A stretch of 64,000 nucleotides of DNA. Source: Cellulophaga lytica DSM 7489 (GTDB taxonomy: Bacteria > Bacteroidota > Bacteroidia > Flavobacteriales > Flavobacteriaceae). Where the stretch lies: assembly GCF_000190595.1 (NCBI RefSeq), contig NC_015167.1, positions 384,501 through 448,500 of the forward strand. Reading direction: 5' to 3'. The notes beneath the pieces are model-generated. The model did no database searches and was not told where the DNA came from. It worked only from the letters and a program-made list of their open reading frames with translations. This document shows positions 1-64,000 of this stretch, piece by piece; position 1 is the first letter of the stretch; each line of letters begins with the position of its first letter. The position numbers and the translations under genes are program-made.

Positions 1-186
1 ATCTACAAATACAACCATACTGGTCTTATACCTGGTTACCAAAGTATTGCAGAGTACCATAAAAATATAGACGCTGTTGTTGTGCAGTTTACAAATACAA
101 CAGATTTTAGTGGTTACAATTGGAACTTATCTGAAATATCATACAACAGAATTATAAAAATTATTGAAAAAAATAACAGTAAGTAA
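1..186 (+). CDS. Serine hydrolase (beta-lactamase family), C-terminal fragment
   Basis: This frame is open from the first base and stops with TAA at 184-186, so only the last 61 residues of a larger protein are visible. The segment HTGLIPGYQS near its start resembles the third active-site box (HTG, equivalent to KTG) of class C beta-lactamase/D-alanyl-D-alanine carboxypeptidase-like serine hydrolases. It is followed by the usual strand ending in a hydrophobic run and FTNT. The catalytic SxxK and YxN boxes would lie upstream of the window. The family call rests on one short motif, so it is tentative. A periplasmic or surface location is typical of the family but cannot be seen here. Confidence 0.55.
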   Translation: MYKYNHTGLIPGYQSIAEYHKNIDAVVVQFTNTTDFSGYNWNLSEISYNRIIKIIEKNNSK

Positions 187-274
187 CTTTTAAGTTTGAT
201 AAAGAACTAGAGTCCATAATTACTAATTAAAAAGGTCTTATAATTAATTTTCTAAACAAGAGAATATGTTATTT

Positions 275-282
275 TATCTTTG
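275..282 (+). promoter_or_regulatory. -7 promoter element of the NUDIX gene
   Basis: TATCTTTG matches the Bacteroidota -7 consensus TAnnTTTG and lies 20 bases before the ATG at 303. No convincing -33 TTG is visible. Confidence 0.5.
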
Positions 283-302
283 CAAAAAATAGTAGTTACC
301 GC

Positions 303-821
303 ATGCAAATTTTAAAAACGCATTACCACCCAGACGTTAAAACACTAGAAAACAAATCTGTTTTTACTAGACTTGCTACCAGAAGTATTGCCATTAAAGG
401 TGCTAATATTTTACTACTTTACACAGAAAGGTATGAGGATTATAGCTTACCTGGTGGTGGTTTAGATAAGGATGAGGACTACGTAAATGGTATGATACGT
501 GAACTTGTTGAAGAAACTGGATCCAAAGACATTACAGATATTAAACCTTTTGGTGCTTATGAAGAATACAGGCCTTGGCACAAACCAGATTATGATATTC
601 AGCATATGATATCATATTGTTATACTTGTACTGTTAACCAAGAGTTGGGTGCTTCCAAAATGGAATCTTACGAAATAAAAAATGGTATGTCTGCAAAATG
701 GGTTAACATTTTTGATGCTATTAAACACAATGAAAAAACTATGGCTACTAGCGCTAAAAAAGGAATGTCTATAGAACGAGAAACATTTTTACTAAAACGT
801 ATTGCTGCGCAACTTATTTAA
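303..821 (+). CDS. NUDIX hydrolase
   Basis: The 172-residue protein contains a nearly complete Nudix box at residues 52-73: G, five residues, E, seven residues, then REL-VEETG. This is the metal-binding signature of enzymes that hydrolyse nucleoside diphosphates linked to another group. The final hydrophobic position of the consensus is Ser74 rather than Ile/Leu/Val. The ATG at 303 follows a TAnnTTTG promoter element by 20 bases, which supports this start. The gene is single and converges with the HxlR gene downstream. The substrate cannot be predicted; flavobacterial homologues of this type are often simply annotated NUDIX. No signal peptide, so cytoplasmic. Confidence 0.85.
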   Translation: MQILKTHYHPDVKTLENKSVFTRLATRSIAIKGANILLLYTERYEDYSLPGGGLDKDEDYVNGMIRELVEETGSKDITDIKPFGAYEEYRPWHKPDYDIQHMISYCYTCTVNQELGASKMESYEIKNGMSAKWVNIFDAIKHNEKTMATSAKKGMSIERETFLLKRIAAQLI

Positions 822-830
822 TTTGTATAC

Positions 831-1151
831 TTACTCTTTAAGCTCTTGATAGTCTTTTAAACCCCACTGGTCTAAACTTCTTAAAATTTGTTCTAAAGAT
901 TTCCCTCTCTTTGTTAATCCGTATTCTACTTTTGGTGGTACTACTGGGTATATTTTTCTAAAAACCAGTTTGTCTTTTTCTAACTCCCTTACTGTTTGTG
1001 TAAACATTTTGTTAGAGATTCCAGAAATTTTCTTTTGTAGTACTCCAGATCGTAAATCTTCATCTAACAAATGAAAAAGGATTAATGGCTTCCACTTTGT
1101 TCCTATTAAATTCATAGTATAATTTAACGGACAGCTAATATCTTTGCTCAA
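831..1151 (-). CDS. HxlR-family transcriptional regulator
   Basis: The 106-residue protein is a winged-helix regulator of the HxlR/MarR-like type. The pattern CPLNYTMNLIGTKWKPLILFHLL at the N-terminus, followed by LRSGVLQKKISGISNKM and the wing VEYGLTKRGKSL, is characteristic. The conserved N-terminal Cys7 is the residue that acts as a redox sensor in HypR-type members, so electrophile or disulfide sensing is possible but unproven here. It is divergently transcribed from the VOC-family gene at 1272, the usual arrangement for a regulator and its target. It probably binds the roughly 120-base intergenic region between the two starts. Confidence 0.85.
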   Translation of the reverse strand: MSKDISCPLNYTMNLIGTKWKPLILFHLLDEDLRSGVLQKKISGISNKMFTQTVRELEKDKLVFRKIYPVVPPKVEYGLTKRGKSLEQILRSLDQWGLKDYQELKE

Positions 1152-1222
1152 AATTTAAATTTATTGTGTTGTAAATCAGCAATTTACTCTTTTAGAAACC
1201 TATAGTACTTTTTGGTAAGTTA

Positions 1223-1253
1223 TTGCCAATAAGACAAATATAATTTAATTTTG
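1223..1253 (+). promoter_or_regulatory. Promoter of the VOC-family gene (-33 and -7 elements)
   Basis: TTG at 1223-1225 and TAATTTTG at 1246-1253 are separated by 20 bases and match the Bacteroidota -33/-7 pattern. The -7 box overlaps an upstream in-frame TTG at 1251, which excludes that TTG as a start codon. Confidence 0.5.
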
Positions 1254-1271
1254 TGGTCTAAATTAGATCTT

Positions 1272-1784
1272 ATGAAAAATAATAAAGATTATCCTAAATC
1301 ATTTTCGCATATAGGAATAACTGTTCCAGATATAAATAAAGCTGTAGATTTTTACTCTAAAGTTATGGGTTGGTATGTAATTATGCCGCCATCAAAAGTA
1401 AAAAAAGAAGCAGAAACAGCTATTGGTCAAATGTGTATAGATGTTTTTGGTGAGGACTGGACAGAGTTTGATATTGCACATTTATCTACATCTGACGGAA
1501 TTGGTGTAGAATTGTTTTCATTTCCTCACGGAGTTAAAGAAGCTCCAGAATTTAGTCCTTTTAATACTGGTTTATTTCACTTTTGTATTCAAGATCCAAA
1601 TATTGAAGAACTAATTGCTAAAATTGTAGCAAACGGTGGTAAACAAAGAATGCCAATTAGGGAATATTATCCAGAAGACAAACCTTTTAAAATGTGTTAT
1701 GTAGAAGACCCTTTTGGAATTGTTTTTGAAATATATACCCATAGCTATGAGTTAACATACTCCTCTGGAGCGTATGCCAAATAA
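1272..1784 (+). CDS. VOC-family (glyoxalase/bleomycin-resistance fold) protein
   Basis: The opening FSHIGITVPDINKAVDFYSKVMGW and the later IQDPNIEELIAKI...MCYVEDPFGIVFEIYTHSYE are the two half-domains of the vicinal oxygen chelate fold. His (about residue 8) and Glu (in FEIYTHSYE) are candidate metal ligands, as in glyoxalase I-like lyases and dioxygenases. The frame is open from a TTG at 1251, but that codon sits inside the -7 box. I therefore place the start at ATG 1272, giving 170 residues. The divergent HxlR gene is probably its regulator. The substrate is unknown; members of this fold handle glutathione adducts, catechols or antibiotics. Confidence 0.8.
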   Translation: MKNNKDYPKSFSHIGITVPDINKAVDFYSKVMGWYVIMPPSKVKKEAETAIGQMCIDVFGEDWTEFDIAHLSTSDGIGVELFSFPHGVKEAPEFSPFNTGLFHFCIQDPNIEELIAKIVANGGKQRMPIREYYPEDKPFKMCYVEDPFGIVFEIYTHSYELTYSSGAYAK

Positions 1785-1802
1785 AAATTTATTACTTTAC
1801 TA

Positions 1803-1843
1803 AAAAAAAAGCAAAGATCTAATTCAGTTTTTTGCTTTTTTTA
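1803..1843 (+). terminator. Rho-independent terminator after the VOC gene
   Basis: An A-rich arm AAAAAGCAAA pairs with TTTTTTGCTTTTT across a 12-14-base loop and ends in a T run, about 20 bases after the stop codon. Confidence 0.65.
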
Positions 1844-1904
1844 TTCAATACAACCAATAAGGCTATCCTTTTTACTAATTTAGTTTGCTATAAAATTATT
1901 TAAT

Positions 1905-2375
1905 ATGAGCTTTTTAAATTTCCTTTTCGGAAAAAAAAGAATATTTAAACATCCTGTACTTGGTGATTTTACTAGTGATAGAACAAAAGGAAATGACAAG
2001 TCTAAAACTTATACGTGGTATGGCTATGTTAACTTAGAAACTGGTAATGTTAGTGATTACGTGTCTTCTATTTTTGTAAATGGAAATGAGAATAGTCCTT
2101 ATAGCAATCAGTTACATTTTATAACTGAACTGGTGCAGAACTGGACAAACAAGTACTTGCTAGAAATAGAACAAAAAATAAATCAGGAAAGTTTTTCAAA
2201 AAAAGTGGCATTACGCAACTGGAAAAAGGAATTTTATCTTTCTGCTGTATACGCAAATAATGTTAAAACTTTAGATTTTGAATTAACCTTAGAGTCTAAA
2301 ACAAACCCAGAGTACCCTACAATAGGTATAGCAGTAAAAAATGGTATTATTTATAAAGCTGAGTTATACCAATAA
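1905..2375 (+). CDS. Hypothetical protein
   Basis: This 156-residue protein has no motif I recognise. It begins MSFLNFLFGKKRIFKHPVLGDF and has regular alternating hydrophobic and polar stretches, suggesting a soluble alpha/beta fold. There is no signal peptide or membrane helix. The N-terminal phrase HPVLGDFTSDRTKG...TYTWYGYVNLETG resembles small bacterial proteins that carry domains of unknown function involved in binding, but I cannot assign one. The ATG at 1905 is the first in frame. It stands alone between a terminator and the GT90 gene. Codon use looks like its neighbours, so it is likely real. Confidence 0.65.
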   Translation: MSFLNFLFGKKRIFKHPVLGDFTSDRTKGNDKSKTYTWYGYVNLETGNVSDYVSSIFVNGNENSPYSNQLHFITELVQNWTNKYLLEIEQKINQESFSKKVALRNWKKEFYLSAVYANNVKTLDFELTLESKTNPEYPTIGIAVKNGIIYKAELYQ

Positions 2376-2475
2376 AACAATATACTATGTAAAGCACATT
2401 TACTGTATTTTAAATATCCAAAAAAGTTTCTTTGGGGTTTGGTCCAAATTATAACCTTATATAAAACTAGTCTTT

Positions 2476-2483
2476 TATATTTG
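2476..2483 (+). promoter_or_regulatory. -7 promoter element of the GT90-GNAT pair
   Basis: TATATTTG matches TAnnTTTG and lies about 60 bases upstream of the ATG at 2545. No clear -33 element is seen. Confidence 0.4.
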
Positions 2484-2544
2484 TAAAATAATTTGTAGTT
2501 ACTACCAGTAATTTTAAATTATATCTTTAACTAAAATTAAATTA

Positions 2545-3522
2545 ATGGAATTAAAAAGGTTGTCTTATAAGCATAAGAATAGTAAAATTAAATATTACGG
2601 AAAAAACTATTTAAGACAGCTTATACCTGTAAGTTTTTATCAGAAAAAGTTACAAAAAAAACTGAATAGCATTAATAGCTTAAGTAAAGATGAAATTGAA
2701 GAAATTAATACTAGAGTAAACTATTACAATAAGTTAGAAACTCCTTTTAATTTATCTGAAGAAGCAAAAAGATTTGATGAGTTAGAGCTAAAAAAAGGTT
2801 CTAAAGAATATTTTTTTGATGTGTATGAATATGGGAGGTATTTTAAGCAGTCTTTAAAAGCCCATTTTTTATTTGGTGATATTACAAAGGTATACAAAGA
2901 ACCTGCATTTGTTAAAAGTAGACCCGTTGGTAATAATAATCAAAACTCTATTTTATTAAAATGGAATAAGGTTAGACACTTTATGTTTGTTAAAAAAGAT
3001 AAAGTACCTTTTGCTAAAAAGAAAAATATTTTGGTTAGTCGCGGTCAAATTTTTAAATCACAACCCCATAGAATTAAATTTTTAGAAATGTATTTTAATC
3101 ATCCTATGTGTGATATTGGTATGGTAAATACTCATAAAATTATAGAGAAATGGAAAGTGAATAGAATGACTATTTCTGAAAAACTTCATTACAAATTTGT
3201 TTTGTGTTTAGAAGGTAATGACGTTGCTAGCAATTTAAAATGGGTAATGTCTTCTGGCTCATTAGCTGTTATGCCTAAAGCCAAATTTGAGACTTGGTTT
3301 ATGGAAGGTACTCTTATACCAGATTACCATTATGTTGCTATAAAAGAAGATTTTTCTGATTTAGAAGAAAAACTGCAATTTTATATAGATAACCCAAATA
3401 AGGCACAAGAAATTGTAAAAAATGCCAATGCTTACGTGCAGAAATTTAAAAACAAACAGAGAGAAGATTTAATATCTCTTCTTGTTATGAATAAATATTT
3501 TGAAAAAACCAATCAGTACTAA
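2545..3522 (+). CDS. Glycosyltransferase family 90 (LPS A-like) protein
   Basis: The 325-residue protein resembles the lipopolysaccharide-modifying glycosyltransferases of family GT90 (LpsA/CAP10 type). The diagnostic C-terminal half contains YKFVLCLEGNDVASNLKWVMSSGSLAVMP and then FETWFMEG..IPDYHYV, the donor-binding region of the GT-B-like fold. A basic N-terminus (residues 1-20) may associate with the membrane. It probably adds a sugar to surface lipopolysaccharide or capsule at the cytoplasmic face of the inner membrane. The donor and acceptor are not predictable. The GNAT gene starts 15 bases downstream and is probably co-transcribed. It lies outside any larger polysaccharide cluster. Confidence 0.8.
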   Translation: MELKRLSYKHKNSKIKYYGKNYLRQLIPVSFYQKKLQKKLNSINSLSKDEIEEINTRVNYYNKLETPFNLSEEAKRFDELELKKGSKEYFFDVYEYGRYFKQSLKAHFLFGDITKVYKEPAFVKSRPVGNNNQNSILLKWNKVRHFMFVKKDKVPFAKKKNILVSRGQIFKSQPHRIKFLEMYFNHPMCDIGMVNTHKIIEKWKVNRMTISEKLHYKFVLCLEGNDVASNLKWVMSSGSLAVMPKAKFETWFMEGTLIPDYHYVAIKEDFSDLEEKLQFYIDNPNKAQEIVKNANAYVQKFKNKQREDLISLLVMNKYFEKTNQY

Positions 3523-3537
3523 AGCAGTTGCTAAAAG

Positions 3538-4059
3538 ATGAAAAATTATAAGGCATTTGAAACAGATAGGTTGTACATTAAACCTACTACAGAAGAAGAT
3601 GCCGAATTTATTTTTCAACTTTTAAATTCTCCTAAATGGTTAAAATACATTGGTAACCGAAACGTAAACAATATTTCTGATGCTAAAACGTATATAAAAG
3701 AGAAAATACTACCTCAGCTTTACCAATTGGGCTTCTCTAACTATACCGTTATTAGAAAAGAAGACAATGTTAAAATTGGCTCTTGTGGTTTGTATAACAG
3801 AGACGGTTTAGAGGGTATAGATATAGGTTTTGCTTTTTTAGCAGAATATGAAAAAAAAGGGTATGCTTTTGAAGCTACCAATGCTCTAAAACATACTGCT
3901 TTTTCTACATTTAATTTAAAAGAAATTAGTGCTATTACCACTAAAAATAATATCAATTCTCAAAATTTACTGGTAAAATTAGGTTTTAAATTAACAGGAA
4001 CCACAACCTTACCTAATGATGATGAAGTGCTGTTACTTTTTAAAATAAGTAACAATTAA
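3538..4059 (+). CDS. GNAT-family N-acetyltransferase (RimJ/RimL type)
   Basis: The 173-residue protein begins FETDRLYIKPTTEEDAEFIFQLLNS, the usual opening of RimJ/RimL-like acetyltransferases. The acetyl-CoA loop is recognisable around AEYEKKGYAFEATNAL (residues about 102-117). The C-terminal NNINSQNLLVKLGFKLTG matches the family ending. It transfers acetyl from acetyl-CoA to an amino group on an unknown acceptor, either a protein N-terminus or a small molecule. It lies 15 bases after the GT90 gene, so it may modify the same glycoconjugate, but this is only contextual. Cytoplasmic. Confidence 0.82.
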   Translation: MKNYKAFETDRLYIKPTTEEDAEFIFQLLNSPKWLKYIGNRNVNNISDAKTYIKEKILPQLYQLGFSNYTVIRKEDNVKIGSCGLYNRDGLEGIDIGFAFLAEYEKKGYAFEATNALKHTAFSTFNLKEISAITTKNNINSQNLLVKLGFKLTGTTTLPNDDEVLLLFKISNN

Positions 4060-4221
4060 GCGTTTAAAAAGCCTCTAAACTTAATAAATTAGATAAATTA
4101 CATTGTTTCTATAAATATATAGTGCTAATTTCGCCGGCTAATTCTATACTAATACAGCAGATTACTAAGGTAATTTTAAAGCATAAATTAGTATTATTAA
4201 TTATTACAAAAACCACAAGTT

Positions 4222-5058
4222 ATGCGTTTAGGTTTTATACTATTGTTACTTTTATGTTCATTTACTGGTTCTGCTCAGCAACTAAACAAACCTACAGATA
4301 GTACCACTATCTGGAAAACTTTTAAGTATGATGCCAACTCATCATGGCGTGGCATAAAACACTCTGTAACTAGACCATTACATTGGAAAGGAAAGGACTT
4401 TGCTAAGTTTGGGAGCCTATTTGTTGGTACTGCTATAATTGCAACTGCAGACAGGCAAACTAGTGACTTTTTTATAAACCAAGAACAACACTTGCCACAC
4501 GCTGTAAAAGAATTTGGTTTTTACTTTGCTAAACCACAATACTACTTTGCATTAAATGCAGGTGTTTACGGAGTAGGCCTATTTACAAAAAACGAACAAA
4601 TACGAAAAACAGGTGTTTTAATTATTTCTTCATCTATTACTGCTGGGTATTTACAAATTATGGCGCGTTCTGCCTTTGGGCGCGCAAGACCATATTCTGG
4701 TAAGGACCCTTATACTTTTAAACCTTTTGAAGGAACAGAAGAATACTTTTCTTTTCCGTCTGGACATACAGTTTTGGGTATGACGGTAGCACATTCTATT
4801 GCAAAACAGGTAAACAATACTTGGGCAAAAGTTGGCATTTATACTGTGGGTAGTGTGCCAGCAATTTCTAGAATGGTAAACGGATCTCATTGGTTAAGTG
4901 ATGTTGCCTTTGGTGCTGCATTTAGCATTTTTGTTGTAGATGGTATTGATAAATTTTTGTTTAAAGAAAAGCTGTACGACTACCCTATTAAACCAAAATT
5001 AGTTACTTGGAATTTAAAATTTTCTGGTAGTCAAATTGGTATTGTTGGTACTTTTTAA
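4222..5058 (+). CDS. PAP2-family phosphatase, exported
   Basis: A signal peptide (residues 1-19, ending in SAQ) precedes a phosphatidic acid phosphatase type 2 domain. The phosphatase signatures are visible: RARP at 154-157 with Arg149 where Lys is usual, PSGH at 179-182, and SR at 216-217 with His223 and Asp227 (the SR-x5-H-x3-D box). His182 and His223 would be the catalytic pair. Hydrophobic segments at about 65-77, 107-121, 131-147 and 204-213 fit membrane-associated helices. Likely substrates are lipid phosphates such as undecaprenyl pyrophosphate or phosphatidate, acting on the outer face of the inner membrane. Monocistronic. Confidence 0.85.
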   Translation: MRLGFILLLLLCSFTGSAQQLNKPTDSTTIWKTFKYDANSSWRGIKHSVTRPLHWKGKDFAKFGSLFVGTAIIATADRQTSDFFINQEQHLPHAVKEFGFYFAKPQYYFALNAGVYGVGLFTKNEQIRKTGVLIISSSITAGYLQIMARSAFGRARPYSGKDPYTFKPFEGTEEYFSFPSGHTVLGMTVAHSIAKQVNNTWAKVGIYTVGSVPAISRMVNGSHWLSDVAFGAAFSIFVVDGIDKFLFKEKLYDYPIKPKLVTWNLKFSGSQIGIVGTF

Positions 5059-5231
5059 AAATATTACTTTTTTCTTATTAACCTGTATTACGGATATTAA
5101 ATTTAGCTGTAAACAGCTGTCTTGTATAGTAAGGTTACTATTGTAAAGCCTATATATGATGGTTAGTAAGCAGAATTATGCAACTGTTTATTTAGTAAAT
5201 GTGTTAAATAATCTTAAATAGTTTTCTATAT

Positions 5232-5252
5232 CAAAGCAACTGCTTAGCTTTG
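5232..5252 (+). promoter_or_regulatory. TetR operator overlapping the -7 box of the tetR gene
   Basis: CAAAGCA-AC-TGCTTAG (5232-5247) is an imperfect palindrome. It shares its core with the perfect palindrome at 5851-5874 and overlaps the -7 element TAGCTTTG (5245-5252). This predicts autorepression of the TetR gene that starts at 5272. Confidence 0.6.
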
Positions 5253-5271
5253 CATTGTAGTTACATTAATA

Positions 5272-5835
5272 ATGGCACGTAAAAAACAATATAACGAAGA
5301 AGAAGTAATAAAAAAAGCTATGGGCCTTTTTTGGCGTAATGGCTATGAGTCTACTACTGTTCGTATGTTAGAAAAAGAAATGGGTATAAACCAATTCTCT
5401 ATCTACTCTAGTTTTAAAAACAAACAAGGTGTTTTTTTAGAAAGCGTTAAATACTACAAAAAACAAATTAATACTATTAAAAATAAACTTAAAGCATCTA
5501 ACAACGGCATTGTTGGCATTAAGCAATATTTTTATGATTTTATTGAGTTTTCAAGCGAAGGAAAACTACGCAAAGGATGCCTTGTAACCAATACAGTAAA
5601 TGAGGTTAAAGAAGAGGAAGAACCTGAGGTAATAATAGAGCTTAAAAAGTTTGCCAATGAAATTAGAGATTTATTTGTAAGCAATTTAAAACAAGACGAC
5701 AAAAAGAGTAACACCTTAGTACAACAACAAGCAGATTATTTAATGAATGCAATTTTAGGCTTGTCTATAGCATCTAAAGTGTTTACTAAAGAGCAATTAA
5801 ATAATATAATAGAAGTTACATTTACAAACCTGTAA
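5272..5835 (+). CDS. TetR/AcrR-family transcriptional regulator
   Basis: The 187-residue protein has a TetR DNA-binding domain at about residues 8-52 (FWRNGYESTTVRMLEKEMGI...IYSSFKNKQGVFLESV). Its C-terminal ligand domain contains GCLVTNTVNEV, a cysteine-bearing motif also seen in TetR regulators that sense electrophiles or quinones. Near-identical palindromes with the core AAGCA-AC-TGCTTAG lie in its own promoter and just upstream of the AhpD-like gene. The protein therefore probably represses both itself and the downstream gene. The effector is unknown; a reactive small molecule would fit the neighbouring enzymes. Confidence 0.9.
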   Translation: MARKKQYNEEEVIKKAMGLFWRNGYESTTVRMLEKEMGINQFSIYSSFKNKQGVFLESVKYYKKQINTIKNKLKASNNGIVGIKQYFYDFIEFSSEGKLRKGCLVTNTVNEVKEEEEPEVIIELKKFANEIRDLFVSNLKQDDKKSNTLVQQQADYLMNAILGLSIASKVFTKEQLNNIIEVTFTNL

Positions 5836-5850
5836 CATTTTTTTTACAAT

Positions 5851-5874
5851 ATAACTAAGCAACTGCTTAGTTAT
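5851..5874 (+). promoter_or_regulatory. TetR operator upstream of the AhpD-like gene
   Basis: A perfect inverted repeat: ATAACTAAGCA, spacer AC, then TGCTTAGTTAT. It repeats the core of the site in front of the tetR gene and lies 39 bases upstream of the ATG at 5913, where a repressor would block transcription. Confidence 0.65.
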
Positions 5875-5912
5875 AAATTCAAACAAAAATTAATAACATA
5901 AAAATTAAAATT

Positions 5913-6464
5913 ATGACAACTTTAAAAGTACACAACATTGAGTCTGCACCAGAAGCTGCAAAACCATTACTAGAAAAATCTAAAAAAGCGTATGGTATGA
6001 TACCTGGTTTACACGGGGTATTAGCTAGTTCTCCACAAATTTTAGAAGCTTACCAAACATTGCATGAGTTATTTACTCAGACTTCTTTTAACGAAGCTGA
6101 GCTAACTGTTGTATGGCAAGCAATTAATGTAGAACACGCTTGTCATTACTGTGTTCCTGCACATACAGGTATTGCTAAAATGATGAAGGTTGATGATGCA
6201 ATTATTGATGCCTTACGTGATGAAACTCCGTTAGAAGATGCAAAATTAGAAGCTTTGCGTACAATGACTTTAGCTATTGTTAAAAATCGTGGTAATGTTT
6301 CTAAAGAAGAGTTAGATGCTTTTTATGCTGCTGGTTATGGAGAACAGCACGTTTTAGAAATAATTTTAGGTTTATCTCAAAAAGTAATTAGTAATTACAC
6401 AAACCACATTGCTAATACACCTGTAGATGAAGCTTTCCAAAAATTTTCTTGGTCTAAAAAATAA
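5913..6464 (+). CDS. Carboxymuconolactone decarboxylase/AhpD-like protein
   Basis: The 183-residue all-helical protein carries EHACHYCVPAHTG, matching the E-x2-C-x2-C-x3-H signature of AhpD-like alkylhydroperoxidases within the carboxymuconolactone decarboxylase fold. The two cysteines can form a redox disulfide and the Glu/His pair relays protons. A role in peroxide or quinone/electrophile defence is plausible. The gene follows the TetR gene, is preceded by that regulator's best operator, and ends at a strong hairpin terminator. It therefore forms its own transcript, separate from the EthD operon. Cytoplasmic, about the usual family length for two helical repeats. Confidence 0.88.
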   Translation: MTTLKVHNIESAPEAAKPLLEKSKKAYGMIPGLHGVLASSPQILEAYQTLHELFTQTSFNEAELTVVWQAINVEHACHYCVPAHTGIAKMMKVDDAIIDALRDETPLEDAKLEALRTMTLAIVKNRGNVSKEELDAFYAAGYGEQHVLEIILGLSQKVISNYTNHIANTPVDEAFQKFSWSKK

Positions 6465-6516
6465 AAAATTGTCGCAATATGTTGTTTTTTTTAGAATGAA
6501 GAAGATAGCGACATTT

Positions 6517-6550
6517 AACCTTCCGTTTCCCCTGCGGAAGGTTATTTTTT
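6517..6550 (+). terminator. Rho-independent terminator after the AhpD-like gene
   Basis: AACCTTCCG pairs perfectly with CGGAAGGTT around a nine-base loop and is followed by ATTTTTT. One of the clearest terminators in the window. Confidence 0.85.
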
Positions 6551-6588
6551 ATCAATAATAAAACTTAAAGAAAACACAAATAAGTATG

Positions 6589-6621
6589 CACACATATTTA
6601 CAATTTGTAATTTTATGTGTG
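6589..6621 (+). promoter_or_regulatory. Nested inverted repeat upstream of the EthD operon
   Basis: CACACATA (6589-6596) pairs with TATGTGTG (6614-6621). Between them TTACAA and TTGTAA (6598-6610) form an inner palindrome around one T. It lies 35 bases before the ATG at 6656 and is a candidate operator, distinct in sequence from the TetR sites nearby. Confidence 0.4.
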
Positions 6622-6655
6622 ACACTGTTTTGGTGTTTAAAATAAATAAAAAGTT

Positions 6656-6970
6656 ATGATAAAAGTATCTGTAATGTATCCAAATGGCAAAGACGTAGAG
6701 TTTAATGCCAACTATTACAAAACAAAGCATTTACCAATGGTTGTAAATGCGCTAGGAGATGCACTAAAAGGGCTAGAATTAGACCTAGGTATAGCAAGTA
6801 GAGTTCCTGGAGAACCAGCACCTTATGTGGCAATTGCTCACTTAAAATTTAATGATATTGAATCTTTTCAGGCTTCTTTTGCACCACACGCCAAAACATT
6901 TGCTGCAGACGTAGTAAATTATAGTAACGTACAAGGAGAGTTGCAAATTAGTGAACTAATTACATTTTAA
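6656..6970 (+). CDS. EthD-domain protein
   Basis: The 104-residue protein has the ferredoxin-like dimeric alpha/beta-barrel pattern of the EthD family. It opens IKVSVMYPNGKD, then has NANYYKTKHLPMV, and later PYVAIAHLKFNDIESFQASF. The motif YYxxxHxP is the family hallmark. EthD proteins accompany degradation or detoxification pathways, but most have no proven reaction. It starts an apparent operon: the DsbA-like gene begins 3 bases after its stop, followed by the MRJP-like and HAD genes at similarly short spacing. This suggests they act on a common small molecule. Confidence 0.85.
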   Translation: MIKVSVMYPNGKDVEFNANYYKTKHLPMVVNALGDALKGLELDLGIASRVPGEPAPYVAIAHLKFNDIESFQASFAPHAKTFAADVVNYSNVQGELQISELITF

Positions 6971-6973
6971 ATT

Positions 6974-7618
6974 ATGAGTAATAAAATAAAGATTGATGTT
7001 GTTTCTGATGTTGTTTGCCCTTGGTGTGCCATTGGATACAAACGCTTAGAACAGGCTATTACAGAAATGGGTATTCAAGATAAGATAGAACTAGAATGGC
7101 AACCTTTTCAATTAAATCCTAATATGCCTACTAATGGTCAGGATTTAGAAGAGCATATTACAGAAAAATATGGCTCTACTCCAGAACAGCAACAAGAGTC
7201 ACAAGAACGTATGACAGATTTTGGAGCTGAACTTGGGTTTAAATTTGATTATTTTAAGGGAATGCGTATGGCAAATACTTTTGATGCACACGTATTGTTA
7301 GAATATGCTAAAGAAAACGGAAAGCAAACACAATTAAAAATGCGCTTAATGAATGCCTTTTTTGGCGAACGCAAAGATGTTTCTAACAGAGACATTCTTA
7401 AACAAGAGCTAGAGACTGTTGGCCTAAATACCAGTGAAGCTTTTGCTTTATTAGACAGCCAAGACAAAAGAACTAAGGTTAAGTCTGATGAAGATTATTG
7501 GAAAAGTCTAGGTGTAAACTCTGTACCTACCGTAGTTTTTAACCGTAAAAGTGCATTAACAGGTGCGCAACCTGTAGCTGTTTATAAACAAGTATTAACT
7601 GAGTTATTAGAATCTTAA
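6974..7618 (+). CDS. DsbA-family oxidoreductase (FrnE-like)
   Basis: The 214-residue protein matches the FrnE/DsbA-like branch of the thioredoxin fold. It starts IKIDVVSDVVCPWCAIGYKRL, with the CPWC active-site pair at residues 15-18, and ends with the cis-proline strand SVPTVVFNRK. It has no signal peptide, so it works in the cytoplasm, unlike true periplasmic DsbA. Family members reduce or isomerise disulfides, or act as glutathione-dependent isomerases such as 2-hydroxychromene-2-carboxylate isomerase. It lies in an operon with an EthD protein and a HAD hydrolase, pointing to metabolism of an aromatic or halogenated compound or thiol-stress repair. Confidence 0.88.
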   Translation: MSNKIKIDVVSDVVCPWCAIGYKRLEQAITEMGIQDKIELEWQPFQLNPNMPTNGQDLEEHITEKYGSTPEQQQESQERMTDFGAELGFKFDYFKGMRMANTFDAHVLLEYAKENGKQTQLKMRLMNAFFGERKDVSNRDILKQELETVGLNTSEAFALLDSQDKRTKVKSDEDYWKSLGVNSVPTVVFNRKSALTGAQPVAVYKQVLTELLES

Positions 7619-7621
7619 GCA

Positions 7622-8701
7622 ATGAAAAAACTAAGCTACATAATTGTAATTTGTATTTTATTTATATCCTGTAAAGAAAAAAAATCTAATACCACCAATG
7701 ATAGTTTATTAAACACAACCAACACTACTGCTAATACACCTATTAAAGTTGCCTCTTTTAAAGGACAACAAGTTACTGGTGTTACGGTAAGTAACAAGGG
7801 GCGTATTTTTGTAAACTTTCCTAGATGGAGAAAAGGTGTTACTAATTCTGTAGTGGAAATTAGTGGAAACAACCACTCCCCTTTTCCAAACAAAGAATGG
7901 AATTCTTGGAAAATTGGAGATCCTGTTTCTCCTAACAAATTTGTAGGCGTACAATCTGTTGTTGCTTCTAATGATTTTTTATACGTTTTAGATACTAGAA
8001 GTCCACTTTTTCAAGAGGTTTTAGATGCGCCAAGAGTATTTGTGTTTAATATAAAAACCAAAAACTTAGAACACGCTTATATTTTAAATAATGTCACTTA
8101 TCACCCTAACTCCTATATTAATGATTTAAGAGTAGATCACAAAAAAAATAAAATATACTTTACAGACTCTGGCAATTCGGGCTTGGTAATTTTAGATTTA
8201 AAAACAGAAAAGTTTACCAGAGTTTTAGACAATCATTCTTCTACAAAAGCAGAAGTAGATTTTTTGACCTTTAACTCTAAAAAATGGACAAATACTGTAC
8301 ATTCTGATGGTATTGCATTAGACACAAAAAATGATAAGTTATACTACCACGCACTTACTGGTTATAGTTTGTATAGCATACCAACTGCTGCTTTAACGTT
8401 AAAAGATAGTATTGCTTTAGAAAAAGAAGTCACTTTTGAAGCTAAAACTAGTGCTCCAGACGGAATGATTTTTGACAATAAAGGCTACCTGTACTATGCA
8501 GATTTAGAAAATGATAAAATTATGTACCGTAAACCAGATGGCAGCACATATATTTTACTAGAAGGATACGCTGTAAAATGGGCAGATACATTTAGTATTT
8601 ACAACAACTATTTATACTATACCAACTCTAGAATTAATGAAGTTAGTGCAGATATATCTGCAATGAATTTTACAGTTTATAAAATTAAACTACCTAAATA
8701 A
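7622..8701 (+). CDS. Major royal jelly protein/SMP-30-like lipoprotein
   Basis: A lipoprotein signal (residues 1-17, ending FISC with Cys17) shows that this 359-residue protein is membrane-anchored outside the cytoplasm. The body resembles the major royal jelly protein/yellow family, a six-bladed beta-propeller related to SMP-30 lactonases. Typical phrases are VQSVVASNDFLYVLDTR, INDLRVDHKKNKIYFTDSGNSGLVILDL, HSDGIALDTKNDKLYYHAL and APDGMIFDNKGYLYYADLE. A function as hydrolase or binding protein is unproven. It is encoded 3 bases after the DsbA-like gene and 6 bases before the HAD gene, so it is co-transcribed with both. Confidence 0.85.
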   Translation: MKKLSYIIVICILFISCKEKKSNTTNDSLLNTTNTTANTPIKVASFKGQQVTGVTVSNKGRIFVNFPRWRKGVTNSVVEISGNNHSPFPNKEWNSWKIGDPVSPNKFVGVQSVVASNDFLYVLDTRSPLFQEVLDAPRVFVFNIKTKNLEHAYILNNVTYHPNSYINDLRVDHKKNKIYFTDSGNSGLVILDLKTEKFTRVLDNHSSTKAEVDFLTFNSKKWTNTVHSDGIALDTKNDKLYYHALTGYSLYSIPTAALTLKDSIALEKEVTFEAKTSAPDGMIFDNKGYLYYADLENDKIMYRKPDGSTYILLEGYAVKWADTFSIYNNYLYYTNSRINEVSADISAMNFTVYKIKLPK

Positions 8702-8707
8702 AAAAAT

Positions 8708-9376
8708 ATGAAATATACCTTAGCTTTTGATGTATATGGTACACTAATAAATACCTCTTCTGTACTTGTATCTTTAGAAAAACTATTAGGGAAAGATACC
8801 GCTAAACCATTTATGGATACTTGGCGAGATAAGCAATTAGAGTATTCATTTAGAAGAGGTTTAATGGATAAGTACACAGATTTTTCAATATGCACAGACA
8901 ATGCCTTAAATTTTGCTTGCAAAAAGTTTAATGTTACTTTAAGCTGTGAACAAAAAGAGGCTCTTTTAAATGAATATACTGTGCTACCTGCCTTTGATGA
9001 TGTTAAAGATGCATTGGAAGATTTAAAAACTGCAGGACACAGGTTATTTGCTTTTTCTAACGGCAGTAAAGAAGCCGTTACTAAACTGCTTAAAACAGCT
9101 AGTATTTTTAATTATTTTGAAGACGTAATTAGTGTTGAAAATGTAAAAATGTTTAAACCTAGTCCTATTGTATATGACTATTTTTTAGAAAGTACTAATG
9201 CTAAAAAAGAAGAAAGCTGGTTAATATCTAGTAATAATTTTGATGTTATTGGTTCTAAAATGTTTGGTATGCACTCTGCTTGGGTACAACGTACACCAGA
9301 TGCTATTATGGATCCTTGGGGAATAGAACCTACTACTACAATACACAACTTAACAGAATTAGTTAAAAATTTATAG
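8708..9376 (+). CDS. Haloacid dehalogenase type II-like hydrolase
   Basis: The 222-residue protein has the ordered HAD motifs: nucleophile in FDVYGTL (Asp8), FSNGS as motif II, Lys in FKPSPIVYDY as motif III, and SSNNFDVIGSKMFGMHSAWV as the motif IV region. The motifs SNG and SSNNFD are typical of L-2-haloacid dehalogenases rather than phosphatases, whose motif I is DxDxT. It would hydrolyse a carbon-halogen bond of a 2-haloacid, although related substrates are possible. It is the last gene of the EthD-DsbA-MRJP operon; no terminator hairpin is obvious after it. Confidence 0.85.
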   Translation: MKYTLAFDVYGTLINTSSVLVSLEKLLGKDTAKPFMDTWRDKQLEYSFRRGLMDKYTDFSICTDNALNFACKKFNVTLSCEQKEALLNEYTVLPAFDDVKDALEDLKTAGHRLFAFSNGSKEAVTKLLKTASIFNYFEDVISVENVKMFKPSPIVYDYFLESTNAKKEESWLISSNNFDVIGSKMFGMHSAWVQRTPDAIMDPWGIEPTTTIHNLTELVKNL

Positions 9377-9435
9377 TTTTTTTAGAACAAACTCATTAAA
9401 TTTTACTGTTATTTTACACCCTTATTTTTTTGGCT

Positions 9436-10200
9436 ATGATAAATAAAACAATTGGTATAGTAGGTGGTGTTGGTAGTTATGCAGGCATAGACTTAATTAA
9501 AAAGGTTTATGACCTTACAGAGGCAAAATCAGACCAAGAACATTTACCTGTTTCTATGTTATCTGTACCTCATAAAATAATAGATCGTACTAAATATTTA
9601 TTAGGAGAAACAGATGTTAATCCTGGTATAGCCATATCAGAAATTATAGCAACATTAATAGCTAGTGGTTCTAATATTATAGCAATTCCTTGTAACACTG
9701 CTCATGCTAAACCAATTTTTAATTTAATAGAAAAAAGCATACCAGAGTCTTGCATACTTGTTAACCTTATTGAAGAAGTTGGCTTATATATAGCTACAAA
9801 ACACCCAGAAATTACAAGGGTTGGAGTTTTAGGTACAACAGGTACTATTTTGGCAAAAGTATATCCAGATGTTTTGGCCAAGTATAATATAGAAGTTATT
9901 CAACCTTCAGAAGATATTCAAAATTTGTTTGTTCATCCTTCTATATATGATGCCAACTATGGTATTAAAGCTTTTTCTAACCCTGTTAATCAAAAAGCAA
10001 AAGAAAACCTTAGTATGGCAGCAACATACTTGTCTAGAAAAGGTGCGCAGGCTGTAATTTTAGGATGCACAGAAATTCCGCTTGCCATACAGTCTGAAAA
10101 AATAGAAGATAGTTTAATTATAGATGCTACAACAGTTTTAGCTAGTGCATTAATTAGGGAGTCTAAAAAAACTGAAGCTTCAAAAACAGCTATATATTAA
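9436..10200 (+). CDS. Aspartate/glutamate racemase family protein
   Basis: The protein begins INKTIGIVGGVGSYAGIDL, the start of the Asp/Glu racemase fold. It carries the two catalytic cysteine boxes IPCNTAHA and LGCTEIPL that remove and return the alpha proton without a cofactor. A TTG at 9430 is in frame, but ATG 9436 gives the normal family N-terminus and 254 residues. It would interconvert L- and D-aspartate or a similar amino acid, for the peptidoglycan pool or amino-acid metabolism. It is separated from the HAD gene by about 60 bases and is probably transcribed alone. Confidence 0.85.
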   Translation: MINKTIGIVGGVGSYAGIDLIKKVYDLTEAKSDQEHLPVSMLSVPHKIIDRTKYLLGETDVNPGIAISEIIATLIASGSNIIAIPCNTAHAKPIFNLIEKSIPESCILVNLIEEVGLYIATKHPEITRVGVLGTTGTILAKVYPDVLAKYNIEVIQPSEDIQNLFVHPSIYDANYGIKAFSNPVNQKAKENLSMAATYLSRKGAQAVILGCTEIPLAIQSEKIEDSLIIDATTVLASALIRESKKTEASKTAIY

Positions 10201-10271
10201 GTGTTTAAAACCTAATAATTAATTGCATTTTAATTAACATTAAGGGCAAAATAGCTAAAAAACAATTAGCC

Positions 10272-10279
10272 TATCTTTG
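10272..10279 (+). promoter_or_regulatory. -7 promoter element directly before the FUSC gene
   Basis: TATCTTTG fits TAnnTTTG and ends only six bases before the ATG at 10286. Transcription would begin at or next to the start codon, giving a leaderless or nearly leaderless mRNA. Confidence 0.5.
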
Positions 10280-10285
10280 CCAACA

Positions 10286-12544
10286 ATGCAAAAAAAAATT
10301 ACTACATATTTAAAAACTATAGAGCTCTTTTTAAAAGGGTCTAGCTTTTATAGAGGTATTGTACTTACAATATCTGTTGTTATACCTTTAGCTTTTTTTT
10401 ATTTAATAGGACAAATAGAGTATGCTCCTTCTATAGTTTTAGGTGCTTTTTTAAATGCACCAAGTGATGTTCCTGGTAGCCTAAAACGAAAAATAAATGG
10501 TATTTTAATTGGTATTGCATTAACCTTAATTGTAACTACTGTAATCCTTTTTACCAAACCAGTTTTTACCTTATTACTTATAGCCATTGCTATTTTAAGC
10601 TTTTTAATAGCTTTAATTTCTGCCTATGGGTTTAGAGCCTCTTTGGTTTCTTTCTCTGGCTTATTAGCTATTGTACTTGGCTTGGCTGTTAAAAAAACAG
10701 AGATTACAGAAATTTGGCAACATATAGGTTTACTAGGTGTTGGTGGCTTATGGTATTTGGTTGTTTCATTAGTCTCTGGATGGATTTCTCCTAAAAAAGA
10801 TGTAGACCAACTATTGTCTGACACCTCTGCGCTTACTGGAAAGTATTTAAAAATTAGAGCTAAAATTTTAACCAAACCTGCTAAAAGAGATAAGTTTTCT
10901 ACCAAAGCCTTGGTTATACAAACGCAAATAAGCGATAAACACGAAACACTAAGGGAATTACTATTAAAGGATCGTAAGCGTTCTGGTAGGTCTTTATCTA
11001 ATGAAAAAAGACTACTTATTTTTATTTCTCTGGTAGATATTTTTGAGCTCGCTTTAGCCAATAATTTAGATTATTCTAAAATAGATTCTCTTTTTGAGCT
11101 ACAAAAACACCATCTAAAATCGTTTAAAAAAATGAATAAAGTAATGGGTAACCACCTTATTGCTTTATCAGAATTATTACTTAAAAAAGGAGAATTACCA
11201 GATATTTCTTTACTCAATAAAACACTTAAAGAATGTAACAAATCTATTAATGCTTATATAGAAGAAGTAAAACTACCAAAAGCAAGAGATGGTGCTATTA
11301 CATTGCGCAACTTGCATGATTACCAAAAACAACTTTTAGCCGAAATTAAAGCTATTAGACGTGTTTTAAATAATTCAGAAAATGTATCAAAAGTTTTACT
11401 AAAAACACAAGAATCTAAACAGTTTTTAACGCTACAGGAATATAAGTTTAATATTCTTTTACAACACTTTAGCTTAAAATCGCCTATGCTTAGGCACGCA
11501 CTAAGGTTATCATTAGCTATTATTTTTGGGTTTGTAATTGGTAGTATTTTAGATATTAAAAATGCCTATTGGATTGTGCTTACCATAATAGTAATTATGA
11601 GACCTAATTATGGTTTAACCAAAGAGCGCTCTAAAAACCGTATTATAGGTACTATTATTGGCGCCGTAATTGCAACTATAATAGTACTTATTACACAAAA
11701 CACTATTGTTTATATGGTTTTGGCTGTACTATCTTTAACCTTTGCTTTTTCATTAATACAGCAAAGTTACAAAGCTGGCGCTGCTTTTATTACTCTTAAT
11801 ATTGTTTTTGTATATGCATTATTAGATCCTAATGCTTTTTCTGTAATTCAGTATAGGGTAATAGATACCGTTATTGGTGCAGGTATAGCAGTATTTGCTA
11901 ACTATATTATTTTTCCTAGTTGGGAGTATAAAAATTTAGATACTGTTATATTAAAAGTTATCCTTAGTAATAGAGATTATTTGGAAGCCACTAAAAAACT
12001 CTATCATGATAAAGAACACAATTCTTTAGAATATAAAGTTTATAGAAAAGAAGCCTTTTTAGCAATGAGCAATTTAAATGCGGCTTTTCAACGATTAACT
12101 CAAGACCCAAAATCTAAACAAAAACAATCTGTTTTAATTTATGATATTGTTACCTTAAACCACACAATGTTATCTGCAATAGCATCTATAGGCAGCTATA
12201 TTTTAAACCATAAAACTACTCCTGCATCTAAAGAGTTTGATATTATTGTGTTTAGCATTAATAACTCTTTAAAAAACTCTGCATTAACTTTAGAGCAGGT
12301 GAATTTTACTGCAGATGAAGAAGAACATCATGTAAACAAAGCGCAACAAAAACTATTAAAAGATTTTGACGCTTTAGCATTGGCCAGAGATAAAGATATT
12401 GAGGCAGGTAAAACAGAAATTGATGAAGATACTTTGCTAAATTTACAAGAATCTCACCTAATATCTAACCAATTAGTGTGGCTTAAAACCTTATCAGAAA
12501 ATCTAAGCAAGGTAACAGCTAAATATACAGACGTTTTTAAATAG
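10286..12544 (+). CDS. FUSC-family inner-membrane protein (YccS-like)
   Basis: The 752-residue protein has two clusters of membrane helices, at about residues 20-170 and 405-530, separated and followed by long cytoplasmic helical regions. This is the repeat architecture of the fusaric acid resistance/YccS-YhfK family. The second cluster contains AYWIVLTIIVIMRPNYG and RSKNRIIGTIIGAVIATI, family landmarks. Members export aromatic acids or other organic anions, but the substrate here is unknown. An in-frame TTG at 10277 lies inside the -7 box, so ATG 10286 is the start. Monocistronic. Confidence 0.85.
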   Translation: MQKKITTYLKTIELFLKGSSFYRGIVLTISVVIPLAFFYLIGQIEYAPSIVLGAFLNAPSDVPGSLKRKINGILIGIALTLIVTTVILFTKPVFTLLLIAIAILSFLIALISAYGFRASLVSFSGLLAIVLGLAVKKTEITEIWQHIGLLGVGGLWYLVVSLVSGWISPKKDVDQLLSDTSALTGKYLKIRAKILTKPAKRDKFSTKALVIQTQISDKHETLRELLLKDRKRSGRSLSNEKRLLIFISLVDIFELALANNLDYSKIDSLFELQKHHLKSFKKMNKVMGNHLIALSELLLKKGELPDISLLNKTLKECNKSINAYIEEVKLPKARDGAITLRNLHDYQKQLLAEIKAIRRVLNNSENVSKVLLKTQESKQFLTLQEYKFNILLQHFSLKSPMLRHALRLSLAIIFGFVIGSILDIKNAYWIVLTIIVIMRPNYGLTKERSKNRIIGTIIGAVIATIIVLITQNTIVYMVLAVLSLTFAFSLIQQSYKAGAAFITLNIVFVYALLDPNAFSVIQYRVIDTVIGAGIAVFANYIIFPSWEYKNLDTVILKVILSNRDYLEATKKLYHDKEHNSLEYKVYRKEAFLAMSNLNAAFQRLTQDPKSKQKQSVLIYDIVTLNHTMLSAIASIGSYILNHKTTPASKEFDIIVFSINNSLKNSALTLEQVNFTADEEEHHVNKAQQKLLKDFDALALARDKDIEAGKTEIDEDTLLNLQESHLISNQLVWLKTLSENLSKVTAKYTDVFK

Positions 12545-12595
12545 TGATTTTAATTTGCTATTTTTAAATAAATTACAATCACAAAACATTGATAT

Positions 12596-13486
12596 ATGAA
12601 AAAAATTGTTTTCAGTATATGCTGCGTTATACTATTCTCTAATGCTATTTTGGCGCAAGAAAATAATGAGTTAAAAAAATTGCTTTGGGAGAACGTAGAA
12701 AGCTGTTTTTCAAATTTTAATGACTTAGATGAAAAAGATAAAAATAATTTAGAAATTATAGAGGATACCAAAAATAGATATCTAGAAGTTTGCGGTACAT
12801 ACCCTACTTGTGGTTGTTATTGTAGTGCAAAAGTTGCTGCTTACAAAGATGATAAAAACAACTATACTTTACTACAAACTAATGAAAATGATTGCAGTTG
12901 GACCAAAAATGTAAAAATAAACCAGGAGTTAAATGAAGTATTACCAAAAGGTTTTGGCTTTAATTCTTTTTCATCAACACAAATAATTCCTTTTTTAAAA
13001 AACCCTGCTTTTTACCTTAATTTTACTATTCCTATTAAGGGCACAGATACTAAAGTAACTCCAGAGCTTATTCCTTTTGGGTTAAACGCCAAACAAAAAA
13101 GCGCTTGGGTATATAGCTACAGCCAAAACAAAGCAGAACCAAAATCTATATCTGACATAAAAAAAATTGTAACTGGTATTGAAAATAATGAAACTATAAC
13201 TTATTTAATTTCTGGAGCTATAGATAGTATTTCTCCAAAGGATTTAAAGGTTATTAAAACTAGCATTACTAATAAAGTTTTTAGTAGTACTAAGGAGTTG
13301 TCTGCTATTTTTACCGAGCTAAAAAATATTTACAACACTTATTTAACTATAGAACATAGCTACATAATTTTAGGATGGAACAAAGAAAAGGGTTCCTTTT
13401 TTATAAAAGAAAAAGGCGATAAACCAAAAGCTATTAATTTTAAAAATTTTCTACTTCACGCAAATTATTGGGAACCTATTTGTTAA
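12596..13486 (+). CDS. Exported hypothetical protein
   Basis: A classic signal peptide (residues 1-20, ending in LAQ) precedes 275 residues without a recognisable domain. A short cysteine cluster, CGTYPTCGCYC at about residues 65-75, may bind metal or form disulfides. The rest is rich in Asn/Lys and has alternating beta-like segments. A periplasmic or surface location is expected. Neighbours (FUSC transporter, ArsR regulator) do not indicate a role. Start: the first ATG, with the signal peptide confirming the frame. Confidence 0.65.
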   Translation: MKKIVFSICCVILFSNAILAQENNELKKLLWENVESCFSNFNDLDEKDKNNLEIIEDTKNRYLEVCGTYPTCGCYCSAKVAAYKDDKNNYTLLQTNENDCSWTKNVKINQELNEVLPKGFGFNSFSSTQIIPFLKNPAFYLNFTIPIKGTDTKVTPELIPFGLNAKQKSAWVYSYSQNKAEPKSISDIKKIVTGIENNETITYLISGAIDSISPKDLKVIKTSITNKVFSSTKELSAIFTELKNIYNTYLTIEHSYIILGWNKEKGSFFIKEKGDKPKAINFKNFLLHANYWEPIC

Positions 13487-13516
13487 ATTATAAGTTAATA
13501 TGATTTTTACGTTTTT

Positions 13517-13543
13517 ATATATCTAGAATTATAGATATATTTG
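13517..13543 (+). promoter_or_regulatory. ArsR operator overlapping the -7 box
   Basis: ATATATCTA and TAGATATAT form a perfect inverted repeat with a six-base spacer (13517-13540). It overlaps the -7 element TATATTTG (13536-13543). The ATG at 13548 is four bases further on, so the transcript would be nearly leaderless and autorepressed. Confidence 0.55.
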
Positions 13544-13547
13544 AAGT

Positions 13548-13850
13548 ATGAATATTAAATTAGCAACAGAAATAGGAAAATGTTTATCTAACCAAACCAG
13601 AGTTCAAATTATGGAGTGGTTAAAAAAACCTGAAGCTAATTTTCCACCACACGAAACTTTAAAACATTTTAATGATGGAGTTTGTGTTACATATATTCAA
13701 GAAAAATCTGGACTTTCTCAATCTACCATTTCTACCTATTTAACTAATATGGAAAAATGCGGATTGCTTGTGGTTACCAAACACGGAAAATGGTCTTATT
13801 TTAAACGAAACGAAAAAATTATTAAAGAGTATACTAGTTTTATAAGTTAG
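13548..13850 (+). CDS. ArsR-family transcriptional regulator
   Basis: The 100-residue winged-helix protein has the ArsR pattern LSNQTRVQIMEWLKKPE..., recognition helix GLSQSTISTYLTNMEKCGLL, and wing VTKHGKWSYFKRN. The usual metal-binding ELCVCDL motif is absent, although VCVTYIQEKSGL retains one Cys in that region, so the signal is probably not arsenite. A palindrome overlaps its promoter, and a half-similar site (13870-13883) lies before the next gene, a small membrane protein. This suggests joint control. The homologues known to me are of the transcriptional-repressor type that dissociates on binding an inducer. Confidence 0.88.
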   Translation: MNIKLATEIGKCLSNQTRVQIMEWLKKPEANFPPHETLKHFNDGVCVTYIQEKSGLSQSTISTYLTNMEKCGLLVVTKHGKWSYFKRNEKIIKEYTSFIS

Positions 13851-13893
13851 TATTTTTTTTACTTTATATATAGACATATTTAGATGTAACAAT

Positions 13894-14142
13894 ATGAAAA
13901 CACTTATTGATATTTTGGGTTGGTCTGGATCTGCTTTTATTATAATAGCATATGGCTTTACACTTATTGAAAACAAAAAGTTTTTAAATTACGGTAAATA
14001 CCTTAACCTAATTGGCGGACTATTTATTGCCATAAATTGCTATTATTACAATGCTATTCCGCCTTTTGTAACCAATTTATTGTGGAGTATAATTGCCACA
14101 TTAACCATTTATAAAAACCGAAATAGAAGAAAAACCATTTAA
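13894..14142 (+). CDS. Small membrane protein, CBU_0592-like
   Basis: The 82-residue protein has about three hydrophobic segments (residues 5-24, 33-50, 55-72), with a pattern like the CBU_0592 family: WSGSAFIIIAYGFTL, then YLNLIGGLFIAINCYYYNAIPPFVTNLLW. The function of this family is unknown. Its ATG is 43 bases after the ArsR stop. The upstream sequence repeats part of the ArsR operator (TATAGAyATATTT), so it may be that regulator's target. Inner membrane. Confidence 0.75.
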   Translation: MKTLIDILGWSGSAFIIIAYGFTLIENKKFLNYGKYLNLIGGLFIAINCYYYNAIPPFVTNLLWSIIATLTIYKNRNRRKTI

Positions 14143-14174
14143 AACTTATACGTTTAACTATAAAATATATTGAT

Positions 14175-14777
14175 ATGAAAATTTTAATTATTGGTGGTAA
14201 TGGTACCATAGGAAAAAAAGTAACAGCCCACTTTAAAAATGAAGCTGAAGTACTTGTTGCAGGAAGAACAAGTGGAGATCTAACAGTAGACATAGCAGAT
14301 AGCACATCTATAAAAAAAATGTTTGCTAAAACTGGTAAACTCAATGCAATTATATCTATTGCCGGCGAAGCCAAATGGGACACTTTTAATAATTTAACTG
14401 AAGAAGACTACCATATAGGCCTAAATAGTAAATTAATGGGACAAGTAAACCTGGTACGTATTGGCAAGGATTATTTAACCACAAATGGATCTATAACTTT
14501 AACTACTGGTATTTTAGCAGATGATCCTGTAGCTAAAACTACTAGTGCTGCAATGGTTAATGGGGCTATACATAGTTTTGTTATGGCCGTTGCATTAGAA
14601 ATAGAAAACGGAATAAGAGTTAATGCCGTGTCTGCTAATGTTGTAGAGGATGCATATGAAAAGTATAAAGATTTTTTTCCAGGAAATATGCCAATATCAA
14701 TGAACAGGCTTATTGGCGCTTATGTTAGAAGCGTAAAAGGCAAACGCAACGGAGAAATAATAAGATTATATAATTAA
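14175..14777 (+). CDS. Short-chain dehydrogenase-like protein without the catalytic Tyr-Lys
   Basis: The 200-residue protein starts with a Rossmann GGNGTIG motif at residues 7-13 (IIGGNGTIGKKV) and is related to short-chain dehydrogenases. It has IISIAGEAKW where NNAG is usual. In place of the YxxxK active site it has AAMVNGAIHSF (residues about 133-143), so the catalytic Tyr and Lys are missing. This occurs in a subfamily of short SDRs, and the protein may bind NADP as a sensor or work by another mechanism. It lies 32 bases after the CBU_0592-like gene and may be co-transcribed with it. No close operon partner explains its role. Confidence 0.78.
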   Translation: MKILIIGGNGTIGKKVTAHFKNEAEVLVAGRTSGDLTVDIADSTSIKKMFAKTGKLNAIISIAGEAKWDTFNNLTEEDYHIGLNSKLMGQVNLVRIGKDYLTTNGSITLTTGILADDPVAKTTSAAMVNGAIHSFVMAVALEIENGIRVNAVSANVVEDAYEKYKDFFPGNMPISMNRLIGAYVRSVKGKRNGEIIRLYN

Positions 14778-14821
14778 GGTTAAAAAAAAATTAAATACGC
14801 TTAAAAACTCGGGGCTTTTAC

Positions 14822-14829
14822 TACTTTTG
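14822..14829 (+). promoter_or_regulatory. -7 promoter element of the DUF4197 gene
   Basis: TACTTTTG fits TAnnTTTG and overlaps an in-frame TTG at 14827, excluding that start. The expected RNA begins about 36 bases before ATG 14872. Confidence 0.5.
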
Positions 14830-14871
14830 CAGTACCTAATAAGGTATTTTATAAACACAAACCATTACATT

Positions 14872-15576
14872 ATGAAAAAATTACTATTGGTAATTGTTTT
14901 ATTTAACTTAGTTAGTTGTGCAGAGTTGCAACAAGTAGTAAATCAATTACCGCAAAGTGGTGCCGTTTTAAGCAACCAAGAAATTGCAAATGGCTTAACC
15001 GCAGCACTTAACCAAGGCGTACAAAAACAAGTTAGCAAACTTACCCTAAAAGATGGCTATTATAAAAATGAACTGGTAAAAATATTACTACCAGAAGAAT
15101 TACAGAAAGTAGACAACACTTTACGTAAAATTGGGTTAGGCAACTTAGCAGATGAAGGTTTAAAAGCTATTAACAGAGCTGCAGAAGATGCTGTTGGTGA
15201 GGCTACTCCTATTTTTGTTAATGCTATAACAAATATGAGTTTTACAGATGCTAAAAATATTTTAGTTGGTGCAGATAATGCCGCTACACAATATTTAACT
15301 GCAAATACAGAAACTGCACTATACAATAAATTTAATCCTGTAATTAAAAACTCTTTTTCTAAAGTTGGTGCAGATAAAATTTGGACACAATTAATTACTA
15401 AATACAACAACATACCATTGGTACAACCTGTAAATCCAGATTTAACAGATTACGTTACACAACAGGCTTTAGAAGGTGTTTTTACAATGATTGCTGTTGA
15501 AGAAAAAGAAATAAGAAACAAGGTATCTTCTAGGTCTACAGATCTTCTTAAAAAAGTATTTGCCCTACAAGATTAA
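14872..15576 (+). CDS. DUF4197 lipoprotein
   Basis: With the start at ATG 14872 the protein has a lipoprotein signal (MKKLLLVIVLFNLVSC, Cys16), which an upstream TTG start would hide. The remaining 219 residues match DUF4197. They include IANGLTAALNQGVQKQVSKL, ILLPEELQKVDNTLRKIGLG and ITNMSFTDAKNILVGADNAATQYL, ending VAVEEKEIRNK-like. The function of this helical family, found in the periplasm of many proteobacteria and Bacteroidota, is unknown. It is monocistronic, with its own promoter. Confidence 0.88.
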   Translation: MKKLLLVIVLFNLVSCAELQQVVNQLPQSGAVLSNQEIANGLTAALNQGVQKQVSKLTLKDGYYKNELVKILLPEELQKVDNTLRKIGLGNLADEGLKAINRAAEDAVGEATPIFVNAITNMSFTDAKNILVGADNAATQYLTANTETALYNKFNPVIKNSFSKVGADKIWTQLITKYNNIPLVQPVNPDLTDYVTQQALEGVFTMIAVEEKEIRNKVSSRSTDLLKKVFALQD

Positions 15577-15793
15577 AAATATTACTAATTTTTATTACAA
15601 TTTTACAATAATCTAAAAATAAGGACGTTATGTAAATATGAAACGCGTTATCTAACTTATTATTAATGTTTAGTTAACCGTGGATATTACAAAATTTTCG
15701 ATTTTTGTAAAAAAATTGAGTTAGTATTTTTTTGAGTTAGTTAGTTTAAAACCGGTGGGAGCACCGGTTTTTATTTTTTACAGTAGTTTGTAT
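15577..15793. other. Intergenic region between convergent genes
   Basis: No gene is visible here. TTACAAAA (15687-15694) and TTTTGTAA (15703-15710) form a weak hairpin. A stronger bidirectional terminator follows at 15748-15779. Confidence 0.5.
15748..15779. terminator. Bidirectional terminator
   Basis: AAAACCGGTG pairs perfectly with CACCGGTTTT around GGAG and is followed by a T-rich run. An A run on the left also allows it to end the minus-strand alpha/beta hydrolase transcript. Confidence 0.8.
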
Positions 15794-16573
15794 TTAAAAC
15801 GATGCTATATAGTTTATAACTTTTTCATTAAAAACATCTGGCTGCTCTACATTTACAACGTGTCCGCAATCTTCTATAACCACCAATTCTGAAGCTGTAT
15901 GCTGTTGTACAACTTTTTTTATAGAGGGTAAAAACATATAATCTTCTTGCCCCATAATATACAAAGCAGGTATCTTAATATCTTTAGTTCTAAAAAAACG
16001 CAATAATGGGTTTATATCAGCAGTTAACTTAAACCAACGTATAAACTCTTTTTGGTACAATTTCTTTGCTTCACGCACAAAAAGAGATCTAGATTCTTTG
16101 TGGTTCTTATTTGGCATAATTACAAAAGCAAAAAACTTGTACAACCATAAATAAGGTACTACAGACTTAAAAATGGTTCCTAAACGCATTAAAACCTGTG
16201 ATCTAAAGTTTAATTTTAAAATAGCTCCGCCTAAAACCATACTCTCTACCTTTTCTGGGTAATTTTCAGCAAGGTTTCTAATTAAAATGGTTCCTAAAGA
16301 AATACCAATAAAATGTGATTTTTCAACTTTTTCAAATTCTAAAACTTGTACAATATCTTCAGTTAAAAAATTAAAGGTGTATTTTTTATCATACACATCT
16401 TTAAAACTATGTTTAGATCCTCCGTGACCTCTTAGATCTATTAGTAAAATATTAAACTCGTTTTTAAATGCTCTTACTTGTTTAAACCAGATTGAAGAAC
16501 TACCTCCTGCTCCGTGTATAAACGTAACCCATTTTTTTGAAGTTTTGTGCCTATAAGTTGTGTAATTAAGCAA
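15794..16573 (-). CDS. Alpha/beta hydrolase
   Basis: The 259-residue protein shows the alpha/beta-hydrolase core: HGAGGSSSIWF oxyanion loop, LIDLRGHGGS, nucleophile elbow GISLG (Ser in FIGISLGTIL), an acid in YIMGQEDYMF and His in CGHVVNVEQP. The substrate is unknown; an esterase or a lipase-like enzyme are options. There is no ATG at the N-terminus: the first codon is TTG at 16573, giving MLNYTTYRHKTSKKW, and no upstream ATG is in frame. The start is therefore the non-standard TTG. There is no signal peptide, so the enzyme is likely cytoplasmic. It is convergent with the DUF4197 gene. Confidence 0.8.
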   Translation of the reverse strand: MLNYTTYRHKTSKKWVTFIHGAGGSSSIWFKQVRAFKNEFNILLIDLRGHGGSKHSFKDVYDKKYTFNFLTEDIVQVLEFEKVEKSHFIGISLGTILIRNLAENYPEKVESMVLGGAILKLNFRSQVLMRLGTIFKSVVPYLWLYKFFAFVIMPNKNHKESRSLFVREAKKLYQKEFIRWFKLTADINPLLRFFRTKDIKIPALYIMGQEDYMFLPSIKKVVQQHTASELVVIEDCGHVVNVEQPDVFNEKVINYIASF

Positions 16574-16744
16574 TATATTTTTGTATTGATTGATGATGTA
16601 ATAAGTGCGTAAAAATATGAATTATATGTATTGTCTGTATCACAATGTTAGGATTTTAAGCAATTAAAGTTAAAAAAAAGATAAATTACCAATATATTAG
16701 CCATACACCCCATTTCTAGTGAACCAAAACTGCTAATTGAAACG

Positions 16745-16752
16745 TATCTTTG
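16745..16752 (+). promoter_or_regulatory. -7 promoter element of the 64-residue ORF
   Basis: TATCTTTG matches TAnnTTTG 20 bases before ATG 16773. A TTG at 16737, upstream of the box, cannot be the start. Confidence 0.5.
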
Positions 16753-16772
16753 TAAAGAACAAAACATTAGCT

Positions 16773-16967
16773 ATGAAAAATCAATATTGTAAAGTAGGTG
16801 CTACTACTCCTTTAACTAACGAAAAAAATATGGTTTCTCTATTAGAACGCAGATATAACTCTTTTATTGAGATGGCTGCACAAATAGGAAATAGTAATAC
16901 TAAGTTAGCTGAGTTTTTACAAGTAAAAGCTACTAAAACTAGAAAAACGTTAGAAAAACTAGCTTAG
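16773..16967 (+). CDS. Small hypothetical protein (64 residues)
   Basis: Taking ATG 16773 behind the -7 box gives a 64-residue basic protein beginning [14 protein letters not shown]. It contains a predicted helical stretch ([21 protein letters not shown]) and a Lys/Thr-rich C-terminus. I recognise no family. Its last codons overlap the 3' end of pyrF on the other strand by nine bases, and the shared sequence forms a perfect hairpin. A good promoter and normal codon use argue that it is expressed. Confidence 0.6.
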
Positions 16968-16977
16968 TTTTTCTAAC
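16949..16977. terminator. Bidirectional terminator made of coding sequence
   Basis: GTTAGAAAAACTA (16949-16961), loop GCT, then TAGTTTTTCTAAC (16965-16977) is a perfect 13-base inverted repeat. It contains the stop codons of both convergent genes (plus-strand TAG 16965-16967 and the pyrF stop at 16961-16959). Confidence 0.65.
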
Positions 16978-17780
16978 TCTATCTGCATTTGCTGTTGTAA
17001 CTCTAATGCTTTTTCTGCTGCGCTATCGGCAAAATTTAAATCGGCGCCAGCATATATTATACCTCTAGATGAGTTTATAAGTAAACCAACATTACTACTC
17101 ATCCCAAATTTACAAACATCAGCAAGGTTACCTCCTTGTGCCCCTACTCCTGGTACAAGTAAAAAACTCTCTGGTATTATTTGTCTTATTTCTGATAAAT
17201 ATTCTGCTTTAGTTGCTCCTACAACATACATTAAATTTTCTGCTCCTTTATATGCTTTAGAGGTCTCTAAAACTTGCTTATACAACTCTTTACCGTCTAC
17301 AAGCTTTGTTTGGTAATCAAAAGCACCAGCATTAGATGTTAAGGCCAAAAGTATGGTATGCTTGTTTTTAAAGGCTAAAAAAGGCTCTACAGAGTCTTTA
17401 CCCATATATGGTGCAATAGTAACAGAATCAAACGCTAAATCCTCAAAAAATGCCTTAGCATACATTGTAGACGTATTACCAATATCTCCGCGTTTAGCAT
17501 CCGCAATTGTAAAAATTTCTGGATAATTAGTGTTTAGGTATTTAATTGTTTTTTCTAAAGCCATCCAACCTTTTATACCATATGCTTCATAAAAAGCGGT
17601 ATTAGGTTTGTAAGCTACACATAAATGGTGTGTAGCGTCTATAATTTGCTTGTTAAAAGCAAAAATAGGGTCTTCCTCTTGTAATAAGTGTTCAGGAATT
17701 TTAGCTAAGTCTACATCTAACCCTATACATAAAAAAGATTTCTTTTTATGTATTTGCGCTACTAACTGCTCTGTTGTCAT
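16959..17780 (-). CDS. pyrF: Orotidine 5'-phosphate decarboxylase
   Basis: The 273-residue enzyme converts orotidine 5'-phosphate to UMP, the last step of de novo pyrimidine synthesis. The type 2 active-site motif DAKRGDI is present (Asp94, Lys96, Asp99), and the N-terminus contains [13 protein letters not shown]. The phosphate-binding region is [13 protein letters not shown]. The length fits the longer bacterial subfamily. Other pyrimidine genes are not nearby. ATG at 17780 is the clear start. Its 3' end overlaps the 64-residue gene within a shared terminator hairpin. Confidence 0.95.
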
Positions 17781-17910
17781 TTGTGTATTATTTTTTTGAC
17801 TTTAGTGTATAAAAAAAGATTTTGTAATTGATTTTTTTTGAATCTGAACTTCTTCATTCATCAATATATCAACGTACAAAATCTCTTCTTGTTTTTAGAA
17901 TTATGTTTTA

Positions 17911-18987
17911 CTAGAAAATTTCAGATGCTTCTTTTAGTTTCTCTGTATTTTCAACTAGTCTTAATTCATCTATAATTTTTTGAATATCACCATTTATAAT
18001 ATTCTGCAAATCGTAAAGGGTTAAACCAATTCTGTGGTCTGTAACTCTACCTTGCGGATAGTTATAGGTTCTAATTTTTGCAGAACGGTCTCCACTACTC
18101 ACCTGTGAGTTACGTTTAGCCGCATCTTCTTCTTGCTTTTTAGCCAATTCTAAATCATATAATCTAGAACGCAATACTCTAAATGCTTTTTCTTTGTTTT
18201 TGTGCTGTGATTTTTGATCTTGACATTGTGCTACTAAACCTGTTGGCACGTGTGTTAAACGTACGGCAGAATATGTTGTGTTTACAGACTGCCCACCTGG
18301 ACCAGATGAACAAAAGAAATCTATACGTACATCTTTAGGATCAATTTGCACATCAAAATCTTCAGCTTCTGGCAATACCATTACTGTTGCTGCACTTGTG
18401 TGTACTCTACCTTGAGTTTCGGTTTGTGGCACACGCTGTACACGGTGTACACCAGCTTCAAACTTTAATGTACCGTAAACCTCATCACCGGTAACTTCAA
18501 ACTGAATTTCTTTATAACCACCACTGGTACCATCACTTAAATCTATAACATTGGTTTTCCAACCTTTAGACTCACAGTACTTAGTGTACATTCTAAACAA
18601 ATCTCCTGCAAAAATACTAGCTTCATCTCCACCAGTACCTGCCCTAACCTCTACCACAACATTTTTAGAATCTTCTGGATCTTTTGGTATAAGCAATAGT
18701 TTAATTTCTTCTTCTAACGGTGGCAAACCTGCTTTAGCTTCTTCAAGCTGCATTTTGGCCATTTCTACCATTTCAGCATCACTTCCGTCTGCTATAATTT
18801 CGTTAGCTTCTTCTATATTGTTTGTAAACTCAAGATAAAGTTCTCTTTTGTCACATAACTTCTTAAGATCTTTGTATTCTCTGTTGAGCTCTACATAGCG
18901 TTTTTGATCTGATATAATATCTGGCTGGATAATTAAATCCGATACCTCATCAAAACGTTGTTTTACTATATTTAATTTGTCAATCAT
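17911..18987 (-). CDS. prfA: Peptide chain release factor 1
   Basis: The 358-residue protein contains GGQ at residues 231-233 within [20 protein letters not shown], the loop that triggers peptidyl-tRNA hydrolysis. PQT at 187-189 (consensus PxT) reads UAG/UAA stop codons and makes this RF1 rather than RF2. The N-terminal coiled-coil domain and the C-terminal [12 protein letters not shown] signature are intact. It lies upstream of pyrF on the same strand with a 130-base gap. The Gln of GGQ would be methylated by PrmC, which is not seen in this window. Confidence 0.96.
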
Positions 18988-19077
18988 AATCCGTGCTTCG
19001 CTTGGACTGCGAATTTACGATATTTTTAAAGATTTATAAACAACAAAACTATCTTGACAAGAAAAAAGAGCTATTTA

Positions 19078-20358
19078 TTAGTTAACATTAACAAATGTTG
19101 CTCCTAAACTAACTATAAAAGAGTCTAAACCATTATCTCTATTATACATTGTACCTCTAACATCTAAAGCCTTTAAACCAAAGCCAAAAACACGTTGTTT
19201 TGCAAAAATATCTTTGTAACGTAAACCTGCTCCGTACTGGTGAGCTGTAAATTTACTTAAGTCATAATCAGACGTATAATAATTTAGTGTAGATAAGGCT
19301 TCTTCTTTCTTATAAAAATAATCTGCAGCCGTTTGGTTGTAAAACCGATATGTTGGGTACAACGTAAAAACTGTATTAAGCTTAATAGGTAGTTCTACAC
19401 TTGCTGTGTTAGAATTAATTCCCCAATCATCTGTATAATAACGGTAATATGTACGTACCACTAAAGCATCGTTTACATAATAATTTAAACGACCTCCTAT
19501 TGGAATTTTAACTCTATTGTCTGGTAAAATTTCTACATCATCAGCTAGTTGAAAATCATCAATAAAAAAGTCGTTTACATCTCCAAAATACACGCGCTGA
19601 AAAGGTGTACTCAATAATCCGCTTTGCACAATAACATCTGCAAATAATGATCCTTGTACTTTTTTACCTAGTATTTGTGATAAGCCTAAAGAAACTGAAT
19701 AAGTATTTCTATTTTTATCTGTAAATGCTGTAAAATTAGGACTATAAGTTCCGTTACCTGTAACTCTACTATCAAAAAAACCATCTCTTAATTCTACCGG
19801 ATATTGCGGTTTCCAAGTATCAAAATACACCTGACCAGAGATAGATAGTTCTGTGTTTTTTTCATTAAACAAATAGGCATAATTTACTCCCAATCCCAAG
19901 GAGCTGTAATCATACTCATTTGCTGCATACAAACTTGCTCCTATTATTTTATTACGATCTTTGGAACTATGCTCGTAATTGGCTTTAATATGTATTAATT
20001 TATCACTTTTTGATGCTCCTGAAGAAGCATTAAAAGGATTTACAGCCTTATTAAAATCACCATCTAAAGGATTTACATTACTAGAGGATGCAGATGTGTA
20101 CGCAGAAATTCCAACATCTACAGTTAGTACATCATCATTATTTAAAGGCATTTTTACTACTATGGTAGAGGTTACATCTGTTAACTCTTGTGTTCCCTCG
20201 CCACCAGTTACTGCTGCATTTTTACCATCTTGGTCATAATAACTAAAAAGTAAATCTACTTCTGTATCTTCTAAAACGCGTTTTGTGTAAGTAGCCTCTT
20301 CTTGTCCGTATATAAAAACAGAAAACAATAAAGCTATTGGTATTAAAACCTTTTGCAT
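19078..20358 (-). CDS. DUF3570 outer-membrane beta-barrel-like protein
   Basis: The signal peptide (residues 1-18, ending in YGQ) and the repeated amphipathic strands ending in aromatic residues over 400 residues suggest an outer-membrane beta-barrel. It ends FIVSLGATFVNVN with a terminal-strand pattern. The sequence matches DUF3570 (TKRVLEDTEVDLLFSYYDQDGKNAAVTGGEGTQEL and EYDYSSLGLGVNYAYLFN). It is encoded last in the operon Rieske-thioredoxin-ApbE-DUF4266-DUF3570. ApbE flavinylates extracytoplasmic proteins, so an electron-transfer role across the envelope is a reasonable inference, though unproven. Confidence 0.85.
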   Translation of the reverse strand: MQKVLIPIALLFSVFIYGQEEATYTKRVLEDTEVDLLFSYYDQDGKNAAVTGGEGTQELTDVTSTIVVKMPLNNDDVLTVDVGISAYTSASSSNVNPLDGDFNKAVNPFNASSGASKSDKLIHIKANYEHSSKDRNKIIGASLYAANEYDYSSLGLGVNYAYLFNEKNTELSISGQVYFDTWKPQYPVELRDGFFDSRVTGNGTYSPNFTAFTDKNRNTYSVSLGLSQILGKKVQGSLFADVIVQSGLLSTPFQRVYFGDVNDFFIDDFQLADDVEILPDNRVKIPIGGRLNYYVNDALVVRTYYRYYTDDWGINSNTASVELPIKLNTVFTLYPTYRFYNQTAADYFYKKEEALSTLNYYTSDYDLSKFTAHQYGAGLRYKDIFAKQRVFGFGLKALDVRGTMYNRDNGLDSFIVSLGATFVNVN

Positions 20359-20369
20359 TACTTTATTTT

Positions 20370-20579
20370 TTAATTACAGCCACAGCCACCACCTGTTTTA
20401 CCTCCGTTTGCACCAGAAGCAGACTCTCTATACACCTGAAAATTGGTTTCATAACGTTCTATATTTTTTGCTGCAAGAATCATTTCGTCATCATTAAGGT
20501 ATACCTTATCATACCCTTTTACAGTAACGCAAGATGTAGCAGTAATTATTAAACCAAAAAGAAGTATTAAATTTCTCAT
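20370..20579 (-). CDS. DUF4266 small lipoprotein
   Basis: This 69-residue lipoprotein (signal ending ITATSC, Cys17) matches DUF4266: a conserved YDKVYLNDDEMILA segment and a glycine-rich C-terminus GKTGGGCGCN with two closely spaced cysteines. The pair Cys66-Gly-Cys68 suggests a metal or redox-linked site. It lies between apbE (10 bases) and the DUF3570 gene (11 bases). DUF4266 and DUF3570 are regularly adjacent to ApbE in Bacteroidota, and their roles are unknown. Confidence 0.88.
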   Translation of the reverse strand: MRNLILLFGLIITATSCVTVKGYDKVYLNDDEMILAAKNIERYETNFQVYRESASGANGGKTGGGCGCN

Positions 20580-20588
20580 AGTCTAAAA

Positions 20589-21581
20589 TTAATAATTATT
20601 TTGAAAGGTTATGCCTTTACTCTTATGTATTTGGTTATTTTTATCTACAATAATAACCTCTACTCCGTTTAACTGCTCTATAACAGACATACCTGTTTCT
20701 ACTCCCATTACAAATATTGATGTTGCAAGGGCATCACACAATTCTGCTTTTTTTGCAAAAACAGAAACACTTTTTACTCCTTTAGATGGCCAACCTGTTC
20801 TAGGATCTATAATGTGCGAATATTTTTCTCCTTTAAAAATGATGTATTTTTCATAATTACCAGACGTAGCCACAGAAGAATCTACAATTGGTAGCCATGA
20901 AAATATTTTATCTGCATCTAACGGGTTACTAATACCTACAAGCCATTTTTTGCCACTAACTTGCGTTCCCCAAGTAGTTAAATCTCCAGATGCGTTAATT
21001 ATACCACCAACAACACCTTTGCTTATCATTAATTCCTTTACTTTATCTGCTGCAAAACCTTTGCCAATAGCTCCAAACCCTATTTTCATTCCTTTTTTTG
21101 CTAAAAAAATGGTTTGTTTTTCTTTATCTAAAACAATGTTGCGGTAACCTACTTTTTCAATAGATTTTTCTACTTGTGCATTGGTAGGCAAGTACTCCAT
21201 ATTTATATTAAATTTCCAAACATTGTCTAATGCTGCATAAGTAATATCAAAAGCGCCATCTGTTACTTTAGATATTTGTATGGCACGCTCTACTAAACCA
21301 AAAAGTTCTGGAGCAACTTTTACTGGAACTATACCTGCATTTTTATTAATTTTTGTTGTTTGGGAATTTGGGTTCCAAGAAGATATTATTGTCTCTATAC
21401 GTTTTACCTCTGTAATACATTCATCTATATAAGCATTTGCTGTTGCTGTTTCTTTTGCAACAATGGTAAAATCAAATCTATTGCCCATTAATTTTACAGT
21501 TCTATGGGCAGTTATGTGTTTTTCTTGTGCAACTGTAAGCAATACAAAAAAACAAAACAGGGGGAATATTATTTTTTTCAC
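20589..21581 (-). CDS. apbE: FAD:protein FMN transferase
   Basis: The exported enzyme (signal peptide, residues 1-18) attaches FMN from FAD to Ser/Thr residues of extracytoplasmic proteins. Motifs of the ApbE family are clear: TVKLMGNRFDFTIVA, then GAFDITYAAL, IGFGAIGKGFAADKVKEL (nucleotide loop), NASGDLTTWG and the metal-binding HIIDPRTGWPSKGVKSVSV. The length, 330 residues, is typical. Its start overlaps the end of the thioredoxin gene by four bases, showing translational coupling. No obvious flavoprotein target (Fmn-binding S/T-G-A-T) was recognised in the operon. Confidence 0.94.
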   Translation of the reverse strand: MKKIIFPLFCFFVLLTVAQEKHITAHRTVKLMGNRFDFTIVAKETATANAYIDECITEVKRIETIISSWNPNSQTTKINKNAGIVPVKVAPELFGLVERAIQISKVTDGAFDITYAALDNVWKFNINMEYLPTNAQVEKSIEKVGYRNIVLDKEKQTIFLAKKGMKIGFGAIGKGFAADKVKELMISKGVVGGIINASGDLTTWGTQVSGKKWLVGISNPLDADKIFSWLPIVDSSVATSGNYEKYIIFKGEKYSHIIDPRTGWPSKGVKSVSVFAKKAELCDALATSIFVMGVETGMSVIEQLNGVEVIIVDKNNQIHKSKGITFQNNY

Positions 21582-22012
21582 TTAACAAAAGTAGTTAAAT
21601 GCGCTATATATTTTGAAGGAGAAATGTTTTTATATCCTGATTTTTCTAAAATATTTTTGTCGCCATCTAACAACACAACCAACGGAAAATATCCTTGCTG
21701 ATTATATGTATCTGCTAACTCTTTGTTTGCCAAGCTTAAAGCTTTAGAAAGTTTATTTTTCTTTTTTCTAGGAAAGTCTGCTTTGTAAAGGACTAAGCTT
21801 TTTTTTGCGTATTCTTTAAATTCTGACGATTGCCAAATCTCGGCATCTAGCTTTATACAAGGTGCACACCAGTCTGACCCAGAAAAAACCAATAAAACCA
21901 ATTTATTTTCTTTTTGGGCTTTTTCTACTGCACTGCTAAAACTACTACTCCACTCCTGTGCCGTAATAGTGTATGTACAGAAAATGAATAATGCTAAAAC
22001 TAAATTTTTCAT
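21578..22012 (-). CDS. Exported thioredoxin-fold protein
   Basis: A signal peptide (residues 1-18) precedes a thioredoxin-like domain of about 125 residues. The active site is WCAPC (Cys49 and Cys52) in VFSGSDWCAPCIKLDAEIW, as in the DsbD C-terminal or thioredoxin_7 families. A cis-proline region is seen as FPLVVLLDGD. It works in the periplasm as a disulfide reductant or oxidant. It lies between the Rieske gene and apbE; it may maintain cysteines of the DUF4266 protein or the Rieske protein, which is inferred from position only. Confidence 0.88.
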   Translation of the reverse strand: MKNLVLALFIFCTYTITAQEWSSSFSSAVEKAQKENKLVLLVFSGSDWCAPCIKLDAEIWQSSEFKEYAKKSLVLYKADFPRKKKNKLSKALSLANKELADTYNQQGYFPLVVLLDGDKNILEKSGYKNISPSKYIAHLTTFVK

Positions 22013-22041
22013 ATTATTTTAAGTCCAAAAACACTGCCAAA

Positions 22042-22488
22042 CTATTCAAATACTCGTAACATAGTACCTGTAAGTGTTGTTTGGTATACTTTTAATGGTT
22101 TTGCTGCTTTACTATCTACTTGGTTTAAAGGCGTACCAGTTTGACTAAATCTAGAACCGTGAACATCACAATAAAAAATACCGCCATCTACATTTGCAAA
22201 ACGTACTTGGTCATAACTCTCATGGCTACAAATTTGACTGGCAGCTACAAACTCACCTTCTAAATTTTTAACTACAACAACATCATTCTTCAAAATAAAA
22301 CCGCCATTGGTTTGCAGATTAGATGCTTCATCTGATTCTAAATCTACAGTAAAATCTACACCTGTTGGCACTTCTTTTTTATCTCCTTCTTCGTTATCAC
22401 TATCACTAGAACACCCACCTAAACAAGGAAATGTTAAAGCAAAAGCCGCACCTGCCCCTAAGGTTCTTAAAAACTGTTTTCTTTCCAT
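22042..22488 (-). CDS. Rieske [2Fe-2S] protein
   Basis: The 148-residue protein carries the two Rieske ligands pairs, C-S-H at 87-89 and C-D-V-H at 107-110, which hold a [2Fe-2S] cluster. The N-terminus MERKQFLRTLGAGAAFALTFPCLGGCSS has a hydrophobic segment and a cysteine (Cys26) suggesting a lipoprotein anchor, and lacks a twin arginine. It resembles single-domain Rieske lipoproteins rather than bc1 or dioxygenase subunits. It is the first gene of the operon with thioredoxin, ApbE, DUF4266 and DUF3570, so it probably supplies an electron-transfer component outside the cytoplasm. Confidence 0.9.
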   Translation of the reverse strand: MERKQFLRTLGAGAAFALTFPCLGGCSSDSDNEEGDKKEVPTGVDFTVDLESDEASNLQTNGGFILKNDVVVVKNLEGEFVAASQICSHESYDQVRFANVDGGIFYCDVHGSRFSQTGTPLNQVDSKAAKPLKVYQTTLTGTMLRVFE

Positions 22489-22538
22489 AATAAGTTGTTT
22501 TATAAGTACAACGGTTAAAAGGTGAAAATTGTTGTTAA

Positions 22539-23717
22539 TTAATACTCAAAAGTTCCGTACTCACTAGTTATAGTTAGTTTTTTTGTAGCACTTGCCTCTA
22601 CTTTACCTACTATTTTAGCTGCTACACCAAAACTTTTAGAAATAGCAATTAAATCTTCTGCTACAGCAGGATTTACGTACAATTCCATACGGTGACCACA
22701 GTTAAAAACTTGGTACATTTCTTTCCAATCTGTTTTAGATTGTTCTTGTATTAGCTTAAATAAAGGAGGAACCGGAAAAAGGTTATCTTTTACAATATGT
22801 AAGTTGTCTACAAAATGAAGAATTTTTGTTTGCGCACCTCCACTACAATGTACCATACCATGTATGTCTGTAGCATTGTATTTTTCTAATATTTTTTTAA
22901 TAATTGGCGCATACGTTCTAGTTGGTGACAATACCAGTTTACCTGCATCTATTGGAGAGTTTTCTACTTTATCTGTTAATTTAACAGCACCAGAATACAC
23001 CAAATCTTCTGGTACAGCAGCATCAAAACTCTCTGGGTATTTTTCTGCTAAGTATTTAGAGAACACATCATGTCTTGCAGAAGTAAGTCCGTTACTTCCC
23101 ATACCTCCATTATACTCTGTTTCGTATGTTGCTTGTCCAAAAGACTCTAAGCCTACAATAACATCACCATCTTTAATATTAGCATTGTCTATAACATCCT
23201 TTTTATTAAGCCTAGCAGTTACCGTAGAGTCTACAATTATAGTACGCACCAAGTCGCCTACATCTGCAGTTTCACCGCCTGTAGAGTGTATTACAATACC
23301 GTGTTCTTTTAAATCAGTTATAAGTTCTTCTGTACCATTAATAATAGCAGATAAAACCTCACCCGGAATTAAGTTTTTATTTCTTCCTATGGTAGAAGAC
23401 AACATAATGTTATCTGTAGCACCTACACAAATAAGATCATCAATATTCATTATTAAAGCATCTTGCGCTATGCCTTTCCAAACAGAAATATCTCCTGTTT
23501 CTTTCCAATACATATATGCTAACGAAGATTTAGTACCTGCACCATCTGCATGCATTACCAAACAATAGTCATTATCACCAGTTAAATAATCTGGAACAAT
23601 TTTACAAAAAGCTTTAGGAAAAAGCCCTTTATCTATGTTTTTAATGGCATTATGCACATCTTCTTTAGATGCAGAAACTCCTCTTTGGTTATACCTTTCG
23701 CTATTAGATGAACTCAT
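22539..23717 (-). CDS. purM: Phosphoribosylformylglycinamidine cyclo-ligase-like protein (AIR synthase family)
   Basis: The 392-residue protein belongs to the PurM superfamily. Motifs are HADGAGTKSSLAYMYWKETGD, IAQDALIMNIDDLICVGATDN, HSTGGETADVGDLVRTIIVDSTV, and the C-terminal VFNCGHRMELYVNP. It is longer than E. coli PurM (345) and diverged, as in the Bacteroidota form annotated as AIR synthase. It would close the imidazole ring of purine precursors with ATP. The gene is transcribed alone behind a TATTTTTG -7 element at 23735-23742 (minus strand). Assignment to purM is likely but not certain, since other PurM-fold enzymes exist. Confidence 0.78.
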   Translation of the reverse strand: MSSSNSERYNQRGVSASKEDVHNAIKNIDKGLFPKAFCKIVPDYLTGDNDYCLVMHADGAGTKSSLAYMYWKETGDISVWKGIAQDALIMNIDDLICVGATDNIMLSSTIGRNKNLIPGEVLSAIINGTEELITDLKEHGIVIHSTGGETADVGDLVRTIIVDSTVTARLNKKDVIDNANIKDGDVIVGLESFGQATYETEYNGGMGSNGLTSARHDVFSKYLAEKYPESFDAAVPEDLVYSGAVKLTDKVENSPIDAGKLVLSPTRTYAPIIKKILEKYNATDIHGMVHCSGGAQTKILHFVDNLHIVKDNLFPVPPLFKLIQEQSKTDWKEMYQVFNCGHRMELYVNPAVAEDLIAISKSFGVAAKIVGKVEASATKKLTITSEYGTFEY

Positions 23718-23734
23718 ACTTTTTTACTTTGAGG

Positions 23735-23742
23735 CAAAAATA
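23735..23742 (-). promoter_or_regulatory. -7 promoter element of the PurM-like gene
   Basis: On the minus strand TATTTTTG fits TAnnTTTG, 18 bases before the ATG at 23717. Confidence 0.4.
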
Positions 23743-23813
23743 ATGTAATCCATAAAATTAGCAGCAATAAACTTTGGTAGATATCAACAATAATAGTTTA
23801 TAACCTAAAAAAG

Positions 23814-24728
23814 TTAAACAACCACTTGCTTATTAGCCGCTTTTAAATTCTTTTTGGCTGTTCTGTTTTTTAAAATACCATTTGCTATAACAGTAATTAA
23901 AATGATAAATGCTCCTAAATAAAACATAGGGTCCATTTTTTCACTATCTCCAAAAATTATAAATGCCAATAGAATACCATAAACAGGCTCTAAGTTTGTA
24001 GTTAGCATTACGGTATACGGACTTAAAAATTTCATTATTTTAACCGATGCAATAAAGGCATATGCAGTACAAAATGAAGCTAGTATTAAAATGTAAATCC
24101 AATCTGACACTGATAGTTGAAAATTTACTTGACTAAAATTTCCTTGAAAAAGCATATAAATTGATAAAAACACTACACCAGCACCAAGCTCATAAAAAGA
24201 AATAATTGAAGGCTTGTGTTCTTTAATAAGCTTACCATTCATTAAAGAAAAAACTGTTGCTAAAAATGCTGAAATTAATGCTAGTACAATACCTTCTTTG
24301 TATGATGCATCAATATTAAATATTAGTCCTAAACCGCCAATAACTATAAGTCCAAAAATAATCTCGTACCAAATAACTTTTCGTTTGTACCAAATTGGTT
24401 CTAGTATAGCAGCAAAAAAAGCTCCAGATGATATGGTTGCTAAGGTTACAGAGACATTAGACACTTTTATAGAAGAAAAAAAAGTTACCCAATGCAAAGC
24501 TATAATTACACCTGTACCAAGCAATAACAATAATGTTTTGCGGTTAACTTGTAATTTGTTTTTACGCACTACTATAAACAGCAATACAAAAAGAGCTGCA
24601 AATAACATACGATACCACACTAACGGTAACGCGTCTATAGTTATTAATTTACCCAACACAGCAGTAAAGCCCCAAACAAAAACTATAAAATGTAAATGCA
24701 GGTAATTTTTAAATTTATCGCTTAGCAT
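23814..24728 (-). CDS. EamA/DMT-family permease
   Basis: The 304-residue protein has about ten membrane helices in two repeated halves, with EamA motifs: FIVFVWGFTAVLGK near the N-terminus and LEPVYGILLAFIIFGDSE near the C-terminus. These drug/metabolite transporters move amino acids, metabolites or drugs, and the substrate is not predictable. Its start overlaps the 3' end of lptG by 14 bases, placing it in the operon tgt-lptG-eamA. The combination is conserved chromosomal context rather than a functional link I can name. Confidence 0.88.
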   Translation of the reverse strand: MLSDKFKNYLHLHFIVFVWGFTAVLGKLITIDALPLVWYRMLFAALFVLLFIVVRKNKLQVNRKTLLLLLGTGVIIALHWVTFFSSIKVSNVSVTLATISSGAFFAAILEPIWYKRKVIWYEIIFGLIVIGGLGLIFNIDASYKEGIVLALISAFLATVFSLMNGKLIKEHKPSIISFYELGAGVVFLSIYMLFQGNFSQVNFQLSVSDWIYILILASFCTAYAFIASVKIMKFLSPYTVMLTTNLEPVYGILLAFIIFGDSEKMDPMFYLGAFIILITVIANGILKNRTAKKNLKAANKQVVV

Positions 24729-25794
24729 TTTTTAACAAGTATAAGCCAATGATTGCAAATATTGCGTTAGGAATAATAATTGCTATTAAGGGTGATAAAC
24801 CAGCCTTTTCTGCAAGAATAGCAAAAACTCTATCAAAAAATATGTACACAAAGGCAATTACAATTCCAAATGCTAAATTAAGCCCCATGCCTCCTCTACG
24901 TTTTATTGAAGAAACAGATACTGCAATTAGTGTTAATATAAAAGCACTAACTGGCAAAGCCCAACGCTTGTATTTAGCCATTACATACGTATTTATGTTA
25001 GATGCTCCTTTTTTACGCTGGTCTTCAATAAACTTATTTAGCTCAAAAATATTTTTAGTTTCTGCTACATAACTAACAGGAGTTAAATCATCTATTTTAA
25101 AATCAAAAATAGTGTCCAACCTACTCTTTTTTTCAATTACCTCTACATTCCCTTTAACGGTTCTAGAAGTAAAACCTGTTAACCTATATATGGTATCTTT
25201 AGGTATCCACCTTATACTAGATGCAGTAAGTTTGTATGCTAATTTATCATCATTATCAAAATGTTCTAAAACAAAATTACTACCCAGCTGCCTGTTAGGG
25301 TCAAAACTACTGATATATAAAAACTCGTTTTCGTTTAATTGATTATATATGTTAGTGGTCTCCTGAAACTTTTTACCTTTTTTAAGGTATTTAAATATAA
25401 ACTCATGATAGTCTAAACTGGCTTTGGGGACAATAAACATTGCCATTACAAACATTAGTATTGCAATAATGGTAGCACCCATAAAATAAGGTCTTAAAAA
25501 CCTACCAAAAGAAACACCAGAGCTTAATATTGCAACAATTTCTGTATTTGAGGCGAGTTTAGATGTAAAAAAGATGATAGATAAAAACAAAAATATAGGA
25601 AATAACAAACTACCTATATAGATAATAAAGTTCATATAATACTCTAAAATCTCTAAGGTTGGAGCCTCATTACGTACCATTTTAGCTATTTTTTCTGCCA
25701 AATCTAGCATTACACCAATTGGCACAAATAACAATAGCATTACCGCAAAGGTAAGCAGGTAGCGTTTTAATATGTATTTATCTAATATACTCAA
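24715..25794 (-). CDS. lptG: LptF/LptG-family permease
   Basis: The 359-residue inner-membrane protein belongs to the YjgP/YjgQ family, the transmembrane part of the LptB2FG ABC exporter that moves lipopolysaccharide from the inner to the outer membrane. It opens SILDKYILKRYLLTFAVMLL, and has three N-terminal helices, a periplasmic jellyroll domain (about 125-260) and three C-terminal helices (AFILTLIAVSVSSIKRRGGMGLNLAFGIV...). It starts three bases after the tgt stop and shares 14 bases with the EamA gene. The partner LptF and LptB are outside the window. Confidence 0.9.
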   Translation of the reverse strand: MSILDKYILKRYLLTFAVMLLLFVPIGVMLDLAEKIAKMVRNEAPTLEILEYYMNFIIYIGSLLFPIFLFLSIIFFTSKLASNTEIVAILSSGVSFGRFLRPYFMGATIIAILMFVMAMFIVPKASLDYHEFIFKYLKKGKKFQETTNIYNQLNENEFLYISSFDPNRQLGSNFVLEHFDNDDKLAYKLTASSIRWIPKDTIYRLTGFTSRTVKGNVEVIEKKSRLDTIFDFKIDDLTPVSYVAETKNIFELNKFIEDQRKKGASNINTYVMAKYKRWALPVSAFILTLIAVSVSSIKRRGGMGLNLAFGIVIAFVYIFFDRVFAILAEKAGLSPLIAIIIPNAIFAIIGLYLLKNAKR

Positions 25795-25797
25795 CTA

Positions 25798-26928
25798 TTA
25801 CAATCTTTTATCCATTTGTTTTACCATCATATTTTTCCATTCGGTAAAATCTCCGGCAATAATATGCTTTCTAGCTTCACGAGTCAACCATAAATAAAAA
25901 CCTAAGTTATGTATGGTAGCAATTTGTTTACCTAAATATTCATTAGCAGCAAACAAATGACGTAAGTATGCTTTAGAATATTCAGTATCTACAAATGTAA
26001 TTCCCATTTCATCAATAGGAGAAAAATCTGCTTCCCACTTCTTATTTTTAATATTAATAGTACCGTGTGCTGTAAATAACATACCATTACGTGCATTACG
26101 TGTTGGCATAACACAGTCAAACATATCTACACCTAAAGCAATATTTTCTAAAATATTAATTGGTGTACCAACACCCATTAAATATCTTGGCTTTTCTTCT
26201 GGTAAAATATCGCAAACAACCTCGGTCATTGCGTACATTTCTTCAGCCGGCTCACCTACAGACAAACCACCAATAGCATTTCCTTCTGCACCTGCGTTTG
26301 CAATATATTCAGCAGATTGTTTACGTAAATCTTTATATGTAGAACCTTGTACAATAGGAAAAAAAGTTTGTTCGTATCCGTATTTAAAAGGTAGTTTTTC
26401 TAAGTGGCTCATACAACGGTCTAACCAACGGTGCGTCATATGCATAGAGCGCTTTGCATAATTATAATCACAAGGGTAAGGTGTACACTCATCAAAAGCC
26501 ATAATAATATCTGCACCAATGGTACGCTGAATTTCCATTACGTTTTCTGGAGTAAAAAAGTGGTAAGATCCATCTATATGAGATTTAAACTTTACACCTT
26601 CTTCCTTTATTTTTCTATTAGCAGATAAAGAATATACTTGGTAACCACCACTATCTGTTAAAATATTACGATCCCAGCCCATAAACTTATGCAAACCACC
26701 AGCTGCTTCAAGTATATCTAATTTAGGACGTAAATACAAATGGTATGTATTTCCTAAAATAATATCTGGATTTATTTCTTCTTTTAATTCTCTCTGATGA
26801 ACCCCTTTTACAGACGCAACTGTACCTACAGGCATAAAAATAGGTGTTTCTATAACACCATGATCTGTTACCATTGTAGCAGCACGTGCCTTACTCTGTG
26901 GGTCTTTTTTTTCTAATGTAAATTTCAA
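25798..26928 (-). CDS. tgt: tRNA-guanine transglycosylase without the zinc cysteines
   Basis: The 376-residue enzyme exchanges guanine-34 of GUN anticodons for the queuosine precursor preQ1. Catalytic residues are present: Asp92 in TDSGGYQ (general acid-base) and Asp271 in FDCVMPTR (nucleophile), with GLSVGEP for base binding. The usual CxCxxC zinc ligands near residues 309-314 are replaced by Gly, Thr and Asp in IDEMGITFVDT, while His340 remains. Such loss is known to me only as a flavobacterial variation and is worth checking. First gene of tgt-lptG-eamA. Confidence 0.93.
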   Translation of the reverse strand: MKFTLEKKDPQSKARAATMVTDHGVIETPIFMPVGTVASVKGVHQRELKEEINPDIILGNTYHLYLRPKLDILEAAGGLHKFMGWDRNILTDSGGYQVYSLSANRKIKEEGVKFKSHIDGSYHFFTPENVMEIQRTIGADIIMAFDECTPYPCDYNYAKRSMHMTHRWLDRCMSHLEKLPFKYGYEQTFFPIVQGSTYKDLRKQSAEYIANAGAEGNAIGGLSVGEPAEEMYAMTEVVCDILPEEKPRYLMGVGTPINILENIALGVDMFDCVMPTRNARNGMLFTAHGTINIKNKKWEADFSPIDEMGITFVDTEYSKAYLRHLFAANEYLGKQIATIHNLGFYLWLTREARKHIIAGDFTEWKNMMVKQMDKRL

Positions 26929-26949
26929 AAACTATAGTATTTATGACCG

Positions 26950-26957
26950 CAAATATA
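26950..26957 (-). promoter_or_regulatory. -7 promoter element of the tgt-lptG-eamA operon
   Basis: On the minus strand TATATTTG matches TAnnTTTG, 21 bases before the tgt start at 26928. Confidence 0.5.
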
Positions 26958-27098
26958 ATCAACTCATCTACAAAAAATTGCTAACAAAAAAATAAAGTTA
27001 GGTATTAATTGTAAAGTAGTTAATAAATTATAACAACTAGCCTTGTACACGCAAAAGATAGGACTTATTTTTACACGCGAATTAACACAACATATAAA

Positions 27099-27944
27099 AT
27101 GCCAAGACTGGAAGAATTACAAGATTTGACCACGCAAGTGAGAAGGGATATTTTAAGAATGGTGCACAAAGTAAACTCTGGCCACCCAGGTGGTTCTTTG
27201 GGTTGTGCAGAATTTTTTGTTGCCCTGTACAATGAATTAATGGAACTAAACGAAGGATTTGACATGGATGGTAAGGGTGAAGACCTTTTCTTTTTATCTA
27301 ACGGTCATATTTCTCCTGTTTATTATAGTGTATTAGCACGTAGCGGATACTTTCCAGTAGACGAGCTTAATACTTTTAGACTAATTAATTCTAGACTACA
27401 AGGACACCCAACTACACATGAAGGTTTACCTGGTGTGCGTATTGCATCTGGGTCATTAGGACAAGGAATGTCTGTAGCTATTGGTGCAGCACTTGCAAAA
27501 AAGCTAAACAAAGACAGCAACATTGTGTATAGTTTACACGGTGATGGTGAGTTACAAGAAGGTCAAAATTGGGAAGCTATGATGTATGCTTCTGCCAATA
27601 AGGTTGATAATTTAATTTCTACTATAGATTTAAATGGTCAGCAAATTGACGGTTCTACTGACACTGTATTAAATATGGGTAGTGTAAGAGCTAAATTTGA
27701 AGCTTTTGGATGGGATGTTTTAGATGTTAAAGAAGGAAACAACCTTGAAGCAGTAATAGCTGGTCTTAAAAAAGCTAAATCTATGACAGGTAACGGAAAA
27801 CCAATTTGTGTTTTATTACATACAGTTATGGGTAATGGTGTAGATTTTATGATGCACACACACGCATGGCATGGTAAAGCTCCTAGTGATGAACAACTAG
27901 AGACAGCACTAGCACAAAACCCTGAAACTTTAGGAGACTACTAA
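27099..27944 (+). CDS. Transketolase, N-terminal subunit
   Basis: The 281-residue subunit holds the thiamine diphosphate-binding half of transketolase. The segment GDGELQEGQNWEAMMYASANKVDNLISTIDLN contains the GDG...N motif, and HKVNSGHPGGSLGCAEF is the family N-terminus. Transketolase transfers two-carbon ketol units in the pentose phosphate pathway and Calvin-type cycles. The C-terminal subunit is the next gene, 51 bases away, so the heterodimer is encoded as a split enzyme common in Bacteroidota. Start: the ATG at 27099; an upstream A/T-rich stretch resembles a weak -7 element. Confidence 0.93.
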   Translation: MPRLEELQDLTTQVRRDILRMVHKVNSGHPGGSLGCAEFFVALYNELMELNEGFDMDGKGEDLFFLSNGHISPVYYSVLARSGYFPVDELNTFRLINSRLQGHPTTHEGLPGVRIASGSLGQGMSVAIGAALAKKLNKDSNIVYSLHGDGELQEGQNWEAMMYASANKVDNLISTIDLNGQQIDGSTDTVLNMGSVRAKFEAFGWDVLDVKEGNNLEAVIAGLKKAKSMTGNGKPICVLLHTVMGNGVDFMMHTHAWHGKAPSDEQLETALAQNPETLGDY

Positions 27945-27995
27945 TAAAAATTAAATCTACCTTCTCTTATACAAAAGAGAAAAATCATAAAGGAT

Positions 27996-28949
27996 ATGAA
28001 AAAATACACAGATCAAGGAAAAAACGATACTAGAAGTGGTTTTGGTGCAGGTTTAGCAGAATTAGGAAGATTAAATCCTAACGTTGTTGCATTATGTGCA
28101 GATTTAATTGGTTCTCTTAAAATGGATAAATTCATTGAAGAAAATCCAGAGAGATTCTTTCAAATAGGTATTGCAGAAGCTAACATGATGGGGATTGCCG
28201 CAGGTTTAACCATTGGAGGAAAAATACCTTTCACAGGTACTTTTGCTAACTTTTCTACAGGAAGAGTTTATGATCAAATACGCCAGTCTATTGCTTATTC
28301 TGGTAAAAATGTAAAAATTTGTGCTTCGCATGCTGGGGTAACTTTAGGTGAAGATGGTGCAACACACCAAATTTTAGAAGATATAGGTTTAATGAAAATG
28401 TTACCAGGAATGGTAGTTATTAACCCTTGTGATTACAACCAAACAAAAGCAGCTACTATTGCTATTGCTGATTATGAAGGCCCTGTTTACCTACGTTTTG
28501 GAAGACCAAAAGTAGCTAACTTTACTCCAGTAGATCAAAAATTTGAAATAGGCAAAGCACTACATTTAACAGAAGGTACAGACGTTACTATTGTTGCTAC
28601 TGGCCACTTGGTATGGGAAGCTTTAATTGCTGCCGAAAACTTAGAGAGTCAAGGGATTTCTGCAGAAGTAATTAATATACACACTATTAAACCATTAGAT
28701 GCTAATGCTATAATTAATTCTGTTAAAAAAACAGGCTGTATTGTAACTGCAGAAGAACATAATGTTTTAGGCGGTTTAGGAGAAAGTGTTGCTCGTGTTT
28801 TAGCTACTAGCCAACCAACTCCGCAAGAGTTTATTGGTACTAACGATACTTTTGGTGAAAGTGGTACTCCTGCACAATTAATGGAAAAATACGGTTTAGA
28901 CAATAAAGCTATAGAAAAAGCCGTTTTAAAAGTTATAGAACGCAAGTAA
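27996..28949 (+). CDS. Transketolase, C-terminal subunit
   Basis: The 317-residue partner carries the pyrimidine-binding and C-terminal domains. The conserved glutamate is in QIGIAEANMMGIAAGL, and the substrate-binding phosphate region is in CASHAGVTLGEDGATHQ. The C-terminal domain has TIVATGHLVWEALIAAENL. It works with the subunit encoded immediately upstream. A hairpin at 29002-29031 (GAGAGTGATT with AGTCGCTCTC, wobble pairs included) probably ends the transcript. Confidence 0.93.
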   Translation: MKKYTDQGKNDTRSGFGAGLAELGRLNPNVVALCADLIGSLKMDKFIEENPERFFQIGIAEANMMGIAAGLTIGGKIPFTGTFANFSTGRVYDQIRQSIAYSGKNVKICASHAGVTLGEDGATHQILEDIGLMKMLPGMVVINPCDYNQTKAATIAIADYEGPVYLRFGRPKVANFTPVDQKFEIGKALHLTEGTDVTIVATGHLVWEALIAAENLESQGISAEVINIHTIKPLDANAIINSVKKTGCIVTAEEHNVLGGLGESVARVLATSQPTPQEFIGTNDTFGESGTPAQLMEKYGLDNKAIEKAVLKVIERK

Positions 28950-29001
28950 GAAAATGGTATCGTTTTTGATACTTAACTTACATATTAATTAATAACATAT
29001 T

Positions 29002-29031
29002 GAGAGTGATTGTTTTTTTACAGTCGCTCTC
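29002..29031 (+). terminator. Terminator of the transketolase operon
   Basis: GAGAGTGATT and AGTCGCTCTC can pair (with two G-U pairs) around a T-rich loop, followed by TTATTGTTT. Confidence 0.5.
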
Positions 29032-29054
29032 TTATTGTTTAAAACACTTTTAAA

Positions 29055-29639
29055 ATGAAAAAAACACTTTTAGTAATTACAATGGCTTTGGCAAGTTTAA
29101 CAACTTTTGCCCAAACTGATGCTGGTTTTGGTATTAAAGGAGGTTTAAACTATGGTGGTAATGGAGATTATTATGACTCTGCAAAAGATGCTTATAATGA
29201 CCCTGATAAAAATGTAGGTTACCACATTGGACTTTATGCAAAAACTGGCGGCAATTTATATCTTAGACCAGAATTAGTGTATACATCTCTAAAATCTGGT
29301 TATGCAGAAGATTTTAAAATGCAAAAGTTAGACTTACCTGTTTTAGTTGGCGCAAAGGTAATTGGTCCGTTAAACGTATTTGCAGGTCCTGCTTTTCAGT
29401 ACATTTTAGATACAGATTATGATGGTATAACTATTGGTGATGTAGAGAACGACTTTACCGTAGGCCTTAACGTAGGTATAGGTGTTAACTTAGGCAAATT
29501 AGGAGTTGACATTAGGTATGAAAGAGGATTTAGCGATAATGAAGTTGATATTATAAATGCTGATATTACATCTGTACAAAAAGACAGAATAGATACTAGG
29601 CCAGATCAACTTATTTTAAGTTTATCTCTAAAACTATAA
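29055..29639 (+). CDS. Outer-membrane beta-barrel protein (PorT-like)
   Basis: A signal peptide (residues 1-19, ending in FAQ) precedes an eight-strand-like barrel of 175 residues. Phrases such as GFGIKGGLNYGGNGD, LYLRPELVYTSLKSGY, LNVFAGPAFQYILD and LGVDIRYERGFSD match the small outer-membrane beta-barrel (PorT/opacity-like) family common in Bacteroidota. The final residue of the last strand is LKL with a terminal hydrophobic, as needed for BAM insertion. The function is unknown. It is transcribed alone and converges with the FKBP gene. Confidence 0.85.
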   Translation: MKKTLLVITMALASLTTFAQTDAGFGIKGGLNYGGNGDYYDSAKDAYNDPDKNVGYHIGLYAKTGGNLYLRPELVYTSLKSGYAEDFKMQKLDLPVLVGAKVIGPLNVFAGPAFQYILDTDYDGITIGDVENDFTVGLNVGIGVNLGKLGVDIRYERGFSDNEVDIINADITSVQKDRIDTRPDQLILSLSLKL

Positions 29640-29658
29640 GTTTTAACACACAACAAAC

Positions 29659-29692
29659 AAAAAGCCCTAGAAATTAATTTCTAGGGCTTTTT
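29659..29692. terminator. Bidirectional terminator
   Basis: AAAAAGCCCTAGAAAT and its exact reverse complement ATTTCTAGGGCTTTTT form a long stem around TA. It lies between convergent genes and serves both strands. Confidence 0.9.
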
Positions 29693-29719
29693 GTATTTTT
29701 AACTATAATGGTAAAACTA

Positions 29720-30694
29720 TTAGTTATTTGGGTCTAAATAGTTTGGAATACCATCACCGTCTGTATCTGGGTAAGGCAAAATTATATTACCATCCTCATC
29801 ACTAATTTCATCTCTAGTTAATATCCCGTCGTTATCATCATCATCATCTAAATAGTTTGGAGTTGTAGCTATAGAACTAGAACCATCTTCAGATACTTCA
29901 TCTGTATTATCATCAAACAAATAACCATTTCCATTTAAATCTTCTATGTAAGAAGGAATACCATCATTATCATGGTCTGCATTATTTACTGCTATTAAAT
30001 CAATTTTAAAAATTAAAGGACTGTAGGCAGATATAGAACCAGTAGCATTATTGTAATAACCCAAAGCAGAAGGAAAAATTATCATACCTACTCCATAATC
30101 ACTAACTTCAAATGTCCCATCATCGTTTATATCATCATCTGTTATAGCCCTACCTGCTTTTAAAAATTGTGTTCCCAAAGAAAACCCGCGCGCTCCTTGA
30201 AGAGGAGCTTGTAGTGTAGCTAGGTCAAACCATCTAGGAGTAGCAGTTGACGCATCAAAAACAGTATTATCTAACAACAAACCTTCATAACGGACATAAG
30301 TAGAGTCTGCTGTATTAGCCTGTGCTCCTACCCCTTGTCTTGCTACAAGGTAATAATAAGTATGTTCTACTTCTTTATTATCAGTTAATCCTATTTCTTC
30401 AGAGCGTACAGTTGTTTTAACTGCCGTCATCATATCAATTAACGGTGTTTTATCTGCATTTTCCCCCTCAATTTCTCCTAAAACAATTTTATAGTCAAAA
30501 TCTGCTGGTGGATCTTGAAAATCTTCATAGTTGTAAAAGTGTGTCTCTAAGTATTTAACTATAGAGTCTTTATCTTGGTCTACTATTTCACTTAATGCCT
30601 TTGGTGGCTCTATAGAAAAGCCATTATCATCACTATTACAAGCCCATACTATTATGGCCAGTATAGCAACTAAAAAAACGTTCTTAAATTTCAT
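29720..30694 (-). CDS. FKBP-type peptidyl-prolyl isomerase lipoprotein with calcium-binding repeats
   Basis: A lipoprotein signal (ending VWAC, Cys19) anchors this 324-residue protein. Residues about 60-230 resemble an FKBP-like domain (VRYEGLLLDNTVFDAS, then FSLGTQFLKAGR and YGVGMIIFPSALGYYNN). The C-terminal third, from about residue 237, contains repeated DxDxDGIPxYxD motifs (NADHDNDGIPSYIEDLNGNGY, NYLDDDDDNDGILTRDEIS, PDTDGDGIPNYLD), which are thrombospondin type 3-like calcium-binding repeats. It probably folds or stabilises surface proteins. Flavobacterial gliding-related FKBP lipoproteins look similar. Confidence 0.85.
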   Translation of the reverse strand: MKFKNVFLVAILAIIVWACNSDDNGFSIEPPKALSEIVDQDKDSIVKYLETHFYNYEDFQDPPADFDYKIVLGEIEGENADKTPLIDMMTAVKTTVRSEEIGLTDNKEVEHTYYYLVARQGVGAQANTADSTYVRYEGLLLDNTVFDASTATPRWFDLATLQAPLQGARGFSLGTQFLKAGRAITDDDINDDGTFEVSDYGVGMIIFPSALGYYNNATGSISAYSPLIFKIDLIAVNNADHDNDGIPSYIEDLNGNGYLFDDNTDEVSEDGSSSIATTPNYLDDDDDNDGILTRDEISDEDGNIILPYPDTDGDGIPNYLDPNN

Positions 30695-30732
30695 CTATTC
30701 TAATTTATGAGCCGCAAGATACAATTTTCCAC

Positions 30733-30740
30733 TATTTTTG
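30733..30740 (+). promoter_or_regulatory. -7 promoter element of the S4-domain gene
   Basis: TATTTTTG fits TAnnTTTG and lies 32 bases before ATG 30773, which also has a GGAG 8 bases upstream. Confidence 0.5.
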
Positions 30741-30772
30741 CAGAAGTAGTTAACAAAGAATTTGGAGTTAAT

Positions 30773-31156
30773 ATGAGGATAGACAAATATTTATGGTGTA
30801 CACGTTATTTTAAAACAAGAAATATTGCTACTGAAGCCTGTAAAAAAGGACACATTAAAGTTAATGATAAAGTGGTAAAACCGTCTAGAGATGTTTTTCC
30901 AATGGACAAAATAACGGTACGTAAAAACCAAATAAATTACCAGTTTACTATTTTAGATGTGCCACCTAACAGAGTTGGCGCTAAATTAGTAGATATGTAC
31001 CGTAAAGATACTACACCTAAAGAAGCTTTTGAGCACTCTGAACTACTTAAATACTCTAAGGACTATTATAGAAAAAAAGGCACAGGAAGACCTACAAAAA
31101 AAGACCGTAGAGAAATTGATGATTACACAACTACAAATTCTACCGAAGAGGAATAA
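30773..31156 (+). CDS. S4-domain RNA-binding protein (HSP15-like)
   Basis: From ATG 30773 the protein begins MRIDKYLWCTRYFKTRN, the canonical start of HSP15-type S4 proteins. The upstream in-frame ATG at 30707 would read through the promoter and is rejected. The S4 fold continues ATEACKKGHIKVNDKVVKPSRDV. HSP15 recycles 50S subunits that carry stalled nascent chains by binding RNA. The C-terminus is Lys/Arg-rich and acidic at the end. It stands between a divergent FKBP gene and the phosphoribosyltransferase gene. Confidence 0.9.
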   Translation: MRIDKYLWCTRYFKTRNIATEACKKGHIKVNDKVVKPSRDVFPMDKITVRKNQINYQFTILDVPPNRVGAKLVDMYRKDTTPKEAFEHSELLKYSKDYYRKKGTGRPTKKDRREIDDYTTTNSTEEE

Positions 31157-31174
31157 CACTTAAAAAGTGTTTAG

Positions 31175-31182
31175 TATCTTTG
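31175..31182 (+). promoter_or_regulatory. -7 promoter element of the phosphoribosyltransferase gene
   Basis: TATCTTTG matches TAnnTTTG, 23 bases before ATG 31206. An in-frame upstream codon at 31167 lies outside the expected RNA. Confidence 0.5.
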
Positions 31183-31205
31183 ACTATATAAAATTACAAT
31201 ACACA

Positions 31206-31703
31206 ATGCAGAACAAAATATTATCTCACAACCAAATTCAGCATAAAGTTAAGCGTATTGCTTACCAAATTTACGAGGCTAATGTAGAAGAAACAGAGAT
31301 TGTAATTGCTGGTATAGATGGGGGCGGATTAAAATTTGCAAAAAAACTAAGTACTGTTTTACAAGACATTACCACTGCTAAAATTACATTGTGTACAGTA
31401 AAAATGGATAAAAAAAACCCGTTAAACAGCGGAGTTACAACTTCTATTTCTAAAGAAGAATACACCAATAAATCTGTTGTTTTAATAGATGATGTTTTAA
31501 ACTCCGGAACAACCTTAATATACGGTGTTTTTCATTTTTTAAAAGTACCCTTACGCCAATTAAAAACGGCTGTTTTGGTAAACAGAAACCATAAAAAATA
31601 TCCAGTAAAAGCAGATTATAAAGGATTGTCTTTATCTACATCTTTACAAGAACATATAGAGGTAGAATTTAAAGATAATGATGATGCTGTGTACTTAAAC
31701 TAA
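31206..31703 (+). CDS. PyrR-like phosphoribosyltransferase
   Basis: The protein has the phosphoribosyltransferase signature VVLIDDVLNSGTTL (PRPP-binding loop) and IAGIDGGGLKFAKKL upstream. I place the start at ATG 31206 behind the -7 box, leaving 165 residues. It resembles PyrR/uracil phosphoribosyltransferases of the type I fold. In Bacteroidota it may be a base salvage enzyme, with a regulatory role possible. Its last codons overlap the 3' end of aroK, encoded on the other strand. Cytoplasmic. Confidence 0.8.
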   Translation: MQNKILSHNQIQHKVKRIAYQIYEANVEETEIVIAGIDGGGLKFAKKLSTVLQDITTAKITLCTVKMDKKNPLNSGVTTSISKEEYTNKSVVLIDDVLNSGTTLIYGVFHFLKVPLRQLKTAVLVNRNHKKYPVKADYKGLSLSTSLQEHIEVEFKDNDDAVYLN

Positions 31704-32210
31704 CTTTTCTACAATATCATTTACCACTTCAGCGGCTTTCTTTTGCTGTACTAATATAGTATGGTGAGCTTTTGTGTAAAAGTAACTACGCTCAAACAAA
31801 TGTGCTCCTATAAACTCTGGCAGTTCGTTTTCTGGTATGTTTGCTATTAAAGGTCTGTTTGCTTTTTCTTTTACTAACCTCTTTATAAGTTCTGGTATTG
31901 GCACGCTTAAATAAAAAACATTACTAGTATTATTAGTCATAACATTAATATTGTCTCCGTAGCAAGGTGTTCCGCCCCCTGTAGAGAGCACAAAATCATC
32001 ATTTGTTGCAAAAATTTCGTTTAAACATAAAATTTCCGCTTTTCTAAAAAATATTTCTCCTTTTATAGAAAAAAGATCTGAAATAGACATCTCATACTTT
32101 TTTTCTATGTAAGAGTCCAAATCCAAAAAATTGATTTTCAAACGCTTGGCAAGCTCTCTTCCTACTGTAGATTTTCCGCTCCCCATATAACCAACAAGTA
32201 CTATTTGCAT
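31695..32210 (-). CDS. aroK: Shikimate kinase
   Basis: The 171-residue P-loop enzyme phosphorylates shikimate in aromatic amino acid synthesis. The Walker A motif is GYMGSGKS at residues 7-14; shikimate-binding residues lie in LDSYIEKK, FFRKAE and STGGGTPC, and RPLI lies in the lid region. Length and motif order are normal. It is divergently separated from the tRNA genes and converges with the phosphoribosyltransferase gene with a nine-base overlap. Confidence 0.94.
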   Translation of the reverse strand: MQIVLVGYMGSGKSTVGRELAKRLKINFLDLDSYIEKKYEMSISDLFSIKGEIFFRKAEILCLNEIFATNDDFVLSTGGGTPCYGDNINVMTNNTSNVFYLSVPIPELIKRLVKEKANRPLIANIPENELPEFIGAHLFERSYFYTKAHHTILVQQKKAAEVVNDIVEKLV

Positions 32211-32281
32211 CTATTTTTTTATACAAAGATGGTCTATTTTACATCGAAATAAAAAAAATAAAATAAATTTTACAAAAGTAC

Positions 32282-32311
32282 TTGTGAATTTAAATAAAGG
32301 TCATATATTTG
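32282..32311 (+). promoter_or_regulatory. Promoter of the first tRNA-Lys
   Basis: TTG at 32282-32284 and TATATTTG at 32304-32311 are separated by 19 bases, a full Bacteroidota -33/-7 promoter 38 bases before the tRNA. Confidence 0.65.
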
Positions 32312-32349
32312 CACCCGCAAACAACAATACGCTGTTTTGCTGGAATAAT

Positions 32350-32422
32350 GACCTGGTAGCTCAGTTGGTAGAGCATCTCCCTTTTAAGGAGAGGGTCCTG
32401 GGTTCGAGCCCCAGCCCGGTCA
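32350..32422 (+). tRNA. tRNA-Lys (anticodon TTT)
   Basis: A full cloverleaf is visible: acceptor GACCTGG with CCCGGTC (one G-U), D arm GCTC-GAGC, anticodon stem TCTCC-GGAGA with loop CTTTTAA, and T arm CTGGG-CCCAG with TTCGAGC. The anticodon TTT gives lysine. The CCA end is not encoded. The gene is identical to the copy at 32616 and has its own promoter and terminator. Confidence 0.97.
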
Positions 32423-32430
32423 CAAAAATA

Positions 32431-32463
32431 AAAAACCGAAAGTTTATACTTTCGGTTTTTTTT
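32431..32463 (+). terminator. Terminator of the first tRNA-Lys
   Basis: AAAAACCGAAAGT pairs with ACTTTCGGTTTTT around a four-base loop and is followed by T residues, nine bases after the tRNA. Confidence 0.85.
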
Positions 32464-32548
32464 ATGCCTTATTTTAAATATAAATTATTCTTTTTTAAGG
32501 TGTTACATATTAAGTTCTATTTTATGTGTTTTTCTCTAAAAAAAACCA

Positions 32549-32578
32549 TTGTAGAATAAAATAAAGGTCATATATTTG
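32549..32578 (+). promoter_or_regulatory. Promoter of the second tRNA-Lys
   Basis: TTG at 32549-32551 and TATATTTG at 32571-32578 are spaced by 19 bases. The -7 region and the next 25 bases duplicate the promoter of the first tRNA. Confidence 0.65.
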
Positions 32579-32615
32579 CACCCGCAAACAGCAATGCGCT
32601 GCTTGTTGGAATAAT

Positions 32616-32688
32616 GACCTGGTAGCTCAGTTGGTAGAGCATCTCCCTTTTAAGGAGAGGGTCCTGGGTTCGAGCCCCAGCCCGGTCA
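32616..32688 (+). tRNA. tRNA-Lys (anticodon TTT), second copy
   Basis: Identical over all 73 bases to the gene at 32350-32422, with the same anticodon and arms. The upstream 50-60 bases are also largely the same, so promoter and gene were duplicated in tandem. The flanking downstream sequence, with a different terminator, is not part of the duplication. Confidence 0.97.
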
Positions 32689-32689
32689 C

Positions 32690-33065
32690 AAAGAGAAATC
32701 TTATTTTAAAACCTTGTAGAATTTATCTGCAAGGTTTTTTCTTTTATAGAAATATTTTCAGTTTTACTTACATCATAATTTACCAAATAACGTCTCTATA
32801 CCTTATTTACTATTTATCATTTGTATAAAAAGTAAACTTTAGTAAAAACTTACACTTTTTTGTAGTTGCTAAATTAATATCTAGTGCAAATGTTTAAAAA
32901 CATACAACGTATTGTGTATTGTTCAGTTATTGTCTAGTACTTATATATATTTAAGTATCAATATATACACATATTTGCATACCTCCACATAGCAGTAGTG
33001 TTATACGCATAAGTATAACTAAGCTAAAATCAATTTTTAAAAAGCAGAAAACCAATACTATTAAA
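32690..33065. other. Gene-free region upstream of the galactan locus
   Basis: It contains the terminator of the second tRNA, then A/T-rich sequence without an ORF. CATATTTG at 32970-32977 is one base from the -7 consensus and may drive the GH2-GH117 genes. GTTATAC and GTATAAC at 33000-33019 form an inverted repeat, a candidate operator. Confidence 0.4.
32708..32744 (+). terminator. Terminator of the second tRNA-Lys
   Basis: AAAACCTTG (32708-32716) pairs with CAAGGTTTT (32730-32738), followed by a T-rich run. Confidence 0.75.
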
Positions 33066-35597
33066 ATGAAATATAAATTAGCACTTATTACCTTATGTAT
33101 AATTACAGCTTTTAATTGCAAGTCTAAAGAAACTGTAACATTACAAACAGATTTTAATTTTGATTGGAACTTTAAACTTGAAGACACTGTTGCAGGAATT
33201 CATGATACCGAGTGGAAAAAAATAAAATTACCACATGACTGGAGTGTTACTAATAAGTTTGACTCTATAAAAGGGGAAGGTGCTACAGCTTATTTACTAG
33301 GTGGCATTGGGTATTACAAAAAGGACTTTTATACACAATTAAATAGTAACCAAGTTGCTTATATACTTTTTGATGGCGTTTACAACAACGCAACCATTAG
33401 CTTAAACAATAAAGAACTAGGTTTTCATCCTTACGGCTACTCTCCCTTTTATTACGATGTAACATCTGCCTTAAATGAAAATGGCAACAAAAACACTATA
33501 AATGTTAAGGTAGACAGAACAAGATATGCAGATAGTAGATGGTATACTGGCTCTGGAATATACAGAAATGTAAAGTTTATTACCAAAAACAAATTACACA
33601 TTCCTATTTGGGGTTCTTTTATTACAACACCAACCGTTACTAATAAATTAGCTACTGTTAGCATACAAACAACTATAAATAATAAATTCAATAGCAGCAA
33701 AACAGCAATACTAAGCACAACAATATATGATACAAATAATGTAGTAGTTAATACCAATACCAAAAATATAACTGTTGCTAAAAATACAACCCTAAAAGAT
33801 TTAGCTACTATTAAAGTAACTGATCCTAAATTATGGGATATTGATAGCCCTACACTATACACTGCCATAACTACCATTACACAGGATAATGAAGTTATAG
33901 ACACACAAAAAACAAAATTTGGTATACGCAGTATTAAGTTTGACGCTAATACAGGGTTTTATTTAAATGGAAAAAACAGAAAAATAAAAGGTGTATGCCT
34001 ACACCATGATGCCGGACTAGTTGGTGCTGCTGTGCCAAAAGGAGTTTGGAGAAGACGTTTACAAACTTTAAAAAATATAGGCTGCAATGCTATTAGAATA
34101 TCTCATAACCCAGCTTCTAATGAGTTTTTAGACCTATGTGATGAAATGGGTTTTCTTGTACAAGATGAGTTTTTTGACGAGTGGGACAACCCTAAAGACA
34201 AACGGAAAAATATGAATGAAAAAAGCGTAGACTACATTACAAGAGGCTACGCAGAACATTTTCAAGAGTGGGCAGAAATAGATTTAAAAAATACAGTTTT
34301 ATCACACAGAAACCACCCTTCTATTTTTCAATGGAGTATTGGTAATGAAATTGAATGGACTTACCCAAGAAATGCAAATGCTACTGGTTTTTTTAATAAT
34401 ATAGATTGGAGTGGTAATTATTTTTGGTCTTTACCTCCTAACAATATAAGTACTATAAAAGAAAAACTTAAAACGCTCCCAAAAGCCAAATATGATATTG
34501 GTGAAACTGCAAAAAAACTAGCAAAATGGACCAAAGAGTTAGATACTACTAGATATGTAATTGCAAATTGCATTTTACCTTCTTCTAGCTATGAGTCTGG
34601 GTATGCAGATGCTCTAGATATTATAGGTTTTAGCTACCGTAGAGTAATATATGATTACGGACATAAAAACTATCCTAATTTACCACTTATGGGAACCGAA
34701 AATCTTGGTCAATGGCATGAATGGAAAGCAGTTATGGAAAGACCTTTTATTTCTGGTACATTTTTATGGACAGGAATAGATTATATGGGAGAATCTAACA
34801 AAGGATGGCCAAAAAAAGGAACCTCTAGCGGTTTATTAGATGTGGCTGGGTTTAAAAAACCATCATACCATATGTTTAATGCTTTATGGAACACTGAGCC
34901 TAATATTTATATTACTTCTCAAACTTTAGATAAATCTATTTATAAACTAGATGCCAATGGCAACCCTTTAGAAAAACAAGATGGCAAATGGAAAACGGCT
35001 TTATGGCAATGGCATAATGTAAATGAACATTGGAACTATAATAACAATACTGTTACGGTTGTAGAAGTATACTCTAACTGTACAGAGGTAGAGCTGTTTT
35101 TAAACAATAAATCTTTAGGGGTAAAAAAGCTTAGCAACTTTGAAGATCATATTTACAAATGGGCAGTTCCTTACAAAAAAGGAACTTTAAAAGCGGTTGG
35201 CTTAAAAGATGGTAAAAAAGTAGAATCTACTATTACAACTACAACAAAACCAACAACTATAAAACTCACCACAGACCAGAAAAAATTAACTGCAGACGGT
35301 TATGATGTTGCACATATTATAGCACAACTTGTAGATAAAAACGGTAACCCTATAAAAACTGAAAATCAAATTATTAACTTTAGTGTTTCTGGTAATGCAA
35401 CAGTTTTAGGTGTAGATAACGGTAGCATTACTAACACACAAAATTTTAAAAGCAATAAAATTAAAACCAGTAAAGGAAGGGCTCTTTTAATAGTTCAATC
35501 TTTACAAGACAAAACAACTCCTATAAATATTACAGTAAACTCTGCTTCATTAAAAAGCAACCAAATAACAATTACTTTAGAACCTAAAAAAAATTAA
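33066..35597 (+). CDS. GH2 glycoside hydrolase (beta-galactosidase-like) lipoprotein
   Basis: The 843-residue protein has a lipoprotein signal (ending AFNC, Cys18) and the GH2 order: jellyroll domain ([16 protein letters not shown]), immunoglobulin-like domain, TIM barrel and C-terminal beta domains. The acid-base Glu428 is in WSIGNE and the likely nucleophile is Glu545 in GTEN. Near the C-terminus lies a DUF4982-like region ([14 protein letters not shown]). It would release beta-linked galactose or a related sugar from agar or porphyran oligosaccharides in the periplasm. GH117 follows after 4 bases. It is paralogous to the GH2 at 59791. Confidence 0.88.
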
Positions 35598-35601
35598 TAC
35601 T

Positions 35602-36828
35602 ATGATAAAGAAAAGTATAGTACTAAGCACAATTACCTGTATACTTTTAATTACAGCTTGTAAAAATAATACGAATACAGCAAGTGTTACCACAGCAGAA
35701 GAACCTAAGCAAGAAATTACACCAGAGCAAATAGATGAGTTGGGTATAACAAACCCAGACTCTTTAAGTGCTGCAACAAAAAGAGCATTACAATGGCCAA
35801 AAGATTTAGGTAATGAATGGTTTATACAATTCTCTAACCTTAAACCCTTAAAAGGAGATTTAGCTTATGAAGAAGGTGTTGTGCGTAGAGATCCAAGTGC
35901 TATTATTAAAGAAGATGGCAAATACTACGTTTGGTACAGCAAAAGCACTGGGCCATCACAAGGTTTTGGTGGCGATGTAGAAAATGAAAAAGTTTTTCCT
36001 TGGGATAGATGTGATATTTGGTACGCTACATCTGAAGACGGTGAAACTTGGAAAGAAGAAGGCATTGCTGTTGCAAGAGGCGAAAAAGGCGCTTATGATG
36101 ACAGGTCTGTTTTTACAGTAGAAATAATGAAATATCAGAACAAATATTACTTATGCTACCAAACCGTAAAATCTCCCTATACAGTACGCGTTAAAAATCA
36201 GGTTGGTTTAGCGTGGTCAGATTCGCCAAACGGACCTTGGACAAAAAGTGAAGAGCCTATACTTAGTCCTGCAGATAATGGCATCTGGAAAGGAGAAGAA
36301 CAAGACCGTTTTGCTGTAGAGAAAAAAGGAGATTTTGATAGTCACAAAGTACATGACCCTTGCATTTTGCCTTACAAAGGTAAATTTTACTTGTACTATA
36401 AAGGCGAGCAAATGGGCGAAAAAATTACGTTTGGCGGCAGACAAATACGCCATGGCGTTGCTATTGCAGACAATCCTTTAGGGCCTTATGTAAAATCACC
36501 TTACAACCCAATAAGTAATAGTGGTCATGAAATTTGTGTTTGGCCATACAATGGTGGTATTGCGTCATTAATTACTACAGATGGTCCAGAAAAAAATACC
36601 ATACAATGGGCTCCAGACGGTATTAATTTTGAAATTAAATCTGTTATTCCTGGTGTACCAGCGCATGCAATAGGCTTAAACAGATCTGCAGATACAGAAA
36701 AAGATCCAACAGAAATATTACGCTGGGGACTTACACATGTATACAATAGTAGCGACTACCAAAGTATTATGAGTTTTACATCTGCCAGAAAAACTACACA
36801 CAGAGCTAAAGGTGTAAAATCTAAATAA
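35602..36828 (+). CDS. GH117 alpha-1,3-L-neoagarooligosaccharide hydrolase, lipoprotein
   Basis: The 408-residue protein matches family GH117, which removes 3,6-anhydro-L-galactose from the non-reducing end of neoagaro-oligosaccharides. The N-terminal segment [19 protein letters not shown] and the whole five-bladed propeller are conserved. Candidate catalytic residues are Asp97 (RRDPSA), Asp252 (HDPCI), and His309-Glu310 (SGHEICVW), the set described for active enzymes. A lipoprotein signal ends ITAC (Cys20). It sits 4 bases after the GH2 gene and ends at a terminator. Presence of His309 favours the active neoagarobiose-hydrolase clade over uncharacterised clades. Confidence 0.93.
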
Positions 36829-36849
36829 GTAACACTATAAACTAAGCAC

Positions 36850-36885
36850 AAAAAAAGGAACAGTAAATTATCGTTCCTTTTTTTA
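36850..36885 (+). terminator. Terminator of the GH2-GH117 operon
   Basis: AAAAAAAGGAAC pairs with GTTCCTTTTTTT and is followed by an A/T-rich tail. Confidence 0.8.
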
Positions 36886-36941
36886 TTGTACGTGTAGTTT
36901 AATAAATAATAGTAATTTTACAGTATAAAAGCATACCGGTA

Positions 36942-37733
36942 ATGAGTAAACCAAAGGAAGTTTTAAAATCTGAATACAATGTTCCTAATTTAGAAAGAGG
37001 CTTAATGGTTATAGAAATATTAGCCACTAAAAAAGACGGTTTAACGCTTGCAGAAATTACAGAAGCACTAGACCTTACAAAAACCACTGCTTTTAGAGTT
37101 GTAAGCACGTTAATTTTTAAAAATTACTTGCAAAAAAACGAGACCACTAAAAAAATTACACTTTCTAGAAAAATGCTTACACTAGGCATATCTGCAATGA
37201 ACGAACAAAGTATTGTAGAAATGTCTATAGATGTTATGCGCGCCTTAAGAGATGAACTAAAGGAATCTGTAATGCTTGGAGTTTTATTAGACACTAAAGG
37301 CACAATATTAGAGCAGGTATCATCTTCCTATCCTGTAAAATTATTTGTAGAACCAGGTACACAGTTTAATTTACACAGTTCTGTTGGCGGAAAAAGTATT
37401 TTAGCTTTTTTACCTAAAGAAGAATCTAATAGCATTTTAAAAAAAATTAGTCTTACTAAATACACAAAAAACACCATTACATCTAAAAAGGAGTTTAAAG
37501 AAACGCTAGCCTTGGTTAAACAAAATGGTTATGCCATAGATAACGGTGAAGATATACAAGGTATACACTGTATTGGTGCACCAATATTTAATGAGTCTGG
37601 CTACCCTGTTGCTGCACTCTGGATTACAGCTCCACACGGTAGACTACCACATGAAGAATTTCATAAAAAAGGACAAATTGTAGCAAAATACGCCTTAGAA
37701 ATATCTGTTAAACTTGGTTTTATTTCTCAATAA
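36942..37733 (+). CDS. IclR-family regulator, probably KdgR-like
   Basis: The 263-residue protein has an N-terminal winged helix (NLERGLMVIEILATKKDGLTLAEITEALDLTKTTAFRVVSTL) and the IclR effector domain (residues about 95-260, with GGKSILAFLPKEE and HCIGAPIFNESGYPVAALWI). IclR regulators include KdgR, which senses 2-keto-3-deoxygluconate. The gene is immediately upstream of a palindromic site in the promoter of the dehydrogenase operon, where both sugar routes end at KDG. I infer that it represses that operon until KDG accumulates. The effector is not proven. Confidence 0.88.
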   Translation: MSKPKEVLKSEYNVPNLERGLMVIEILATKKDGLTLAEITEALDLTKTTAFRVVSTLIFKNYLQKNETTKKITLSRKMLTLGISAMNEQSIVEMSIDVMRALRDELKESVMLGVLLDTKGTILEQVSSSYPVKLFVEPGTQFNLHSSVGGKSILAFLPKEESNSILKKISLTKYTKNTITSKKEFKETLALVKQNGYAIDNGEDIQGIHCIGAPIFNESGYPVAALWITAPHGRLPHEEFHKKGQIVAKYALEISVKLGFISQ

Positions 37734-37878
37734 AAGCAATCTTCATTTTGTAAAATATTAACCTTACAAACATTCTACAACCCTTATTTTAAAAAGGGTT
37801 TACTCCTACTTCATTATATTTTAACACTTTACCTCTAATTTATGTTTAATTAGATGATAAATAGTTTATAAAAAAATG

Positions 37879-37919
37879 TATATTTGTTTCAAATATGAAA
37901 CTAGTTTACTATTTGAAAC
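37879..37919 (+). promoter_or_regulatory. Promoter and KdgR/IclR-like operator of the L-AHG operon
   Basis: The -7 box TATATTTG (37879-37886) leads directly into GTTTCAAATA (37886-37895), mirrored by TATTTGAAAC at 37910-37919. The first arm also contains the short palindrome GTTTCA-AATA-TGAAAC, and AAACTAGTTT lies at the centre. A repressor here would cover the transcription start, just before ATG 37928. Confidence 0.6.
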
Positions 37920-37927
37920 TTAAATAA

Positions 37928-38944
37928 ATGATAGCAACACAATATAAAGGCAATAAAAATTTTGCTGTAATTGATAAAAAAATTGAAGAACCCAAAGATG
38001 ATGAGGTTCGTATAAAAGTAGCCTATTCTGGCGTTTGCGGTACAGATGTACACATTTATCATGGTATGATGGATAAAAGAGTTTCTATACCGCAAACAAT
38101 TGGCCATGAAATGTCTGGTGTTATTGATGTTGTAGGTAAAAATGTAACCAATTTTAAAGCAGGAGAAAAAGTTGTAGTAAGACCTTTAGATGACAGAAAA
38201 GTAAAACCTTCTGATAAAGGGTTTAATCATATCTGTGAGGACTTAAAATTTATTGGTATTGACAGTCCTGGTTCTATGCAACAGTACTGGAACGTACCTG
38301 CGTTTGTTTTACACAAGCTAAAACCAGAAACAGATTTAAAATTAGCTGCGCTAATTGAGCCATTGTCTGTGGCAACACATGATGTACGCAGAAGCGGACT
38401 AGTTAAAGGTGAAACTGCTGTTGTTTTAGGTGGCGGGCCAATTGGTATGTTGGTTGCTATGGTTGCTAAGGAAGTTGGCGCACAGGTTATAATTTCTGAA
38501 GTAAACCCTACAAGAATTAAAATGGCAAAAGACCTAGGTTTTGACGCTGTTAACCCAACTGAGGTTGATTTAGTAGCATACGTTAAAAGTAAAACAGAGG
38601 ACAAAAGAGCAGATGTTGTTTTTGAAGTAGCTGGCGTACAACCTGCTTTAGATATTATGTGTGAGGTTGCAGGTATTAGAGGCAGAATTTTAATGGTTGC
38701 TATTCATGGAGATAAAAAACCTGTAGATCTTTTTAAGTTTTTTTGGAAAGAATTGAGCTTAATTGGTGCTAGAGTTTATGAAAAAGAAGATTATGAAAAA
38801 TCTATAGAGCTTATTACAGAAAACAAACTTCCTTTTGAGGCTATGATTACAGATGTACAGCCTTTAAGCAAAATTCAGCAAGTGTTTGAAAACATTGATA
38901 AAAACCCTTCTGGAATGAAAGTATTGATGGATTGCAGTTTATAA
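37928..38944 (+). CDS. Medium-chain dehydrogenase, candidate 2-keto-3-deoxy-L-galactonate 5-dehydrogenase
   Basis: The 338-residue enzyme is a zinc-type alcohol dehydrogenase: GVCGTD (Cys37) and GHE (His60-Glu61) hold the catalytic zinc, and VLGGGPIGMLVAMVAKEVGA binds NAD. The four-cysteine structural zinc lobe is missing, replaced by PLDDRKVKPSDKGFNHICEDL with a single Cys. In the known L-AHG route such an enzyme oxidises carbon 5 of 2-keto-3-deoxy-L-galactonate, and the next gene (KduD-like SDR) reduces the product to KDG. Both genes are adjacent here, which is the basis for this call. First gene of the operon. Confidence 0.72.
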   Translation: MIATQYKGNKNFAVIDKKIEEPKDDEVRIKVAYSGVCGTDVHIYHGMMDKRVSIPQTIGHEMSGVIDVVGKNVTNFKAGEKVVVRPLDDRKVKPSDKGFNHICEDLKFIGIDSPGSMQQYWNVPAFVLHKLKPETDLKLAALIEPLSVATHDVRRSGLVKGETAVVLGGGPIGMLVAMVAKEVGAQVIISEVNPTRIKMAKDLGFDAVNPTEVDLVAYVKSKTEDKRADVVFEVAGVQPALDIMCEVAGIRGRILMVAIHGDKKPVDLFKFFWKELSLIGARVYEKEDYEKSIELITENKLPFEAMITDVQPLSKIQQVFENIDKNPSGMKVLMDCSL

Positions 38945-38967
38945 TTTTTAAAGAAACAATATAAAAA

Positions 38968-39738
38968 ATGAGTGTTTTAGATACATTTAAATTAAAAGGT
39001 AAAACAGCTTTAGTAACAGGCTGTAAAAGAGGTATAGGTAAAGCTATGGCTATTGGCTTAGCAGAAGCTGGTGCAAATATTATTGGGGTTTCTGCTAGTT
39101 TAGAATTAACCGGTAGTAGTGTGGCTAAAGAAGTAGAAGCAAAAGGCAAAAATTTTAGTGCTTATCAATGCGATTTCTCTGATAGAAAAGCTTTGTACAC
39201 ATTTATCAATCAGGTAAAAAAAGATCATCAACAAATAGATATTTTAATCAATAACGCTGGTACAATTTTAAGAGCTCCTGCTGTAGAACATCCAGATGAA
39301 ATGTGGGATAAGGTAATTGAAGTAAACCAAAATGCACAATTTATACTTACCAGAGAAATTGGTAAAGAAATGGTTGCTAGAGGTAACGGAAAAATTGTTT
39401 TTACAGCTTCATTATTAACATACCAAGGTGGCATTACTGTTCCTGGTTATGCTGCAAGCAAGGGTGCTATAGGCCAATTAACTATGGCCTTTGCAAATGA
39501 GTGGGCAGGCAAAGGGGTAAATGTAAACGCAATTGCTCCTGGTTACATTGCTACAGACAATACTGAAGCTTTACGTAATAATCCAGAGAGAGCAGAATCT
39601 ATTTTAGCAAGAATTCCTGCTGGAAGATGGGGAAAACCAGAAGATTTTGCTGGTCCTGTAGTTTTTTTAGCTTCTGAAGCTGCTAATTATATGAGTGGAG
39701 CTGTTATGCTAGTAGACGGCGGATGGATGGGAAGATAA
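38968..39738 (+). CDS. KduD-like short-chain dehydrogenase
   Basis: The 256-residue SDR has NAD-binding TGCKRGIG, NNAG at 95-98, and the catalytic Ser148, Tyr161, Lys165 set. It resembles 2-deoxy-D-gluconate 3-dehydrogenase/KduD and gluconate 5-dehydrogenase, and ends in the KduD-like GAVMLVDGGWMGR. KduD also catalyses reduction of 3-deoxy-2,5-hexodiulosonate to 2-keto-3-deoxy-D-gluconate. With the preceding dehydrogenase it would invert carbon 5 of the L-galactonate-derived keto acid to give KDG. Gap of 23 bases to the first gene and 15 to the sulfatase. Confidence 0.82.
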   Translation: MSVLDTFKLKGKTALVTGCKRGIGKAMAIGLAEAGANIIGVSASLELTGSSVAKEVEAKGKNFSAYQCDFSDRKALYTFINQVKKDHQQIDILINNAGTILRAPAVEHPDEMWDKVIEVNQNAQFILTREIGKEMVARGNGKIVFTASLLTYQGGITVPGYAASKGAIGQLTMAFANEWAGKGVNVNAIAPGYIATDNTEALRNNPERAESILARIPAGRWGKPEDFAGPVVFLASEAANYMSGAVMLVDGGWMGR

Positions 39739-39753
39739 TTTAAAAAATATACA

Positions 39754-41154
39754 ATGCATCATCAAAATATAAAAATAACGGTTCTCTTATTTGTTCTTTT
39801 AGAGGTGAGTTTACTATTTGGACAACAAAAACCCAATATTGTTTTTATACTTTCTGATGATGCTGGTTATGCTGATTTTGGTTTTCAAGGTAGTACTGAG
39901 TTTAAAACTCCAGAGTTAGATAAACTTGCAAAAAAAAGTGTGAAATTTACACAAGCATATGTAAGTGCAGCTGTTTGTGGACCATCTAGAGCAGGAATGC
40001 TTACCGGGCAGTACCAGCAAAAATTTGGTTTTGAAGAAAATAATGTACCTGGTTATATGAGTAGTTCTGGCTTACTAGGTGATCAAATGGGATTGCCCAC
40101 AAACCAACTTACTATTGCAGACTATTTAAAAAAACAAGGATATACTACTGCCCTATTTGGAAAATGGCATATGGGTAACGCAGATCTTTTTCACCCAACA
40201 AAACGAGGCTTTGACGAATTTTATGGTTTTAGAGGTGGTTCACGTAGCTATTTACCATATGATAAAAACAATGTACTAACCAAAAATGAAGACAGATTAG
40301 AAAAAGGTTTTGGAAATTATTTAGAACACAAAGGCTATCTTACAGACAAATTAGCCAATGAGGCTATATCATTCATCAATAAAAATAAAAAAACTCCCTT
40401 TTTTATTTACCTGTCTTTTAACGCTGTACATACTCCAATGGAGGCTACAAAAGAAGACCTAAAGTATTTTTCTCATTTAACTGGTAAAAGAAAAACATTA
40501 GCTGCAATGACTTTAGCTATGGACAGAGCTATTGGAACTGTTTTAGATGAACTAAAAAAACAAGGATTAGATAAAAATACTTTAGTTGTATTTACCAATG
40601 ATAACGGCGGACCATCAGATGCAAACCAATCTAACAATAATCCGCTTAGCGGCACAAAAGCTAACCATTTAGAAGGTGGTATTAGAGTGCCTTTTTTAAT
40701 GTCATGGCCTGGTAAGCTTAAGAAAAATACAACTTACAACTACCCAATTAGCACCTTAGATCTTTTTCCAACATTTTTAAATGTAGCAAACGGAAACTCA
40801 TCAAAATTAAAACAACTAGACGGTGTAGACCTAATGCCTTATGTAAAAGGAGAAAATAAAGAGAGACCGCATAAGGTTCTTTTCTGGAAAAAAGAAAACA
40901 GAGCCGCTATTAGAAATATGGATTGGAAACTAATACGATTTCCTGATAGGCCTGCTGAACTATACAATATAAAAAAAGATATTTCTGAAGTACATAACCT
41001 TGCTTATCAATATCCTAAAAAAGTTAAAGAGCTATACAAGCAATTATTTGCTTGGGAACTAACATTAGAAAGACCACTTTGGCAATTAAGAAGAGAGTTT
41101 GAAGGTTATGCTGCAAAACGCATGGATGCTTACAAAAAAACAAACACAAAATAA
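39754..41154 (+). CDS. S1-family sulfatase, exported
   Basis: A signal peptide (residues 1-23, ending in FGQ) precedes a type I sulfatase of 466 residues. The formylglycine site is C-G-P-S-R at 75-79, followed by AGMLTGQY, and metal ligands lie in [13 protein letters not shown] (Asp35, Asp36) and FTNDNGG. A formylglycine-generating enzyme must activate Cys75. It would remove a sulfate ester from a galactan oligosaccharide in the periplasm. The gene lies inside the L-AHG operon, 15 bases after the SDR and 14 before the aldehyde dehydrogenase. Confidence 0.92.
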
Positions 41155-41168
41155 TAATACCATACACT

Positions 41169-42623
41169 ATGTCATCAACTAAAGAATACAAGTTATTTAT
41201 TAACGGAGAATGGGTAACATCTACATCTGGCGAAACTATAGCTATTGTAAACCCATCTACAGAAGAAGTAGTCGCAAATGTACAAAACGGCACTGCAGAA
41301 GAAGCTTTAGAGGCACTAAAAGCAGCAGAAAAAGCACAAAAAGAATGGAAAAAATTACCTGCACGTTCTAGAGCAGATATGTTATATAAATTGGCAGATG
41401 AAATTGATGCCAATACAGAGCATTTGGCCCAACTATTAACCAAAGAACAAGGAAAACTTTTAAAGGTTGCTCGTTTTGAGGTTGCTGTTACGGCTTCGTT
41501 TATTAGATACGCTTGTGAAGGTGCTCGCAGAATTGAAGGTGATATTATTCCTTCTGATAACCCTAACGAGCAAATATGGATTCAAAAAGTTCCGCGTGGG
41601 GTTGTTGTTGCAATTACAGCTTGGAATTTTCCTTTGGCTTTGGCTGGCCGTAAATTGGGTCCGGCTTTGGTTGCTGGTAACAGCATTGTAATTAAGCCTA
41701 CATCAGAAACACCGTTAGCAACTTTAGAGTTAGGAAATTTGGCTAACAACGTGGGTATTCCTGCTGGAGTACTAAATATTATAACTGGCCCTGGTAGAGC
41801 TATGGGTAATGCTTTGGTAGAAAGTCCTATTACTAAAATGGTAACAATGACGGGTTCTACACCTGTTGGTCAGCAAATAGCTAAAAATGCTGCAAATAAC
41901 CTTACTCACGTTCAGTTAGAGCTTGGTGGTAAAGCTCCATTTATAGTTTTTAAAGATGCTGATATTGATGCTGCCGTTGATGCAGCATTACATTCTAGAT
42001 TTGACAATTGCGGACAAGTTTGCACCTGTAATGAACGTATGTATTTGCATGAAGATATTTACGATATTTTTATGGAGAAATTTATAACAAAAACTAAGGC
42101 ATTAAAAGTTGGTAATCCTATGTTAGAGGATACAGATATGGGACCTAAAGTAAATGCTGCCGAGTTAAAACATATGGAGCATTTAGTTGCTGTTAGTGTA
42201 AAAGAAGGGGCTACAATTGCAACTGGAGGAAAAAAACCAGAAGGAGCAGAATTTGAAAAAGGATACTGGTTTGAGCCTACCGTTTTAACCAACGTAACAC
42301 AAGATATGACTATTGTTCATGAAGAGTCTTTTGGTCCTATTTTACCTGTTTTAAAGTTTAAAACTTTTGATGAGGTTATAGGTTATGCTAATGACTGTGA
42401 ATACGGACTTGCTGCTATGGTTTTTACCAATGATATGAACACCATTATGAAATGTAATGACGAACTAGAATATGGAGAAATTTATGTAAATCGTGGTCAC
42501 GGAGAGCAACACCAAGGTTTTCATAACGGTTACAAATTATCTGGTTCTGGTGGCGAAGATGGTAAATATGGTTTTGAACAGTATATGGAAAAGAAGACGT
42601 TTTACATTAAACATAAAGCTTAA
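41169..42623 (+). CDS. Aldehyde dehydrogenase, candidate 3,6-anhydro-L-galactose dehydrogenase
   Basis: The 484-residue enzyme is a class of aldehyde dehydrogenase with catalytic Cys285 (GQVC) and general base Glu251 (LELGGK), and NAD binding region TAWNFPLALAGRKLGPALVAGN. Its C-terminus (GEIYVNRGHGEQ...GYKLSGSGGEDG) resembles E. coli lactaldehyde dehydrogenase AldA, which belongs to the same group. Because the next gene is an anhydrogalactonate cycloisomerase-like enzyme, the best substrate is 3,6-anhydro-L-galactose, oxidised to 3,6-anhydro-L-galactonate. Lactaldehyde oxidation is the alternative. Cytoplasmic. Confidence 0.78.
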   Translation: MSSTKEYKLFINGEWVTSTSGETIAIVNPSTEEVVANVQNGTAEEALEALKAAEKAQKEWKKLPARSRADMLYKLADEIDANTEHLAQLLTKEQGKLLKVARFEVAVTASFIRYACEGARRIEGDIIPSDNPNEQIWIQKVPRGVVVAITAWNFPLALAGRKLGPALVAGNSIVIKPTSETPLATLELGNLANNVGIPAGVLNIITGPGRAMGNALVESPITKMVTMTGSTPVGQQIAKNAANNLTHVQLELGGKAPFIVFKDADIDAAVDAALHSRFDNCGQVCTCNERMYLHEDIYDIFMEKFITKTKALKVGNPMLEDTDMGPKVNAAELKHMEHLVAVSVKEGATIATGGKKPEGAEFEKGYWFEPTVLTNVTQDMTIVHEESFGPILPVLKFKTFDEVIGYANDCEYGLAAMVFTNDMNTIMKCNDELEYGEIYVNRGHGEQHQGFHNGYKLSGSGGEDGKYGFEQYMEKKTFYIKHKA

Positions 42624-42645
42624 TAGCAACTTTTAAAGATTAAAA

Positions 42646-43737
42646 ATGAGTACAAAAATTAAAAGTGTAGAAACTAAGCTTTTTAAGGTTCCGTTACCAG
42701 AGGTTTTAAATGATGCCAAACACGGAGACCACACACATTTTGAGCTAGTAACCACTACCATTACTTTAGAAGATGGCAGTACAGGAACAGGCTACACCTA
42801 TACTGGCGGTAAAGGTGGGCACGCTATTAAAGCAATGGTAGAAAACGATTTTGCATCTGTTTTAATAGGTAAAGATGGTACAGACATAGATGGCTTGTAT
42901 GATTTTATGGAGTGGCATATTCACTACGTAGGTCGTGGTGGTATTGCATCATTTGCAATTTCTACTATAGATATTGCTCTTTGGGACATTAAATGCAAAA
43001 AAGCCAACCTTCCTTTATGGAAAATGGCCGGCGGAACAGACAACACTTGTAAAGCATATTGTGGTGGTATAGACTTACAGTTTCCTATAGAAAAACTTTT
43101 AAATAATATGAAAACCTATTTAGCTAACGGATTTAATGCTGTTAAAATAAAAATAGGAAGAGAAAATTTAGAAGAAGATTTAGAGCGTATAAAGGCAGTA
43201 AGAGAATTTGTTGGTCCGGATGTAACTTTTATGGTAGATGCCAACTACTCTATGACTGTTGAAAAAGCCATAAAAGCAATTGAAGGTTTTAAACAATACA
43301 ATATTACTTGGTTTGAAGAACCAATTATACCCGATAATTACAAAGGGTTTGCAGAAATAGTTGATAAAACAGGATTTCCTTTAGCTATGGGAGAAAACTT
43401 GCATACGATACACGAGTTTGAGTATGCTTTTAACCAAGCAAAGCTTTCTTTTATTCAACCAGATGCATCAAACTGTGGAGGAATTACAGGCTGGTTAAAA
43501 GCTGCACGTTTAGCAGACAAACACGGAGTTCCTGCTTGTTCCCATGGTATGCAAGAACTGCACGTGAGCTTAGTATCTGCACAACCAAACGCTGGGTGGC
43601 TAGAAGTACATAGTTTTCCTATAGATGAATATACTACAAGACCATTAGTAGTAGAAAATTATAGAGCTGTTGCTCCTAATACCCCTGGTACGGGAGTTGT
43701 ATTTAACTGGGAAAAACTAGCGCCTTATCAACAATAA
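42646..43737 (+). CDS. Enolase-superfamily enzyme, candidate 3,6-anhydro-L-galactonate cycloisomerase
   Basis: The 363-residue protein is a mandelate racemase-like member of the enolase superfamily. Acid/base Lys167 and Lys169 (KxK), metal ligands Asp198, Glu224 (WFEEP) and Glu250 (GEN), and His300 (CSHG) are in order. Cycloisomerisation of anhydrogalactonate opens the ring to give 2-keto-3-deoxy-L-galactonate. Its place after the aldehyde dehydrogenase, in an operon with GH117 nearby, makes this the most likely reaction. Other acid-sugar dehydratases of the family are the alternatives. Length is typical. Confidence 0.78.
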
Positions 43738-43748
43738 AAAATAATAGT

Positions 43749-44792
43749 ATGAAACCAATAAAAAGCAATTTTGGATCTCTAAATGAGCAAGAAATAGATT
43801 TGTATACATTAAAAAATGCAAACGGAATGGTTGTTAAAATAACCAATTACGGAGCAACAATTACGTCTATACAAGTGCCTAATGCTAAAGAAGAATTAGT
43901 AGAAATTGCTTGTGGATTTGATACTTTAGATGGTTATTTTTCTGATGAATACAAAAATAATGCTCCTTATTTTGGAAGTACCGTAGGTAGGTACTGCTCA
44001 CAAATTAAAGATGCTACGTTTATTTTAAACGGTAAAAAATATGAATTAGCAAAAAACTGTGGGCCCAATAATTTACATGGAGGTGCTGTTGGCTTTGATA
44101 AAAAAATATGGACAGTAGATACTACTTCTGCTAGTGAAAATAAATTAAAGTTATCTTTAGTAAGTAAAAATTTAGAAGAGGGCTTTCCTGGCAATGTTAA
44201 TGTATCTGTAACATTTACACTAACAAATAGTAATGAGTTAACCATTAGCTACAGTGCTACAACAGATGCAGACACACCATTATCATTAACAAACCATACG
44301 TATTTTAACTTATCTGGCTTTACCACATCTATAGAGAACCATACTGCACAAGTATATACTAATAAACGTTTAAAAATAGATGAAACTGGTGCCGCAACAG
44401 GAGAAATAATAGATGTATCTAATGCTGTGGATGATTTAACAAAGCCTAAGAAAATTGCAGACGCACACAATGCAATGAATGACGGTTTTGAACATTTTTA
44501 CGTTTTTGATACTACTGAAGATGAGGTAACAAAAGTAGCTACCATAGCTAATGAAAACGGACAATTAAGTGTTGATGTTTTTACTACAGAACCTTGCATG
44601 TTACTGTACACAGGTAAATACACCGCAGATAATCTTAAACGAGAAAACGGACTTAAATACGGAAAATACAAAGGATTTTGTTGTGAAACACACAGGTATC
44701 CTAACGGACCAAATATTAAAAACTCTCCAAAATCTATTACAAAAGCTGGTGAAAATTATAAGAGCACAACCGTCTTTAAATTTTCATTTTAA
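43749..44792 (+). CDS. galM: Galactose mutarotase (aldose 1-epimerase)
   Basis: The 347-residue enzyme has the galactose mutarotase fold. Motifs are ITNYGATITSIQVP, YFGSTVGRYCSQI, NNLHGGAVGFDKKIW, TNHTYFNLSG (catalytic His region) and the C-terminal CCETHRYPNGPN. It interconverts alpha and beta anomers of hexoses, supplying free galactose in the right form to downstream kinases after GH2 hydrolysis. No signal peptide, so cytoplasmic. It lies between the cycloisomerase gene (11 bases) and the permease gene (33 bases). Confidence 0.92.
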   Translation: MKPIKSNFGSLNEQEIDLYTLKNANGMVVKITNYGATITSIQVPNAKEELVEIACGFDTLDGYFSDEYKNNAPYFGSTVGRYCSQIKDATFILNGKKYELAKNCGPNNLHGGAVGFDKKIWTVDTTSASENKLKLSLVSKNLEEGFPGNVNVSVTFTLTNSNELTISYSATTDADTPLSLTNHTYFNLSGFTTSIENHTAQVYTNKRLKIDETGAATGEIIDVSNAVDDLTKPKKIADAHNAMNDGFEHFYVFDTTEDEVTKVATIANENGQLSVDVFTTEPCMLLYTGKYTADNLKRENGLKYGKYKGFCCETHRYPNGPNIKNSPKSITKAGENYKSTTVFKFSF

Positions 44793-44825
44793 CATAACTA
44801 ATTCACTCAAAAAAACAACCAAACT

Positions 44826-45839
44826 ATGACAGAAGGAGTATTACTAGCAATTTTTGCAGGATTAATGTTGGGCTTGTATGCCCTACCAGAAAAATTTACA
44901 AAAGATTTTAAGTACGAAAACACGTGGAGCTTATTCTTTTTACTTACCATGTTTGTGGTTCCTATAATAGCATCTGTATCACTAATAAAAGGATTTGGTG
45001 ATATTTTTGGAAATATGCCAACAGACATATGGATTAAAATGGGACTTACCAGCTTTTTATGGGGAGTTGGTGTAATGATGTGGAGTAAAGCAATTAACCA
45101 CATTGGCTTGTCCTTAGGCTTTTCTTTGTTTATTGGAACCATAATTTTGGTAGGTTCTGTATTGCCTTTTATTGAAGACGGCTTACCACCTACTAACAAA
45201 CTAACCATTATTTTAATTGGCTTATTAGTTGTTTTAGTTGGCATTTTTGCTAACGGAAAAGCTGGTTTTATTAGAGAAAAAGTAGAGAAAAGCACAGAAG
45301 AAAATACCGCTAAAAAAGGATCTATGGCCACAGGTATTTTAATAGCAGTAGTCGGTGGTTTACTTGCTACAGGTTTTAGTTATGCTAATGCAGCAGGAAG
45401 ACCTTATTTACACGAGGCTAGCCAAGCTGCAGGAAATGCAGAGTGGATAACTGCTGTTGCTGTTATGTTCCCAATTTTTATTAGTGGGGGTATTGTAATG
45501 ACGGCCTATTTTTTATGGCAATTAAATAGTAAAAAAGCTTGGGGGGATTTTAAAACTCCAGCTTTTGGCAAAAACTTTGTATTAATACTAGTAATGGCAT
45601 TTTTTCATTATGCTGCTTCTGCCCTATTCGCCTTTGCTGCCTACAAATTAGGAGCTTCTGGCAACACTGTTGGTTATGCCATTTTTAACACCTCATGTGT
45701 TGCCACTGCAATTGTAAGTGGTATTATTACCAAAGAATGGATTAACGCCTCTAAAAAAGCACGAAACTTTTTATACCTAGGTCTTAGCTGTATGGTAATT
45801 GGTATTGTAATAGTTGCATATAGCAACAGTATATCTTAA
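44826..45839 (+). CDS. RhaT-like sugar permease
   Basis: The 337-residue membrane protein has about ten helices and resembles the L-rhamnose-proton symporter RhaT group of the drug/metabolite transporter superfamily. It has EGVLLAIFAGLMLGLYALPEKFTKDFKYENTW at the N-terminus and GVMMWSKAINHIGLSLGFSLFIG. It would import a deoxy or anhydro sugar; L-AHG or galactose is likely because it ends the L-AHG operon. The actual substrate is unproven. A bidirectional terminator lies after it, and the next gene is convergent. Confidence 0.82.
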   Translation: MTEGVLLAIFAGLMLGLYALPEKFTKDFKYENTWSLFFLLTMFVVPIIASVSLIKGFGDIFGNMPTDIWIKMGLTSFLWGVGVMMWSKAINHIGLSLGFSLFIGTIILVGSVLPFIEDGLPPTNKLTIILIGLLVVLVGIFANGKAGFIREKVEKSTEENTAKKGSMATGILIAVVGGLLATGFSYANAAGRPYLHEASQAAGNAEWITAVAVMFPIFISGGIVMTAYFLWQLNSKKAWGDFKTPAFGKNFVLILVMAFFHYAASALFAFAAYKLGASGNTVGYAIFNTSCVATAIVSGIITKEWINASKKARNFLYLGLSCMVIGIVIVAYSNSIS

Positions 45840-45871
45840 AAAAAATTAGAGTTAGTTTTTAGTTTTTGCAA

Positions 45872-45899
45872 AAAAGACCCGCAATTATGCGGGTCTTTT
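45872..45899. terminator. Bidirectional terminator
   Basis: AAAAGACCCGCA pairs perfectly with TGCGGGTCTTTT around ATTA, between the convergent L-AHG and L-galactose operons. Confidence 0.9.
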
Positions 45900-45975
45900 A
45901 CTCTTTACTAAAAAAAATTAAACTGTTAGTAAAACAGCTTAAACACTAACAAAAAGAACTAAAAAAAACTAATTT

Positions 45976-46317
45976 TTACAATTGAAATATCTTCTCTAAA
46001 GCAATCCACTTTTCTCCTTTTTTTGCCCAAGGCAACTCTTGCTGGTACTTCCACATTAAGTTTTCCCACTCTTGTACTTTAGGATTATTAGCATCCATTT
46101 CTGCCTTTTTTTTGGCATTAAAAGTAGCATCTACCTCCATAATCATAAACATTCTATTGCCTGTAAGGTATATTTGCATATCTACAATACCTGCATCTTT
46201 TATACTCTTAGTAATCTCTGGCCAAGCTTTGCCCTTTGCGTGGTACGCCTTATATTCTTCAATAAGCTTAGAATCGTTTTTTAGGTCGCAAGAGTAACAA
46301 TATCTTTTGGTTTGCAT
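45976..46317 (-). CDS. L-rhamnose/L-fucose mutarotase-like protein (RhaM family)
   Basis: The 113-residue protein matches the RhaM/DUF718 family (QTKRYCYSCDLKNDSKLIEEYKAYHAKGKAWPE, IYLTGNRMFMIMEVDATF and WEN-LMWKYQQ). Family enzymes mutarotate L-rhamnose or L-fucose pyranoses. In this operon, next to a fucose-type permease and dehydrogenase, its substrate is probably L-galactose, which differs from L-fucose only by a hydroxyl at carbon 6. It is the last gene of the minus-strand operon, 1 base after the permease gene. Confidence 0.85.
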   Translation of the reverse strand: MQTKRYCYSCDLKNDSKLIEEYKAYHAKGKAWPEITKSIKDAGIVDMQIYLTGNRMFMIMEVDATFNAKKKAEMDANNPKVQEWENLMWKYQQELPWAKKGEKWIALEKIFQL

Positions 46318-46318
46318 T

Positions 46319-47659
46319 TTATATTTTTTTTGAGGATTTATAGGTTACATAGCCGTAAGCAGTAACCACTGATAAACATATAAGTGGTAGTATAAATGAA
46401 AAGTTAATTTCTGGAATAAATCCTAATATTTTTACATCTGAAAAACCAGGACCGCCCCAGTCTAAAATTCCACCTTGTAAAACCGGCATTAAAGCACCGC
46501 CAACAATGGCCATTACCAAGCCAGCAGATCCTATTTTAGCCTCGTCTCCCATATCTTTAAGTGCTATGCCATAAATGGTAGGAAACATAATAGACATAAA
46601 TAAAGATATACCCACTAAAGAGTACAAGCCTAATTGCCCTTGTAATAAAATTGCTCCTGCAGAAAATAGTACTCCGCCTAAACCAAATAATAACAGTACA
46701 CGAGATGGGTTTAAGGTTTTCATTAAAGCTGTACCAATCCACCTGCCTGTTAAAAAAATAACCATAGCTGCTACATTATACCAAGTAGCCGTTAAGGCTT
46801 CATTTGCTGGCAAACCTTCATTTATATTATCTACGTATTGAAAAATATAGGTCCAACACATAATTTGTGCTCCCACATAAAATGCTTGAGCTATTACACC
46901 AAAAATGTAATTTTTATTTGAGAACAGTTTTTTAAAAGAATCTGAGATAGACATTTTATCACCATCTACAGATTTAGGAATTTTAATGAATAAAATAATT
47001 GCCATAATACATAAAACTACTACTCCAAGTATAATATATGGCACGCTAATTACACTTAAGTCATTTTCTCTAATTACCGCCTTTGCAGATGAGGATAACC
47101 CGTCATAAATTAATTCCCCTGCTTCATTTTTATCATCAGAACGTAGTGCAGAAATAACAAACTGTTGAGCAACTATCATTCCTATTAAAGAACCAATAGG
47201 ATTAAATGCTTGTGCTAAGTTTAAACGTTGCGTTGCTGTTTCTTTTGCTCCTAATGATAAAATTAGTGGGTTAGATGTAGTCTCTAAAAAAGCTAAACCA
47301 CATGTTATAACCCATAGCGATATTAAAAAGTAATTAAACTCCTGAAAAGCTGCTGCCGGATAAAATAAAAAAGCACCTATAGCATACAAGCATAACCCTA
47401 ATACAATACCAGATTTATAACTGTATTTTCTTATAAATAAAGCTGCAGGTAATGCCATAAAAAAATAACCAAAGTAAAAAGCAAACTGCACTAACGATGC
47501 CTGCATATTAGACAATTCTGGCATTACTTTTTTAAATGCAGAAACCATAGGGTTGGTTAAGTCATTTGCAATTCCCCATAAAGCAAATAAAGAGGTTATC
47601 ATTATAAAAGGAAATAACAATTCCTTTTTTACTATAGGTTTATTGTTGGTTGAGTTCAT
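46319..47659 (-). CDS. fucP: FucP-like L-fucose:proton symporter
   Basis: The 446-residue permease has 12 predicted helices and belongs to the FucP branch of the major facilitator superfamily. Landmarks are LFPFIMITSLFALWGIANDLTNPMVSAFKKVMPE, ASLVQFAFYFGYFFMALPAALFIRKYSYK and AQAFNPIGSLIGMIVAQQFVIS. FucP carries L-fucose and accepts L-galactose, D-arabinose and related sugars. Given the pathway that follows, L-galactose uptake is the main inference. Upstream, 94 bases separate it from the SDR gene, where an internal promoter could lie. Confidence 0.88.
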   Translation of the reverse strand: MNSTNNKPIVKKELLFPFIMITSLFALWGIANDLTNPMVSAFKKVMPELSNMQASLVQFAFYFGYFFMALPAALFIRKYSYKSGIVLGLCLYAIGAFLFYPAAAFQEFNYFLISLWVITCGLAFLETTSNPLILSLGAKETATQRLNLAQAFNPIGSLIGMIVAQQFVISALRSDDKNEAGELIYDGLSSSAKAVIRENDLSVISVPYIILGVVVLCIMAIILFIKIPKSVDGDKMSISDSFKKLFSNKNYIFGVIAQAFYVGAQIMCWTYIFQYVDNINEGLPANEALTATWYNVAAMVIFLTGRWIGTALMKTLNPSRVLLLFGLGGVLFSAGAILLQGQLGLYSLVGISLFMSIMFPTIYGIALKDMGDEAKIGSAGLVMAIVGGALMPVLQGGILDWGGPGFSDVKILGFIPEINFSFILPLICLSVVTAYGYVTYKSSKKI

Positions 47660-47753
47660 AATACAGGTTAATTACTTTAGTATAAAATTAAAAATGACAG
47701 CTGTTAAAAAGGGCTACTTCTGGCTTAAATAGCAGAACAAATGATTTTATGTG

Positions 47754-48545
47754 CTATTCTGTTAACAAAGACCTATCTAAATGAACATAACCACCATCTA
47801 CAGTAATAAACTGTCCTGTTGTGTGTGATGATTTTGAAGATATTGTAAACAAACATTGGTCTGCTATTTCAGCAGGCATTGTCATCCTATTTTCTAATGG
47901 TATCTTTTTTACAATAGATTGAAGCTTGTCTTCTCCGTTTTCTAAGGTTTTAATCCAAGCCTCATAAGCAGGTGTCCAACTTTCTGCAATAACAATGGCA
48001 TTAGAGCGTATGCCGTACTTAATTAAATCTACTGCCCACTCACGTGTTAAGCCAAACACACCTCCTTTAGATGCAGCATAACCAGATGTGCCTCCTTGGC
48101 CTGTAAGTGCTACTTTAGACCCTATATTTAAAATATTACCCTTGGCTTTTTTTAGCATTGGCAAACAGTATTTTGCCATTGCAAAATAACTTACCATATT
48201 AAGCTTAAGAGAATACATAAAATCTTCTATAGGAGCATTTAAACCTGCACCATCATTAACACCAACATTATTTATTAAGGCATCAATTTTACCGTATTTT
48301 TTTTCTATTATTTTAGCTGCTGCTTCAATTTGTATGTGGTCTGATAAATCTGTTTTTACAAACAAAGCATCTATACCCTTTTCTTTAAGTTCTTTTTCAT
48401 ATCCAAAACCTCTATCATTTCTACAAACTATAACTGGTATTGCGCCCTCTGCCGCTAAATGCTGCACTATTGTTTCTCCTATACTACCTTTTATACCTGC
48501 AGCGCCTGTTACTACAACTACTTTATCTTTTAATCCTAAATCCAT
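47754..48545 (-). CDS. L-fucose/L-galactose dehydrogenase (SDR)
   Basis: The 263-residue SDR has VVTGAAGIKGSIGE as the cofactor loop, NNVG at 92-95, and the catalytic Ser143, Tyr156 and Lys160. The C-terminal VDGGYVHLDRSL is typical of flavobacterial L-fucose dehydrogenases. It would oxidise the anomeric carbon of L-fucose or L-galactose to a 1,5-lactone, which the neighbouring amidohydrolase opens. The pathway context (tagaturonate reductase, altronate dehydratase) favours L-galactose. Spacing of 10 bases to the lactonase gene. Confidence 0.85.
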   Translation of the reverse strand: MDLGLKDKVVVVTGAAGIKGSIGETIVQHLAAEGAIPVIVCRNDRGFGYEKELKEKGIDALFVKTDLSDHIQIEAAAKIIEKKYGKIDALINNVGVNDGAGLNAPIEDFMYSLKLNMVSYFAMAKYCLPMLKKAKGNILNIGSKVALTGQGGTSGYAASKGGVFGLTREWAVDLIKYGIRSNAIVIAESWTPAYEAWIKTLENGEDKLQSIVKKIPLENRMTMPAEIADQCLFTISSKSSHTTGQFITVDGGYVHLDRSLLTE

Positions 48546-48555
48546 TTTATATCTT

Positions 48556-49383
48556 TTATAAATTATAAAATTTTACAGCATTTAACCCAAGTATCTTTTC
48601 TTGATCTTCTGCACTCAATTGGGAAATAAAATCTGTAACTAACTCTTTTACTCTTTTATAGTTACCTGCTACTAAACACACAGGCCAATCTGACCCAAAT
48701 AATAACCTATCTGCTCCAAATGCTTTTAAAACCAACTGCATATAAGGCTTTATAGTTTCTGATGTCCACGTTTTATAATCTGCTTCTGTTACCATACCAG
48801 ATAGTTTGCAGTACACGTTTTGTTGGGCGCCAATTGCCAACATTAAGTTTGCCCAACCATCATAAAAACCATCTTTTATATATGGTTTAGCAATATGGTC
48901 TATAACAAAGTTTATTTTAGGGAACTTTTTCACAAACTCTAACACTGCTCCCAATTGATGGGGAAACACTAAAATATCATACGTAAAATTGTATTGTTCT
49001 AATTGAGCAATTCCGTTTAAAAAATTGGATCTTAATAAAAAATTATGGTCTGGCTCTCCTTGTACTACGTGCCTAAACCCTTTTATTATTTTTATTTTAC
49101 TGTAATGATCTAAAACCTCATTTATGTTATCTGCTCTAAAATCTACCCAACCAACAATACCTTTTATAAAGTTATTTTTAGATGCCAAGTCTATTAAAAA
49201 GTCATTTTCTAGTGTAGTTTGGTCTGCCTGTACAGCTACACAACCATCTATATTATTTTCTAAATAAACTTTCTTTAGTTTAGCTGGCATAAAATCTTTT
49301 CTAATTACAGCCATAGTATCATCTATCCAACTATGTTTTGTTGGTTCATACTTCCAAAAGTGTTGATGAGCATCTATTATCAT
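48556..49383 (-). CDS. Amidohydrolase-family sugar-acid lactonase
   Basis: The 275-residue protein has the amidohydrolase start IDAHQHFWKY (metal-binding His5 and His7), FVIDHIAKPY and FGSDWPVC. It resembles L-fuconolactonases, such as the amidohydrolases that open L-fucono-1,5-lactone. Here the likely substrate is L-galactono-1,5-lactone, giving L-galactonate. It lies 1 base before the uxaB gene and 10 bases after the SDR gene, in one operon. Family assignment is firm; substrate is inferred. Confidence 0.85.
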   Translation of the reverse strand: MIIDAHQHFWKYEPTKHSWIDDTMAVIRKDFMPAKLKKVYLENNIDGCVAVQADQTTLENDFLIDLASKNNFIKGIVGWVDFRADNINEVLDHYSKIKIIKGFRHVVQGEPDHNFLLRSNFLNGIAQLEQYNFTYDILVFPHQLGAVLEFVKKFPKINFVIDHIAKPYIKDGFYDGWANLMLAIGAQQNVYCKLSGMVTEADYKTWTSETIKPYMQLVLKAFGADRLLFGSDWPVCLVAGNYKRVKELVTDFISQLSAEDQEKILGLNAVKFYNL

Positions 49384-49384
49384 A

Positions 49385-50863
49385 TTAGTTTTCTATTTTT
49401 CTTAAACATTCTTCTACTCCATATTCATCAATAGCCGTAATGCTTTTAGCAATAAAATCTACCAGTCCTTTATACTTTGTTAAATCTTCTCCTACTATGG
49501 TTTTATTAGCTAAGGTGTGTGCAACCAAATCTGTTACAGATTGTGATTTATTATCTACCATTTTCCATTGGTTTTCAAAAAATTTTAAAACCAACTTATC
49601 ATCAGTAACAGCAATAACTTCTCCATTAAAACTACCTTTATAAAAACGAATTAAACTAGCTAATGAAAAAGCAATACGTTTAGGAAAAGAACCGTGTAAC
49701 TGGTTATAATCTTTAAATGCTGGCAATAATCTAGATTGAAATTTTGAGGTACTATTTAATGATATTGCAATTAAAAAATGTTGAAGTGTAGGGTTCTTAA
49801 ACCTGTCTACCACAGCATCTATAAAAGCATCTATTTCATTTGAAGAAAACTTGGTTAACGTAGGTTTAATTTCTGTAGCTAAAATTTGAAAAATATGATT
49901 GCTAACCACTTCATTATCCATACTTTCCTTTACCGTTCTTAAGCCGGCTAAATAACCAACCGGAACTAAAGAAGTATGTGCACCATTTAAAATACGTACT
50001 TTCATTTCTCGGTAATCGTGTAAATTATCTACAAACTGTACGTTTAAATCTGTTTTAGAAAAAGGCAATTCTTTTTGTACCAATGCATTTGCCTTAATTA
50101 CCCAGCTATGGTACTCTTCACCAGCAACTAAAAGTTTATCTTTAAAACCTGTTTTTTCCTCTAAAAATGGAGCTCTGTCTGTAGGATAACCAGATACTAT
50201 ACGGTCTACCAGTGTGCTACAAAAATGGTTGCAATTTAAAATCCAGTCTATAAACTCTTGTTTTATTTGCCAATGTTTTGCATACTGTATAACTGTTTCT
50301 TTTAAAGCCTCACCATTATCTTCTATTAACTCACAAGGCAATAAAATACAGCCTTTATCCTTGTCTCCATTAAAATAACTATACCTGTGATACAGCCACA
50401 ATGTTAGTTTTGCAGGAAATTCTTTAGGAGGACAATCTGTAATTTTATCATTTTCAGAAAACTGAATTCCGGCTTCTGTTGTATTAGAAACTATAAATCG
50501 TAATTCTGGTAACTCTGCCAATGCCAAATACTTATCCCATTCTGTATAAGGCTGAATAATGGTACTTATAGATTCTACTAAAGTAACTTCTGATACTGTT
50601 TTCCCATTTTTAATACCATCTAAGGCTACAGTAAACAAACCGTTTTGCTCTCTAAGAGCAGTATAATCTCCTGTTTCTGTTGGTTTAACTACAGCTACAC
50701 TACCATTAAACGCTGTTGTTTTGTTTAGTACATCAAACATCCAATCACAAAAGGCACGCAAAAAGTTACCTCCGCCAAATTGCATAACACGTATGGGATG
50801 TATAACTGGTTTTTGAGCTGTATGCCTATCCAATAATTGTATTGATTTTTCTTTTGTTGCCAT
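49385..50863 (-). CDS. uxaB: Tagaturonate reductase
   Basis: The start is ATG at 50863, giving 492 residues; the frame continues upstream into the 3' end of uxaA but without a plausible start. The enzyme belongs to the mannitol dehydrogenase family (N-terminal IRVMQFGGGNFLRAFCDWMFDVLN, central LNGAHTSLVPVGYLAGLRTV). UxaB reduces D-tagaturonate to D-altronate with NADH. Between the lactonase and uxaA it provides the step from tagaturonate, the keto acid made from L-galactonate, to altronate. Confidence 0.9.
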   Translation of the reverse strand: MATKEKSIQLLDRHTAQKPVIHPIRVMQFGGGNFLRAFCDWMFDVLNKTTAFNGSVAVVKPTETGDYTALREQNGLFTVALDGIKNGKTVSEVTLVESISTIIQPYTEWDKYLALAELPELRFIVSNTTEAGIQFSENDKITDCPPKEFPAKLTLWLYHRYSYFNGDKDKGCILLPCELIEDNGEALKETVIQYAKHWQIKQEFIDWILNCNHFCSTLVDRIVSGYPTDRAPFLEEKTGFKDKLLVAGEEYHSWVIKANALVQKELPFSKTDLNVQFVDNLHDYREMKVRILNGAHTSLVPVGYLAGLRTVKESMDNEVVSNHIFQILATEIKPTLTKFSSNEIDAFIDAVVDRFKNPTLQHFLIAISLNSTSKFQSRLLPAFKDYNQLHGSFPKRIAFSLASLIRFYKGSFNGEVIAVTDDKLVLKFFENQWKMVDNKSQSVTDLVAHTLANKTIVGEDLTKYKGLVDFIAKSITAIDEYGVEECLRKIEN

Positions 50864-50897
50864 TTTTACAATGCGTTGTTTACTACGTAAATAGTAT

Positions 50898-52550
50898 TTA
50901 TAAAGAAACTCCTCTCTTCCACGGAATAAAGTCGTTATTGCCATGTATTACTGCTTTTGATGCTAGTTCTCCACTAGCAACTTTTATAATATGTTCTAAT
51001 ATTTTTTCACCCATAGTTTCTATGGTATCCTCGCCACTAATTACAGTACCTGCATTTATATCTATAATATCTTGCATACGTTGGTATAAGTTGGTATTAC
51101 TAGACATTTTTAAAACAGGTGCAACTGGGTTTCCGGTGGGTGTTCCTAAGCCAGTTGTAAATACTACTACATTACAACCAGAACCAACCAAGCCTGTAGT
51201 TGACTCTACATCATTACCTGGTGTGCACAATAAATTTAAACCCGGTTTTGTAACCTGCTCTGTATAATCTAACACGCTAACAACAGGAGATGTACCTCCT
51301 TTTTTGGCTGCTCCTGCAGATTTCATTGCGTCTGTTATTAAACCATCTTTAATATTTCCGGGAGACGGATTGTTTTCAAAACCAGAACCAACAGCAACTG
51401 CTGCTGCTGAGTACGCTCTCATTAAATTGTAAAACTTTTTAGAATCCTCTTCTGTTACACACCTATTAATTATTTCTTGCTCTACGCCGTTTAACTCTGG
51501 AAACTCTGCTAAAACAGGACTACCGCCTAAAGCCACTAATAAATCTGACGCATAACCTAAAGCTGGGTTTGCAGATATTCCTGAAAACCCATCAGAGCCA
51601 CCACACTCTAACCCTAAAACAAGTTTATGTAATGGTGCTGGTTTACGGGTAATTTTATTAGCTTCTATTAAACCTAAAAATGTATGCTTAACAGCTTCTT
51701 CTATAAAGTTACGCTCACTTAAACTACGCTGTTGCTCTAAATAATATACTGGTTTGGTAGTGCTGGGGTCTATAGCCAAAATAGCTTCTTGCATCATAGA
51801 AATTTGTGCATTTTGACACCCTAAACTTAAAATTGTAGCACCTGCAACATTTGGGTTGCATATATAACCTGCTAATAATTTACATAAGGTTTCAGAGTCT
51901 TGACGTATACCGCCACAACCACCATCATGCTTTAAAAATTTAATTCCGTCTACATTAGGAAATACCCTATTTTTAGCCATTTCCTCGTGACTGGTAATAA
52001 TTGGAGTATTTAAAATATCATCTTTATGGGCTCTTGCTTTATACTGCTTAATTAAAGCATCTGTATCTACAGCAAAATCTTTTTTTGTTTGGTAGCCTAG
52101 TTTCTCTGCAAGTGCAGCTTCTATAACATCAATATTTCTGTTCTCACAAAAAGTTAGTGGTATTACCAACCAGTAATTGGCAGTACCTACTTTACCATCT
52201 TTTCTATGATATCCATTAAATGTTTTGTCTTTAAACTTAGATATGTTTGGCGTACTCCAAACAAACTCCTTTTTTTGATTGGTAAAGTCTGATGATGCGT
52301 GTTTTATATTTTCTGTTGTAATTGCACTACCTGCTTTAATTGTTGTGGTTGCTTTACCTATTAAAACCCCATACATAAAAATTTTATCTGCAGGGTTAAA
52401 GTCGTGTAAAGCAAACTTATGTTTTTGCTTTATGTCTTGTTGTAAAACTATTTGTTTGCCTGCAATAGTTACTACTGTACCTTTACTTAATGCTGTAATG
52501 GCAACTATAATATTATCTTTAGCATCTATTTGTATGTAGTTTTTAGACAT
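50898..52550 (-). CDS. uxaA: Altronate dehydratase
   Basis: The 550-residue protein joins an N-terminal SAF-like domain (about 1-90) and the large dehydratase domain of UxaA/GarD. Motifs include GYHRKDGKVGTANYWLVIPLTFCENRN, SLGCQNAQ, GLECGGSDGFSGISANPALG and CTPGNDVESTTGLVGSGCNVVVFTTGLGTPTGNPVAPVLK. It dehydrates D-altronate to KDG. Such proteins also serve as fuconate dehydratases in fucose routes, so L-fuconate is an alternative substrate. The gap to uxaB is 34 bases. Confidence 0.9.
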   Translation of the reverse strand: MSKNYIQIDAKDNIIVAITALSKGTVVTIAGKQIVLQQDIKQKHKFALHDFNPADKIFMYGVLIGKATTTIKAGSAITTENIKHASSDFTNQKKEFVWSTPNISKFKDKTFNGYHRKDGKVGTANYWLVIPLTFCENRNIDVIEAALAEKLGYQTKKDFAVDTDALIKQYKARAHKDDILNTPIITSHEEMAKNRVFPNVDGIKFLKHDGGCGGIRQDSETLCKLLAGYICNPNVAGATILSLGCQNAQISMMQEAILAIDPSTTKPVYYLEQQRSLSERNFIEEAVKHTFLGLIEANKITRKPAPLHKLVLGLECGGSDGFSGISANPALGYASDLLVALGGSPVLAEFPELNGVEQEIINRCVTEEDSKKFYNLMRAYSAAAVAVGSGFENNPSPGNIKDGLITDAMKSAGAAKKGGTSPVVSVLDYTEQVTKPGLNLLCTPGNDVESTTGLVGSGCNVVVFTTGLGTPTGNPVAPVLKMSSNTNLYQRMQDIIDINAGTVISGEDTIETMGEKILEHIIKVASGELASKAVIHGNNDFIPWKRGVSL

Positions 52551-52559
52551 TACTATTTT

Positions 52560-53567
52560 TTAAAAATTTACAGTTGCTTTTATTACTCCTGTTTCTGGTT
52601 TAAGCCAACTATCAAAATTTGAAATCATCTCTGTAAAAGGTACAGAGTGTGTAATAAATGAATCTGTAGGAAACTCATTTAACACATTAATTACGTGCTC
52701 AAAATCTTCAGTTGTTGCGTTTCTGCTACACATTAAGGTCATTTCCTTTGCGTGTATAGCTGGGTGTGTATAGGTTAACTCTCCTTTAGACAGGCCTACT
52801 AGTATAAATCTTCCGCCGTGAGACATGTAAGACGGGCAAGTTTCTAGTGCTCCTTTATGTCCAGATGCATCAAAAACAGCTGTACATAAATCGCCATTTG
52901 TAATTTCTGTAATTTTAGCTACAGGGTTATCTGCAACGTTTACGGTATAGTCTACTCCTATTTTATCTTTAGCATATTGTAGTCTTTGCTCGTTTAAATC
53001 CAGTGCTATTACTTTAGCACCTGCAATTTGTGCTAATTTCATAATTCCTATGCCAATAGGACCGCAACCAACAACAGCTATAGTTTCTCCTTTTACAATA
53101 TTTGCTCTTCTGATAGCGTGGGCTCCTATTGCCAAAGGTTCTACAATTGCCATTTGGTCATCAGATAAATTATTAGCTGGTATTAATATAGAAGCCGGCA
53201 CAGTAATTTGTTCTTGCATACCACCATCTGTATGCACACCTAAAACTTTTATATTAGTACAACAATTTGTTTTTCCGTTTCTACAAGCTATACAAGTTCC
53301 ACAGCTTATATAAGGCATAACAACTACTTTATCTCCTGCTTTTATTCCTTTATCATTTGCGCCAATTTCTAAAACTTCTGATGCCAATTCATGACCTAAA
53401 ATTCTAGGATAGGTAAAAAAAGCTTGGTTACCACCATAAGCGTGCAAATCTGTACCACAAATACCTACTTTATTAATTTTTAGTAGGGCTTCATCTTCTT
53501 TTCTAACTGGTGCATCTTTCTCTTTTAAAAGAAATTCTCCTGGTTTTTCACAAACTATATACTTCAT
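52560..53567 (-). CDS. Zinc alcohol dehydrogenase, candidate L-galactonate 5-dehydrogenase
   Basis: The 335-residue enzyme is a complete zinc-type medium-chain dehydrogenase: catalytic Cys37 (GICGTD) and His59-Glu60 (GHE), and a structural zinc set Cys89, Cys92, Cys95 and Cys103. It contains GCGPIGIGIMKLAQIAG for NAD binding. It resembles L-galactonate and sorbitol-type oxidoreductases (LgoD-like). With uxaB and uxaA next to it, oxidation of L-galactonate to D-tagaturonate is the best prediction. It is the first gene of the minus-strand operon, 9 bases before uxaA. Confidence 0.78.
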   Translation of the reverse strand: MKYIVCEKPGEFLLKEKDAPVRKEDEALLKINKVGICGTDLHAYGGNQAFFTYPRILGHELASEVLEIGANDKGIKAGDKVVVMPYISCGTCIACRNGKTNCCTNIKVLGVHTDGGMQEQITVPASILIPANNLSDDQMAIVEPLAIGAHAIRRANIVKGETIAVVGCGPIGIGIMKLAQIAGAKVIALDLNEQRLQYAKDKIGVDYTVNVADNPVAKITEITNGDLCTAVFDASGHKGALETCPSYMSHGGRFILVGLSKGELTYTHPAIHAKEMTLMCSRNATTEDFEHVINVLNEFPTDSFITHSVPFTEMISNFDSWLKPETGVIKATVNF

Positions 53568-53874
53568 TATTAATGGCGTTATTGTTAGTTATTTTTAACA
53601 GTTAATTGTGTTATTAGCTCTTTGGTAAAGTTCGTTTATATCAGTTTTGTTAATTACAGTATATGTTTTAAAATCTAGAACATATGTTATTTAGCAAGCC
53701 ATTAAAACTTTTACCAACAAACACCAATTAACTAATAACCAACACCTTAATACAATTACTTTGTTTTTACACCTAACAAATACAAAAAACCATATGACCT
53801 ATTGTATGTTCTATTTTGATATATTTGTTAGTATGACCTATAACCTTACTAATCTTTATACTTACCAAAGAATA
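53568..53874. other. Divergent regulatory region of the L-galactose operon and the HTCS gene
   Basis: No gene is visible. AACATATGTT is a 10-base palindrome at 53679-53688; a longer version (AAAACATATGTTTT) recurs at 58115-58128 downstream of the HTCS gene. The -7 element TATATTTG at 53820-53827 would give the HTCS transcript a leader of about 40 bases. Confidence 0.45.
53820..53827 (+). promoter_or_regulatory. -7 promoter element of the HTCS gene
   Basis: TATATTTG matches TAnnTTTG, 47 bases before ATG 53875. Upstream in-frame ATGs (for example 53833) lie close to the predicted transcription start. Confidence 0.45.
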
Positions 53875-56800
53875 ATGCTACTAACAGTTAGCATATTTCT
53901 ATTATTTATTACTACAACATATGCTCAAAACTCTTTAAAGTTTGAGCACTTAACTACAGAAAATGGTTTATCGCAAAGTGATGTTAATGTAATTTTTCAG
54001 GACAATGATAGGTTTATGTGGTTAGGAACCCATGATGGGTTAAATAGATATGATGGCTACAACTTTACCATTTTTAAACCTGATGCAAAAAACGAAAAAA
54101 GCATTAGCAGCAATTTAATTTGGAAAATTATTGATGATGATAAAGGCAACTTATGGGTTGGCACTACAGGTGGCGGATTAAATTATTTTAATAGAGAAAC
54201 CGAAGAATTTACAACCTACAAACACAACCCTAAAGACAATAGTAGTTTAAAAAGTAATTATATAACTGTACTTTTTAGAGATAGTAGTAATAGATTATGG
54301 GTTGGCACAGTAAAAGGCATTAGTATGGCAGACTTAAGTAAGCCTACAGATTCTTTAAAGTTTACCCACTACAATTTATACCAAAACAGCTCTGTACCAA
54401 TAAAAAGTACTAATAATGTAAGTTCTTTTTTTGAAGACAGTAAACACCAAGTATGGATTGGTGGTACTAACGGCTTATCTAAACTATCTAGAGATAATGA
54501 TGGTACTATTTATTTTCAATCTGTTAACCACTTAATTGACTTACCAAATTGTAATGTAAAAGTTATTAAAGAGGATAGTTTTGGTAATTTAATTTTGGGC
54601 ACTAGTAATGGTTTGTATAGGTATATGCCAACTAAAGAAACCAATCAAATAGAGTTTTTATATGAGGGTTCTTACAATGCAATTTCTATAAACAATAACA
54701 AAATATGGGCTGGTACAGATAATGGTTTATTAGAATTTTCTAGTACAGAAAATGCTACTCCTAAGTTAATTAATATTTATAAGTACGATCCCAAAAACCC
54801 TAATAATAGTCTTACTAAAAATGCTATTAAATCTTTATACATAGACCAAACTGGTATAATTTGGGCTGGAGCAAATGGTGGCGGTGTAAATAAATTTGAC
54901 CCAAACAGAAAGCAATTTTCTCATATAAAAAAGAGCTTAGACCCTAATAGTTTAAGTAATGATAAAGTACGTGCTATTTTTGAAGATAGCCAACAAAACA
55001 TATGGGTTGGCACAGAAGGTGGCGGACTAAATTTTATCAAAAAAAATAACATTACTAAAGATTTTAATCAATTTAAACACTTTAACAACATCAACAAAAT
55101 ATTTGCTATTGAAGAAGTTTTTTTTAAAAACAAAAGAAAAATATTTATTGGAGGAGAGTTTTCTCCTGGGCTTTTTGAAATTGATGTTACAGACAACAAA
55201 AAAATATCAGAAAACGATTTAAAATTAATTCCAGATGTATCTGGCAGTGTTTTTTCTATTTTACAAGACAAAGAAAAAAATATTTGGATAGGCACCTATA
55301 ACGGAGGTATACATAGGTGGTTAATTAACAAAGACAGCACCAGTTTTACTAAAGATATTTTAAGACAAAATAACAACCAGCAGTTTGGCCTACCCAACAA
55401 CATTATTAGAGATATTTTTGAAGACTCTAAAGGAAATAAATGGTTTGCTACAGGTAATGGTTTAAGCAGGCTTACACCAGACCAACAAAGATCTAAAATA
55501 CCAAAGTTTGAAACTTTTAAAAACAATCCTGAAGATGACACCACACTTAGTCACAATTACATATTAACTGTTTTTGAGAGTAAATCTGGAACCATTTGGG
55601 TTGGTACTTTTGGTGGCGGTTTAAACAAACTTATTGTAAATAAAGACAAAACAATACGTTTTAAACGTTACACAGAAAAAGATGGTTTACCTAACAATGT
55701 TATTAAAGGTATTTTAGATGATAACCAAGGTAATTTATGGATGTCTACCAACAACGGATTATCTAAATTTAACCCTACCTCTGAAACTTTTCAGAATTAT
55801 GATGTTAATGATGGGCTACAAAGTAACGAGTTTAGTGAACTTACAGCTTTAAAAACCAAGGAAGGAAAATTATTTTTTGGTGGTGTAAACGGGTTTACTG
55901 CTTTTTTTCCTGAAGAAATAATTAGCAACAAAATTAAGCCAGAAACGGTACTTACTAACTTTTCTATTTTTAATAAACCTGTTGCCATTGGTGAACAAAT
56001 AAACGGAAGAGTTATTTTAAACAAGTCTATAAATTTTATAAATAAAATTAAGCTAAAATATAGCGAAAACAGTTTTTCTTTTGAGTTTGCAGCTTTACAC
56101 TATGCTGCATCCAGAAAAAATAAATATGCTTATAAATTAGAAGGTTTTGATAAAGATTGGATTTACACAACATCAAAAAACAGATTTGCAACCTATACCA
56201 ACTTAGAACCTGGCTCTTATGTACTTAAAATTAAAGCCTCTAATAACGATAACATTTGGGATGAAACACCTATTGAATTAAAAATAGATGTTACGCCACC
56301 TTGGTGGAGAACAAACATTGCCAAAGCTTTATATGTGTTACTTGCAATTGCTCTACTACTTGCTTTTAGAAGGTTTACTATAATTAGATCTGCAGAAAAA
56401 CACCAGTTAGAGTTAGAACATTTAGAAAAAGAAAAACACGAAGAAATACACCGATTAAAGTTAGAGTTTTTTACCAACATCTCTCATGAGTTTAGAACTC
56501 CATTAACACTTATAAAAGGACCCTTAGATTTTTTACTGAAAAAGGCAGATACCATTAGCCCAAAAGAAGCAAAAGACCAATATGTATTAATGCGTAAAAA
56601 CACAGATTACTTATTGCGTTTGGTAAATCAATTATTAGATTTTAGAAAAATGGATCACGGAAAAATGAGCCTTAATCTAAGTAAAAATAATATTGTAGAA
56701 TTTTTAAAAGATGTTGGTGAACCATTTCAGTTTTTAAGTAGAAAAAAGAATATTAATTTTGAAATTAATGTTTCTAAAGAATCTATTTTAAGTTGGTTTG

Positions 56801-58104
56801 ATCCTGATGCGGTAGAAAAAATTATAAATAACTTATTGTCTAATGCATTTAAATTTACTCCAGAAAATGGGCAAATTAAGTTAGATATTTTTAATGGTGA
56901 AGATTTTAAAAAACCAGATGATATTGAACTTAATATAAACCAAGATAAATATATTGTTATACAAGTAAAAGATTCTGGACCTGGAATTCCTGCACACAGA
57001 TTGCAACATATTTTTGAACGTTTTTACACAGAAATTGGATTAACAACTCATGTAAACACTAAAGGTACAGGCATAGGCTTATCTTTTACAAAAAACTTGG
57101 TAGAACTACACCAAGGTATTATTAAAGTGAAAAGCGATTCTGAAAACGGATCTACTTTTTATGTTTGGTTACCAAAAGATAAAGAAACCTATGAAGAAAA
57201 GAAAGAGCTTAACTTTCATGAGGTTTTTGAAGATAATACATTTATTAGCAAGGTAGATGCAGAGTCGCACGCCATAAGTTTTATGGATGATATTATAGAC
57301 CAGAATATGACACGGTCAAGATCTAAATTACCAATGCTTTTAATTATTGATGACAACCCAGATATAAGATCATTTATTAAAAAAGGACTAGGTGAAAGCT
57401 ACTATATTTATGAAGCTGAAAACGGACAAAAAGGATTAGAACTTGCCAAAAAGTTTATTCCTAATATTGTGATAACAGATTTAGTTATGCCTGTTATGGA
57501 TGGTATAGAATTTTGTAACCAAATAAAATCTACACAAGAAACCAGTCATATTCCTGTTGTAATGTTAACCGCAAAAACGTCTCAAGAAAAAGAAATTGAA
57601 GGCCTAAAAACTGGCGCAGATGCTTACATTAGAAAACCTTTTGACTTAGAATTATTAGAGATTAAACTCTCTAATATTTTAAATGACAGAGAAAAATTAA
57701 GGAAAAAATTTAATAGAGAAATTACACTACAGCCTAATGAAGTTACAGTTACGTCTTCTGATGAAACTTTTTTACAAAACGCCATAGAAATTGTAGAAAA
57801 GCATATGATGAACTCAGAGTTTAGTGTAGAAATGTTAGTTAAAGAAATGAATATGAGTAGAAGTAACTTGTATTTAAAAATTAAAGAACTAACAGGACTC
57901 TCCTCTAGTGAATTTATAAGAAACATTAGATTAAAAAGAGCTGTACAGCTTTTTGAAAAGAGCGATTTATCTGTAAAAGAAATTATGTATATGACTGGTT
58001 TTAATACGGCATCATATTTTTCTAAATGTTTTAAAAAACAGTTTGGTGTTGTACCTAGCAAATACATTAGAATTAATAGTGAAGACACCACAGATAAGGA
58101 ATAG
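53875..58104 (+). CDS. Hybrid two-component system regulator (HTCS)
   Basis: With the start at ATG 53875 a signal peptide (MLLTVSIFLLFITTTYAQ) begins the 1409-residue protein. Order: two Reg_prop propellers (DNDRFMWLGTHDGLNRY-type repeats to about residue 720), a Y_Y_Y domain (about 727-805), one membrane helix (about 812-831), HisKA with His871 (ISHEFRTP), HATPase (about 965-1100), receiver with Asp1202 (ITDLVMPVMDG), and an AraC-type helix-turn-helix (about 1302-1400). It senses an oligosaccharide in the periplasm and activates neighbouring carbohydrate operons, probably the sulfatase-GH2 block at 58255. Confidence 0.95.
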   Translation: MLLTVSIFLLFITTTYAQNSLKFEHLTTENGLSQSDVNVIFQDNDRFMWLGTHDGLNRYDGYNFTIFKPDAKNEKSISSNLIWKIIDDDKGNLWVGTTGGGLNYFNRETEEFTTYKHNPKDNSSLKSNYITVLFRDSSNRLWVGTVKGISMADLSKPTDSLKFTHYNLYQNSSVPIKSTNNVSSFFEDSKHQVWIGGTNGLSKLSRDNDGTIYFQSVNHLIDLPNCNVKVIKEDSFGNLILGTSNGLYRYMPTKETNQIEFLYEGSYNAISINNNKIWAGTDNGLLEFSSTENATPKLINIYKYDPKNPNNSLTKNAIKSLYIDQTGIIWAGANGGGVNKFDPNRKQFSHIKKSLDPNSLSNDKVRAIFEDSQQNIWVGTEGGGLNFIKKNNITKDFNQFKHFNNINKIFAIEEVFFKNKRKIFIGGEFSPGLFEIDVTDNKKISENDLKLIPDVSGSVFSILQDKEKNIWIGTYNGGIHRWLINKDSTSFTKDILRQNNNQQFGLPNNIIRDIFEDSKGNKWFATGNGLSRLTPDQQRSKIPKFETFKNNPEDDTTLSHNYILTVFESKSGTIWVGTFGGGLNKLIVNKDKTIRFKRYTEKDGLPNNVIKGILDDNQGNLWMSTNNGLSKFNPTSETFQNYDVNDGLQSNEFSELTALKTKEGKLFFGGVNGFTAFFPEEIISNKIKPETVLTNFSIFNKPVAIGEQINGRVILNKSINFINKIKLKYSENSFSFEFAALHYAASRKNKYAYKLEGFDKDWIYTTSKNRFATYTNLEPGSYVLKIKASNNDNIWDETPIELKIDVTPPWWRTNIAKALYVLLAIALLLAFRRFTIIRSAEKHQLELEHLEKEKHEEIHRLKLEFFTNISHEFRTPLTLIKGPLDFLLKKADTISPKEAKDQYVLMRKNTDYLLRLVNQLLDFRKMDHGKMSLNLSKNNIVEFLKDVGEPFQFLSRKKNINFEINVSKESILSWFDPDAVEKIINNLLSNAFKFTPENGQIKLDIFNGEDFKKPDDIELNINQDKYIVIQVKDSGPGIPAHRLQHIFERFYTEIGLTTHVNTKGTGIGLSFTKNLVELHQGIIKVKSDSENGSTFYVWLPKDKETYEEKKELNFHEVFEDNTFISKVDAESHAISFMDDIIDQNMTRSRSKLPMLLIIDDNPDIRSFIKKGLGESYYIYEAENGQKGLELAKKFIPNIVITDLVMPVMDGIEFCNQIKSTQETSHIPVVMLTAKTSQEKEIEGLKTGADAYIRKPFDLELLEIKLSNILNDREKLRKKFNREITLQPNEVTVTSSDETFLQNAIEIVEKHMMNSEFSVEMLVKEMNMSRSNLYLKIKELTGLSSSEFIRNIRLKRAVQLFEKSDLSVKEIMYMTGFNTASYFSKCFKKQFGVVPSKYIRINSEDTTDKE

Positions 58105-58114
58105 CTTTTAATAA

Positions 58115-58128
58115 AAAACATATGTTTT
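58115..58128 (+). repeat. Palindrome after the HTCS gene
   Basis: AAAACATATGTTTT is a perfect 14-base palindrome. Its core matches the 10-base palindrome at 53679 upstream of the HTCS gene. It is either a weak terminator or a protein-binding site. Confidence 0.4.
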
Positions 58129-58199
58129 ATTATTAAAACCATCTGTATACTACTTTTAAAGCTGCAAATCTCAACTTTGTTACATAGGAGTTAATTTTA

Positions 58200-58232
58200 T
58201 TATTGTGTGTACAACTTTAGTGCGCACAATAA
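58200..58232 (+). promoter_or_regulatory. Inverted repeat upstream of the sulfatase operon
   Basis: TTATTGTG (58200-58207) mirrors CACAATAA (58225-58232) across 17 bases, 23 bases before ATG 58255. It is a candidate operator for the HTCS or another regulator. No clear TAnnTTTG box was found nearby. Confidence 0.4.
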
Positions 58233-58254
58233 TTTTATGGTAAAATATGTAGTT

Positions 58255-59778
58255 ATGAAGATTTATACAGCTATTTTAATACTAGTACTTACACTTAGTG
58301 CTTGTGGTAAAAAAAGCAATCCAAAGTCAAAAAAACAACAACCTAATATTGTTTTTATTTTTACAGATGACCAAACCTATACTGCCATTAATGCTTTAGG
58401 AAATTCTGAAATTAAGACTCCAAATATGGATGCTCTTGTACAGCAAGGAACCACATTTACCAACGCGTACAATATGGGGTCATGGAGCGGTGCAGTTTGC
58501 GCTGCATCTAGAGCAATGCTTATTTCTGGCAGAACCGTATGGAGAGCTAATAATTTTAGACAAAACTGGAAAAAACAAGATTCTATTGATAAAACTTGGG
58601 CTAAATTATTAGAAAACAGTGGTTATAATACGTATATGACTGGTAAATGGCACGTAGACGCTCCTGCTACAAAAGTATTTAAATATACTGCCAACATAAG
58701 ACCTGGTATGCCAAGAGATGCTTGGGACCACGCAACAATGGTTGCAAAGTTCGATTCTCTTTACAGAACTAAAAATCCAGATTCTAAAACAATTATGCCT
58801 AATGGCTATAACAGACCAAAAACTACTACAGATACTACTTGGTTACCAACAGATATTACTAAAGGTGGTTACTGGAAAGGCGGAAAACACTGGAGTGAAG
58901 TTTTAAAAGACGATGCCATAACCTTTATAAATACAGCAAAACAAAAAGAAAAACCTTTTTTTATGTACTTGGCTTTTAATGCTCCGCATGATCCTAGGCA
59001 GGCTCCAAAAGCTTACCAAGCTATGTACAATGTAAATAACATTACTATTCCAAAAAGCTTTTTACCAGAGTATCCATACAGGCACAATATTGCTAATGGT
59101 GATGATTTACGAGACGAAGCCTTAGCTCCTTTTCCTAGAACAGAGCTTGCCATAAAAACTCATATAAAAGAGTATTATGCTAGCATAACGCACTTAGATG
59201 CTCAAATAGGAGACATACTAACAGCATTAAAAAACTCTGGAAAAATAAACAATACGTATATTATTTTTACCTCAGATCATGGCTTAGCTATGGGAAAACA
59301 CGGTTTACTTGGTAAACAAAATTTATTTGACCACAGTATTAGACCTCCAATGATAATTGTTGGTCCAGATATCCCCAAAAACAAAAAGAATACTGCAGAT
59401 GTGTACTTACAAGATGCTATGGCAACCTCGTTAGAAATTGCAGGTATACAAAAACCTAATTACATTGAGTTTAATAGCTTTTTACAACTGGCAAAACAAA
59501 ATAATACAAAAAGCAATTACAAAAGTATTTACGGTGCGTATTTAGATGTACAAAGAATGATTAGAAAAGATGGCTACAAGCTTCTTGTATACCCTAAAAT
59601 TAAAAAAGTACTACTGTTTAATCTACAAACAGATCCTGAAGAAATGAATAATATTGCTAACCTACCGGAAGAGCAAAACAGGGTGTTACAGTTATTTAAT
59701 GAACTACAAAAGCTTCAAAAAACAATGAATGACCCGTTAGATATTTCTACGTCTAAACCTCAACTTAAATCAAACTAA
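58255..59778 (+). CDS. S1-family sulfatase, lipoprotein
   Basis: ATG 58255 gives a lipoprotein signal (ending LSAC, Cys17), preferable to the GTG at 58207. The 507-residue enzyme has the metal site TDDQTY (Asp38, Asp39) and formylglycine motif C-A-A-S-R at 82-86 followed by AMLISGRT. The third position is Ala instead of the more common Pro, a known variant. TSDHGLAMGKHGLLGKQNLFDH carries the second metal-binding region. It would remove a specific sulfate, for instance from galactose, in the periplasm. First gene of the operon, 12 bases before GH2. Confidence 0.92.
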   Translation: MKIYTAILILVLTLSACGKKSNPKSKKQQPNIVFIFTDDQTYTAINALGNSEIKTPNMDALVQQGTTFTNAYNMGSWSGAVCAASRAMLISGRTVWRANNFRQNWKKQDSIDKTWAKLLENSGYNTYMTGKWHVDAPATKVFKYTANIRPGMPRDAWDHATMVAKFDSLYRTKNPDSKTIMPNGYNRPKTTTDTTWLPTDITKGGYWKGGKHWSEVLKDDAITFINTAKQKEKPFFMYLAFNAPHDPRQAPKAYQAMYNVNNITIPKSFLPEYPYRHNIANGDDLRDEALAPFPRTELAIKTHIKEYYASITHLDAQIGDILTALKNSGKINNTYIIFTSDHGLAMGKHGLLGKQNLFDHSIRPPMIIVGPDIPKNKKNTADVYLQDAMATSLEIAGIQKPNYIEFNSFLQLAKQNNTKSNYKSIYGAYLDVQRMIRKDGYKLLVYPKIKKVLLFNLQTDPEEMNNIANLPEEQNRVLQLFNELQKLQKTMNDPLDISTSKPQLKSN

Positions 59779-59790
59779 AAAATAAACCAT

Positions 59791-62262
59791 ATGCAAACAT
59801 ATAAATTAACTGCTTTACTACTTTTTCTGATGTTTTTTTCTTCTTGCCAAGAAAAGGAAATAGAAGTTTTAGCAGACCAAGATTTTAATAAAAACTGGTT
59901 ATTTATAAAAGATAGTATTCCTAATGCAGAAGCCATAACTATTGATGATAGCAATTGGAGAAAAGTAAACGTACCACATGATTGGGCTATAGAAGGTCCG
60001 TTTAGTGATAAAAATAATGCACGTAACGGTGGTTTACCTATAGACGGTATTGCTTGGTACAGAAAACATTTTACTGTAGACGCTAAAAACAAAAACAAAC
60101 AAATTTCTATAGAGTTTGATGGTGTTATGGATAACTCCAAAGTGTATATTAACGGCAATTTTGTAGGAGAACGCCATTACGGTTACAGTGGGTTTGAGTA
60201 TGATTTAACTCCGTTTATAAAATTTGGAGAAAACAATGTTATTGCCGTACAATTGGCTCCAGAAATTTTATCTGAAAGATGGTATCCTGGCGCTGGTATT
60301 TACCGCAAAGTTCGTTTAAAGTTAAACGAACCAATACATATTCCGCAATGGGGAACATACATTACTACACCTAAAGTAGCTAGTAATAAAGCCGTTGTTA
60401 GCGTAGAAACTAAACTAAAAAATACCCTAAATACAACTGAAAACATTGTACTAGAAACTACCATTTTAGACATAAACAATACAACTGTTGCTGTTTCAAG
60501 CAACAAAATAGAACTAGCTAAAGCATCTGAACAAAAAGAGGTGCAAAAAATTACAGTTCCTAACCCTATTTTATGGGATATTGGCAAACCAAACTTATAC
60601 ACAGCTGTTAGTCGTGTTATAAAAGATAACAAGACAATAGATGAGTACACTACAGAATTTGGTATTAGAACTATTGAGTTTAAAAAAGAAGGCTTTTACT
60701 TAAACGGAAAAGCAGTAGAACTTAATGGTGTTTGTATGCACCATGATCTTGGTCCTTTGGGTGCTGCTGTTAATTATAGAGCTACGGAACGCCAAATGCA
60801 AATAATGCAACAAATGGGTGCAAATGCTCTACGTACTAGTCACAACCCACCTTCTACAGAAATGCTGCAGGTTTGTGATAGACTTGGCATTGTGGTTATT
60901 GATGAAGCTTTTGATGAATGGAAAGAGGCTAAAGTACCTAATGGTTACCATAAATATTTTGACAAATGGGCAGAGAAAGATTTGCGAGATATGATAAAAA
61001 GAGATCGCAACCACCCATCTGTAATTATGTGGAGTATTGGAAACGAAATTTTAGAACAAGGTAAAAAAGATGGCTGGAAAATAGCTAAAATGTTAAATGA
61101 CATTTGTCATAATGAAGACAATACCAGACCTACAACTGCTGGTTTTAACTATTACCCTGCTTCATTTAAAAACAAATTAGCCTACCAAATAGATGTTGTT
61201 GGTGTAAACTACAAACCTGCTTATTATGCAGAAATTAGAGAACAAAACCCTGATATGATTTTTTATGGATCAGAAACATCTTCACAAACAAGTACTAGAG
61301 GTTACTATGAGTTTCCATTAAAAGAAAGAGTTAGCAAAGAAACTAATCAGGTTTCTAGTTATGATGTAAATATTGGTCCGTCATGGACATACCCTCCAGA
61401 AGTAGAATTTGAAGCACAAAAACAAAATCCACATTCGTTGGGAGAATTTATTTGGACTGGTTTTGATTATTTAGGAGAACCTACTCCTTATGGCGGAAGA
61501 GACAACTCTACTAACGGATATTGGAATGATGATTGGCCATCCCACGCATCATATTTTGCACCTGTAGATTTAGTAGGTTTTCCTAAAGACAGGTTTTATT
61601 TGTACCAAAGCCAATGGACCACAGAGCCAATGGTACACGTATTACCACATTGGAATTGGGAAGGTAAAGAAGGCCAAAACATACCTGTATACTCGTATAC
61701 AAATTGTGATGAAGTAGAACTTTTTGTAAACGGTAAATCTTATGGCAAAAAAATAAAAGGAAAAGATACTACTACCATTTTTGCAGAATACAATGGTTTT
61801 AAAGGTGGCACTATTGACTCTAAATACAGACTTTCATGGAATGTACCTTACCAACCTGGAAGCTTAAAAGTTGTTGGGTATAAAAATGGAAAACCTGTAG
61901 CTACTAAAGAAATTAAAACAGCAGGCAAACCTTATAAAATAAAATTAATAGCAGACAGAACTACTATTAATGCTAGTGGAGAAGATTTATCATTTATTAC
62001 AGTTAGGGTTGAAGACAAAGACGGTAACTTATGTCCTAAAGCAAATCATCTAATTAATTTTAAAGTATCTGGTAATGGTAATTTAGAAGCTGTTGGCAAT
62101 GGCAACTCTGCCTCATTAGAGTCTTTTCAGGCAAATTATATTACATCGTTTTACGGTAAAAGTTTAGCCATTTTAAAAGCTACAGAAAATCCTGGTGAAA
62201 TAACTCTAACAGCTACTGCAGATAACCTTACCTCTGCCACAATAACTATAAAAACTAAATAG
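59791..62262 (+). CDS. GH2 glycoside hydrolase (beta-galactosidase-like) lipoprotein, second copy
   Basis: The 823-residue protein has a lipoprotein signal (ending FSSC, Cys19) and the GH2 architecture: VPHDWAIEGPFSD, GIAWYRKHFTV, barrel motifs ALRTSHNPPSTEMLQVCDRLGIVVIDEAFDEW, acid-base Glu419 (WSIGNE) and nucleophile Glu495 (GSET). It is paralogous to the GH2 at 33066, especially around the barrel, so the two probably act on different linkages or oligosaccharide lengths. It lies between two sulfatase genes, separated by 12 and 2 bases. Confidence 0.9.
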   Translation: MQTYKLTALLLFLMFFSSCQEKEIEVLADQDFNKNWLFIKDSIPNAEAITIDDSNWRKVNVPHDWAIEGPFSDKNNARNGGLPIDGIAWYRKHFTVDAKNKNKQISIEFDGVMDNSKVYINGNFVGERHYGYSGFEYDLTPFIKFGENNVIAVQLAPEILSERWYPGAGIYRKVRLKLNEPIHIPQWGTYITTPKVASNKAVVSVETKLKNTLNTTENIVLETTILDINNTTVAVSSNKIELAKASEQKEVQKITVPNPILWDIGKPNLYTAVSRVIKDNKTIDEYTTEFGIRTIEFKKEGFYLNGKAVELNGVCMHHDLGPLGAAVNYRATERQMQIMQQMGANALRTSHNPPSTEMLQVCDRLGIVVIDEAFDEWKEAKVPNGYHKYFDKWAEKDLRDMIKRDRNHPSVIMWSIGNEILEQGKKDGWKIAKMLNDICHNEDNTRPTTAGFNYYPASFKNKLAYQIDVVGVNYKPAYYAEIREQNPDMIFYGSETSSQTSTRGYYEFPLKERVSKETNQVSSYDVNIGPSWTYPPEVEFEAQKQNPHSLGEFIWTGFDYLGEPTPYGGRDNSTNGYWNDDWPSHASYFAPVDLVGFPKDRFYLYQSQWTTEPMVHVLPHWNWEGKEGQNIPVYSYTNCDEVELFVNGKSYGKKIKGKDTTTIFAEYNGFKGGTIDSKYRLSWNVPYQPGSLKVVGYKNGKPVATKEIKTAGKPYKIKLIADRTTINASGEDLSFITVRVEDKDGNLCPKANHLINFKVSGNGNLEAVGNGNSASLESFQANYITSFYGKSLAILKATENPGEITLTATADNLTSATITIKTK

Positions 62263-62264
62263 GA

Positions 62265-63647
62265 ATGAGTAGCCTTAAAAATTTAATACTTGCTTTTTGT
62301 TTTTTTTATTTTGCGCAACTAATAACTGCACAAAAACAACCCAATATTATTGTGGTATTAACAGATGACCAAGGTTGGGCAGATGTTGGTTTTAATGGTG
62401 CTACAGATATTCCTACACCAAATTTAGATAGAATAGCTTCTGAAGGTGTAATTTTTTCTAACGGATATGTTTCTCACCCTTATTGCAGTCCGTCTAGGGC
62501 TGGATTACTTACCGGAAGGTATCAGGCGCGTTTTGGGCACGACTGTAATATGCCTTATGAAGGAGAAAATGATGCCACAGTTGGTACACCTTTATCAGAA
62601 AAACTAATATCTGAAGCATTAAAAGAACAAGGATACAGAACAAGTGCAATTGGCAAATGGCATATAGGAGATCATCCTAATCTGCACCCACCTGCACAAG
62701 GTTTTGACCATTGGTTTGGTTTTCCTGGCGGAAGTATGAACTATTGGGGAAAAGCAACAAGCAAAATTCAGACTATTTACCGCAACACAAAGCCAGTTGC
62801 AGAGGAAGAACTAACCTACTTAACTGATGATTTTACCAATGAAGCTATCAATTTTATCAACAAAAAAGATAAAAACCCATTTTTTATTTACTTGGCCTAT
62901 AACGCACCACACGCACCAGACCACGCTACAAAAAAATATTTAGAGCAAACCAAACATATAGAGTATGCTGGCAGAAGTGTTTATGCTGCTATGGTAAATG
63001 CTGTAGATGCTAATATTGGTAAAATAGATTCTACTCTTGTTGCTAATGGTATTAAAGACAATACTATTTTAGTTTTTTTAAGTGATAATGGCGGAAGAAT
63101 ACAACACGCAGATAACAGACCTTACAGAGGACACAAAGGAATGTTATTTGAAGGCGGAATAAAAGTACCTTTTTTTATCTCATGGCCAAGCAAAATAAAA
63201 GAAGATAGTAAGTATACAAAACCTATATCATCATTAGATTTATTTCCTACACTTTTAAATGCTGCTGGTGGTAATGCTGCTATAGAAAAACAATTAGATG
63301 GTGTAGATTTAATGCCTTATTTACTGAATAAAAATAAAGGTACACCGCACAAGACCCTATTTTGGAGATCTTCTGGTAATTTTGAATATGCTGTTAGAAA
63401 AGACAAGTACAAATTGTATAAAAGTGCCTATAAAAATAAAACCTTACTTTTTAATATTAAAGAAGATAACTTAGAACGATATGATATTGCTGCCCAACAC
63501 CCAGAAATATGTATAGATTTAGAAAAGTCTTATACCAACTGGGATGCAAAAAACAAGACTCCTGGTTGGTTAGATCCGCACGCAGAAAATGTAGTTAAAG
63601 AGGATAAAAGATGGAGAAAAACACGAGAAAAATCATTAAAAAAGTAA
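62265..63647 (+). CDS. S1-family sulfatase, exported
   Basis: A signal peptide (residues 1-23, ending in TAQ) precedes a 460-residue sulfatase. The site is C-S-P-S-R at 74-78 (HPYCSPSRAGLLTGRY), with metal ligands Asp34 and Asp35 (LTDDQGWADVGF) and FLSDNGGR. It is closest in overall pattern to the sulfatase at 39754 (shared SSLDLFPTLLN and [10 protein letters not shown]), so the two are likely paralogues. It starts 2 bases after the GH2 stop, indicating coupled translation. Confidence 0.93.
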   Translation: MSSLKNLILAFCFFYFAQLITAQKQPNIIVVLTDDQGWADVGFNGATDIPTPNLDRIASEGVIFSNGYVSHPYCSPSRAGLLTGRYQARFGHDCNMPYEGENDATVGTPLSEKLISEALKEQGYRTSAIGKWHIGDHPNLHPPAQGFDHWFGFPGGSMNYWGKATSKIQTIYRNTKPVAEEELTYLTDDFTNEAINFINKKDKNPFFIYLAYNAPHAPDHATKKYLEQTKHIEYAGRSVYAAMVNAVDANIGKIDSTLVANGIKDNTILVFLSDNGGRIQHADNRPYRGHKGMLFEGGIKVPFFISWPSKIKEDSKYTKPISSLDLFPTLLNAAGGNAAIEKQLDGVDLMPYLLNKNKGTPHKTLFWRSSGNFEYAVRKDKYKLYKSAYKNKTLLFNIKEDNLERYDIAAQHPEICIDLEKSYTNWDAKNKTPGWLDPHAENVVKEDKRWRKTREKSLKK

Positions 63648-63671
63648 TATTTTAGCCACAAAACCAATTCA

Positions 63672-64000
63672 ATGATACATTTACTTAAAAACAAAAAAAG
63701 ATATATTTACGTTTCGCTGGCAATTGCAACTAGTATTTTTATAAGCAGCTGTAAAGAAACTAAAAAAGAGGCAGACAATTCTGCTAAAAATAAAACAACA
63801 ATGGAAACCGCCAAACCAAATATTGTTGTTATTTATATGGACGATTTAGGTTACGGAGATATTAGTGCTAATGGTGCTACAGAAATAACTACTCCTAATA
63901 TAGACAAACTTGCAAATGAAGGCGTTAGGTTTACCAATGGTTATGCAACATCTGCAACCTGTACGCCTAGTAGATATGGCTTACTAACTGGTGTGTACCC
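63672..64000 (+). CDS. S1-family sulfatase, N-terminal part (cut by the window edge)
   Basis: Translation from ATG 63672 gives MIHLLKNKKRYIYVSLAIATS, a lipoprotein signal ending ISSC (Cys27). It continues with IVVIYMDDLGYGDISANGA (metal-binding Asp pair) and C-T-P-S-R (SATCTPSRYGLLTG), the formylglycine site. The sequence stops at the window end with the frame open. This makes a fourth sulfatase in the locus, 24 bases after the third. The overall layout is typical of arylsulfatases. Confidence 0.9.
   Translation, partial: MIHLLKNKKRYIYVSLAIATSIFISSCKETKKEADNSAKNKTTMETAKPNIVVIYMDDLGYGDISANGATEITTPNIDKLANEGVRFTNGYATSATCTPSRYGLLTGVY

What the first reader, a model, noticed from the sequence alone, without database searches (positions are those of the whole stretch)
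37928..53567. Two monomer-degrading routes that converge on KDG in one locus
Operon 37.9-45.8 kb contains the set expected for 3,6-anhydro-L-galactose: aldehyde dehydrogenase, enolase-superfamily cycloisomerase, medium-chain dehydrogenase and KduD-like SDR. The facing operon 53.6-46.0 kb contains the set expected for L-galactose: SDR, lactonase, zinc dehydrogenase, UxaB, UxaA. Both would end at 2-keto-3-deoxy-D-gluconate. These are the two L-sugar building blocks of agar and porphyran. Seen: gene order and motifs. Known: the L-AHG route to KDG and UxaA/UxaB chemistry. Inferred: the substrates and the convergence.
Basis: partly seen in the sequence, partly recalled or inferred. Interest (0 to 1): 0.75.

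Follow-up and report, generated by a model that had tools for sequence, protein, structure and literature searches.

The report
Two red-seaweed L-sugar routes, one endpoint
A marine bacterium keeps, side by side, two gene sets that very probably break down the two left-handed sugars of agar and porphyran to the same small acid; one set is a well-known cluster, while the other looks like a little-noticed variant that may explain where porphyran's L-galactose goes.

Summary
Observation confirmed; interpretation largely supported. The genome has 3,765,936 bases, the length published for Cellulophaga lytica LIM-21T.

The + operon (37928-45839), behind a GH117 and an IclR regulator, is the known L-AHG cluster: cycloisomerase, dehydrogenase and GH117 have strong solved matches; similar clusters are published in Zobellia and Aquimarina. 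A D-AHG-type set sits elsewhere.

The facing operon (53567-45976) is LgoD-UxaA-UxaB-lactonase-SDR-FucP-mutarotase. No UxaC, FucI or close L-fucose-tail hydrolase was found in the genome. Among 299 family genomes an LgoD+UxaB module occurs in 19 of 24 with the L-AHG cycloisomerase and 19 of 275 without (p 2e-15), within 40 kb of it in 7 of those 19. Of 30 fuller modules, 23 hold the SDR and 5 an aldo-keto reductase; 5 enclose a GH29.

Limits: tested SDR relatives prefer L-fucose; the SDR clade also occurs with L-fucose tails (8 of 46 loci); no activity was measured; the two operons look separately regulated; the candidate KDG kinase and aldolase are unlinked.

The parts
33066..35597 (+). GH2 (GalA/GalB-like beta-galactosidase family, below the curated cut-offs)
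   Evidence: Pfam/NCBIfam
35602..36828 (+). GH117, 1,3-alpha-(3,6-anhydro)-L-galactosidase
   Evidence: 789 bits to PDB 3p2n
36942..37733 (+). IclR-family regulator, nearest models BhcR and PcaR/KdgR, below their curated cut-offs
37879..37886 (+). TATATTTG, fits the Bacteroidota -7 box TAnnTTTG (consensus recalled); its last base is the first base of the palindrome
37886..37901 (+). Palindrome GTTTCAAATATGAAAC, candidate IclR operator; a second copy with one mismatch at 37904-37919
37928..38944 (+). MDR dehydrogenase, predicted 2-keto-3-deoxy-L-galactonate 5-dehydrogenase
   Evidence: function inferred from context
38968..39738 (+). KduD-like SDR, predicted 2,5-diketo-3-deoxy acid reductase giving KDG
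   Evidence: KduD model 320.7 bits against cut-off 338.85; PDB 4z9y
39754..41154 (+). Sulfatase
   Evidence: Pfam PF00884
41169..42623 (+). 3,6-anhydro-L-galactose dehydrogenase (ALDH family)
   Evidence: 744.6 bits to PDB 6j75, the best match; 6j75 is the L-AHG dehydrogenase reference in PMC10163077
42646..43737 (+). 3,6-anhydro-L-galactonate cycloisomerase
   Evidence: 640.4 bits to PDB 5xd7; next different protein 326.8; 5olc (DauB) 146.5
43749..44792 (+). GalM-type aldose 1-epimerase
44826..45839 (+). RhaT-family sugar/H+ symporter
45976..46317 (-). rhaM-family mutarotase, last gene of the - operon
   Evidence: Pfam PF05336, 107.6 bits
46319..47659 (-). FucP-family symporter
   Evidence: TIGR00885 509.5 bits over cut-off 280.4
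47754..48545 (-). SDR of the L-fucose dehydrogenase family, predicted L-galactose 1-dehydrogenase
   Evidence: NF052481 355 bits over cut-off 300; PDB 4gkb, 6drr
48556..49383 (-). Amidohydrolase, predicted L-galactono-lactonase
   Evidence: NF052480 260.3 bits, under cut-off 400; PDB 4dlf
49385..50863 (-). UxaB, tagaturonate reductase (start corrected from 50944)
   Evidence: NF002969 631 bits over cut-off 359; 44% to E. coli UxaB
50898..52550 (-). UxaA, altronate dehydratase family
   Evidence: Pfam; 32% to E. coli UxaA
52560..53567 (-). LgoD-like MDR, predicted L-galactonate 5-dehydrogenase giving D-tagaturonate
   Evidence: 40% over 337 columns to E. coli LgoD; tree
53761..58104 (+). Hybrid two-component regulator (HTCS), divergent from LgoD
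   Evidence: a role in the L-galactose operon is a guess

Best explanation
These are two catabolic operons for the two L-units of agar and porphyran. The + operon takes L-AHG, freed by GH117, through 3,6-anhydro-L-galactonate and 2-keto-3-deoxy-L-galactonate; the MDR oxidises C5 and the KduD-like SDR reduces it the other way to give KDG. The - operon takes L-galactose through L-galactono-lactone and L-galactonate; the LgoD-like MDR oxidises C5 to D-tagaturonate, UxaB reduces it to D-altronate, and UxaA dehydrates that to KDG. Both routes therefore invert C5 by an oxidation and a reduction. An unlinked kinase-aldolase pair at about 2.65 Mb would then cleave KDG. Shown: gene content, families, conservation, co-occurrence and linkage. 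Inferred: substrates, directions, the shared end point and separate regulation (IclR for the L-AHG operon, perhaps the HTCS for the other).
For: L-AHG: solved relatives; conserved cluster in 80 loci; Aquimarina order GH2-GH117-MDR-KduD-AHGD-ACI; Zobellia cluster with ahgA induced by agar and less by porphyran; a D-AHG-type set elsewhere in the genome. L-galactose: LgoD, UxaB and UxaA relatives in E. coli; no UxaC; control positive in 7 of 14 genomes; no FucI; control positive in 3 of 14; only a distant, partial match, 37%, to the L-fucose-tail hydrolase; a single SDR match at E up to 1e-60 in this genome; module in 19 of 24 cycloisomerase genomes, this genome included, and 19 of 275 others; 7 of 19 within 40 kb, six genera; genomes with the other SDR clade show no such association: 5 of 44, p 0.27; aldo-keto reductase in the SDR slot in six loci, all six with UxaB and none with an L-fucose tail; GH29 inside the operon; LG18: L-galactonate, D-tagaturonate, D-altronate, KDG; porphyranase-domain protein, GH16, GH29 and sulfatases downstream. 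KDG use.
Against: No activity was measured. Tested relatives of the SDR (B. multivorans 4gkb, C. [quoted passage not shown] Of 46 loci with this SDR clade, 25 have the LgoD+UxaB pair, 8 an L-fucose tail and 13 neither, and LgoD relatives occur beside L-fucose tails too, so neither gene is diagnostic alone. That the swapped aldo-keto reductases belong with the known L-galactose dehydrogenases was not tested: only the Pfam family was. The lactonase and the KduD-like SDR miss their curated cut-offs. The Bacteroidota MDR clade stands apart from the gammaproteobacterial MDRs at cycloisomerase loci, so its reaction is not carried over from a tested orthologue. 19 of 38 module genomes have no cycloisomerase match and 5 of 24 cycloisomerase genomes no module.
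Confidence: 0.82

Rival explanations
1. The - operon is mainly for L-fucose, or serves L-fucose and L-galactose alike.
For: FucP, L-fucose dehydrogenase and fuconolactonase families; tested family members prefer L-fucose; the same SDR clade stands with L-fucose tails in 8 of 46 loci; GH29 genes nearby.
Against: Of 91 loci scored (chosen because they held these SDRs or modules, mostly 12-20 kb long), 38 have LgoD+UxaB without an L-fucose tail, 22 a tail without UxaB, 1 both (on opposite strands) and 30 neither (tail = KDF-dehydrogenase or FAH-hydrolase match at 55% or more, my threshold). This genome has no close tail hydrolase and no FucI. G061 and G134 keep the two operon types apart. UxaB leads to phosphorylatable KDG only from a sugar with a C6 hydroxyl (chemistry, recalled).
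Confidence: 0.13
2. UxaA and UxaB serve D-galacturonate breakdown and merely sit here.
For: Their best-known role in E. coli, where uxaA lies beside uxaC.
Against: No UxaC match in this complete genome; sugar dehydrogenase, lactonase and LgoD stand in the operon instead. An unrecognised isomerase is not excluded.
Confidence: 0.03
3. The + operon is for D-AHG from carrageenan.
For: Same enzyme families; a RhaT-type symporter occurs in both sets.
Against: Cycloisomerase 640 bits to the L enzyme against 146 to 5olc, which is DauB; GH117 next door; a distinct D-AHG-type set at 2.02 Mb.
Confidence: 0.02

Closest known systems
L-AHG/agar cluster of Zobellia galactanivorans (ZGAL_4657-4669) and Aquimarina sp. 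ERC-38 PUL-a
   Same: GH117 with L-AHG catabolic genes; in Aquimarina the same order GH2-GH117-MDR-KduD-dehydrogenase-cycloisomerase, with KDG kinase and aldolase elsewhere (passages).
   Different: Here an L-galactose operon faces it, and the IclR gene and candidate operator stand before the MDR.
L-galactose route of Phocaeicola (Bacteroides) vulgatus (BVU_0219, BVU_0222) and lgu cluster of Luteolibacter LG18
   Same: L-galactose to L-galactonate to D-tagaturonate; in LG18 on through D-altronate to KDG (passages).
   Different: Those first enzymes group with plant L-galactose dehydrogenase (aldo-keto reductases by recall); here an SDR of the L-fucose dehydrogenase family takes the slot.
E. 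coli L-galactonate pathway (LgoD, UxaB, UxaA)
   Same: Same three families.
   Different: E. coli has a galactonate symporter beside lgoD (lgoT); here sugar dehydrogenase, lactonase and sugar symporter genes are added.
Carrageenan D-AHG system (DauA-DauD)
   Same: ALDH plus enolase-superfamily cycloisomerase.
   Different: Other enantiomer, own kinase and aldolase. In the set at 2.02 Mb no MDR or KduD-like SDR was seen among the 7 of 15 listed ORFs scanned.

Membership tests
L-AHG catabolic cluster | 3,6-anhydro-L-galactonate cycloisomerase | tested here: met
   sequence only
L-AHG catabolic cluster | L-AHG dehydrogenase | tested here: met
   sequence only
L-AHG catabolic cluster | 5-dehydrogenase and KduD-like reductase pair | tested here: inconclusive
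   Both genes present and conserved; KduD model missed by 18 bits; reactions untested
L-AHG catabolic cluster | GH117 adjacent | tested here: met
L-galactose to KDG pathway | L-galactonate 5-dehydrogenase (LgoD) | tested here: inconclusive
   40% to E. coli LgoD; relatives also in other operons
L-galactose to KDG pathway | Tagaturonate reductase and altronate dehydratase | tested here: met
   UxaB over cut-off, UxaA by Pfam; sequence only
L-galactose to KDG pathway | L-galactose 1-dehydrogenase activity | not testable with these tools
   SDR family only; no match to the relatives' aldo-keto reductase in this genome (no positive control in that call)
Non-phosphorylating L-fucose pathway | KDF dehydrogenase and FAH-type hydrolase in the operon | tested here: not met
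   Neither among the genes of the - operon; genome has only a 37% partial match to the hydrolase
D-galacturonate isomerase pathway | UxaC | tested here: not met
KdgR (IclR family) | Curated KdgR model NF011671 | tested here: not met
   127.6 bits against cut-off 275

The most novel reading that the evidence does not exclude
Many agarolytic Flavobacteriaceae carry a dedicated, so far little-noticed L-galactose operon with an interchangeable first enzyme (SDR or aldo-keto reductase) and sometimes a built-in GH29, kept together with the L-AHG operon so that both L-units of agar and porphyran end in KDG by the same C5-inversion logic.
Probability: 0.65. Interest if true: 0.55.

Novelty: new variant of a known kind. 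Interest (0 to 1): 0.45.

Why it matters
Porphyran breakdown in a gut Bacteroides is described down to L-galactose release by sulfatase and GH29 (passages); the passages seen here do not say what marine flavobacteria then do with L-galactose. A conserved operon makes that directly testable and adds to the reasons why KDG is a hub for seaweed sugars.

Tried and rejected
SDR lid loop as a galactose/fucose switch: the UxaB-linked SDRs first looked distinct (AES[WY]TP[AS]Y against TPLY in fucose enzymes), but the same loop occurs in operons with L-fucose tails, L157 and L159 of that clade have TPMY, and in the other clade L174 has TPAY and L178 TPMY. It marks a clade, not a substrate. Rejected.

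Cellulophaga-only linkage: with flanks of at most 10 kb only 3 of 80 loci, all Cellulophaga, showed both operons; the genome searches showed linkage within 40 kb in six genera. The first view was an artefact of flank length.

Shared regulator: the candidate IclR operator pattern has one place in the genome and was not found upstream of LgoD or in the kinase-aldolase stretch. The LacI-like palindrome near the kinase had no match in the window within 3 mismatches. No common control found. Against the operator itself: the backwards control pattern also has one match per strand in the genome, and with 2 mismatches the window holds 4 matches where 4.46 are expected; its support is conservation alone.

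LgoD alone as marker: 23 of 24 cycloisomerase genomes have it, 37 of 275 others, but it also lies beside L-fucose tails, so the LgoD+UxaB pair was used.

A first co-occurrence count used only part of the UxaB rows; one search used all 90 listed. The binomial rests on a rough 2.1% chance value. The Fisher and binomial tests ignore kinship and contig breaks, and the window's own genome is counted in the 24 and the 19. The other SDR clade is called fucose-type because 15 of its 24 fetched loci hold an L-fucose tail; 9 do not within the stretch taken.

Papers: only search listings and passages (one search found no passage); none was read whole. That the operon is not in print for marine flavobacteria rests on searches of an open-licence library only.
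Full report
Where it is. The window lies at 384501-448500 of a single 3,765,936-base contig, the length reported for Cellulophaga lytica LIM-21T, an agar degrader (passages).

The + operon. Seven genes run 37928-45839 with gaps of 11-33 bases: MDR, KduD-like SDR, sulfatase, ALDH, enolase-superfamily cycloisomerase, GalM and a RhaT-type symporter. The cycloisomerase scores 640 bits against the solved L-enzyme 5xd7, 327 against the next different protein and 146 against 5olc, which is DauB, the D-enzyme of carrageenan breakdown. The ALDH scores 745 bits against 6j75, its best match, the reference for L-AHG dehydrogenase in the Aquimarina paper. Just upstream is a GH117 with 789 bits to 3p2n. Aquimarina ERC-38 has the same order of GH2, GH117, MDR, KduD-like SDR, dehydrogenase and cycloisomerase, with KDG kinase and aldolase elsewhere. 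In Zobellia galactanivorans a cluster with the GH117 gene ahgA and L-AHG genes responds to agar and less to porphyran. Of 80 cycloisomerase loci found in named genomes (the best 80 of 111), 69 carry the dehydrogenase, 66 the MDR, 62 the KduD-like SDR, 62 the GH117, 60 GalM and 60 the symporter at 45% identity or more. This half is already known.

An internal contrast. At 2.02 Mb (L099) the same genome has a second set: aldolase, ALDH, dehydratase-like enolase member, RhaT- and GntP-type transporters. A 319-residue ORF stands where a kinase is expected, but no NCBIfam model matched it. The order recalls the carrageenan D-AHG cluster of Zobellia. 7 of the 15 listed ORFs there were scanned.

The - operon. 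From 53567 down to 45976: LgoD-like MDR, UxaA, UxaB, amidohydrolase lactonase, SDR, FucP and a rhaM-type mutarotase. Against E. coli K-12 the MDR is 40% identical to LgoD (the + operon MDR 31%), UxaB 44% and UxaA 32%. No UxaC and no FucI were found in the genome, the SDR is the only match of its kind at E up to 1e-60, and the best match to an L-fucose-tail hydrolase is partial and 37% identical. The route from L-galactonate through D-tagaturonate and D-altronate to KDG is established in Luteolibacter LG18 and follows E. coli (passages).

Comparative tests. Four searches covered the same 299 genomes drawn evenly from the family, this one included. The L-AHG cycloisomerase (E up to 1e-120) is in 24. 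An LgoD-UxaB module (within 5.5 kb) is in 38; 19 of the 24 cycloisomerase genomes have it, 19 of the other 275 (Fisher p 2e-15; kinship ignored). In 7 of those 19 the module lies 5.7-34 kb from the cycloisomerase, in six genera; three more lie on the same contig at 66, 73 and 135 kb, and in the other nine the two are on different contigs. Five cycloisomerase genomes lack the module. As a contrast, genomes with the other SDR clade (58% identity or less) have the cycloisomerase in 5 of 44 (p 0.27).

Operon make-up. Among 91 fetched loci scored (L010 and L102-L191, chosen because they held these genes), 38 have LgoD and UxaB without an L-fucose tail, 22 have a tail without UxaB, 1 has both on opposite strands and 30 have neither. 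Of the 38, 30 also have UxaA and the lactonase: 23 with the SDR, 5 with an aldo-keto reductase in its slot and 2 with neither at my thresholds; 26 have a FucP-type symporter and 21 the mutarotase (some loci are cut short). L116, where no UxaA match was seen, is the sixth locus with the aldo-keto reductase; all six have UxaB and none a tail. Five of the 30, and L111 outside them, hold a GH29 inside the operon. In porphyran breakdown by B. plebeius a GH29 is the alpha-L-galactosidase (passages). That the aldo-keto reductases are kin of the known L-galactose dehydrogenases is recalled, not tested; no match to one of them was found in the C. lytica genome (no positive control).

Evidence against. 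Tested relatives of the SDR prefer L-fucose and D-arabinose. Of 46 loci with this SDR clade, 8 hold an L-fucose tail (L126, L127, L133, L136-L138, L156, L158) and 13 hold neither tail nor UxaB pair; LgoD relatives stand in those eight too. So neither gene proves the substrate. The loop idea failed. The - operon could in part handle both sugars.

Chemistry. Both routes invert C5: MDR oxidation, then reduction by the KduD-like SDR or by UxaB. In the Agarivorans cycloisomerase locus L086 the neighbours are an LgoD-like MDR, a fructuronate-reductase-like protein, an Ldh_2 protein, a PfkB kinase and a KDPG aldolase. A 29-row tree sets a 16-row clade with the + operon MDR (99/100 support; Bacteroidota and two Kiritimatiellota) apart from the three gammaproteobacterial MDRs, whose place near E. 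coli LgoD is unresolved. So the MDR of the + operon is not an orthologue of these, and its reaction needs its own test.

Regulation. A palindrome GTTTCAAATATGAAAC starts 42 bases before the MDR start, overlaps a TATATTTG box by one base and is followed by a one-mismatch copy. Strict matches to GTTTC-N6-GAAAC occur upstream of the MDR in 12 of 66 loci, against 14 of 4,000 random windows from the 80 loci. Counting two relaxed matches, the element is present in 14 of 21 loci with the IclR gene and 0 of 45 without (p 1.5e-9, kinship ignored; IclR presence read; relaxed matches at other distances in L017 and L058 were not counted). Of the IclR loci without it there, L030, L047 and L085 hold a strict match elsewhere, as does L033, which has no MDR match; L031, L052, L054 and L057 hold none. 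In the own genome the pattern has one place, but so has the backwards control, and with 2 mismatches the window shows no excess; the case rests on conservation. A local repressor is the simplest reading. The - operon starts beside a divergent hybrid two-component regulator at 53761-58104; that it controls the operon is a guess.

Surroundings. Beyond the window's right end (20 of the 30 ORFs listed in L006 and L007 were scanned) lie a GH2, a protein with two porphyranase domains (GH86-type by recall), GH16, GH28, two GH29, GH43-family proteins, six sulfatases and a SusD, which fits porphyran or a related galactan.

KDG use. A PfkB kinase and a KDPG aldolase over its cut-off are adjacent at about 2.651 Mb (L101), beside a divergent LacI-type regulator. 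They are the best candidates for the shared last steps; the kinase met no curated NCBIfam cut-off, and other PfkB proteins and a second aldolase exist in the genome.

Verdict. The L-AHG half is known; the L-galactose half is a well-supported but untested variant of a known pathway, and its association with agar use is the new part.

Noticed in passing
37886-37919: Tandem palindromic element before the L-AHG operon, conserved with the IclR gene in several genera; a candidate operator.
   Followed up: yes
L099:11572-18304 (genome about 2.02 Mb): A D-AHG-type carrageenan set resembling dauA-dauD of Zobellia in the same genome.
   Followed up: partly
L101:10622-10775: Two copies of a GCTTAATCGATTAACC palindrome between a LacI-type regulator and the kinase-aldolase pair.
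   Followed up: partly
L006:5295-7172 and L007:1839-6115: Porphyranase-domain protein and two GH29 genes downstream of the window, suggesting a larger porphyran locus.
   Followed up: partly
L086:4545-9990: Agarivorans cycloisomerase locus with an LgoD-like MDR and a fructuronate-reductase-like protein in place of the MDR-KduD pair.
   Followed up: partly
L104, L107, L108 and others: UxaB in the same operon slot falls into groups roughly 51-72% and 43-48% identical to the window's; possible replacement.
   Followed up: no
L149, L150, L152 and others: Operons with LgoD, lactonase, SDR and FucP but neither UxaB nor an L-fucose tail in the stretch taken.
   Followed up: no
32350-32689: Two tRNA-Lys (ttt) genes just upstream of the GH2; possible boundary of the locus.
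   Followed up: no
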